Source: Bacillota bacterium
GTDB lineage: Bacteria; Bacillota; DTU025; JANLFS01
Assembly: GCA_024655925.1 (NCBI GenBank)
Contig: JANLFS010000013.1
Location: forward strand, 4,964-38,914
Direction: 5' to 3'
DNA length: 33,951 nucleotides
Of the stretch, positions 1 through 33,951 are shown one piece after another (position 1 is the first letter of the stretch; each line of letters opens with the position of its first letter). The notes beneath the pieces are model-generated. The model was not told the DNA's origin. It saw only the letters and a program-made list of their open reading frames with translations, and searched no databases. Both the position numbers and the translations under genes were made by a program.

Positions 1-24
1 CGAGTGGCCGTGTTTCCCACTGAG

Positions 25-765
25 CTATTCTCTGTCCCGCGGCCCTGAGGTTGCGACCACATACGCCAGTAGGCCAACGAGGTTCGTAAAGAGCACGAAT
101 AGCCCCCAGAAGGCCCTTGGCTCTCCCCGGGCGGAGGCGTCGAGGTAGACCCACAGTGGGAGGGCGACCCAGTAGATTCCCACCCCGACGAGCATCGCGG
201 CGAGGAGCACAGGCCATGCGAGTCCCGGCCCGGGTTTTGATACACTGGGATTGACGTCGTACGCAAGCGCGATCAACCCCACGACATCTCCGGCGGGACC
301 GCGCACCCGCCTGACCATGTGGCGAAAGACGTCGTTGTGCTCGCCTTCGCGCCGGAGCGCGCCAACCGTCAGTAGCTCCAGCCTCTGGATCTCCGACATG
401 CTGCCTGGTTCGAGAGCGTCCAGCGATCTGGAGATATCCAGCTGGGCCAGGGAGAGCACGGAGTCTCCCTCGCGGCCCGGGCCGCCGGACCAGAACACGA
501 TGGTTCCGTCAAGGTCCACCAGCCACACCGCGGCCACGTAGGGTTCTTGATCGAGCCCCGCGGCGGCCATCCGCAGCCCGGGATCTCTGACCGACTCAGC
601 CGGAGCTGTGACCACTCGTCCCACTGCGGCCTCGACCGCGGCGCGAGTCTCGCCTGTATCAAAGAGGTGTCTTCCGCGCAAGACCCAGAGTGCGAAGCCT
701 GAGGCCAAAGCCGCCACAATGCCGGCCGCGGCCGCCGCGGCAATCCATTTTCGTTCAACGAGCAC
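25..765 (-). CDS. Membrane protein with putative extracytoplasmic sensor domain, third gene of an ECF sigma operon
   Basis: Not assigned to a named family. The 246-residue product has an N-terminal membrane segment (about residues 8-30), a roughly 140-residue soluble region likely outside the cytoplasm, and two C-terminal membrane segments (about 180-205 and 215-240). The soluble part resembles small single-cache-type sensor domains in layout (a VWLVDLDGTIVFWSG-type strand pair), but this is only a resemblance. The end carries a WVYLDASARGEPRAFW motif between the last two helices, a pattern common in small bacterial membrane proteins. The start is GTG at 765, preceded by an AGGAGGG ribosome binding site about 7 bases away and overlapping the end of the previous gene by 11 bases, so translation is probably coupled. 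By position it may sense a signal for, or restrain, the sigma factor at 1104-1736; this is inference. Confidence 0.7.
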   Translation of the reverse strand: MLVERKWIAAAAAAGIVAALASGFALWVLRGRHLFDTGETRAAVEAAVGRVVTAPAESVRDPGLRMAAAGLDQEPYVAAVWLVDLDGTIVFWSGGPGREGDSVLSLAQLDISRSLDALEPGSMSEIQRLELLTVGALRREGEHNDVFRHMVRRVRGPAGDVVGLIALAYDVNPSVSKPGPGLAWPVLLAAMLVGVGIYWVALPLWVYLDASARGEPRAFWGLFVLFTNLVGLLAYVVATSGPRDRE

Positions 766-1126
766 GGAACACCCTCCTCCTCAAGATGACTGCAAGAACG
801 ACAATCGGCGCAGCGAGAAGGTTGACGGCAGGGGCAAGCGTGAGCGCGGCCCAGACTCCGCCCATGGGCGCGGGAGTGCGCAACCCCAGCGCGAGCAGGC
901 CTGCCAACCCCCCAGCGCTTGCCCACAATGCGGGGACCGGGAAAACCCGGTCAGGGGGAATCGCGGCGCCTGCTCTGCGCGCAAGCGCCATGGCAAATTG
1001 GTCATCCGGGCCCGAGACTCCGGGCGCGCCTGAAAGCGCGCCTGAGAACGCGGCAGAGTTCAGAAGCCGAGAGATGTCGCGTTCAAGCAGGTCCGGTTCG
1101 CGTTCAACGCGTGCCGAATGGTCCAT
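755..1126 (-). CDS. Small two-helix membrane protein coupled to the ECF sigma factor gene
   Basis: Hypothetical protein of about 123 residues. The N-terminal half is charged and probably cytoplasmic (about residues 1-60); two hydrophobic stretches follow (about 63-82 and 88-112) and a basic RRRVFRAR-type tail ends it. This layout, cytoplasmic head plus membrane anchor directly downstream of a sigma factor, is typical of an anti-sigma factor. No HxxxCxxC zinc motif is visible, so it would not be a classical ZAS-type anti-sigma factor. The gene overlaps the end of the sigma factor gene and the start of the next gene. The start is uncertain: ATG at 1126 is used here, but TTG at 1132 sits at better spacing (8 bases) from a GGAGGT, and TTG at 1141 is also possible. 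Confidence 0.6.
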   Translation of the reverse strand: MDHSARVEREPDLLERDISRLLNSAAFSGALSGAPGVSGPDDQFAMALARRAGAAIPPDRVFPVPALWASAGGLAGLLALGLRTPAPMGGVWAALTLAPAVNLLAAPIVVLAVILRRRVFRAR

Positions 1127-1736
1127 CGTCAAGTAGCTCAACCTCCGTTAGCCGACGGCGAAATGCTTCTCTCGCCCGGCTCAACAGGGATTCGGTTGCT
1201 TTGTAGGTGCGGCCAAGCCGGGCAGCTATTTCATCGACGCCCTCGCCCCGCACATACCGGCTCACTAAGGCATCCCGGTACTGCTCGCGTACGCTGTACA
1301 GCGCTCTGATCACCTCGGCGCGTGTCTCTGCCGCCTCCACGAGATGCTCTGGGAGAGGCGCGGTGCCCAGGGTTACCCACGCATCCGGGAGGGCTTCATC
1401 AATGTGGTCCTCGATGCTCGCCTGGATCTGACCTGTCTGGCGATTTCGCCGTACCGCATCGACCAGCTTGTGCCTGGCAATTCCACACAACCAGGAGAAC
1501 ATGGGAGCACTCCCCCGGTATTTCGAGACACCTGTCGCCGCGGCGAGAAGCGTCTCTTGCCGAACGTCATCCGCGGTCGCCCTGTCGCCGTGCAGACGGC
1601 AGAGGATGTAGTGGTAGAGCGCATCGCCGTACACGGCGAGAAGCAGTTCCCATGCGGCTACATCCCCCGCAACCATTCGCCGGGCAAGCGCCCTATCGAA
1701 ACCCAAGTCCTTTGAATCGTTCTCATGCCCGGCCAA
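1104..1736 (-). CDS. RNA polymerase sigma factor, ECF (sigma-70) family
   Basis: About 210 residues, the usual length for an extracytoplasmic-function sigma factor. Region 2 is visible at about residues 20-90, including the DDVRQETLLAA core-binding/-10 recognition helix and the YRGSAPMFSWLCGIARHKLVD stretch (region 2.4). Region 4 lies at about 145-205 with a helix-turn-helix containing the GVDEIAARLGRTYKATESL pattern. It should direct RNA polymerase to a dedicated promoter set, in general including its own. It heads a three-gene operon with two membrane proteins. The start is unclear: TTG at 1736 keeps all of region 2, but its ribosome binding site is poor; ATG at 1676 would cut into region 2. 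The family call is firm; the regulon and signal cannot be read. Confidence 0.9.
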   Translation of the reverse strand: MAGHENDSKDLGFDRALARRMVAGDVAAWELLLAVYGDALYHYILCRLHGDRATADDVRQETLLAAATGVSKYRGSAPMFSWLCGIARHKLVDAVRRNRQTGQIQASIEDHIDEALPDAWVTLGTAPLPEHLVEAAETRAEVIRALYSVREQYRDALVSRYVRGEGVDEIAARLGRTYKATESLLSRAREAFRRRLTEVELLDDGPFGTR

Positions 1737-2322
1737 TCTACCACCACCGTCCGTAAGTCGCCGGCCCGGCCGAAATCCTTCGGAGGCGGGAGGAGAAGAG
1801 TCTTTGAACGCGGGTCAGGCCGGTCAAGCCGCCAATGCGCTCACCCTCCCCGTGCTCTTCATGCTCCCCTGCCCGGTCTAGCCCTTCGCGTCCGACACGA
1901 CTGTGTTGTTCGAACAGCCGGGGTGGGTCCTGTTCGGAATCCTAACGAGCGAGATGGGGGAGAAGTCATGGGCGTACATATCTACCAAGCTCGCGCCCTG
2001 ACACTCAGCGATCCCCCCCACTTATTACAGGATGATTCAATAGGGGAAGTCCGGCGCCTTCTTGACGGACACCCGTCGACAGCCTGACGAAATCGGATCC
2101 GAAGCAGTATACATCCTTCCCGTGGAAAGCAGGAGTCCCGACGAAAACATGGAAGCCCTCTGTCGATACGCGAGTATCTATCATGCGTGGTCTGGCCCAG
2201 GCACAGAGACATCTAGAGTGCTTCATAAACAATCCTGTCGACCGGCCCCACCTTTTCGGCCTTCCAGCAGCTCCACGAGCGAGAAAAGGAAAGGACACCC
2301 GCCACACGAGAGGAGTAGGACC
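1737..2322. other. Intergenic region between divergent sigma-factor and CPBP protease genes
   Basis: About 590 bases with no convincing gene. It must contain the promoters of the leftward sigma operon and the rightward protease gene, but I found no clear -35/-10 pair or classical ECF promoter pair. Reading frames across it on both strands have compositions unlike real proteins (rich in Arg, Pro, Ser and His). An AGGAGTAGGA Shine-Dalgarno sequence at its right end (2311-2320) belongs to the protease gene. Confidence 0.5.
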
Positions 2323-3165
2323 GTGAGCAAAGCGACACTCGGCATACTCGTTTATCTTGGAATCACATTCGTACTGGCATGGGTGCTGTGGCTCATCCCC
2401 ATGAAGATGCACATCCCGCCGCAGAGCCCCTCATTCCAGTTGGCTGTCGCTCCAGGAACGTTTGCACCTGCGGTTGCTGCGTTCATCGTGCGGAAATGGG
2501 CTACCGGCGAAGGTTTCGGCGATGCTGGCCTGAGGTTTGCCCTGGACCGGTTCCCGTACTACGCCTTTGCTCTCCTTATCCCGTTAGTGGTCGTGGCGGC
2601 GATCATGGTACTTGCATCGGCGCTCGGGGTGAGCACACCCGACTTCACGCTCAAGCGCGGGCTGGCGGTCCTCCGACCGAGCCTTGTCCATCAGACTACA
2701 CCGCCGCCTCTTGCAGTGCTTGTTGTGAACTTCCTGATATCGAGCGTGCTGCTGACTCCGCTTTACCTCGGGGAGGAGTTTGGGTGGAGAGGTTATCTCC
2801 AAATTCGCCTGTTGGCAGACAGGCCCGCCCTGGCTGCCGTAGCGACCGGGTTGATATGGGGAGTCTGGCACTATCCGCTGGTGCTCCTGGGGTACCAATA
2901 TCCTGACAGGCCGCAACTGGGGCTGGCCGTCATGCCGGTATCAGGAGTGATGCTATCTATCTTCTTTGGATGGCTTCAGTCGGCCACCGGCAGCGTCTGG
3001 ACCCCAAGTCTCGCCCACTCCGCCACGAACATCCTAGGAGGGTCTCTCGTGGCACTCCTCTACATGGGTGGACCAAACTGGATTCACGTGAACTACTTGG
3101 GGACCCTGGGCTGGGTCCCCTTCGGGATCCTCTGCGCATGGATCCTGCTGACTGGGCGCCTGTAG
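2323..3165 (+). CDS. CPBP (Abi/CAAX) family intramembrane metalloprotease
   Basis: A 280-residue multi-pass membrane protein with the conserved motifs of the CPBP/Abi family: EEFGWRGYL with Glu151 and Glu152, WGVWHYP with His183, and HSATN with His232 and Asn236. In characterised relatives (Rce1, MroQ) these residues form the intramembrane active site. Family roles include peptide processing, bacteriocin self-immunity and membrane-protein turnover; the substrate here is unknown. An in-frame upstream extension to 2062 is open, but it is polar, low-complexity and unlike the family. The GTG at 2323 directly follows AGGAGTAGGA and precedes the first membrane helix, so it is chosen as start. It is monocistronic and convergent with the SpoVB-like gene. 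Confidence 0.88.
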   Translation: MSKATLGILVYLGITFVLAWVLWLIPMKMHIPPQSPSFQLAVAPGTFAPAVAAFIVRKWATGEGFGDAGLRFALDRFPYYAFALLIPLVVVAAIMVLASALGVSTPDFTLKRGLAVLRPSLVHQTTPPPLAVLVVNFLISSVLLTPLYLGEEFGWRGYLQIRLLADRPALAAVATGLIWGVWHYPLVLLGYQYPDRPQLGLAVMPVSGVMLSIFFGWLQSATGSVWTPSLAHSATNILGGSLVALLYMGGPNWIHVNYLGTLGWVPFGILCAWILLTGRL

Positions 3166-3312
3166 GCTGCGTTCAGTCAGGATCATCCCACATGGTGCTC
3201 AACCCCAAGACGCCGACCGCAGGATTCTCATCCCTAATGAGCCTCAGGACACGGCAGTGCCTAGGACCATCCGGAAGATCGTCGTCAGCACCTAAGTTCG
3301 CGCCTGGGTAAC

Positions 3313-3331
3313 ACGCCTCTTTGAGAGGCGT
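3313..3331. terminator. Small inverted repeat between convergent genes, possible terminator
   Basis: ACGCCTCT (3313-3320) pairs perfectly with AGAGGCGT (3324-3331) around a 3-base loop, between the ends of the CPBP gene and the flippase gene. On the plus strand it is followed by only a short T run (TTTCC) and on the minus strand by none, so it is a weak candidate for intrinsic termination of the CPBP transcript. Confidence 0.35.
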
Positions 3332-3347
3332 TTCCGTACAACCCGGT

Positions 3348-4790
3348 CTACCCGTTCGCCGCACGATCGAACCACACACCATGCCCAGACCCTGCCCTCT
3401 CCTCCTCACCCACCTCGCCCTTACCCTTTTCGCTCATGAACCACCCGAGACACGAGAGATTGAGGATCGCCGTGACAGCACAGTCCGCCGTCAACGCCCA
3501 GACTGCCCCCAGGATCCCCCAAGCAGGGTTTGATACAAGCGCGCATGTAACCGCGTACCGGGTGAGGTCCCCGGCCAAGACATTCACCATCACAGCGCTT
3601 GTCTGGCCCAACCCATACAGAGTCCCCCCGGCAACCGCGCCGAGATACACGAACGGCGCAGCTACTGCCAATGGGCGAATCAGGGGCGCTATATGGGGCG
3701 CACCGTACAGTATCTGCCCTATCTGTCCCGGAATCAGAGAGAAGATGCCTGCCGAAGTCAGACCGATAGCCCCTGCCACAAGAAAGGCTTTTCCCAGGAG
3801 CCGCCGGACGCCCTCTTGCATCCCTCTAGCCATTCGCTCAGCCACGGCGGGGATTATCACCTGCGTAACTGGAGCGACCAGCATCATCGGCATATACAGC
3901 ATGGGGACCACCATTCCGCTCATCTGGCCAAAGGCCTGAGTCGCCTGAGACTGAGTCAAGCCTGCGATGAGCAGCCGGCGCGGAATGATGGCCGCGTTGA
4001 TCAAGCCCATGACGCTGTTGAGCAACCCGGACATCATCGCCGGAATCCCAAGCCGGAATAGCGCCCTGCTATGTCGCCAACTAGGTCGAGAATCCAGCAA
4101 AGCGGCACCTGGCCGTTGAGCTAGGCCAGCTACTGTGGACCTGGCCTTGACCCCGAGGATCGCCAGTGATCCGAGTTCCCCCGCAAGCATCCCGGCGACG
4201 ATTCCTGTGGCCGCTGGCCCCATGCCTGCGGGAAGAAACACCGACAGCGCGACAACAACACCTGGCACTCGAATAACGGCTTCAGCGGCGTTGGCCGCCG
4301 CTATGTAGGGCATGTTGCCGGACCCTTGAACGATGCCACGAAGAACGGCGCTCATGGCCGCGGGAATCAGCAGGGCTCCCAGGCAGGCGATGACAGGAGC
4401 AAGCCTTTCGTCTTTGAAGAGGAACATGGCCAACTGCGGCGCCCCCAAGGCTAGCAGCAGCGCCACCGTGAGTCCGGATACCGCGACCGCGCCCAATGAG
4501 GACCGCACATAAGCTCGGACGTCCTGAGGCCGCTTCCGGCCTAGCCCATCGGCGACAAGTCTTACCACCGCAACCTGAAGCCCCATAGTGGCGACGGAAA
4601 AGGCCAGACGATAAAGGGGCATGGTCATCTGGAACAACCCCAGGACCTCAGCTCCGGCTATCCGCACAAGAAGCACTCGATACACCGCGCCGACTACCCT
4701 TGTTACTCCGCCGGACGCGGCCAACGCAACGGCGCCGATCACCAGAGTTCTTCTCCCTCGTTTCGGCACTTGGAAATCCCCCCGCTTCAT
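3348..4790 (-). CDS. SpoVB-like polysaccharide/lipid II flippase (MOP superfamily)
   Basis: A 480-residue protein with about 12-14 hydrophobic segments. The N-terminus has a short basic stretch (PKRGRR) and a glycine-rich first helix followed by RVVGAVYRVLLVRIAGAEVLGLF, the typical opening of stage V sporulation protein B/MurJ-like MOP flippases. These move lipid-linked precursors across the membrane; SpoVB is needed for spore cortex synthesis in Bacillus. Other MOP members export different lipid-linked glycans, so a sporulation role is likely but unproven. The C-terminal 30 residues are polar and probably cytoplasmic. ATG at 4790 is preceded almost immediately by AAGG; GTG at 4766, with a GGGGGG about 9 bases upstream, is an equally good start. 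Its last helices lie convergent with the CPBP gene. Confidence 0.85.
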   Translation of the reverse strand: MKRGDFQVPKRGRRTLVIGAVALAASGGVTRVVGAVYRVLLVRIAGAEVLGLFQMTMPLYRLAFSVATMGLQVAVVRLVADGLGRKRPQDVRAYVRSSLGAVAVSGLTVALLLALGAPQLAMFLFKDERLAPVIACLGALLIPAAMSAVLRGIVQGSGNMPYIAAANAAEAVIRVPGVVVALSVFLPAGMGPAATGIVAGMLAGELGSLAILGVKARSTVAGLAQRPGAALLDSRPSWRHSRALFRLGIPAMMSGLLNSVMGLINAAIIPRRLLIAGLTQSQATQAFGQMSGMVVPMLYMPMMLVAPVTQVIIPAVAERMARGMQEGVRRLLGKAFLVAGAIGLTSAGIFSLIPGQIGQILYGAPHIAPLIRPLAVAAPFVYLGAVAGGTLYGLGQTSAVMVNVLAGDLTRYAVTCALVSNPAWGILGAVWALTADCAVTAILNLSCLGWFMSEKGKGEVGEEERAGSGHGVWFDRAANG

Positions 4791-5004
4791 CCTTAACGGC
4801 TATTCGGCGGCAGATGGCCGTAGACCACTGTGGGCAAGCGCTGAAGCCGGGCACGGGGCCAGACAGGGGCCGGACACCGAGTCGGACAAGCGAGACATTC
4901 CCGCCCCACAGGGTAAGTGGAGGCCTTTCTCCATCATCACCCAGGCGGCACGTATGAACGTCTCAGCGCGGCGGCTTCGATGGTTCGATTACAAGAGTAC
5001 TTGC

Positions 5005-5391
5005 GGGTGCGGACTGGCTGACACGGCCCTTGAGCCCGGTGGAACACTGGTGCTCTGCGCTCCCAGGGTCTCCGGCTGGGCTCCTCCTGGCGCTGTGAAG
5101 AGGTTTGCCACCTTCCCGCAAGACCACATGAACCTTTCGACTGAGAGACTTGCGGAGATGGTGGTCACCAATGACGTAGATGAGACCCGTCATGCCACCG
5201 CAGCATTCAACTACAAGACAGTCTGTGAGACACACGACGTGGTTGTTGTGGCAAACCCGAAGCACGCCGGGAATCTGGGCGGGCTCGGCAAGTGCGTGGA
5301 GGACTTGAAACAGGTGTTGGATCGCATACCCTCCGGAAATAGCATCGCAGTTCTTCTCGACGCCGGAAATATCTTCCCGGTCGTTGATTAA
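5005..5391 (+). pseudogene. C-terminal remnant of a LarA-family (nickel-dependent hydroxyacid racemase/epimerase) gene
   Basis: Only about 128 codons are recognisable. A GGTLVLCAP strand (PGGT motif), an HDVVVVAN strand and a closing SIAVLLDAGNIFPVV stretch match, in order and spacing, the C-terminal domain of the intact LarA homologue at 31112-32389 (AGGTLIIPA, ARVVITD, ARVIVIPDALLTLPVV). The whole N-terminal domain, including the cofactor-binding lysine and histidines, is absent. The upstream in-frame sequence lies antisense to the SpoVB gene's start region and has no LarA similarity. The frame ends at TAA 5389-5391, 24 bases before a DapA-family gene, mirroring the LarA/DapA association at the right end of the window. 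It is probably a 5'-truncated relic; a separately translated C-terminal domain is less likely. Confidence 0.6.
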
Positions 5392-5415
5392 CCAACAGTC
5401 TAGGAGGTACAAAAG

Positions 5416-6483
5416 ATGACCCGCAAGCCGTTTGTAGGAGTAATTCCCCCGGTCCTTACCCTCTTCACCAAATGTGGACAAGTGGACGAGCAGGCCCAGC
5501 GAGAGTTCCTAGAGTTCCTGGTCCAAAAAGGCGTCCATGCACTATTCGTGAGTGGTACATACGGCGCTGGGATTCTCATGACGATGGAGCAGCGCAAGAA
5601 GCTTTTCGATCTGACCATGGACCAGGTGGGCGGCAGAATCCCGGTCATAGCTCATGTGGGAGCGGCAGACACAGACACCGCGGTGGAGCTCGCGCAGTAC
5701 GCCGAGTCCAAGGGAGCAGACGCAGTGGCAGCTATTCCTCCCTTCTACTTCCCTCATTCGGAGCGCTCAGTCATAGCCCATTACACTGCCATAGTGCAGA
5801 GTGTCAAGGTCCCGGTGTTCGCCTACAACAACCCCAAAGCCAGCGGGATCCTTATTACCCCGAACATGGCTGTGGAGCTCGGGAAGAATGGCCTCGCGGG
5901 CATGAAGGACAGCTGTTTCGACATCGTGGCTTTCGTGCACACCAAAGACAAGACAGAAGCAGCCGATCTGGATTTCGAAATGATAATCGGCACCGAGGGC
6001 CTGTGGTGTCCGGCGGCTGCGGCAGGAGCCAAGGCCATGGTTGCAGGACTTGCGAATGTCTGCCCGGAGCTTGTGGTTGATTACTACGTCGCCACCGTGG
6101 AGAAGGGAGATGAGCCGGGCCCTGCTTTAGTCATCGGAGCCAGCAGCGTCTTCCTCGATCTGCTTGGATGGTCGGTGGAGACTATGGCCATTTCGGAGGC
6201 CCGCGTGTCGGCCTCACATCACGATGCAGACCTTCACGCGGGCACCCGCAAACACTCCGCAGCGATCTGTCGCGTCCAGCCTCGCTTGCGGTCTTTCGAA
6301 GTCCTATTCGCGCATCTCCATCCCCATGAGTTGCCTCACGAGGTATGCGATGTCGGTGGTCGACCTTGCCCCAGTAAGGTCCACTTCCTCGGCAAGCGGT
6401 CCGCAGACCAGAAGCGGCACCATGACGTCACTCGGGATGGTCGTTCCGTGACTTCCGGCTGTGTACTCCATGAGCGCTTCTGA
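5416..6483 (+). CDS. DapA/NanA (dihydrodipicolinate synthase) family aldolase with abnormal C-terminus
   Basis: Residues 1 to about 235 are a normal class I aldolase of the DHDPS/N-acetylneuraminate lyase family: GTYG at 47-50, the YNNP motif with Tyr137, and Schiff-base Lys164 in GMKDS. Members make or cleave 2-keto acids such as pyruvate adducts. The start ATG has an ideal AGGAGG seven bases upstream. After about position 6121 the protein no longer resembles the family. The expected final 60 residues (compare the intact C-terminus at 33466-33951) are replaced by His/Arg-rich sequence, and the frame runs 180 bases into the convergent phosphatase gene. A late frameshift or rearrangement is the simplest explanation. 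With the adjacent LarA remnant, the locus seems to be decaying. Activity is doubtful because the C-terminal helices help assemble the tetramer. Confidence 0.75.
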   Translation: MTRKPFVGVIPPVLTLFTKCGQVDEQAQREFLEFLVQKGVHALFVSGTYGAGILMTMEQRKKLFDLTMDQVGGRIPVIAHVGAADTDTAVELAQYAESKGADAVAAIPPFYFPHSERSVIAHYTAIVQSVKVPVFAYNNPKASGILITPNMAVELGKNGLAGMKDSCFDIVAFVHTKDKTEAADLDFEMIIGTEGLWCPAAAAGAKAMVAGLANVCPELVVDYYVATVEKGDEPGPALVIGASSVFLDLLGWSVETMAISEARVSASHHDADLHAGTRKHSAAICRVQPRLRSFEVLFAHLHPHELPHEVCDVGGRPCPSKVHFLGKRSADQKRHHDVTRDGRSVTSGCVLHERF

Positions 6484-7608
6484 CTCAATGAACATGTAGC
6501 CTTCCCGTGCCACCGCTATCAGTGGAGGGGTTCTCGGATGCGTGAGGCGCAGTGCCTCGCGCCTTTGCACGTCATAGCGGTTATTGGCATCGCTGCCGAT
6601 CACCTCAGCCACACCGTCGGCCAATCTGAGCGCCTGCGCGAACTTCGAGAGGACTCCGCTCTCGCCCCAGACATAGAGCACGCCTCCGTCAAGTGAGGTG
6701 ACGACGTCGCCGGCTCGGTCCCCTACCGCCTGCTCGAGAACTTCGCCGACAACAATGCCCCTACCCACCTTCGTCATCCCGTGATCCGCCGTGATGATCA
6801 TGCACCACGCACCGGGACGAGTGTGCTCGAGCGTTGCGGCGAGTTCTGCAAGGCCGTCGCTCACGGACTCTATGCCCTCCAGAGTCTCGGCTGCAGGCGT
6901 GGGTCCGTACCTGTGCCCCAGCTTGTCGGGGCTGGCCAGGTTCACCCCAATGAAAGCCGGGCCGGATTCGCGTTCCAGGACTGCGCGCACCACGTCGAGA
7001 ATCCATCTGTCCTGCCGCTGGTACCACCCTGCGAAGTCGTCATACTGAGTGGACTCATCGGGAGGTGCCCCCACAGCATCGAGAACCCAGTCGGGCACGG
7101 CCGTCGGGCCAATCGACATATCTACAACGCCCGGTTTAGAGAGCGCGCTTCTCACGGTGGGCTTTGCCGAGACGACGGCTGTGACATATCCTGCCTCTTT
7201 TGCGGTCTCGAAGAGAGTCGGCTGTTCAACAAGGTCAGGCGAGCTGAAACTCGCCAGTTCTCCGTCTTCTGCAAGGTATGCCTTGCCGGTGACCCCATTC
7301 GTATCCGGATACGCGCCCGTGAAAACCGCAGCATGTCCCGCAGCAGTCGAGGACGGGAACACTGTCTCGACGACCGCATATCGGCACTCGCCCGCCCGCC
7401 CGTCGCGTGCGTCCCGAAGGAAGGAACCTTCGGGAAGGTCTTCTATGGAGCTTGCCGGGCAGCCGTCCATCATCACGAGAACCACCGTGGCCGGAGCGTC
7501 GCGCATGGTCTGGGCCGCGAGTAGCGGAGCCTCCCGGCCCGGCCAGGCGAGGGCGAGCAGAGCTGCGGCCACGGCTGCCACTAACGCGAGAGTCCGCTTT
7601 GTCAGCAC
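6304..7608 (-). CDS. Exported alkaline phosphatase superfamily phosphodiesterase/pyrophosphatase
   Basis: A 434-residue protein with a clear signal peptide (basic MLTKR, then a hydrophobic core to about residue 22, cleavage probably near LLAAQ). The fold is that of nucleotide pyrophosphatase/phosphodiesterase enzymes: metal ligand Asp48 in VMMDG, probable nucleophile Thr88 in FPSSTAAGH, SPDKLGH supplying Asp and His ligands, TADHGM, and a late GSHGTT histidine. All expected two-metal ligands appear present. It probably hydrolyses phosphate esters or diesters outside the cytoplasm; the substrate is unknown. GTG at 7608 lies 7 bases after the stop of the molybdopterin-domain gene, so the two are likely cotranscribed. 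Its 3' end is overlapped by the run-on frame of the convergent aldolase. Confidence 0.85.
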   Translation of the reverse strand: MLTKRTLALVAAVAAALLALAWPGREAPLLAAQTMRDAPATVVLVMMDGCPASSIEDLPEGSFLRDARDGRAGECRYAVVETVFPSSTAAGHAAVFTGAYPDTNGVTGKAYLAEDGELASFSSPDLVEQPTLFETAKEAGYVTAVVSAKPTVRSALSKPGVVDMSIGPTAVPDWVLDAVGAPPDESTQYDDFAGWYQRQDRWILDVVRAVLERESGPAFIGVNLASPDKLGHRYGPTPAAETLEGIESVSDGLAELAATLEHTRPGAWCMIITADHGMTKVGRGIVVGEVLEQAVGDRAGDVVTSLDGGVLYVWGESGVLSKFAQALRLADGVAEVIGSDANNRYDVQRREALRLTHPRTPPLIAVAREGYMFIESEALMEYTAGSHGTTIPSDVMVPLLVCGPLAEEVDLTGARSTTDIAYLVRQLMGMEMRE

Positions 7609-7615
7609 CCGTCTG

Positions 7616-8134
7616 TCACTTCACCTTCACTTCGAGCGTGATGACGTACCAGTTCCAGTCGTTCTTGTCGTGTACCTTCTCCACCTCCGGATGCGTGCCA
7701 TACGGGAAGACGAGTTTGATGGGCCCGCCTACTCCTGTACCGATGGCTTTGCCGCCGTCCTGAGTTGCGAGGATTATCGGGTACTTGTTGATGTCGTCCG
7801 CCGTCAGAGTGACCTTCTTCCCATCCTTTGCGATCACTATCACTTCATCGTAGTCCTCGGACGCACCCGCCGTCTCGAGGATAGCAGAGACCAACACGCC
7901 AGTGTATTTCTTGCTTCCGAGCCACGGGTCGCGGACTTCGCAGAGCTGAAGGCCGATCTTCTCGAGCATGGCCATATCCATCTCAAGGCCTTTGTCGGAG
8001 TTCTTCTCCGAGATCGCCCCGGTCACAGTGAGGACGACTTTCCCCGTGGGATTCGCCGGAGCAGCTATTCCGGCCTCGACAGTCAGCGCCAGCAGAGCGC
8101 ATACGCCTAGGATAAGGACTGTAAGTCTTCGCAT
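7616..8134 (-). CDS. Exported small molybdopterin-dependent-oxidoreductase-like domain protein
   Basis: 172 residues. A signal peptide (MRRL, hydrophobic core, probable cleavage after about residue 24, AGIAA) is followed by a single domain resembling the molybdopterin-binding fold of sulfite-oxidase-type enzymes. The recognisable elements are a DPWLG loop, YTGVLVSAILETAG, a strand pair ending in YPIILA, and GGPIKLVFPYG. These single-domain exported proteins are widespread but largely uncharacterised. One cysteine (LQLCEV) lies before the DPW loop, but I cannot say that it coordinates molybdenum. The start has a very strong AAGGAGGAG. It is followed by the phosphatase with a 7-base gap, and lies 117 bases downstream of the MFS gene that ends the large operon, so read-through from that operon is possible. 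Confidence 0.7.
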   Translation of the reverse strand: MRRLTVLILGVCALLALTVEAGIAAPANPTGKVVLTVTGAISEKNSDKGLEMDMAMLEKIGLQLCEVRDPWLGSKKYTGVLVSAILETAGASEDYDEVIVIAKDGKKVTLTADDINKYPIILATQDGGKAIGTGVGGPIKLVFPYGTHPEVEKVHDKNDWNWYVITLEVKVK

Positions 8135-8251
8135 TTTGGCTCCTCCTTGTCATTGTGGTATCGGTACCCTCAGTGTTCAGCATGTCTCCGGTCCCGCCTA
8201 CACCCGCACAACCACTTGCCCCCACTGTCCCGGCCTGCTCTTCCCGCGGCC

Positions 8252-9541
8252 TCACCCCCCGTCTCTCGGTCTTAAGACGCCTCTGCCCTCCGGCAGGGCG
8301 TCCGCGGCCTGATGCACTGCCATCGCTGCGCCAGGAGTCCCCTGCCTGACAAGCGACATGCCCCCTGCGGCAATCACAGCCGCGGCTGTGAAGAATGGGG
8401 CAATAGGTGAGAACGAATACAAGACCCCTCCCAGATACGGTCCAGCAGTTGCTACCGCTGACGTGGCTAAGTTGAAGAGGCCGAAAGCACGGCCGTCTGC
8501 ACGGCCCTGGAGTGTCTCCCCGACTCCCGCGAACGCCACCCCCTGGCCTGCCATGAATCCCCCCAGCATGAAAAGGGACCCCACTGTGGCTGAGTTGCCT
8601 GGCAGGAGGACGAAGCACATCAGGGCCGCGACAAACACCAACATGTTGCCGCCGACCGTAAGCAGCGCTCCTTTCCTGTCTGCCATCCTGCCCAGCAGGA
8701 GGGTTATCAGGACTTGTCCGAGTGACATTACCGACCCTAGCATGCTGACGATCCCCACGCTATTGCTTCGGACATCGCTCAGGTACTGCGAAATGAGAGG
8801 CTGGATCATGTAGTAGCCAAACGCACACGCAGAATAGCAGCAGATGAAGGCCATGAACCGTTGGTTTGTCACAAGTCCTCGATAGGTGTTTGCCCCGGCC
8901 TTGTGATTCCTCACCTCAGCCGCCGCGGGATTCTCATATTCATTCGGCTCCTTGGGTAGCAGAGCAATTACGCCCACAGCAGCCAAAAAGAACAAGAACG
9001 AGATCAAAAAGACCGGCCTTGCTCCCCTAGCCTCTGAGATGTATCCGGCGACTAGCGGGCTCGCTAACATGCCCGCCGCAAAGCCCGCGTTGATGATCCC
9101 AAAGACCGACCCCGACCCGCCCTTGGGTGCGTACGCTTGTACATAAGCGTTGAGGGCAGGATATCCTATAAGCGACCCTGAGTAGAGGGCGATACCCAGC
9201 GCAGCCATGCGATAATCGCGTGCAAAGTAATAGAGAATCGCTGAAGGAGTGCCCGCAATCCACGAAAACAACATGACTCGGGATCGATCAAACTTGTCAG
9301 CGATCACTCCCCCCGGTATGTACGAGACAGCCATGGCCGCCATTGATACCGAGAAGACGAAGCCCACTTGTGCAGGAGTGCATCCGATGCTGCGCAAGTA
9401 GACAGGAAACAAGTATGAATGCAGGCCGTATCCGAATCCCCATAGGAACATCGCCCAAGCTATCAGCCAAATCGGTGTCGGGACGTAACCTGCACGTCCT
9501 GTCCACGGCGCACCCACATTGCGCTGAGTGTTCCGGTTCAT
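8252..9541 (-). CDS. Major facilitator superfamily transporter
   Basis: A 429-residue membrane protein with about 12 predicted helices. After helix 2 there is the MFS loop motif GGVIADKFDRSRVM (motif A type), and a second copy, GRMADRKGALL, follows the helix 8 region, as expected for the internal duplication. A polar loop (PKEPNEYENPAAAEV) separates the two halves. The substrate cannot be predicted from sequence; the operon suggests a sugar, a sugar derivative or an end product. Its ATG overlaps the stop of the FGGY kinase gene as ATGA (9538-9541), so translation is coupled and it is the last gene of the operon. The presence of both an MFS and an ECF importer in one operon suggests two substrates, or import plus export. 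Confidence 0.9.
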   Translation of the reverse strand: MNRNTQRNVGAPWTGRAGYVPTPIWLIAWAMFLWGFGYGLHSYLFPVYLRSIGCTPAQVGFVFSVSMAAMAVSYIPGGVIADKFDRSRVMLFSWIAGTPSAILYYFARDYRMAALGIALYSGSLIGYPALNAYVQAYAPKGGSGSVFGIINAGFAAGMLASPLVAGYISEARGARPVFLISFLFFLAAVGVIALLPKEPNEYENPAAAEVRNHKAGANTYRGLVTNQRFMAFICCYSACAFGYYMIQPLISQYLSDVRSNSVGIVSMLGSVMSLGQVLITLLLGRMADRKGALLTVGGNMLVFVAALMCFVLLPGNSATVGSLFMLGGFMAGQGVAFAGVGETLQGRADGRAFGLFNLATSAVATAGPYLGGVLYSFSPIAPFFTAAAVIAAGGMSLVRQGTPGAAMAVHQAADALPEGRGVLRPRDGG

Positions 9542-10959
9542 CCGGACAACCCCCGTCTTTGCCAGAGGCCTTCGAGTGTCCTCTCTACACTCAAGAACAC
9601 ATCACTGGCTTTCCGATACTCCTCAGCGTCGTCCCGACGTGGCTCGAACACCCGCGCTGCCCGGACTACTGCGTCCACCCCCTCAGCTGCAGAGGCGAAC
9701 CTGCGAGCGGCCATGCCGGCGAGGATCACCGCCCCCAGAACAGCACCCTCTCGTGCTGCCATCTTGACAACAGGCACTCCGGTGATATCCGCCTTCATCT
9801 GGAGCCACCCGTCGTGGCGCGCCCCTGAGCCAACCGCCCGAATCTCGCGCGTCGTCCAAAGTAGCCCCGCCTCTTCCATGCACTCTCGCACCACGTAGGC
9901 GCACCCCTCCAGGACTGCCCGAAGCATGTCGTGGACACCGTGCCGTGGTCTTATGCCGACAAACCCTCCGGTCGCGCCGGGGATCGCGCGTGGGCTCCTC
10001 TCGCCCACCATGTGCGGCACGAACACGAGCCCTCCCGCACCCACCCTCGACCGAGTGAGGGCCTCCGCGATAACGCCTTCCCAGCCCTCTGAAGCCCGGA
10101 CAGCCGCGGGAAACAGGACAGACATAGCCCACGCCAAAGACCCACCAGTGTATGACACCGGGATAACCGTGAGACTAGTCCCAGGCACCACATGGCAGAC
10201 CGTGCCAGGCACAGTCGATATGCACGTGGAGGTCCCTGTCGAGTCACACGCCACTCCCTCAGTGATCACACCCGCACCAAGTGTCTCCACGAACGCGTCG
10301 ATTCCTCCCGACGCGACCGGCGTTCCTTCCGGAAGCCCAGTCTGGGAAGCCGCCTCTGCTGTCACCCGTCCTGCGGTCTCCCATGGGTCCACGAGCCTTG
10401 GGAAGAGTCTGCGCACACTCCAACCTGACGCCGCAGACACGCAGGACACGGCCGATGAATCAAAACATAACTCCCCTGTGAGCCTGAAGCATATGTAGTC
10501 CTTGGGCTGCAAGACAGCAGCCGGGGCGGTCTTCTTCGCCCAAGGTTGCCTTACAAGCCAGAGGGCAGTCGCCTCAAATGACGGCCCTGCGGCTCCTGTC
10601 TCACCGCCCGAGGACGCTGCAGCCTCCTCGAGAGGCCGCCTGTCCATCCACGTGATGACAGGTGACAGCGGCTTTCCGGAACCATCCAGTGCAACCAGGG
10701 ACGGCCCATGTCCAGAGAGTCCGACTCCAGCCACGCGAACCTGGCGGACCCCGCCTCCACCGCTCCCTTCCGCAAGGACTCTCCTTACGCACTCAGCTAC
10801 CGTGCACCAGATCCGTTCAGGGTCCTGTTGGAAGACGGAGTCAGTCGCCGCGGGTCGCCTTGATATCGAGACCTCTCCATTCTCCTTCCAGAGTGCAGCC
10901 TTGATCCAAGTCGTCCCTATGTCGACGCCAACAAGGGCTAGGCTGTTGTCTCTCCCCAT
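9538..10959 (-). CDS. FGGY-family carbohydrate kinase
   Basis: A 473-residue protein of the xylulokinase/gluconokinase type. The first domain opens with VGVDIGTTWIKAALW (phosphate loop 1) and contains GLSGHGPSLVALD and WMDRR. The second domain begins around GGIDAFVETLGAG, where the Asp is the expected catalytic base, followed by DSTGTSTCIS (ATP-binding) and the C-terminal VGSGARHDGWLQMKADITGVPV signature. FGGY enzymes phosphorylate sugars, polyols or related compounds using ATP. The substrate is unknown; overall it looks more like xylulokinases than like LsrK. The ATG is one base after the dehydrogenase stop, with GAGGA 8 bases upstream inside that gene. It is in the long operon and probably feeds the aldolase or dehydrogenase steps. 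Confidence 0.9.
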   Translation of the reverse strand: MGRDNSLALVGVDIGTTWIKAALWKENGEVSISRRPAATDSVFQQDPERIWCTVAECVRRVLAEGSGGGGVRQVRVAGVGLSGHGPSLVALDGSGKPLSPVITWMDRRPLEEAAASSGGETGAAGPSFEATALWLVRQPWAKKTAPAAVLQPKDYICFRLTGELCFDSSAVSCVSAASGWSVRRLFPRLVDPWETAGRVTAEAASQTGLPEGTPVASGGIDAFVETLGAGVITEGVACDSTGTSTCISTVPGTVCHVVPGTSLTVIPVSYTGGSLAWAMSVLFPAAVRASEGWEGVIAEALTRSRVGAGGLVFVPHMVGERSPRAIPGATGGFVGIRPRHGVHDMLRAVLEGCAYVVRECMEEAGLLWTTREIRAVGSGARHDGWLQMKADITGVPVVKMAAREGAVLGAVILAGMAARRFASAAEGVDAVVRAARVFEPRRDDAEEYRKASDVFLSVERTLEGLWQRRGLSG

Positions 10960-10960
10960 G

Positions 10961-12010
10961 TCACGCGTCCTCGCAGATTTGCAGCACTACCTTGAGAGTC
11001 TCTCCCGCTTCGGCCGCATTGAAGGCGGTCTTGGCGCCTTCTATCTTGAACACATGGGTTATGATGCCTTTCACGTTGATCCTCCCTGCCGCGATCATCG
11101 CAAGTGCCGTCTCGAAGTGGTGAGGAGCGAAGCCGAAGCTTCCCATGATCGTGATCTCGTCGTAGTGTAGTCGCTTGGCGTCTACCGTCAGTTGCGCATC
11201 CCCTGGAAGCCCTCCGAAGACGTTGACCACTCCGCCCTGCCTCACAGCCTCCATGCCGGTGTCCACCGCGTCCACCGCTCCCACACAGACGAAGGCCACA
11301 TCCGGGCCATCGCCCGCGGTCGACTCTCGGGCCCACTTCTTCACATCCGCCTCGGAAGGATCGATTACGAGTGCGCCACGCCGGCGAGCTTCCTCTCTTC
11401 GCCAGGCGTTAGGCTCGCTTACGAGCACCCGCGCGACCCCGACCGACTTGCATAGTTCCAGAATTAGAAGGCCCATAGGCCCCGCCCCTATCACAAGGAC
11501 AGTGTCGCCTAGCTGGACCCCGGCATCCGTTACTGCGTTGATACAGCAGGCAAGAGGCTCGGTGAGGCATGCCTCGTTCCTGTCGATCCCGTTCGGAAGC
11601 TTGAAGGTTCCCTTGCGGATCACTCCGGAGGGCACTCTTATGTACTCAGCGAACGCGCCCTCTATCCAGTCCTTGTTCATGCAGAGCTCCTGCCGCCCAT
11701 GCCGGCACAGGTCGCATGAATAGCATGGGACATATGGAGCGACTGCGACTTCGTCACCGAGACCCACATCGGGGTTCACTCCAGATGATTCGGACAGAGC
11801 CGGCCTCATCTCGACGATTCTCCCCACAGCTTCATGCCCGAGTATGCACGGAGGAGTGAACATGTGGTGGCCACGCCTGTATGTCTTGACGTCGGTACCG
11901 CACACACCGCATGCACTTACTTTGAGCAGTGCGTCCCCTGGACCGAGCTTCGGGCAATCGACCTCCTCAACCTTCAGATCCATAGGTCCATGGTAGACGA
12001 CCGCCTTCAT
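10961..12010 (-). CDS. Zinc-dependent medium-chain alcohol/polyol dehydrogenase
   Basis: 349 residues, the usual length for the sorbitol/threonine dehydrogenase group. Catalytic zinc ligands are visible as Cys37 (GVCGTD) and His59-Glu60 (LGHEAVG); the structural zinc site is the four-cysteine segment PCYSCDLCRHGRQELC. The nucleotide-binding fold carries GAGPMG, and the following strand ends in an acidic residue (VSEPN), favouring NAD over NADP. It should oxidise a secondary alcohol on a sugar, polyol or phosphorylated derivative. An in-frame upstream start at 12043 is ignored: ATG at 12010 overlaps the aldolase stop as ATGA (12007-12010) and gives the canonical MKAVVYHGP opening. Confidence 0.92.
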   Translation of the reverse strand: MKAVVYHGPMDLKVEEVDCPKLGPGDALLKVSACGVCGTDVKTYRRGHHMFTPPCILGHEAVGRIVEMRPALSESSGVNPDVGLGDEVAVAPYVPCYSCDLCRHGRQELCMNKDWIEGAFAEYIRVPSGVIRKGTFKLPNGIDRNEACLTEPLACCINAVTDAGVQLGDTVLVIGAGPMGLLILELCKSVGVARVLVSEPNAWRREEARRRGALVIDPSEADVKKWARESTAGDGPDVAFVCVGAVDAVDTGMEAVRQGGVVNVFGGLPGDAQLTVDAKRLHYDEITIMGSFGFAPHHFETALAMIAAGRINVKGIITHVFKIEGAKTAFNAAEAGETLKVVLQICEDA

Positions 12011-12753
12011 CCTCTTCGCACCCCCTCGTGCACTATCGTGCAAAGCTCACGCACCTTCTGTTCCGGATCCTCCGCCTGAAACACGTTTCTTCCGAAGGCG
12101 ATCCCCGCCGCTCCGCAATCCATGGCGCGCGCGACCATAGTGTTCGAATCGTCGACTTTTGGCCCACCAGCGATCACTATGGGCACCCTACATGCTCTCA
12201 CTATGTCACGAAAACTCTCACCCGTGAAATACGTCTTTATGACGTCCGCTCCAAGCTCGTACCCGACCCGCGCGCATACGGAAATCCACTCGGGGTCGAA
12301 ACTGTGTGCGGGGTCAGACGGTATGACTTCCGCCAGCACAGGTATGCCCAGCGCGTGGGAGTCGGAGATCACGCATCCCATGATCCCGAACATCTCTTGC
12401 TCGCACTCGGATCCGACAAGTATCATGACGCAGACTGCATCCGCCCCTAGGGCGCACGCCTCTTCCACAGTGCATACCAAAGTATGAAAATCCCCGCGCG
12501 GGCTGAACTTGCTGGCTCCCCCCGTCACTCTCACTATGAGGCCAGTTCGGCCTGCGTATTCCTTCCACTCGCTTCGGGCAAACCCCGGATTGACCAGGAT
12601 CGCGTCTGCCCCTCCTCGCACCACCTTGTCTATGATCCACGAAGGGTCGTCGATTCCCTTGACCGGCCCCATGAACCCGCCATAGTCGAGTGGGCAGATG
12701 ACTGCCTTCGCATCCTTAAAGATCCTTCGAAGTCTCACGTTGACTCCGGTCAC
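12007..12753 (-). CDS. Class I aldolase of the LsrF/archaeal FBP aldolase family
   Basis: About 248 residues. The match to the LsrF-type branch of DhnA/FbaB aldolases is strong: ICPLDYGGFMGPVKG near the start, a GSECEQ segment where LsrF has GSEYEH, GADVIKTYFTGESF with the Schiff-base lysine, then VPIVIAGGPK and a phosphate-binding GIAFGRNVFQ loop. The phosphate loop implies a phosphorylated substrate. LsrF itself acts in autoinducer-2 breakdown and others cleave fructose-1,6-bisphosphate; neither is established here. The start is GTG at 12753: AAGGAG lies 8 bases upstream, whereas the longer frame to 12783 would place the ribosome binding site inside the gene. It overlaps the upstream glycohydrolase gene by 38 bases. 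Confidence 0.87.
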   Translation of the reverse strand: MTGVNVRLRRIFKDAKAVICPLDYGGFMGPVKGIDDPSWIIDKVVRGGADAILVNPGFARSEWKEYAGRTGLIVRVTGGASKFSPRGDFHTLVCTVEEACALGADAVCVMILVGSECEQEMFGIMGCVISDSHALGIPVLAEVIPSDPAHSFDPEWISVCARVGYELGADVIKTYFTGESFRDIVRACRVPIVIAGGPKVDDSNTMVARAMDCGAAGIAFGRNVFQAEDPEQKVRELCTIVHEGVRRG

Positions 12754-13783
12754 ATTGGGTTCTCCTTTCCCGCAGAGAAACAAGGGTGTTGGCGACCTGC
12801 CGGAAGTCGAGGCGGTTCACCTTTTCGACTGTCCGTACCCACTCGTCCGGAAGGCCAGAGATACCGGACAGGGCCCCTGTTATGGCGCCGACGATCGATG
12901 CCAGTGTGTCGGTGTCTCCTCCCATGTTCGCGGCCGCTATGATTGCGGCCTTGGCGTCTGCCTCATACAAGGTTACGAGCCCCATGGCGGTGGGCACAAG
13001 CTCGGTTGGGGACATCCCCACCCCGCAGACCTCGTAAAGAGTGTCCTCGGCCGAAATGCGACTTGACCTCTCCGCCACGATCCTGAGGGCTAGCCTGATG
13101 CGGGCGGCGACAGACGCTCCCGCCCATTTCACCCCGAGCCTCTGTCCGTACTCCGCCCCGAATAGTGCGGCCTGCATCACCTCCTGAACTCTGGCCGATG
13201 CCGAGGCGCAACGTGGACACGATACCGCGCAGGATACAGCGCAGGCAACTGCGCACGCACCTGCTATAGCCACGTTCACCCCGTGCGTGGGCAAGCACGA
13301 CAGATAGCACTCGTGCGCCGCGCCGTCAAGGTCCCCTGCGTTGGCTATGCCGATCGGCGCGACCCGCATCGCCGCCCCAACCGTGGCGCCAGAAGAACCG
13401 GCACTCGCCGGGTCTTCGCCGTTCAGAAGCCTCTGCATGGCGGTCTTGCTGCTCGGCCCGAGGACCGACGAATCGAACGCGTTCGTATCGCGAGCCCACT
13501 TGAGGTACGCCTCAGCGGCTATCTCTGGGGTTATCTTGCCGTGCACCGATATCGCTTCGGCCAATGCGAGAGTCTGCTGAGTGTCGTCCGTCACCTGTCC
13601 GGCTGCCATCTCCGCGTGAATGTGCTCCGCGCGAGGCATGACGAACCCGTCTATGCGTCCGTACTTCTCCCTGATCTCCTCGCGTGACATGAACTCGGCA
13701 GGCATTCCCATGGCATCTCCAATGGCAAGCCCGGCAAGGCACCCCGCCACACGCTCCAGGTCAAGGGCAAGCACGCGCTTCAC
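12716..13783 (-). CDS. ADP-ribosylglycohydrolase (DraG/ARH) family protein
   Basis: A 355-residue all-helical enzyme family member. The signature metal-site motifs are intact: GDAMGMPAEF near residue 25, TDDTQ around 66, and MGGDTDT near the C-terminus; these bind the dinuclear Mg/Mn centre. Family members remove ADP-ribose from proteins or cleave related N- or O-ribosyl bonds. When embedded in sugar operons beside PfkB kinases, as here, a role in small-molecule glycoside or nucleoside breakdown is more plausible than protein modification; this is inference. The start is GTG at 13783, overlapping the kinase stop as GTGA (13780-13783). A cysteine/alanine tandem repeat interrupts a helix about residues 177-188. 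The C-terminal 20 residues are polar and overlap the next gene. Confidence 0.9.
   Translation of the reverse strand: MKRVLALDLERVAGCLAGLAIGDAMGMPAEFMSREEIREKYGRIDGFVMPRAEHIHAEMAAGQVTDDTQQTLALAEAISVHGKITPEIAAEAYLKWARDTNAFDSSVLGPSSKTAMQRLLNGEDPASAGSSGATVGAAMRVAPIGIANAGDLDGAAHECYLSCLPTHGVNVAIAGACAVACAVSCAVSCPRCASASARVQEVMQAALFGAEYGQRLGVKWAGASVAARIRLALRIVAERSSRISAEDTLYEVCGVGMSPTELVPTAMGLVTLYEADAKAAIIAAANMGGDTDTLASIVGAITGALSGISGLPDEWVRTVEKVNRLDFRQVANTLVSLRERRTQCDRSQRETSKDL
13220..13255 (-). repeat. Three tandem 12-base repeats inside the ADP-ribosylglycohydrolase gene
   Basis: Three adjacent imperfect 12-base units, on the coding strand TGCGCAGTTGCC, TGCGCTGTATCC and TGCGCGGTATCG, encode CAVA-CAVS-CAVS and are followed directly by another cysteine codon. 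Being multiples of three, they keep the frame and can expand or contract without inactivating the protein. Confidence 0.7.
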
Positions 13784-14775
13784 GATGCCGTGCTCCCTTC
13801 CAGGAACTCATCAAGCTCACCTCTTGTCGGCATGGCCTCTCTCGCCCCCACTCTCTGTATTGCCAGGGCAGCGCAGGCATTGCCTCTTCGGAGGCACTCG
13901 GCTGTTGGGAGCCCGTCTAGGAGGGCGCTCATGAAACCAGCGGAAAAAGCATCTCCAGCGCCAGTCGTATCCACCGCCTGCACCCTGAAGCAAGCCTGAG
14001 CAACCGAAGTGCCTGTCACGCCTACGGGCGCGCCGTCCGCCGTCGGACATGTGCCGCCCGAGCTGTAGCAGACTGCACCGCCTTGTCCCAAAGTGACGAC
14101 TGCATTCCTTATCCCATTGCAGAGAAGCCACGTCGCACCGTCCCGGTGATCCCCGCTGCTCCGAGCGCCCGCCGAGCTCATGAGCGACATGAGCTCTCCT
14201 CTAGAAAGCAGCACGTAGTCCGCCTCCCTGAGCAGCTCCATCAACGCGTGGATTGGGACCCACGAAGCCGTTCCCCCTGGACCGCACACCACCCGGGCTC
14301 CTCTTTCGCGGGCAAGAGCCGCAGCTCTACGGGCAACATCGGGGAACGCCTCTCCGATGTAAAGCAGATCTGTGCCCTCGATTGCAGAAGGGTCCAGCTC
14401 ATGGGGAGTCTCGAGAAGCGCCGTGCCGCCCAGGGAATAAATGATCCGCCTTCCCTGGCCGTCTACCACGATGATCGTCTGGGCGGTTCGGCCCGCGGGG
14501 TCGAAAACAAGCCAGCTCGTGTCCACCCCGTCTTTCTCGAATGCGGTCTTCAGCGTAAGGCCATTTTCGTCGGCCCCAACCTTGCCCACGAACCTCGATC
14601 CGACCCCGAGGCGTGAAAGCCCGACCGCGATGTTAGCTGTTGACCCTCCCGGCACGAGCATCGGCTCACCTTTGGCGAAGACCATTGCGTCGGGCGAAGG
14701 AAACTCCTCGACGGTGAATATGAAGTCCATCGCCGCCGCTCCAACACACACTGCCCGTCTGCATCCCAGGCCCAC
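13780..14775 (-). CDS. PfkB/ribokinase family carbohydrate kinase
   Basis: About 331 residues. PfkB signature 1 is seen at GGSTANIAVGLSRLG and signature 2 at DTTGAGDAFSAGF, with the anion-hole GAGD and catalytic Asp intact. The family phosphorylates sugars, nucleosides or sugar phosphates. The glycine-rich start VCVGAAAMDFIFTV is typical of ribokinase and nucleoside-kinase relatives. GTG at 14775 is chosen because it lies one base after the EcfT stop with AAGGTGGGAG at suitable spacing; the longer frame to 14805 would overlap EcfT. It is placed directly between the ECF transporter and the ADP-ribosylglycohydrolase-family gene, so it may phosphorylate the imported compound or the sugar released by that hydrolase. 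Which comes first cannot be read. Confidence 0.9.
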   Translation of the reverse strand: MGLGCRRAVCVGAAAMDFIFTVEEFPSPDAMVFAKGEPMLVPGGSTANIAVGLSRLGVGSRFVGKVGADENGLTLKTAFEKDGVDTSWLVFDPAGRTAQTIIVVDGQGRRIIYSLGGTALLETPHELDPSAIEGTDLLYIGEAFPDVARRAAALARERGARVVCGPGGTASWVPIHALMELLREADYVLLSRGELMSLMSSAGARSSGDHRDGATWLLCNGIRNAVVTLGQGGAVCYSSGGTCPTADGAPVGVTGTSVAQACFRVQAVDTTGAGDAFSAGFMSALLDGLPTAECLRRGNACAALAIQRVGAREAMPTRGELDEFLEGSTAS

Positions 14776-14776
14776 G

Positions 14777-15610
14777 TTACAACGCTCCCACCTTGAACAC
14801 CGCAAGCCCCACTATGCATACTGCCGCTGCCGCGAGCGAACCCCACAGCATGAGCGCGTCAGCGAATGTGGGCTCATACGGCCTGATGAACGTGAATCTC
14901 TTGCTGCTTCCGAACGCCCTTGATTCCATGGCCAGGGCCATGGTGTCGGCCATGGAGAGTGCATTTGAGAACACAGGGGAGATGACATGTGAGGCTTTGC
15001 GGATCCTCTCGGCAAATGCCCCTTTCTCGAAGTCGACGCCCTTCGATCGGTGTGCATCTATCAGTGTTCTCATCTGCATCTGCACTACGGGCACGAATTT
15101 CCACGCGGTCGATATCACGAACCCGACCTGGTAGGGGACGAATCGAATCCTGGCCAGGATCTGCACGATCTCCGATGGAGATGTCACATAGCCGAATATG
15201 GCCACCGCAACCAGGACGGTGAACACTTTCAGCGCCATTCCCACACCATATAGAACCCCCCCTATCATGACTGGCCACGCTGGGCCCACTCCCGGGATCC
15301 AACCGGGGATGATGTGGAAGAGCACCTGCCTCGGGTCCTCCAGAGTCACGCTCTTCGGAACGTAGGTGGCTCCCTGGATCAGCACTATTACTGCTGTTAC
15401 GATGATGAGGAATGAGAGCACTCCCTTTATCTTCGCCCACGGGAACGCGGCAAGGAACCCGAACCCGATGACAATCAGGCCGAGAACCGCCAGGTGCACG
15501 GGGTTGCTCCATATCACGCTCACCACTATGGTCGAGAGCAGCCAGATGGATTTGGCCCTCGGATCCAAGCGGTGCATCGGCGTTGACTTGCTTTCATACT
15601 CCACAATCAC
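14777..15610 (-). CDS. ecfT: ECF transporter transmembrane T component
   Basis: A 277-residue membrane protein with five to six hydrophobic segments. Between the last helices lies the cytoplasmic coupling region with the two short arginine motifs that plug into the ATPases: AHRSKG and, about 50 residues later, ESRAFG. EcfT links the two ATPase domains to the substrate-binding S component. The frame is open up to 15652, but GTG at 15610 has GGAGGT (15620-15625) nine bases upstream and gives a 17-base overlap with the ATPase gene, so it is preferred. The immediate neighbours encode the double ATPase and the S component, forming a dedicated (group I type) ECF importer rather than a shared module. 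Confidence 0.9.
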   Translation of the reverse strand: MIVEYESKSTPMHRLDPRAKSIWLLSTIVVSVIWSNPVHLAVLGLIVIGFGFLAAFPWAKIKGVLSFLIIVTAVIVLIQGATYVPKSVTLEDPRQVLFHIIPGWIPGVGPAWPVMIGGVLYGVGMALKVFTVLVAVAIFGYVTSPSEIVQILARIRFVPYQVGFVISTAWKFVPVVQMQMRTLIDAHRSKGVDFEKGAFAERIRKASHVISPVFSNALSMADTMALAMESRAFGSSKRFTFIRPYEPTFADALMLWGSLAAAAVCIVGLAVFKVGAL

Positions 15611-17372
15611 TTGATGCACACCTCCGTGCGGACGCACCCTCTCTGGATGCAAGAAGCCTCTGCGCGGCTTCTTCAGGCGTGAGGATCACCTCTCCCCATA
15701 TTGCGTTGGAGAGGTCCGCAATTGGCGGACGTCTGAGACTCGCCTGTTCCATCAAGTCCGGGCGGGAGAAGACCTCCTTGGGAGTGCCGTCCCCAACGAC
15801 TCGGCCTTTTGCCATCACGATGACTCTCTTGGCATAGAGGCTCACGATGTTCATGTCATGAGTGATGATTACGATGGTCATTCCATGCTCGCGTCGGAGA
15901 CGTTCGAGGTAATCCAATATCTGGAGGGACTCGACCCAGTCGAGTCCGGTGGTAGGTTCATCCACGATCAGGATCTTTGGGCCCATTGCCACCACTGAGC
16001 CTAGCGCGAGTCTCTGGCGCTCACCCTTGGTCAGGTATTTCGGCCAGACATCACGGTACTTGGCAAGCCCGATGTCGCACAGGATTCTCTCGGTGACCGC
16101 GTCGATCTGCCCTGGTGAAAGGCCGATGTTGGTTGGCCCGAACCGGAGTTCGTCTTCTACCGTCGTACAGAACAGTTGCTCGTCTGGGTTTTGGAAAACG
16201 TACCCCACTTCGCGGCAGAGCTCAGTTGTTGGAATACCCTTTGATGGCTTACCGAGTACTTCGATCTGACCAGAGGTGGGCCGAAGCAGGCCATTGAAGT
16301 GCCTTGTGAGCGTGGTCTTTCCGGCGCCGTTCTGTCCGACAATCGCTACGAACTCGCCTTCGTGTATGGTGAGGGTGACTCCGTTCAGAGCCTTCGTGCC
16401 CATGGGGTACCTGAACTCGAGGTCGACCGTCTCCAGGACGGGACGAGGCCCCCGCAGGAAAGAGGTGCTCCCAGCGGGTTTCTCCGCCTGCGCATCCGCT
16501 CGCCCGTTCAGCTGCACACTCTCAGCCCAGCCTGGAGGCCCCCACGCTCCGCGGCTAACTAGGGATACCGCCTCGTCGACCGTGAATGGAGGTTCCTCCC
16601 CTCCAATCAGCCGTCCAAACTCTACGATCTGCGGGACGCGTACGCCGGCGGCCCGGATCTCGTCTACATGGGCAAACACCTCCCGAGGACGCCCAGAGAG
16701 AACGAACTTCCCTCCCTTCATCACAAACACCCTGTCCGCCAAGGCGAGGATGTCGTCGACTTCCTGCTCTATCAGGACGACTGTGACCCCGAGAGATTCT
16801 TTGAGGTGGCGCACGCTCGCAAAGACCCGGGCTTTGCCCTCTGGATCCAGCATCGAGGTGGGCTCATCCAACACCATGATCTTGGGAAGCATCGCATAGA
16901 CCCCGGCGATGGCAGTGGCCTGTTTCTGGCCGCCAGACAGCCTGTGCGGAGCGCGTGATTCCAGGCCCTTGAGTCGCATAGCAGAGATCGCCTTGTCCAC
17001 TCTGTCCATAATGCCGGAGTAGTCCAGACCGAGGTTTGAGGGACCGAACGCAACATCTTCTTCTACCGTCATCCCGAAGAGCTGCACGTCAGGATCGCCA
17101 AACACAAGACCCACTCTAGTCGCCATTCTCGCAGTGCCCACCACAGATGGAACCATCCCGTCTACAACGACCTTGCCGGAGAGATCTCCGTCAATAAACC
17201 GGGGGATCGTTCCGTTCATAACGCACGCGAGCGTACTCTTGCCTGCCCCGGTGGACCCCAGTATCGCCACGCACTCGCCCGGCTCAACCTCGAGAGAGAC
17301 GCCATCGAGTGCTCGGCGTTTGGAGCCCTTGTAGTTGAAGCTGACGTCCTCCAGTGAAATGATCGGCGCCAA
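15594..17372 (-). CDS. Fused double ATPase of an ECF transporter (EcfA-EcfA)
   Basis: About 592 residues carrying two complete ABC domains joined by a 50-60 residue linker. Numbering from the longer GTG start at 17381: domain 1 has Walker A 42-50 (GSTGAGKST), signature LSGGQ at 148-152 and Walker B ending at Glu173; domain 2 has Walker A 349-356 (GQNGAGKTT), signature LTKGE at 450-454, Walker B Glu475 and switch His508. Domain 1 lacks the Q-loop glutamine (Gly95) and the switch histidine (Gln206), while domain 2 lacks a consensus signature. All three changes fall in the same composite ATP site. A TTG at 17372 is the likely start, as AGAGG sits 8 bases before it but abuts the GTG. It powers uptake together with the flanking T and S components. 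Confidence 0.93.
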   Translation of the reverse strand: MAPIISLEDVSFNYKGSKRRALDGVSLEVEPGECVAILGSTGAGKSTLACVMNGTIPRFIDGDLSGKVVVDGMVPSVVGTARMATRVGLVFGDPDVQLFGMTVEEDVAFGPSNLGLDYSGIMDRVDKAISAMRLKGLESRAPHRLSGGQKQATAIAGVYAMLPKIMVLDEPTSMLDPEGKARVFASVRHLKESLGVTVVLIEQEVDDILALADRVFVMKGGKFVLSGRPREVFAHVDEIRAAGVRVPQIVEFGRLIGGEEPPFTVDEAVSLVSRGAWGPPGWAESVQLNGRADAQAEKPAGSTSFLRGPRPVLETVDLEFRYPMGTKALNGVTLTIHEGEFVAIVGQNGAGKTTLTRHFNGLLRPTSGQIEVLGKPSKGIPTTELCREVGYVFQNPDEQLFCTTVEDELRFGPTNIGLSPGQIDAVTERILCDIGLAKYRDVWPKYLTKGERQRLALGSVVAMGPKILIVDEPTTGLDWVESLQILDYLERLRREHGMTIVIITHDMNIVSLYAKRVIVMAKGRVVGDGTPKEVFSRPDLMEQASLRRPPIADLSNAIWGEVILTPEEAAQRLLASREGASARRCASSDCGV

Positions 17373-17393
17373 GTGGAACACCTCTCTTGAGCT

Positions 17394-18011
17394 TCACTCG
17401 ACGGCCTCAGGCCGTTTCCTGTTCTGCGCACCTTTGAGCGCCCTTGCCACAGTCAACCCGATGACCGCGTTCACCGCCGACCCCAGAATCTGGGACGGTA
17501 GAAGTGCAATCATGAGCGCCGGCCCTATCATGAGAGCCCATGGGCCAAGACAGGTGATTGTGTTGACTATGGTCCCCACAATGATCGCGGCCAGCAGGTT
17601 CACTTTCTTCGCCACGAACACAGCAAGGGTGACCGTCAAGGCCATTCCGCTGAGGTAGACCGGTACCATTGGGAGCCAGCTTGCGAAGCCTCCAAGGGCG
17701 TTCGCAAGAAAACACCCGATGGCAGCGACCGTAGCGCCCACAGGCCAGCCAAAATAGGCGGCTGCGAAGTAACCAGCTGCGGCATCCAACGCGATGGTCG
17801 TGGCTGGGCCGGGTACCTTGATCATAGCACCAGCTCCTGAGACTGCTGCCAGAATCGTCACCCGGGCAATGGTTCTTGTGTCCCACGCAACCTTGTGTTC
17901 CGCGGGGTGCTCCCTTGTGAGCACCCGTCCGATGCCCCACATGAAGATGAGGTAAAGTAGTGCAAGCGCGTACGCGACGCCGAGTCCCAAAGCGCCCTGT
18001 CCAAGTGGCAT
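17394..18011 (-). CDS. ECF transporter substrate-specificity (S) component
   Basis: A 205-residue, highly hydrophobic protein with about six core membrane segments, preceded by an extra N-terminal helix (about residues 8-28) and a charged loop (REHPAEHKVAWDTR). The AGYFAAAYFGWPVGATVAAIG and FLANALGG stretches give the small-residue-rich appearance of S components, including the alanine-rich helix that packs on EcfT. The role is inferred mainly from its place between the SorC regulator and the ATPase/EcfT genes. It does not obviously match BioY, ThiT, RibU or the other named specificities. ATG at 18011 has GGGAGG 8 bases upstream and is 16 bases after the regulator stop. Confidence 0.78.
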   Translation of the reverse strand: MPLGQGALGLGVAYALALLYLIFMWGIGRVLTREHPAEHKVAWDTRTIARVTILAAVSGAGAMIKVPGPATTIALDAAAGYFAAAYFGWPVGATVAAIGCFLANALGGFASWLPMVPVYLSGMALTVTLAVFVAKKVNLLAAIIVGTIVNTITCLGPWALMIGPALMIALLPSQILGSAVNAVIGLTVARALKGAQNRKRPEAVE

Positions 18012-18027
18012 TTCCCGTACCTCCCTA

Positions 18028-18990
18028 TTAGAGTTCCGTTTGTTTCGAGAGACGGATGACGCTGCGTGCGGCTACATCGTCCGTAATGAGCACATCGAGC
18101 ACGCCGGTGTGTAACGCACCCAAGATCGCGTCAGTCTTGTTCTCTCCCCCTGCGACTCCCACTACCATCCTGGCCTTCCGAAGCTGGTCCAGGCCGACTC
18201 CGACTATCCTGCCGTCAAGGTACGTGTCTACTGGCTTCCCTTCGATGTCGAAGAATCTCATGCACATGTCGCCGACTGTTCCCGCGGTCTCGAGCCTCCC
18301 AAGGTCTTCGTCGGAAAACCCTCCCTCCTGGAGAAGCGTGGACGGCGGCTTGAGACATCCTATTCCCACCACAGCAATATCGAGACGGTCCCACATGTCG
18401 ACTACCCTTTTGATGTTGCTGTCAGATGTTATGGCCGCATGGGCCTCCGGCGTGTCTACAAAGGAAGGAGCGTGCAGGTACAGGTGAGAGCCCCCGAGAG
18501 CCTTGGCTATGCGCGATGCAATATCGTTTACCTGGAGTTCGACACTGGCCTGTCCGAGACCGCCAAGAAGAGGGACTGTGAGGAGATCACGAGCGCGTGG
18601 GCGGGCGGTGGAGAGCGCGGAGGCGAGTTCACGGAGAGTGGCGCCCCAGGAGACGCCGACTACCAGTCCGGGTTTCGCGCGTTCCGCCAGGTACTCCGCT
18701 CCTGCCTTGCCAAGATTCTGCGTGACGAGGTGCGAGGGCCCGCCTTCCCCCGATATTACGACCGCATCACGGAGTCCAAAGCGTTCGCACAGCTCCGCAC
18801 GGAGGTCACTGAAGTCAAGCCCTGGCGGGACGACTCTTATCACCACGATTCCCTCGGCACGTGCCTGCTTAATGGCCCTTGACACTTGGCTGCGGGATAT
18901 CCCAAGAGCTTGAGCTATCTCTTCCTGAGTCTTATCAAGCTCGTAGTACTGATTCGCCACTTGATGGAGAAGGCGCCTGTCGAAACCCAT
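18028..18990 (-). CDS. SorC/DeoR-type sugar-binding transcriptional regulator
   Basis: A 320-residue two-domain regulator. Residues 1-55 contain a helix-turn-helix (TQEEIAQALGISRSQVSRAI) and the remainder is the SorC effector-binding domain, with GVSWGATLRELA, VGIGCLKPPSTLL and an ending of VAGGENKTDAILGAL, LDVLITDDVAA. Family members (SorC, DeoR of Bacillus, CggR, LsrR) bind phosphorylated sugars and usually repress the operon they head. The start is ATG at 18990 with AAAGGGAG upstream; the longer frame to 19068 would read through the palindrome at 19051-19064. As the first gene of the ten-gene operon, it probably controls its own expression and that of the transporter and enzymes downstream, with an operon intermediate as effector. 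Confidence 0.92.
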   Translation of the reverse strand: MGFDRRLLHQVANQYYELDKTQEEIAQALGISRSQVSRAIKQARAEGIVVIRVVPPGLDFSDLRAELCERFGLRDAVVISGEGGPSHLVTQNLGKAGAEYLAERAKPGLVVGVSWGATLRELASALSTARPRARDLLTVPLLGGLGQASVELQVNDIASRIAKALGGSHLYLHAPSFVDTPEAHAAITSDSNIKRVVDMWDRLDIAVVGIGCLKPPSTLLQEGGFSDEDLGRLETAGTVGDMCMRFFDIEGKPVDTYLDGRIVGVGLDQLRKARMVVGVAGGENKTDAILGALHTGVLDVLITDDVAARSVIRLSKQTEL

Positions 18991-19039
18991 GCACTGCACT
19001 CCCTTTAACCTACTGGGGAGAAGTCCGGCAGATGGTTTG

Positions 19040-19064
19040 CACATTTGTTCAGCACATATGTGCT
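19040..19064. promoter_or_regulatory. Candidate operator for the SorC-type regulator
   Basis: A perfect 14-base palindrome, AGCACATATGTGCT (19051-19064), lies 60-75 bases upstream of the regulator start, directly beside a related half-site TGCACATTTGTTC (19039-19051). On the minus strand this reads as TGTGCT-TGAACA-like halves reminiscent of SorC-family operators. No clear -35/-10 pair could be assigned. Assignment rests on position and symmetry only. Confidence 0.5.
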
Positions 19065-19186
19065 CCAATGGCTACTTCTACGCGGCAATGCTCATTCCTT
19101 CTTTGCGAGAAGAAAAAGCATGACCCCTCATCCATCCGGTTGCTTGAGTTTGGAGGCCGGCGTCCTGTTATGCGGCACGTGGGCAA

Positions 19187-19327
19187 GAGGCACACATCCG
19201 CAGGGTCAGCAGCAGCGAGATGGAGGAGCTAGTGAAGGCCTTGGGCCTCGATGGTATGGGAAAGAGAGAGATCTTCAGGATCACTGAGAATCCAGAAGAC
19301 ACGGTCAATAGGTTCCGCACAGAAAGC
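19187..19327 (+). pseudogene. Relic of an IS256-family (Mutator-type) transposase
   Basis: Over about 47 codons the plus strand encodes EAHIRRVSSSEMEELVKALG followed by LDGMGKREIFRI and DTVNRFR. This follows the conserved IS256 transposase segment of the form YxxGVSTRxVDDLVKALGxxGISKSxVSRI...FRxR that precedes the first catalytic Asp. Similarity stops on both sides, and no inverted repeats or other transposase parts were found nearby. It sits between the SorC operon and the first TTT operon. The rest of 18991-19466 holds the operator candidate and no convincing gene. Confidence 0.5.
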
Positions 19328-19466
19328 AGAAGTCAAAGTGGGCATGGAGAAGGAAGGGCTTCTCTGACTGCACTCGCCATGGGCCCCGCTCCAGACGAAA
19401 GGCCAGGCCCTGCTTCTCGAGGATCTCATCTTGCAGCACCCTCAAGATGCGGGCCATCGTCACCGC

Positions 19467-20957
19467 CTACATGCGCACTGCATTCGGACGCCGCACCAGC
19501 CTCCTCACAACGCCAATGAGCGGCTCGCCGAACAGCGCGGCGAATATGCACACGATCAGCCCGGCGCAGATCGGGCGAGTGAGGAAGGGGATCAGACTCC
19601 CCCCTGTCTTGATGAGGCCCACTCTCAGGTTGTCCTCCACCATCGGGCCCAGGATGAGTCCGAGCACCATCGGGGTAAGCGGGATTCCCGCGCCCTCCAT
19701 TATGAATCCGAGCAAGCCAGCCCCTAGCATTATGTAGATATCCACAGTGCTGGACCGGAGGGCGTAGGACCCGAGCACTGAAAGAGCGACAACCGTCGCC
19801 ATCACGATCGCCCTGGGGAGCCGCAGAAAGAGCGCGAAGGCCTTGATTCCTGCGTACCCTATCGCCACCAGGATGAACTGAGAAATGACGGCTACGGCGA
19901 ACATACCGTTCAGGAGTTCGTGACTGTCCTGGAAGATCGTCGGACCAGGCCTGAGTCCGTACATGAGCATCGCACCAAGGACTATGGCCGTTATCGTGTC
20001 TCCCGGAACCCCAAAGACCAGAGCCGGGATCCAGGTACCCCCGAGAGCCGCGTTGTTCGCCGCCGTGGGCGCGACCACACCTTCTTCGTACCCGGTTCCA
20101 TACTTCTCTGGGTGTGCGGACGTCCTCTTTCCGACCCCGTACGCCACCCAGGCAGCTACGTCTGCCCCGGTCCCGGGCAGAGCTCCGATGAATGTTCCCA
20201 CAATCGACGACTTGAGCACCGTGGCCTTAAACCGCCACAGTACCCTGAGTGCCTTTGTGAGTGAACACGGCATCTGCTTTGTGACCGCGGGCCTGTTGTC
20301 GCCGAGGGGGTTGTTGAGGAACCGGAAGACCTCAGAGAGACCGAACAGACCTATCATTACAGGGATGAACTCTATCCTGCCGGCGAATTCCGGCACACCG
20401 AATGAGAACCGGGGGTACCCGGTCGTAACATCTGCCCCGACACAGGAGATGAGTAGGCCGGCAAGGACGGAGATGAACCCGCGGAGGGTGTTGCCCCGCG
20501 CGATGATGGCGCTCATAGACAGCCCGAACACACCGAGCCAGAAGTACTCGAAGTTGCTGAAGCGGAGCGCGAATGTAGCAAGCGGTCGTGAGGTGAAAAT
20601 GAGGAGCGCTACCCCTATCAGCCCACCCACGGCAGAGCCGACGAGGTCTATCCCCAGTGCCGCCTCGCCCTCGCCTCTCTTGGCCATCTCGTACCCGTCG
20701 AGCACGGCGGCCCCCGAGGCGGGGGTCCCCGGTATCCTGAGAAACGTGGCGGGTATGTCTCCGGCAAAGATCGCCGTGAACTCTATTCCGAGTATCATCG
20801 CGAGAGCGCCGAGCGGAGTCAAGTAGTAGGTCGCAGGTATTATGAGAGCCACAGCCATGGTAGCCGTCAGGCCCGGCATCCCGCCCACGAATATCCCGAA
20901 CGCCATCCCGATGACCCACGGTACAAGAACCTGGAGCTGGAATATGTCAGCTATCAC
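19467..20957 (-). CDS. tctA: Tripartite tricarboxylate transporter large membrane subunit (TctA family)
   Basis: A 496-residue protein with about 11-12 hydrophobic segments. It carries the family motif halves GGMPGLTATMAVALIIP near the N-terminus and, in the middle, ALPGTGADVAAWVAYG followed by GTGYEEGVVAPTAANNAALGG, the paired glycine-rich sequences of TctA proteins. It is the channel-forming subunit of a secondary, cation-driven importer of organic acids (tricarboxylates, aromatic acids, sugar acids). GTG at 20957 is preceded by GGGAGG at about 9-base spacing, and the gene is 16 bases after tctB. It is the last gene of an operon headed by two PfkB kinases, which suggests the imported acid is later phosphorylated. 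The substrate is set by TctC and cannot be deduced. Confidence 0.95.
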   Translation of the reverse strand: MIADIFQLQVLVPWVIGMAFGIFVGGMPGLTATMAVALIIPATYYLTPLGALAMILGIEFTAIFAGDIPATFLRIPGTPASGAAVLDGYEMAKRGEGEAALGIDLVGSAVGGLIGVALLIFTSRPLATFALRFSNFEYFWLGVFGLSMSAIIARGNTLRGFISVLAGLLISCVGADVTTGYPRFSFGVPEFAGRIEFIPVMIGLFGLSEVFRFLNNPLGDNRPAVTKQMPCSLTKALRVLWRFKATVLKSSIVGTFIGALPGTGADVAAWVAYGVGKRTSAHPEKYGTGYEEGVVAPTAANNAALGGTWIPALVFGVPGDTITAIVLGAMLMYGLRPGPTIFQDSHELLNGMFAVAVISQFILVAIGYAGIKAFALFLRLPRAIVMATVVALSVLGSYALRSSTVDIYIMLGAGLLGFIMEGAGIPLTPMVLGLILGPMVEDNLRVGLIKTGGSLIPFLTRPICAGLIVCIFAALFGEPLIGVVRRLVRRPNAVRM

Positions 20958-20973
20958 CGGATACGCCTCCCGA

Positions 20974-21465
20974 TCACCAGAAACTCAAGACGCCTGTTGG
21001 GAGCGGAACCCTTAACAACCTCGCAAAAATCAGCGCCAGGCCTACGGTCACCAGGATGGAAGCAAGAATACTCTGAGCAGGCCTCACCTTGAACCTAAGC
21101 ATGATAATCGTGGACATGATGGCGGTGGTCAGAAGAAAGCCCAGCCTTTCGTGAAGGACTCCGTAGGCAATGATGCACGCGACCATGATGAGACCACTGA
21201 GGAAACCCTGGTTTCCAAACAGTCCGGCCAGCGTTCTGACTGGGCACTGATCTGACGAGGTCTCCGAACCTCGTGCACGAAAGGCCACGACGAATTCCGC
21301 GGCGCCGCATACTAGTAGCCCGAAAGCGATGAGATTTGGGAAGAAAGCCGGACCCGGAAGCTCAACTCCTCTGACCCGGAAGGCCGGGAAGTCCCGCGTT
21401 AGGAGGAGGACGGTCACCCCGAGTGACACACAACAGAGCCCAATTATCAACGATTGTTTTCTCAT
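20974..21465 (-). CDS. tctB: Tripartite tricarboxylate transporter small membrane subunit (TctB family)
   Basis: A 163-residue protein with four hydrophobic segments (about residues 5-22, 43-62, 90-104 and 110-155 combined), the expected size and topology for TctB. The loop RVRGVELPGPAFFPNLIAFGLL matches the GPxFFPxxxA motif conserved after helix 1 in this family. TctB assists the large subunit; its precise role is poorly known. ATG at 21465 has an AGGGG-type site. It lies between tctC, from which it is separated by an 87-base gap containing a strong hairpin, and tctA, 16 bases on. Confidence 0.88.
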   Translation of the reverse strand: MRKQSLIIGLCCVSLGVTVLLLTRDFPAFRVRGVELPGPAFFPNLIAFGLLVCGAAEFVVAFRARGSETSSDQCPVRTLAGLFGNQGFLSGLIMVACIIAYGVLHERLGFLLTTAIMSTIIMLRFKVRPAQSILASILVTVGLALIFARLLRVPLPTGVLSFW

Positions 21466-21507
21466 AACCTCAACCCCTAACGGCTTCGAATCGAAGAACG
21501 AGGGGAG

Positions 21508-21539
21508 GCTCCTCCCGCGTGGGGAAGGGCGGGAGGAGC
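21508..21539 (-). promoter_or_regulatory. Strong intercistronic hairpin between tctC and tctB
   Basis: GCTCCTCCCGC (21508-21518) pairs with GCGGGAGGAGC (21529-21539): an 11-base-pair perfect GC-rich stem with a 10-base loop, starting 14 bases after the tctC stop. No T tract follows on the transcribed strand, so simple intrinsic termination is unlikely. It probably stabilises the upstream tctC message or partly attenuates tctBA expression. Confidence 0.6.
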
Positions 21540-21552
21540 GCCGGCAGGTGGG

Positions 21553-22533
21553 TTACTGAATATACCCTCCGAGTTTCAGGACAGTATTCCAGGCCTGATC
21601 CTGGGCTGCCATGAAGTCCCCGAACTCTTTGGGGCCTCTGATTCTGGTCCCGAAACCATTCTTGTCCATGAATTCCTTGAACCCGTCTGACGCCACGATC
21701 TTGGACATGGCCTTGTAAAGGACTTCCACCACTTCGTCAGGCGTCCCCGCGGGTACCCCGAACCCTCTCCAGGTCCCGGCAGACCAGTCGATGCCTTGCT
21801 CTTTGAGAGTGGGCACTTCGGGGAACGAAGGAAGGCGGCTATCGGCCATCACGGCGAGGGCCCTCACCGTGCCTGCCTGCACTTGAGCCGCGGCCTCCGC
21901 GAGGCTGCACGTGACGACATCAACGTGTCCCCCGAGAAGTTCGACGAGAGACGGGGCCGCGCCAGTCGTTGGCACCCACGTCACAGCGTCCACAGGAATC
22001 CCTGCGACATTCAGCATCCCGATACGGGCGAGATCCCATATCGTCCCTGCTCCGGAGCCTGAGAAGAGAAGCTTGCCTGGGTTTGCCTTTATGTACGCGA
22101 GGAGCTCCTTGACGTTCTTCCACGGAGCGTCTGCGCGCACAAGCACTGACGATGCGTCCTCGTTGAACTGCATTATGGGTTTGAAGTCCTTGTACGACAC
22201 GTCAGCCAGCCCAAGCCAGTGGACCGTCGCGATCTCCAAGGTTATGTGGGTCACGGTGTACCCGTCTGCCTTGGCCCGCGCCCCGGCCCCGTGCCCAACA
22301 CCCCCGTTGCCGCCGGTCTTGTTCTCCACGACGAAGGGCACTCCCAGCTCCAGTCTGAGTTGGTCAGCCAAGTAGCGCGTCAACCGGTCCGTTCCGCCGC
22401 CGGCGGCCCACGGGCAGATCACCGTGACCGCGCGGGTCGGGTATGTCGCTGCGACACCTGGTTGGACAAAGAGAATCAGACAGGCCAATGACAACAGCGT
22501 GACTCTGCGCATCAAAGAACCAACACGATTCAT
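21553..22533 (-). CDS. tctC: Tripartite tricarboxylate transporter solute-binding protein (TctC/Bug family)
   Basis: A 326-residue extracytoplasmic binding protein. The signal peptide covers about residues 1-27 (basic start, hydrophobic core, cleavage near GVAA). The mature part opens with YPTRAVTVICPWAAGGGTD, the Bug-family carboxylate-binding P-loop, and continues with the GGNGGVGHGAGARAKADGYT segment typical of the second ligand loop. It captures an organic acid and delivers it to TctAB. ATG at 22533 (third codon of the longer frame) is 8 bases from AAGGAG and is preferred over ATG at 22539. It follows the second PfkB kinase gene by about 58 bases. No cysteine lipobox is obvious. Confidence 0.93.
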   Translation of the reverse strand: MNRVGSLMRRVTLLSLACLILFVQPGVAATYPTRAVTVICPWAAGGGTDRLTRYLADQLRLELGVPFVVENKTGGNGGVGHGAGARAKADGYTVTHITLEIATVHWLGLADVSYKDFKPIMQFNEDASSVLVRADAPWKNVKELLAYIKANPGKLLFSGSGAGTIWDLARIGMLNVAGIPVDAVTWVPTTGAAPSLVELLGGHVDVVTCSLAEAAAQVQAGTVRALAVMADSRLPSFPEVPTLKEQGIDWSAGTWRGFGVPAGTPDEVVEVLYKAMSKIVASDGFKEFMDKNGFGTRIRGPKEFGDFMAAQDQAWNTVLKLGGYIQ

Positions 22534-22591
22534 CTTCATCTCTCCTTCCGTTCACAGAACACTCATGTTTGATAGACACGACGACCCAGCG

Positions 22592-23524
22592 TCACTCGGC
22601 TCTCAGCAGATGCTCTACCTCCTCCCTGGTGGGTTGGGACACCAGTGGCCCTCGCCCACGGCATGTCATGGCAGCCGCAGCGTTTGCGAACCTGGCTGTT
22701 ACATCCGGCGAACGCCCTTCCAGAAGACACGCCACGACTGCTGCGTCGAACACATCGCCTGCCCCTACCGTATCCTCCACGTGAACCTGAACACCGGGCG
22801 CACGCGAGGCGCCGTCTCTTGTGACAACCAGACACCCATCCGGCCCCATTTTCACCGCGACCAGCGTTACGCCCCCGTCGATCAAGCGCGCTGCGATCTT
22901 GACTGGTTCGACATCACCGAACAGGAGATGCGCCTCATCAAGTGTGAGTTCTACAACATCCGCGAGGCGGAGAATGGTATGTCGTACCGCCGCGCGGAGT
23001 GTGCTAGATGCCCAGAAACCCGGGCGGATGTTCGGATCGTATGAAACCGTCACGCTGTTGTCCCGGGCAACTTCGATGGCTGCAAAACACGCTTCCATCG
23101 CGCTCGGGCTTATTGCCTGGCTTATCCCTGTGAGATGGAGGACCTTGGCGCGAGTCACGTATTGCGTGTCTATGTCGGACTGGCTCAGGTGACTTGCGGC
23201 AGATCCTTTCCGATGATAGGTGAACTCGTGGCTCTGGTCATGCGAGCAGGAGAAATAGAGTCCGGTGTAGCCCTCGGCATCAACGACCACATGAGACGTA
23301 TCTACCCCGGCCCGACTCCATAAGTCCATGAAGCTCCGCCCCCACGCATCGCTTCCCACACGAGTTATGTACCCGGAGGTGTGTCCGAGTTTGGCAAGGG
23401 CCACCACGAAGTTCGACGTGTCGCCTCCCCATATCCGCTGAAAAGAAGTCTCTTCGGCGATCGGGCGGCCGGAGGTTCCATAGAACCCGGCGAGCGGCTC
23501 ACCCAAAGCTACTACCTCGACCAT
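22592..23524 (-). CDS. PfkB family kinase, 2-keto-3-deoxygluconate kinase-like
   Basis: About 310 residues. The signs pointing to KDG kinases are GGDTSNFVVALAKLG near residue 40, FTYHRKGSAASHLSQSDI around 105-120, VSYDPNIRPGFW, and DTVGAGDVFDAAV with the catalytic Asp. KDG kinases phosphorylate 2-keto-3-deoxy sugar acids before aldol cleavage. Several starts are possible: GTG 23542 (overlapping the preceding stop), ATG 23530 and ATG 23524. The last gives the usual MVEVVALGEP opening, with GAGG 8 bases upstream. It directly follows another kinase of the same type, and precedes tctCBA, so the substrate is probably derived from the acid imported by that transporter. Confidence 0.88.
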   Translation of the reverse strand: MVEVVALGEPLAGFYGTSGRPIAEETSFQRIWGGDTSNFVVALAKLGHTSGYITRVGSDAWGRSFMDLWSRAGVDTSHVVVDAEGYTGLYFSCSHDQSHEFTYHRKGSAASHLSQSDIDTQYVTRAKVLHLTGISQAISPSAMEACFAAIEVARDNSVTVSYDPNIRPGFWASSTLRAAVRHTILRLADVVELTLDEAHLLFGDVEPVKIAARLIDGGVTLVAVKMGPDGCLVVTRDGASRAPGVQVHVEDTVGAGDVFDAAVVACLLEGRSPDVTARFANAAAAMTCRGRGPLVSQPTREEVEHLLRAE

Positions 23525-23538
23525 TGCCATGACCTCAA

Positions 23539-24516
23539 TCACCTCATGAGCGATTCCCTTCCGCCGCGGTGCCTCGCGACGAACACGTGCAGATCATTCC
23601 ATGTGGGCAGGGGTTCGAGATCCCCCCTGGCGGTCACAGCAATCGCCCCCGCGGCGTTCGCGTACATCAGAGCCTCATCGATCGGGCTCCCCTTGAGGAT
23701 GCACGCCAGGAACGCTGCGTCGAAAGCGTCACCTGCCCCGAGTTCGTCCACCACCGGGACGGAAAAGCCAGGGTCCGACGATGGCACCCCGTCTTTCGGA
23801 TATGCGCTGGCTCCATGGCTCCCACATTTGACCACAAGGACGCGCGCCGCAGGGCAGAGCTTCCGCAAGATCTCAACCTGGTGCTCTAGTTCATCGTTAC
23901 CAAAGAGGAAATCAAGATCACCCGTGCCCGTGAAGACAATGTCAGCAAAGGCCAGGAAGGGATCCACAGCCCTGCGCGCCGCTTCTGGGGTCTTGAGAAG
24001 CTGAATTCGGATGTTGGTGTCGAAGCTGAACAGTGCTCCGTTGTTGTGGGCGATCTCTGCCAGGCGGAGCGCGGCTTCCCGGCAGCTCTGACTGAGGGCA
24101 GGGGTGATGCCAGTGACATGAGCAAGCCTGGCGGAGGAGATCCACTCCGGTTCGATGTCGTCCGGGCCCATCCTGCTCGCCGCAGAGCCGGACCTGTAGT
24201 AGTAGACCTTCGATTTCCCCGGAACGGGGTACCCCCTCTGCACCAGATAGACTCCTGTCGGCGCCTCACGGTCCACCGTTACGCGAGAAGTATCCACTCC
24301 GTAAGAGTTGAGTTCCATGAGTACGGCCATGCCCATCTCGTCATCCCCCACCCTGGAGATGAAACTAGCATTGAAACCGAGCCTCGCGAGGCCGGCGAGA
24401 GTATCCGCCTCACTGCCGGCGACGTGTCGCTCGAACATGCGAACCGCACGCAATGGGCCGGGTTCGGCTGCATTCAACTGGACCATCACTTCGCCCAACG
24501 ATACAACGTCCAACAT
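23539..24516 (-). CDS. PfkB family kinase, 2-keto-3-deoxygluconate kinase-like, first gene of TTT operon 1
   Basis: 325 residues. PfkB features: AGSEADTLAGLARLG (signature 1, with GSEAD in place of the common GGDTL), KVYYYRSGSAASRMGPDDI typical of KDG-kinase relatives, FSFDTNIRI, and DELGAGDAFDAAF with catalytic Asp. It resembles the next gene throughout but is clearly divergent, so the pair is an old duplication or two kinases with different specificities. ATG at 24516 has GGGAGGGG about 5 bases upstream. The gene heads the operon; the 172 bases between it and the insertion element carry a small hairpin (24621-24639) but no clear promoter. Confidence 0.9.
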   Translation of the reverse strand: MLDVVSLGEVMVQLNAAEPGPLRAVRMFERHVAGSEADTLAGLARLGFNASFISRVGDDEMGMAVLMELNSYGVDTSRVTVDREAPTGVYLVQRGYPVPGKSKVYYYRSGSAASRMGPDDIEPEWISSARLAHVTGITPALSQSCREAALRLAEIAHNNGALFSFDTNIRIQLLKTPEAARRAVDPFLAFADIVFTGTGDLDFLFGNDELEHQVEILRKLCPAARVLVVKCGSHGASAYPKDGVPSSDPGFSVPVVDELGAGDAFDAAFLACILKGSPIDEALMYANAAGAIAVTARGDLEPLPTWNDLHVFVARHRGGRESLMR

Positions 24517-24620
24517 GACCCCTCCCGGACACCCTGGTTACCAGGGGCAACCTCCACCGCCAGTCCGCGTATGATGCAGTGCCTCTCTCCCACGAACCCC
24601 GGGGATATCAACAGCGCTTG

Positions 24621-24639
24621 CATAGCCGCTCTGGCTATG
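24621..24639. promoter_or_regulatory. Small inverted repeat upstream of the TTT operon 1 kinases
   Basis: CATAGCC (24621-24627) and GGCTATG (24633-24639) form a perfect 7-base dyad separated by 5 bases, about 105 bases upstream of the first kinase start and 50 bases from the insertion element end. The position fits an operator; a chance dyad is not excluded. Confidence 0.3.
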
Positions 24640-24688
24640 GAAGTATTGTGCACTTAGAGACGAATTCCTGCCTCGTGAAGGCGTTCCT

Positions 24689-24715
24689 ACCGACATTCCG
24701 CACGTAGATTCTGCC
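24689..24715 (+). repeat. Left terminal inverted repeat of the IS1634-type element
   Basis: Begins ACCGACATTCCGCACGTA. It matches the reverse complement of 26068-26094 at 21 of 27 positions, with an uninterrupted ACATTCCGCA core at 24693-24702. Confidence 0.7.
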
Positions 24716-24717
24716 AG

Positions 24718-25995
24718 CTAATGATTCCGCGAAGAGGAGGCTAGTCCATCATCGAGCGCAGGATCTGTGTATATCTCTTCGCTGAAGCCTGCCAGCCGCA
24801 GAAGCCTTGGCACGTCGAAGAGCCGGCCCGTATTGCGCCAGACTCGGCGCACCATCCCTTCGTGTTCGACGTAGGCAACCTGCGCGGTGTCCAACATGTC
24901 GAGTATCATCCGAGCCGTCGGCTTCCTCGTCAGCTTCTGCCCGGGTATCATTAGGGGTTCCTCTTCGGTCTCCAAGTTCTTTCGTACCCGCCTTTCCAGC
25001 AAGGTGGACATGAGCAGAGCCATTAAGAGCACGTACCCCAGAGCCTCAATCCGGCTCTGCTTCTTTAGGAACACCTGCCCTAGCAGGTAAGGACTTTTGA
25101 GAAAGCTGAACCTCGCCTCCACCATCCATTGTTGCTTGTACTCCCCGAGTATGCGCTGAGCTGGATACTTCTTCGTATTCATCACGTTGGTTATCAAGAC
25201 GAAACATCTCTCCCGCTCTCGCGCCCGGTTTACCTGAGCTTCGTCCACTCCGTGTATCTTGACTTTGGTCTTGTACACCGTTGCCCCCGCGGGGACCTCT
25301 TCGTCTTTTCTCGGCCGGCCCCGCCTTGACCGCTTCTCCCTTATGGTTTCCTCCAGGGCCTCGAAGGAAAGCTCGTGGAATCCGTCCTTCCACTTGGCGA
25401 TGAACAATTCCCCTGCCCGCCTTGCGTCAAGTTCACATACGAACTCTCTGTCGAAAAGCTCTTTAGCCGCCCGTTCGATCTCTTCTCCAGACTTGGCGAT
25501 CCGCTTCTCCAGGGACTTCTCCTTCCTCGAGTCCAGGGTGGATGACCGGACCACGATGAACCGGTAGTCTGCCTCGGCTATCCGAGCGACGCTCTCGCTA
25601 ACCCAATACTCAGCCGCACCCTTGCATGAAGAATAGGAGCCAGCGGGTTCCCAGTCGTCCGCCCCGCAAGCCGCTGCGACGGGTTCGCCTACTACCCCGG
25701 AAGCAGCCGGTACGTGGGAGATCAACCTGATGTGTTCATATTCTCCGTAGACGGACAGGCTTGTCATATCGAAGTGCATCGAACCCGCATCGACCTCATG
25801 AACCTTTAGGGCAGAGGTGATCACGTCCCCGAGAACTTTGTTGGCCCGGGCTTCGAACAGCTTATCCAAGGCTCTACCGAGCGCGTCGGCGAGGCCGATC
25901 TCCCTCGACATGGCCGCTACGAGGGAAGTGGCGCCCGCGGTCACCGTCCTTACCGAACCAGGAGCCTCTAAGATAACCTTCATGTCCACCAGCAC
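24718..25995 (-). pseudogene. IS1634-family transposase with internal in-frame deletions
   Basis: 425 codons, open throughout. The C-terminal half is a good IS1634/IS4-type DDE transposase: GRPRKDEE linker, CFVLITNV, the YKQQWMVEARFSFLKSP segment with the catalytic Glu, and RIEALGYVLLMALL. Near residue 75-85, HFDMTSLSVYGEYE supplies the first catalytic Asp. The protein then jumps directly to RLISHVPA, which normally comes after the second Asp, so roughly 100 residues with the second Asp appear missing. A second junction near residue 39 joins an N-terminal REIGLADA to LGRALDKLFEA, skipping another stretch normally present. Both deletions keep the frame. It is probably inactive. The start is GTG 25995 or ATG 25983. 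Confidence 0.75.
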
Positions 25996-26067
25996 GCACC
26001 CCCGGGTCCCATCCTATCCGGAGGAGTCGAACACGCCTTTAACTGGTCTCTTCCAAAATACCTGCTT

Positions 26068-26094
26068 GGGAGATGTTACATGCGGAATGTTGGT
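26068..26094 (-). repeat. Right terminal inverted repeat of the IS1634-type element
   Basis: On the minus strand it begins ACCAACATTCCGCATGTA, the partner of the left repeat at 24689-24715, with the core at 26081-26090. Confidence 0.7.
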
Positions 26095-26188
26095 TCGTAC
26101 GTGGCACTGGAGCAGGGGATCACCCGTGGTGTACAGGTGAAAACGGATGAGGCGCCAGCCGGACCAGTACTTGCTGATGCCTCACCTG

Positions 26189-26575
26189 TCATTGCTCTGC
26201 TGCGGTAAGCGCGTTTTCCACCGCCTTGAGATAGGCCTTAGTGTTTATGGTTGCACCGCTGACGGTATCCACGTCCAGCGATTGAGTCTCGATGATCTTC
26301 CTGACCACCTGCTCCGTGACTTCAGTCTTCGGGATCCGGACTTCCTTCAGGACATCGATATCGGTGACCTTGCCTGACGACACCGTGACCCGAACCGTGT
26401 TCGACCACCGACCGCCTTTGAACTGTCCTGTGTAGGTTCCGTCCCTGAGCCTTGTGAAATCTACAGCGCGAATCTGGAGGCTCTTGATAGAAGACTGCCC
26501 GGCCATCAGAAAGACGCCTGCTCCTACCATCACTACAACGAATCCTCCGAGAATCGCCAGCAATACCTTCCACAT
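26189..26575 (-). CDS. Membrane-anchored FMN-binding domain protein
   Basis: About 128 residues: one N-terminal membrane helix (MWKVLLAILGGFVVVMVGAG) and a single FMN-binding domain. The C-terminal DTVSGATINT segment is the flavinylation motif of the DxxSGAT type, where ApbE attaches FMN to the threonine. Similar domains occur in NqrC, RnfG and extracytoplasmic electron-transfer proteins. The domain is predicted outside the cytoplasm. ATG at 26575 has GGGAG 9 bases upstream; ATG 26581 is too close to it and upstream codons overlap apbE. It lies 19 bases after the apbE stop, so enzyme and likely substrate are cotranscribed. No partner redox enzyme adjoins; the nearest genes are transporters. 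Confidence 0.88.
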   Translation of the reverse strand: MWKVLLAILGGFVVVMVGAGVFLMAGQSSIKSLQIRAVDFTRLRDGTYTGQFKGGRWSNTVRVTVSSGKVTDIDVLKEVRIPKTEVTEQVVRKIIETQSLDVDTVSGATINTKAYLKAVENALTAAEQ

Positions 26576-26594
26576 CCGCATCTTCTCCCTGCAT

Positions 26595-27614
26595 TCATCG
26601 AATGACATTCACACTTCGACCCTCAGCAGCCAGAAAGCAGTTCTTCAGACCTTCAGTGACATGAACCGATAACTCAACATCGACGAGAACGGCCTCGGCT
26701 CTAGGGAACCGCCTGATGAATCCAAGTCCTCTGTTCATCCCGGCCACGAACACGGCCGTCGACAGCGCGTCGGCAATCACGGAACTGTCTGCGACAATGG
26801 TCGCGCTCACCAACCCCGAGTCGGCTGGATATCCGGTAGACGGGTCGAGTATATGATGGCGCCTCCTGCCGTGTCTATCTATGAAGTATCGCTGGTAGTC
26901 GCCGGATGTGACCACCGCCTTGTCGGCCACGGAAACAAGACCGATCAAGCTACCTTCCTGCCTGGGGTGCTGTATGCCGATCCGCCAGTCTGTCCCGTCA
27001 GGTCTTGTCCCGAGGGCCACCACATTGCCTCCTATGTTTGCGAAAGCTGATGTGACGTCGTGGTCCCTGAATACCTGGACGAATCTGTCGCCCGCATAGC
27101 CTTTCCCTATGCCACCGAGGTCGATGGATTGTCCGGCCCTCCGGAGCCCGGCGGCCCTTTCGTTGGGGTCCAGTACCAAATCGGTGTAGCCCACCAGAGA
27201 AAGAACCCGCCTTATCTTTGAGTCCTCCGGAGGGCTTGATGCACCCCTGCCGATGCTCCATAGGTCCACCAGAGGCCCGATGGTAACATCGAATAGCCCC
27301 TGGCAGACACTTGAGAATTCGGCTGCGTGCGACAGCACCTCATATGTGTCAGCGCTCAACCTTTCGCACGAGATACCTGCCGACCTGTTGATCGCGCTTA
27401 TCTCGCTTCCGGGCACAAATCGGCTCATCAGGCTTTCAAGCCGTGTGGCCTCTCGCCTGATCGCGTGCAGAGACTCTTCGGCGTGTTCACCGAAGGCTCT
27501 GTGGGTCATTATTGTGCCCATCCCGAAGCTCTCAGACTCCGCAACGAAGGCCTTGGCCACTGCTAGACCCCTATTCTCCGTCTGCCTGCTCGCGCATTCT
27601 GAACCAGGACTCAT
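26595..27614 (-). CDS. apbE: FAD:protein FMN transferase (ApbE family)
   Basis: 339 residues with the full set of ApbE motifs: GMGTIMTHRAFG near the N-terminus, SLMSRFVPGSEISAINRS, IDLGGIGKGYAGDR, ANIGGNVVALG, VVTSGDYQRYF, HHILDPSTGYPAD (Mg/FAD site) and a C-terminal DSSVIADALSTAVFVAG. It transfers FMN from FAD onto Thr in (D/S)xxSGAT motifs; the next gene encodes exactly such a protein. No signal peptide or lipobox is apparent at the N-terminus, unlike many exported ApbE proteins, so the cellular location is unclear. ATG at 27614 is preferred over the preceding TTG. It lies about 87 bases after tctA of the second TTT operon and may be part of it. Confidence 0.93.
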   Translation of the reverse strand: MSPGSECASRQTENRGLAVAKAFVAESESFGMGTIMTHRAFGEHAEESLHAIRREATRLESLMSRFVPGSEISAINRSAGISCERLSADTYEVLSHAAEFSSVCQGLFDVTIGPLVDLWSIGRGASSPPEDSKIRRVLSLVGYTDLVLDPNERAAGLRRAGQSIDLGGIGKGYAGDRFVQVFRDHDVTSAFANIGGNVVALGTRPDGTDWRIGIQHPRQEGSLIGLVSVADKAVVTSGDYQRYFIDRHGRRRHHILDPSTGYPADSGLVSATIVADSSVIADALSTAVFVAGMNRGLGFIRRFPRAEAVLVDVELSVHVTEGLKNCFLAAEGRSVNVIR

Positions 27615-27700
27615 CAATTTGTATCCTACGACGAGCTTGCGACTTTCCCTTTATTCCAGCTTCGGCGCAGGTCTGTCTCTTTACCGTCCTGCCGGCCCGT

Positions 27701-29218
27701 CTACTCCCCTGAAGACTCGACCGCCCCCTCAGCCCTGCCTCTTCCGCGCAAGTTCGCATAGAGCATGATAACGAGAAACGCGATGAGCACGAGGCCTATG
27801 GGCCGTGTGAACATTGTCCACATGTCTCCGGAGTATGTCAGGATCGCACGTCTGAGCGAGTAGTCGGCGATTGGCCCCACGAGGACTCCCAGGACCATCG
27901 GGGCCAGTGGGTACCCGCGCAGTCGCATCAGGTACCCCACCACACCGAAGATGAACATGACCCACACGTCGAACGTGGTGAACCCGGTGCCCCAGGCTCC
28001 TATCACACCGAGGGTCACCGCGGCCGGGAGTATGATCTCACGCCTGATGGAGAGAAGGCGTATGAAGTAGGGTGACAGCAGCCAGGAGAGCAGGCGGAAC
28101 ACCACGGCCGAAAACCAGAAGAGCACGATCACCCTCGCGATCAACCCCGGTTGCTCGATGATGAGCATGGGGCCCGGCCGTATGCCGTACATGAACAAAG
28201 CCGCGAGCAGAACGGCCGTGGGCCCGCTTCCTGGAATGCCCAGAACCAGCATGGGGATGAGGGCCCCGCCGGAAGTGGCGTTGTTGGCAGCCTCCGGGGC
28301 GATGATCCCCTCGGGGTGCCCTGTGCCGAATTTCTCCTTTTCCCTGGACGAACGCTGGGCGGCATCATAGGCCACCCACGGGGCCACGGACTCACCCACC
28401 CCCGGCACTATCCCCACTCCGATCCCGATGAGGATCGAACGGATCAGTGTCGTGAAGTAGCGTTTGAACAGACTGAGGTCTGCGACCATGCGTCCAGGCT
28501 CGCCCGTCAACTGGTATGGCACTTTCTCGCGAAGGACCCAGAAGACTTCGGCCAGGCCGAAGAGGCCAATCAGGACGGGGACGAACTGAATGCCGCGCAT
28601 GAGCTCGGGTGTGTACCCGTACCGGAACACGCCCCAGACCGGGTCTGTCCCGGCCATGGCCACCAGAAAACCTGCAAACGCTGCTATCCAGCCTTTCAGC
28701 GGGTTCTTGGCACCCAGAGCACCGGCGAGAGTCACTCCTATCAGCGAGACCAGGAAGACCTCCCAGTCCCCCAGTCTCAGCGCGGCCACTGCGATGATGG
28801 GCAACAGCAGGAAGGTCCCAAGCTCCCCTCCGATCTCCCCGAAGAAACTGGACCACGTGGCAATGCCTATGGCCTCCCTTGCCCTGCCCTTCTTCGCGAG
28901 CGGAAACCCGTCCAGCACGGTGGCAGCCGCCGCAGGGGTTCCAGGGATGTTCAGCATGATCGCTGTCACGCTGCCACCATATATCGCCGCACAGTAGATG
29001 CCGACCAGCAAGCCGATCCCAGCGTCCGGAGGCAGGCGGAAGACAAAACCAAGCATGAGGGTCATGGCCATCACAGCGGAAATCCCAGGCAGTATTCCGC
29101 CAATGAGGCCCAGGATTCCACCGGCGACCAGCGCGATGAGTGTGACCGAGTTGGAGAGAACGGCCCCCATCATCTGAGGCAACAGCGCCCACTCCTGGGT
29201 GAGCAAGCTCCAGTTCAT
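27701..29218 (-). CDS. tctA: Tripartite tricarboxylate transporter large membrane subunit (TctA family), second set
   Basis: A 505-residue protein with about 11-12 hydrophobic segments and the TctA paired motifs: GGILPGISAVMAMTLMLGF near the N-terminus, GIVPGVGESVAPWVAYDAA centrally, then GTGHPEGIIAPEAANNATSGG and LVLGIPGS. It belongs to the same family as the 19467-20957 protein but is clearly diverged, so this is not a recent duplicate. The last 20 residues are polar. ATG at 29218 is 16 bases after tctB. Given the upstream LarA, dehydrogenase and aldolase genes, the substrate is probably a hydroxy or sugar acid. Confidence 0.95.
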   Translation of the reverse strand: MNWSLLTQEWALLPQMMGAVLSNSVTLIALVAGGILGLIGGILPGISAVMAMTLMLGFVFRLPPDAGIGLLVGIYCAAIYGGSVTAIMLNIPGTPAAAATVLDGFPLAKKGRAREAIGIATWSSFFGEIGGELGTFLLLPIIAVAALRLGDWEVFLVSLIGVTLAGALGAKNPLKGWIAAFAGFLVAMAGTDPVWGVFRYGYTPELMRGIQFVPVLIGLFGLAEVFWVLREKVPYQLTGEPGRMVADLSLFKRYFTTLIRSILIGIGVGIVPGVGESVAPWVAYDAAQRSSREKEKFGTGHPEGIIAPEAANNATSGGALIPMLVLGIPGSGPTAVLLAALFMYGIRPGPMLIIEQPGLIARVIVLFWFSAVVFRLLSWLLSPYFIRLLSIRREIILPAAVTLGVIGAWGTGFTTFDVWVMFIFGVVGYLMRLRGYPLAPMVLGVLVGPIADYSLRRAILTYSGDMWTMFTRPIGLVLIAFLVIMLYANLRGRGRAEGAVESSGE

Positions 29219-29234
29219 GGCTGTCCCCCCTGCG

Positions 29235-29756
29235 CTACGGAATCGGCATCTCGAATATCTCGGGTATCAGGTACCCAATGAGTGCGGCGCCGAGGACACT
29301 GTAAACCAGGACGTGCCATGCCCTGCCTACGCGAAGATACGCGAAGATCGCGACGAAGAAAAGAAACTGCAGCACTATGAAGTGGATCCATCCCACCAAA
29401 GCCACGTAGACTCCTATGAGTGCAACCAGGGTTAGCCACCTGCGGACGATGTCATTGGAAAGGGTGCTCCTAGCCCATCCCGCGATCGACCTGTATCCAT
29501 GCGTTCGCAGGGTGAGGGCTACCAGTGTTGCGCTGAGGACGAACAGTAGAGACCCGATGAGTGTGGGCGTGAAACCAGCAGCAGTCACGAATCCCAAGGT
29601 GCCACGGCGTGGCATGTTCAGCGCGCCCACAATTGCGAAGACCGAGAGAGCCATGAATGCGAGACCCCCGACGACGTCACCGACGGGCCAGTAGTGGTCC
29701 TGAAGGTCCCGCGTCTTGGGGGGTATTGGTTTCTCCTCCACCGTTTGACCCCTCAC
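29235..29756 (-). CDS. tctB: Tripartite tricarboxylate transporter small membrane subunit (TctB family), second set
   Basis: A 173-residue protein. A polar N-terminus of about 25 residues precedes four hydrophobic segments (about 30-48, 58-82, 105-140 and 148-168), matching TctB size and topology. The loop RRGTLGFVTAAGFTPTLIGSLLF takes the place of the GPxFFP motif seen in the other TctB. Two starts are possible: GTG at 29756, close to AGGA, and GTG at 29741, which has GAGGGG at better spacing. It follows tctC after a 108-base gap with a strong hairpin and precedes tctA by 16 bases, the same arrangement as in the other TTT operon. Confidence 0.82.
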   Translation of the reverse strand: MRGQTVEEKPIPPKTRDLQDHYWPVGDVVGGLAFMALSVFAIVGALNMPRRGTLGFVTAAGFTPTLIGSLLFVLSATLVALTLRTHGYRSIAGWARSTLSNDIVRRWLTLVALIGVYVALVGWIHFIVLQFLFFVAIFAYLRVGRAWHVLVYSVLGAALIGYLIPEIFEMPIP

Positions 29757-29820
29757 TTCCTACTTGAACTGGCGAATCCGGTTGCCGCTCGCAAGTCTGG
29801 GTTGCTAGGAAGAAGGGTGA

Positions 29821-29856
29821 GTGGGGGACGGCCGGTGCCGGCTGGCTGTCCCCCAC
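29821..29856 (-). promoter_or_regulatory. Strong intercistronic hairpin between tctC and tctB, second set
   Basis: GTGGGGGAC (29821-29829) pairs with GTCCCCCAC (29848-29856), a 9-base-pair stem extended inward by three more pairs after one mismatch. It starts 9 bases after the tctC stop. As in the first TTT operon there is no T tract after the stem on the transcribed strand. Confidence 0.55.
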
Positions 29857-29864
29857 CCATTGCC

Positions 29865-30974
29865 CTACTTGGTGAACTCCGCGAGTTCCTGGGCGAAGAG
29901 CTCCTCGACCTTCGCGGGCCAGGGCCTGATCTTCGCTGCAGCCTGGTTGGGCGGCCAGGACCATTCTGTGATCCGCGGGATATTGAACTTCGCCGGGCTG
30001 TCAGACACGATGCCCAGCTCGTACTGGGGCCACGTACGGCCCGAGCCGACCTTCGACACGGCCTGGTCAGACGCCACCCCCATCAGCGGCGCGACAATGA
30101 TCCCGCGGCTCTCGAGACTCTCCTGGAAACGCGGGTGCTTCACCGCATACACGAATGCCTCCGCGATCCGCTCGACGGTCTCCGGCGGTGTGTCTCTTCG
30201 GACCGCAATGCCCCAATACGGGTTGATGGCTGTGTAAACCTCCAGTTGCGGGTAGAACCGGTTGATGGTCGGGAACGTTACGCCCCTCCAATGAAAATCC
30301 TTGGGGTAGAGGTTGGCCAACGGCCTGACCTGGCCGGCCTCTGCCCAGTCAGAGATGTCTCCCAAAGATACTGAGCAGAACTCGACTGCGCCCGACAGGA
30401 GGAAACGTCCCGCTTCGCGTCCGCCATTGTAGGGTACCTCAATGGTCCGGTCGGCAACTCCCGCTGCCTGCACAACGGCCTGCGCGAAGATAGCGCCGTT
30501 CCCGCCGGCGCCGGTGCTACCGTAGCGAACCGGCTTGTCTGCCTTCTTGATCGCAGCGATCAGGTCGTTGAGGTCCCTGTAAGGGGAATCTGCCCGAACG
30601 TATATGGTCGTCCCACCCATGCCCGCCGGGAAGCTGTAGAAATCCTCCCAGCTGACCTGGGCCTGCTTTGTCACCAGCCAAGTTCCCTGAACCATGGCGC
30701 CGCCGAAGAACGTGTAGCCGTCGGGGCGGGACTGTGCTACCCTCTGGCCGGCGATTCCGCCGTTCGCGCCGTCGACGTTCGTGACCTGTATGGGCTTTCC
30801 AAGGAACTCGCTCATTTCGCGGACAACGGCACGGACCGTGGTATCGGAAGTGCCGCCCGCGGACCATCCGAGAATGACGGTAATAGCGCGGTCCGGCCAG
30901 CTTGCGGCGTAACCGGAGGTGTTCAGCAATGCACTTGCCAGCACCAGTGTCAGAAGCACTGCGAGTCGCTTCAT
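29865..30974 (-). CDS. tctC: Tripartite tricarboxylate transporter solute-binding protein (TctC/Bug family), second set
   Basis: 369 residues, about 40 longer than the first TctC. The signal peptide spans about residues 1-24 (KRLAVLLTLVLASALL, cleavage near GYAA). The mature part begins WPDRAITVILGWSAGGTSD, the Bug carboxylate-binding loop, and continues GANGGIAGQRVAQSRPDGYT. The extra length lies in the C-terminal third, rich in Trp and Pro. ATG has a strong AAGGAGG upstream. The gap to the upstream LarA gene is 137 bases without a clear terminator, so it may be cotranscribed with the LarA/dehydrogenase/aldolase genes. The ligand cannot be read from sequence. Confidence 0.93.
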   Translation of the reverse strand: MKRLAVLLTLVLASALLNTSGYAASWPDRAITVILGWSAGGTSDTTVRAVVREMSEFLGKPIQVTNVDGANGGIAGQRVAQSRPDGYTFFGGAMVQGTWLVTKQAQVSWEDFYSFPAGMGGTTIYVRADSPYRDLNDLIAAIKKADKPVRYGSTGAGGNGAIFAQAVVQAAGVADRTIEVPYNGGREAGRFLLSGAVEFCSVSLGDISDWAEAGQVRPLANLYPKDFHWRGVTFPTINRFYPQLEVYTAINPYWGIAVRRDTPPETVERIAEAFVYAVKHPRFQESLESRGIIVAPLMGVASDQAVSKVGSGRTWPQYELGIVSDSPAKFNIPRITEWSWPPNQAAAKIRPWPAKVEELFAQELAEFTK

Positions 30975-31111
30975 GGCTACGATTCCTCCTTAGCAAAGTG
31001 GAAGTTGAGCCAATTCACCACTGCACCGGTCAATCCGAACTCCGCTTTGTGCAACCGCCGGTTCCCTGCCCTCACCCCTTTCTGGATTTCCGCACGGTGA
31101 CGGATCCTGGC

Positions 31112-32389
31112 TCACGATCCCTTGACCACTGGGAGTGTCAGAAGCGCGTCTGGGATGACAATGACCCTGGCGCCAGGGTTTCGCGAAAGCTCGTCATCGA
31201 CCGCTCGTTGTACGGTCTCCGCGGCCTCCAGGTGAATGCGTCTGAGGTCATGAGCGGGTATCAAGCAGTCGGTGATGACCACTCTCGCGTGCTTGAGAAT
31301 CCACGCCAGTATCAGAGCCTTTTGTTCGCCTGGAGCGAACCCGTTGACCTTCGCGGTCTCGATGATCTCATCAGGGCCTCCTGACCCCGCCATCCACTCC
31401 ACGTAACCCGGGTGGCCATACCCATCCTCACAGCTTGCAGGGATGATGAGTGTCCCGCCGGCCCTGACGACGGGTCTTGGTCCGAATACTGAAGTGTTGG
31501 CAGCCCTGGTGGCCTGGTAGAGGTCGCGGTTCTTTGGGTAGCCCACGCCTGCGACGACCACGTCGCCGGCCTGGTCTATCTCCACCTCGTACAGTGCCCT
31601 CGCGGTCTTGACTCCCTCCAGGAATGCCTGAACGGGGTGGCCGGCAACAGCCCTTACCAGCTCTTTCTTGCCGGTCTGAACCACATTCACTATGAAATCC
31701 AGCCCGACTGCGGAGGCGGCCTCCGTGAGGAACTCCCTGAAGGCGTTGCCTTCGATGACCCCGAGCCTCGTCTGGGAGAGCATTTCGAAGTTGTGGGTCG
31801 CCCCGATGGTCGCCTCGCCCGCTACTCCGACGGCGATGCTCTTGACTCCCCCGCTGTACCCGGCAAATAGGTGCGTCTCTATCACGCCGGTGGATATCCG
31901 GACATCGGCCTCGGCGACCTCCTTATTCACCGAGAGGGGAATCCCCCGCCTGGACTTGCCCAGTTCCACCAGGCGGCGTCTGTCCCACGGGTCATGGTTG
32001 ACGAACCTGATTTTCGAGACTGTGTCCTGGCCGAACATGTCGGCAAGCTCCTCAGAGGTGTTCGGCCTGTGGGTCCCAGTTGCGACCACCGCGGTGATAT
32101 CGTCGGCTCTGATCCCGCCTGCGACAAGTTCGTCAATGAGTATAGGGACGATTATGTCCTCCGGAAGCTTACGGGTGATGTCCGTGACCACGATGGCGGC
32201 TTTCTGGCCGGGCCTCACCATCTCTGACAGGCGCACACTTCCTATGGGGTTCCAGACAGCCTCTCGGATCGCGCGTTCCTCGTCGGCGACTGTGGGAAGC
32301 TCGTTACACTCCACGACGGCCACGTCGACCCAATCAGGGATGTCGAATTCCACCAGTCGCCTGCCGTTGGGGACCGCATACCTGGCCAC
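31112..32389 (-). CDS. LarA-family nickel-pincer-dependent hydroxyacid racemase/epimerase
   Basis: 425 residues, full length for LarA. Active-site residues fall at almost the same numbers as in Lactobacillus plantarum LarA: Arg73 (TDITRKLP), His107 (GTHRPN), His173 (ETHLFAGYSGG), Lys183 (GGVKSI, the cofactor-bound lysine) and His199 (ATHNFE). The usual SGGRK is SGGVK here. LarA homologues racemise or epimerise alpha-hydroxy acids, including lactate, malate and sugar acids; the exact substrate cannot be assigned. The enzyme needs the nickel-pincer cofactor made by LarB, LarC and LarE, and none of these is in the window. GTG at 32389 follows AGGGATGG. It sits 50 bases after the hydroxyacid dehydrogenase gene. 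Confidence 0.9.
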   Translation of the reverse strand: MARYAVPNGRRLVEFDIPDWVDVAVVECNELPTVADEERAIREAVWNPIGSVRLSEMVRPGQKAAIVVTDITRKLPEDIIVPILIDELVAGGIRADDITAVVATGTHRPNTSEELADMFGQDTVSKIRFVNHDPWDRRRLVELGKSRRGIPLSVNKEVAEADVRISTGVIETHLFAGYSGGVKSIAVGVAGEATIGATHNFEMLSQTRLGVIEGNAFREFLTEAASAVGLDFIVNVVQTGKKELVRAVAGHPVQAFLEGVKTARALYEVEIDQAGDVVVAGVGYPKNRDLYQATRAANTSVFGPRPVVRAGGTLIIPASCEDGYGHPGYVEWMAGSGGPDEIIETAKVNGFAPGEQKALILAWILKHARVVITDCLIPAHDLRRIHLEAAETVQRAVDDELSRNPGARVIVIPDALLTLPVVKGS

Positions 32390-32439
32390 CGACCATCCCT
32401 ACCTTCCCGAGCGGTCTGCCCCGGCGTCCGGAATTCCCG

Positions 32440-33408
32440 TCACGCCGTCCTAAGCGCCTCCGGGTTGACCACCCACTTCGGCCTCTGGCCGGTCAGGACG
32501 TCCCGCACTCCTTCCGCGGCCCCGGTGGCCATCCTGATCACGCACTCCCGGGTAAGTGCAGCACTGTGCGGCGAAAGCAGCACGTTGTCGAACCCAAAGA
32601 GGGGATTGTCCTTATCCGGCGGCTCCCGCTCAAAGACGTCGAGAGCGGCTGCCGCGATGGGGCCGTTTCTGAGGGCGTCGCAGAGCGCCTTCTCGTCGAC
32701 AACCTCTCCCCGGGAGAAGTTCACCAGGAACGAACCGGGTTTCATCATGGCCAGCCTCGCAGGGTTCACGAGGTGCCTGGTCTCGGGTGTCAGCGGGACG
32801 TGCAATGATACCACGTCCGCGGCCCTGAACACCTTATCGACCTCGTCAAGCAGGGTGATCCTCGCCTGGGAAGCCGTCTCGGGCTTGACATACGGATCGA
32901 ACGCGATAACCCTGAGGTCGAACGCAGTCTGGGCTTTCCTGGCCACGATGGACCCGATCCGGCCAATGCCTATGAGGCCGAGGGTCTTCCCTTCTAGGTC
33001 CACCGCCTTGTACTCGTTCCTCGACTCCCACTTGCCCTCACGGGTGGCCCGGTCCATCGGGAGCATCCGCTTGGCCAGGGCTCCGATGGCCAGGATTGTG
33101 TGCTCCGCCACCGAAACGGCGTTGGCGTTGGGGGTGTTGAGCACCAGGATGCCCATCTCCGTTGCGGCTTTCACATCTATGTTGTCTACTCCAACCCCGT
33201 GCCGGGCGACGACCCGAAGACAGTCAGCGGACTCCATAATCTCTCGGGTGAATGGAGCTGTACGGACGATGGCACCTTCCGCGCCCGCGATCTCTTTCTT
33301 TACAGTCTCGACCGACGGATCAGAGGCCACCCTTACGTCGAATGCGTCCGCAAGGACGGCCACTCCGGACTCGTGGATGGGCTGGACTATCAGTACTCTC
33401 TTCCTCAC
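32440..33408 (-). CDS. D-isomer-specific 2-hydroxyacid dehydrogenase (SerA-like)
   Basis: 322 residues, the short form without an ACT regulatory domain. The NAD-binding fold has GLIGIGRIGSIVARKA, followed by a strand ending AFDPY. The catalytic triad is visible: Arg in NFSRGEVVDE, Glu in DVFEREPP, and His in LSPHSAALTRE. It interconverts a D-2-hydroxy acid and its 2-keto acid. Lack of the regulatory domain and its neighbours (LarA, DapA-like aldolase, TTT transporter) argue for a catabolic hydroxy-acid role rather than serine synthesis. The start is GTG at 33408 with a weak AGGTG site. It lies 57 bases after the aldolase gene. Confidence 0.92.
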   Translation of the reverse strand: MRKRVLIVQPIHESGVAVLADAFDVRVASDPSVETVKKEIAGAEGAIVRTAPFTREIMESADCLRVVARHGVGVDNIDVKAATEMGILVLNTPNANAVSVAEHTILAIGALAKRMLPMDRATREGKWESRNEYKAVDLEGKTLGLIGIGRIGSIVARKAQTAFDLRVIAFDPYVKPETASQARITLLDEVDKVFRAADVVSLHVPLTPETRHLVNPARLAMMKPGSFLVNFSRGEVVDEKALCDALRNGPIAAAALDVFEREPPDKDNPLFGFDNVLLSPHSAALTRECVIRMATGAAEGVRDVLTGQRPKWVVNPEALRTA

Positions 33409-33465
33409 CTACAGCACCTGCCTTGGCTTATGAGATGTGACGCCCGCCCACCGGTGGGGCCCGGT

Positions 33466-33951
33466 CTAGCTCTCCAGAATGCCCATCTCTACGAGGGTGT
33501 TTCTCAGCTTAGCCTTGGCCTCCTGGCTCATCTCTCCCACAGGAAGGATGGCCTCACCCGCCTCGATGCCGATCATATTCAGCGCCTCCTTGATGACCAC
33601 AGGGAAGGTGCCGAGCTCGAACGCTATCCGAAGCGGAGCGAGGCGGTACTGGGCCTCGAGCGCCCTCTTGTGATCACCCGCCACGAAGGCCTCGTAGATC
33701 TCCACGGGGATCCGGGGTTCGACGTTGGCGGTGGCGGTGATGGACCCGGTCCCGCCGTAGCATAGAGTAGCGTAGATCAAGGTATCCCGGCCCGCCAGGA
33801 CTGAGAAATCCATCCCTCTGGTGACCCTTATGTACTCGCCGGTGAGCGTCATGTCGCCACTGGAGTCCTTGACGCCCACGATGTTCTCGACCTGCGCGAG
33901 TTCCTTTACGGTCTCCACTTTGATCGGGACCTTGGTTCTGCCGGGATTGGA
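33466..33951 (-). CDS. DapA/NanA-family aldolase, partial (5' end outside window)
   Basis: The C-terminal 161 residues of a dihydrodipicolinate synthase/N-acetylneuraminate lyase family protein. The frame is open to the window edge, and the first visible residues, SNPGRT, are the end of the Y-x-x-P-G-R-T motif. Schiff-base Lys follows in GVKDSSGD, then a GGTGSITATANVEP loop and a normal helical C-terminus ending near TLVEMGILES. It should be a pyruvate-releasing or pyruvate-adding aldolase or dehydratase. It is the first visible gene of the run leading to the dehydrogenase, LarA and TTT genes. Its C-terminus shows what the 5416-6483 homologue has lost. Confidence 0.9.
   Translation of the reverse strand, partial: SNPGRTKVPIKVETVKELAQVENIVGVKDSSGDMTLTGEYIRVTRGMDFSVLAGRDTLIYATLCYGGTGSITATANVEPRIPVEIYEAFVAGDHKRALEAQYRLAPLRIAFELGTFPVVIKEALNMIGIEAGEAILPVGEMSQEAKAKLRNTLVEMGILES

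Follow-up and report, generated by a model that had tools for sequence, protein, structure and literature searches.

A putative catabolic operon around a LarA-type hydroxy-acid racemase of an uncharacterised subfamily, in a genome without detectable larB, larC or larE

The 33,951-nucleotide stretch of a Bacillota genome analysed here (the window) carries a homologue of the nickel-cofactor racemase LarA among genes for an aldolase, a dehydrogenase and a tripartite tricarboxylate transporter, which raises the questions of what acid this enzyme would act on and how it would obtain its cofactor, the nickel-pincer nucleotide (NPN). All the genes named in the initial annotation were found by profile matches in a minus-strand run with gaps of at most 137 nt between listed open reading frames (ORFs; 26189–33951), and the three transporter components, TctA, TctB and TctC, lie side by side (Table 1). 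By its content, this operon appears to be catabolic, with a nickel-cofactor hydroxy-acid racemase from an uncharacterised subfamily at its centre. The best solved relative of the dehydrogenase is McyI (260 bits), an enzyme with malate-like activity. The same stretch contains ApbE and FMN_bind genes, missing from the title of the initial annotation; the FMN_bind protein is likely flavinylated by ApbE at its SGAT motif, which fits the ApbE target motif [S/T]GA[S/T] (PMC10979944).

Table 1 Genes of the minus-strand run, with the matches that identify them
Feature	Position	Strand	Evidence
DapA/DHDPS-family class I aldolase, C-terminal 161 aa	33466..33951	-	PF00701 105 bits; 82% identical to Moorella mulderi neighbour
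SerA-like D-2-hydroxyacid dehydrogenase	32440..33408	-	PF02826/PF00389; 71% to Moorella orthologue
LarA homologue (Lar_N + LarA_C)	31112..32389	-	PF09861 218 bits; Mar2 6d6z 227 bits; residue table; tree
TctC, periplasmic receptor of tripartite tricarboxylate transporter	29865..30974	-	PF03401 94 bits
TctB	29235..29756	-	PF07331 38 bits
TctA	27701..29218	-	PF01970 425 bits
ApbE, FAD:protein FMN transferase	26595..27617	-	PF02424 290 bits
FMN_bind protein, N-terminal hydrophobic segment (by eye), SGAT motif	26189..26608	-	PF04205 38 bits

Only the C-terminal 161 residues of the DapA-like protein are encoded here, because the window ends where its contig (C13, 38,914 bases) ends. At the end of another host contig, C115, we found a piece (locus L103) matching residues 1–136 of the Moorella DapA-like protein at 79% identity, preceded by an HpaI-like gene, and the start of the operon probably lies on another contig, together with a GntR regulator and the HpaI-like aldolase.

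The grouping of LarA with the DapA-like gene is beyond chance, since the two adjoin in 13 of 15 orthologous loci, although in one of them (L032) the match covers the last 73 residues only. An HpaI-like gene is present in 12 of the 15 (the Moorella query locus counted); L031 gave no match to this aldolase, and neither aldolase was matched within 10 kb in L026. A HADH-like dehydrogenase occurs in 11 loci. In just three of these (L025, L033 and L035) is it a direct neighbour in the same orientation; in the other eight it is 36–42% identical, points the other way and lies as far as 8 kb off. TctA is matched in only four of the 15. The Moorella cluster adds a GarR equivalog (515 against a cut-off of 397 bits), as well as a Hyi-like protein scoring above the cut-offs for both hydroxypyruvate isomerase (365 vs 353) and 2-oxo-tetronate isomerase (334 vs 325). 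Together with its HpaI/GarL-like aldolase, which scores below the cut-offs, these are components shared with glucarate/galactarate or tetronate pathways (Hyi/OtnI types), to which LarA and the DapA-like aldolase come as extras. Within the DHDPS/NAL family (DapA, KDG aldolases), the Moorella DapA-like orthologue scores 225 bits against the dapA equivalog cut-off of 206, the window copy being a half gene; this gene is kept beside LarA in an apparently catabolic operon.

The LarA homologue contains both superfamily domains (Lar_N, 218 bits; LarA_C, 46 bits) and retains D72, R75, H108, H174, K184, H200, Y294 and Q295, so that the NPN ligands R75, K184 and H200 are all intact, as are both catalytic histidines, H108 and H174. 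The claim that every catalytic residue is present nevertheless fails at one position, 298, where Lys is replaced by Arg. K298 has been named among the catalytic residues, but it is reported to be missing from some LarAH groups, which the same authors do not bar from membership (PMC7583248). The exchange is a conservative one. R298 and K359 occur in all 17 members of the subfamily, with Gln or His at position 358, and the Q358/K359 pair of the window LarA corresponds to the (H/Q)-K motif described as a malate-racemase signature (PMC11770544).

Phylogenetic analysis placed this subfamily in a clade of its own (support 100/99), apart from the Mar2 clade, with weak support for the deeper forks, and the window LarA falls below every NCBIfam LarA cut-off that it matched, the best being LarAH6 (NF052593; 395 vs 500 bits). 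The suggestion that this is a separate LarA type is borne out by both results. Compared with the malate racemases LarAH5 and LarAH6 (Mar1 and Mar2), the window protein has the fold (by homology), the NPN ligands, the two catalytic histidines and the (H/Q)-K motif in common, but differs in its clade, in the invariant Arg298 (17 of 17) in place of Lys and in its linkage to two aldolases. With lactate racemases of the larABCE type it shares NPN ligands and catalytic histidines, whereas residues 175/176/358 are L-F-Q instead of the lactate-type F-F-W, and the operon lacks larB, larC and larE. The initial annotation had read SGGVK, in place of SGGRK, as evidence against lactate; this mark of specificity was rejected, as position 183 is variable and a host LarA above the lactate-racemase cut-off has Gly there. 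The Q358/K359 pair is the better evidence. The malate-racemase-like pocket, combined with Arg298 in 17 of 17 members, suggests a hydroxy-dicarboxylate as the likely substrate, and we predict that the window LarA is an NPN-dependent 2-hydroxy-dicarboxylate racemase or epimerase.

In the reading that we consider fairly probable, the operon encodes a degradation pathway: a small hydroxy-dicarboxylic acid enters the cell, has the configuration of its 2-hydroxyl carbon inverted and is then broken down. TctCBA would bring in the acid, and LarA, with NPN bound at Lys184 and His200 (numbered as is standard for LarA), would interconvert the C2 isomers via hydride transfer. From the D isomer, the SerA-like dehydrogenase would form the 2-oxo acid by oxidation, which the DapA-like and HpaI-like aldolases would cleave to pyruvate and a small aldehyde. 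A 2,4-dihydroxy-3-deoxy diacid would fit all steps; for example, 2,4-dihydroxyglutarate would yield 4-hydroxy-2-oxoglutarate and then pyruvate and glyoxylate. The initial annotation had proposed a similar route of uptake, LarA, D-specific oxidation and aldol cleavage, and its view of LarA, dehydrogenase and aldolase as one unit holds, because the module recurs across distant bacteria; the exact substrate, the direction, the aldol step and the loading of the host's LarA with NPN are what we infer. The (Q/H)K motif would fit plain malate equally well, and K298R alters a residue named as catalytic. The presence of aldolases from two different families suggests that one of them performs another reaction.

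That this LarA is simply another malate racemase, serving the use of D/L-malate, is a reading we regard as unlikely, despite the (Q/H)K signature and the best matches being LarAH6 among NCBIfam models and Mar2 among solved structures. Its score falls short of the LarAH6 cut-off, the tree separates it from Mar2, and the aldolase pair would be needless for oxaloacetate. Moreover, the host already owns a LarAH6 equivalog (508 bits), which adjoins a tartrate-dehydrogenase equivalog (540 vs 470) and shares its contig (C5) with a malic-enzyme-like gene. The tartrate-dehydrogenase family includes D-malate activity.

The search for larBCE that the initial annotation had called for found none of the three genes detectable in the host assembly (G000). 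For larC there was no match with TIGR00299, nor with PF01969 at E 0.001 or E 10; larB gave a single weak match under the cut-off (E 1.2e-5), which we infer to be what a PurE would give; and larE gave weak partial matches, the best at 25.7 vs 150 bits, with none at E 1e-15. Such an absence had been treated as fatal to the proposal. It holds for the assembly, but we do not take it to refute enzyme function, because larC is present in 12 of the 14 other genomes bearing the LarA orthologue and because the same gap recurs widely. The host itself has six LarA loci, five with intact cofactor sites and one (C48) broken, being split into two ORFs and lacking its N-terminal part; two of its LarAs exceed curated lactate- or malate-racemase cut-offs.

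Among 48 genomes at least 95% complete with a strong LarA match, nine lack larB, larC and larE altogether, and one of these is a single-contig genome that encodes seven intact LarAs. A missed, divergent LarC was rejected, since PF01969 at E up to 10 returned nothing in these nine genomes, compared with 458 bits in G002, a member of the host's order. From 18 genomes without larBCE, 49 of 57 fetched LarA ORFs keep all six NPN and catalytic residues; the other eight comprise four contig-end pieces, two ORFs of the broken copy and two distant paralogues without D72. The converse mismatch between NPN synthesis and LarA, larBCE without larA, has been described in about 15% of genomes (PMC11796402); the direction here is opposite. 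In our set, all three genes occur in 16 of 39 genomes without a strong LarA.

The gap is therefore not local, and either NPN is obtained by a route not recognised so far or the genes are systematically missing from assemblies. It is somewhat unlikely that host and relatives carry larBCE on unassembled or unbinned plasmids, islands or repeats, which would make the operon an ordinary NPN-dependent pathway. The host genome is a 232-contig draft at 97.6% completeness, in G002 the three genes lie near one another on a single contig (C61), partial sets occur in seven of 62 strongly LarA-bearing genomes, and even a one-contig genome could miss a plasmid. However, random loss of a single locus at 3–5% would hardly give nine of 48 (binomial 1e-5 to 6e-4, related genomes not being independent), the permissive PF01969 search was empty in the nine genomes, and G032, assembled as one contig and 100% complete, comes from an order with larC in none of eight genomes and a strong LarA in five. 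Quite improbable, in our view, is that the orphan LarAs are independent of NPN or are decaying apo-proteins, although the host LarA may be apo. The undetected cofactor genes, the split C48 copy and two long-branch copies with odd pockets (host L044 and L083 of G012) would agree with this reading, but the conserved residues in 49 of 57 ORFs do not, nor do six pairs at 61–85% identity between LarAs of larBCE-bearing G002 and of genomes without larBCE, and several orphan LarAs adjoin transport and substrate-specific enzyme genes.

If the host LarA works, its NPN would come from an unrecognised source, by uptake or a second pathway, as the searches detected none of larB, larC and larE in the host or in many other LarA-bearing genomes. 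We tentatively propose, as a real possibility, that these lineages run several NPN-dependent LarAs without LarB, LarC and LarE, and that a second NPN route or an NPN import system exists. Import would make NPN a nickel organometallic cofactor that cells share, much as they do cobamides. An ECF transporter set is encoded within the window (14777–18011), and in G006 the same operon has a LarA as its neighbour, with an S component 80% identical. A linked importer is not supported, since the S and T components had no match in the other fetched LarA loci (E up to 1e-6, loci of 3–21 kb). The ORFs flanking LarA were also clustered across 19 genomes, namely G003 and 18 that lack every lar maturation gene, with flanks of often 3 kb. 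Within these fetched stretches no family besides LarA occurred in more than eight genomes, which offers no widespread candidate for a hidden maturation gene; the largest neighbour cluster was TctA-like, and the few others given an identity comprised proteins of transport and enzymes of metabolism. Some of the clusters look like shadow ORFs. An alternative LarE in the QueC family was also discarded, as PMC13329287, in the parts covered, describes LarE itself only.

The literature covered describes a single NPN biosynthetic route, and the main-text parts covered make no mention of LarA without larBCE (PMC7583248, PMC11770544, PMC11796402, PMC12611868, PMC13329287), although Desguin 2014 and a 2022 review may treat it. 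With its invariant Arg298 and the aldolases beside it, the LarA subfamily of the window suggests a 2-hydroxy-diacid pathway unassigned in these sources. If the proposal is true, genomes with up to seven intact NPN enzymes and no known route to the cofactor would imply a second route or trade of the cofactor between cells.

The minus-strand gene set described in the initial annotation, DapA-like, SerA-like, LarA and TctCBA, is confirmed, and its stretch also contains ApbE and an FMN_bind protein, with operon-like spacing throughout (intergenic distances between 16 and 137 nt, plus a single 14-nt overlap, ORFs as listed). The FMN_bind protein carries an SGAT motif, compatible with the ApbE target motif given in the accessible text of PMC10979944. 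At the window end, where host contig C13 also ends, the DapA-like ORF is represented by its C-terminal half. Searched with the HpaI-like protein of Moorella, the host genome gave a 79% match on contig C115 and weaker matches of 30% and 34% at two other places. Read in one direction, the end of C115 has a gene for a GntR/FCD regulator, then the HpaI-like gene, then the first part of a DapA-like protein (alignment spanning residues 1–136), which is cut off by the contig end. Because Moorella keeps HpaI, DapA, dehydrogenase and LarA in the same order as proposed for the host, the operon very probably spans the C13/C115 break. Just downstream of the FMN_bind gene lies an IS1634-family element, and beyond it a second TTT-like set (by eye and BLAST likeness), which comes after tandem KDG-kinase-like PfkB genes (301 and 202 bits, cut-off 400). 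Elsewhere in the window, ECF transporter genes (S, fused double ATPase, T) sit behind a DeoR/LsrR-like regulator (below cut-offs) with genes for a ribokinase-like PfkB, an ADP-ribosylglycohydrolase, a DeoC/LacD aldolase, a Zn-dehydrogenase and an FGGY kinase; the S-to-DeoC portion is kept in a related genome, G006, there adjoining a LarA.

One search of genome contigs placed orthologues of the window LarA (55–73% identity) in 15 loci from Moorella mulderi, Bacillota, Deltaproteobacteria, Thermodesulfobacteriota, Syntrophaceae MAGs and uncultured bacteria. A DapA-like gene (64–82% identity) adjoins LarA in 13 of them; L026 has none within reach and L037 stops at LarA. HpaI-like genes occur in 12 of the 15, counting the Moorella query locus, with 62–63% identity in L033 and L035 and 38–41% in nine others; L031 also lacks one. 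The SerA-like dehydrogenase shares the locus in 11/15, on the same strand and adjacent or almost so in L025, L033 and L035 (57–71% identity); in eight more it is encoded on the other strand, as far as 8 kb away (36–42%). TctA is matched in 4/15. The Moorella cluster additionally contains a GarR equivalog and a Hyi-like protein above the cut-offs for both hydroxypyruvate isomerase and 2-oxo-tetronate isomerase. PfkB-like genes occur in four loci (L026, L030, L031 and L038), a short distance upstream of LarA in the last three; that of L030 passes the ribokinase cut-off and comes after a nucleoside-hydrolase-family gene, directly upstream of the LarA-DapA-HpaI module, a layout seen in L038 by eye and BLAST.

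The proposed pathway, from uptake through LarA to oxidation and aldol cleavage, stands in outline, and its support is stronger than was visible from sequence alone. The genes for uptake, the residues of LarA, the families of the dehydrogenase and the aldolases, and the conserved linkage are all seen directly. The substrate would be a 2-hydroxy dicarboxylate, which LarA would invert at C2 by way of a short-lived 2-oxo intermediate; oxidation would act on the D isomer, and an aldolase would split the resulting 2-oxo acid. Since retro-aldol cleavage to pyruvate requires a 4-hydroxy-2-oxo acid, a 2,4-dihydroxy-3-deoxy acid is the expected import, and Lys359 favours a diacid. Among solved structures, the dehydrogenase comes closest to McyI (260 bits), which acts on malate-type acids.

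The window LarA keeps the nickel-pincer nucleotide (NPN) ligands and both catalytic histidines. Across 17 members (the window, the 14 orthologous loci left after exclusion of the 119-aa fragment L039, and relatives G032 and G075), position 298 is Arg and 359 Lys in all, 358 is Gln in 15 and His in two, and 183 is Val in 16 and Ala in one. According to PMC11770544, malate racemases are marked by H/Q at 358 and K at 359, and PMC7583248 lists K298 among catalytic residues. In a 76-row ML tree, the 12 subfamily members included form one clade (support 100/99) in which G032 and G075 are sister to the other ten, and Mar2 and the 2yjg lactate racemase both fall outside it, the deepest forks being weak; on LarAH6 the window LarA scores 395 bits, below the cut-off of 500. 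The specificity argument, which took SGGVK as the sign of a non-lactate enzyme, relied on the wrong residue: position 183 is R, H, G, P, A, S, T, C and others in other LarAs, and Gly in host L042, which scores 508.7 bits against the lactate-racemase cut-off of 460, so SGGVK is no argument against lactate. G032 and G075 also encode, near the window-type LarA and adjoining a 48% HADH, a very distant LarA paralogue (26 bits).

Coordinates of features in the window and in extracted loci
Sequence	Position	Strand	Feature
Window	5416-6483	plus	355-aa ORF, about first 230 residues matching DHDPS/KDG aldolases, C-terminus not; possible frameshift or fusion
Window	9538-19068		ECF gene set
Window	19467-24516		Second TctC, TctB, TctA set
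Window	24682-26101		IS1634-family element
Window	24682-24716 / 26067-26101		Imperfect 35-nt inverted repeats, 74% complementary
Window	24718-25995		Transposase (141 bits, cut-off 100)
Window	26189-26608	minus	FMN_bind
Window	26595-27617	minus	ApbE
Window	27701-29218	minus	TctA
Window	29235-29756	minus	TctB
Window	29865-30974	minus	TctC
Window	31112-32389	minus	LarA
Window	32440-33408	minus	SerA-like dehydrogenase
Window	33466-33951	minus	DapA-like
L030	8014-9950		Nucleoside-hydrolase-family gene and ribokinase (PfkB-like)
L038	7318-9255		Same layout
L045	598-1649		Broken host LarA
L050	9241-10488		Distant LarA paralogue, no D72
L057	3658-4917		Distant LarA paralogue, no D72

More interesting than the pathway is that larB, larC and larE are not found in the host assembly (3.2 Mb in 232 contigs, 97.6% complete). 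Of its six LarA loci, five keep every one of the six NPN/catalytic residues (D72, R75, H108, H174, K184, H200) and one is broken (L045, contig C48), a lactate-racemase-type LarA in two overlapping ORFs whose N-terminal part was not found; L041 and L044, among the five, run into contig ends. Two exceed curated cut-offs, L041 (LarAH6 malate racemase) and L042 (lactate racemase). L041 adjoins a tartrate-dehydrogenase equivalog, and its contig also carries a malic-enzyme-like gene and ORFs resembling, by eye, TctA and TctC. Profile searches of the assembly detected no LarB, LarE or LarC (TIGR00299, PF01969), and PF01969 gave no match at E up to 10; for this assembly, the outcome is the one that the initial annotation had held to refute its pathway.

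We surveyed 101 genomes, the host plus 100 relatives of which 11 share its order and the rest its phylum (a non-random sample); of these 101, 76 have some Lar_N match and 62 a strong LarA (best E at most about 1e-28, our own cut). Counting LarB and LarE above their cut-offs and LarC at E 0.001, 37 of the 62 have all three, 18 none and seven a part. The genes may be present but unassembled, above all in draft genomes. The 48 genomes at least 95% complete divide into 34, nine and five, the nine being G000 (the host), G001, G006, G012, G032, G059, G073, G074 and G097. G032, assembled as a single contig and 100% complete, encodes seven intact LarAs, of which one shares 59% identity with 2yjg, and has no LarB, LarC or LarE; larC is found in 0/8 genomes of its order and strong LarA in 5/8, with larB and larE searches there covering G032 and G075. 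The window's orthologue occurs in 14 other genomes (L036, from the same MAG as L032, omitted), 12 of them with larC; the misses, G102 and G107, have no completeness figure. Binomial figures for chance absence are a guide only, because the 18 genomes are partly related. Single maturation genes accompany strong LarA in three genomes at least 97% complete, LarC in G027 and G041 and LarE in G053.

In stretches extracted from the 18 genomes, a subset of all LarA matches, 49 of 57 LarA ORFs keep all six residues; the eight exceptions comprise four pieces cut by contig ends, the broken host copy in its two parts, and two distant paralogues without D72. Six LarA pairs between G002, which has larBCE, and genomes without them are 61–85% identical. 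Two LarAs of different subfamilies, encoded in tandem (L046, L065, L068, L075, L087), are common to G002 and to G001, G005, G007 and G059, which have no larBCE; beside them lie an altronate-dehydratase-like gene in L046 and an HMGL-like gene in L087, with probable homologues in the remaining loci. The reverse situation, in which larBCE occur but LarA does not, is put at about 15% of genomes in PMC11796402; the literature searched, as far as its text was available, yielded no mention of LarA without larBCE. The cofactor site seems to be held by selection in lineages unable to make NPN by the known route, and a real alternative supply of the cofactor, through a second pathway or import, is a serious, still tentative possibility.
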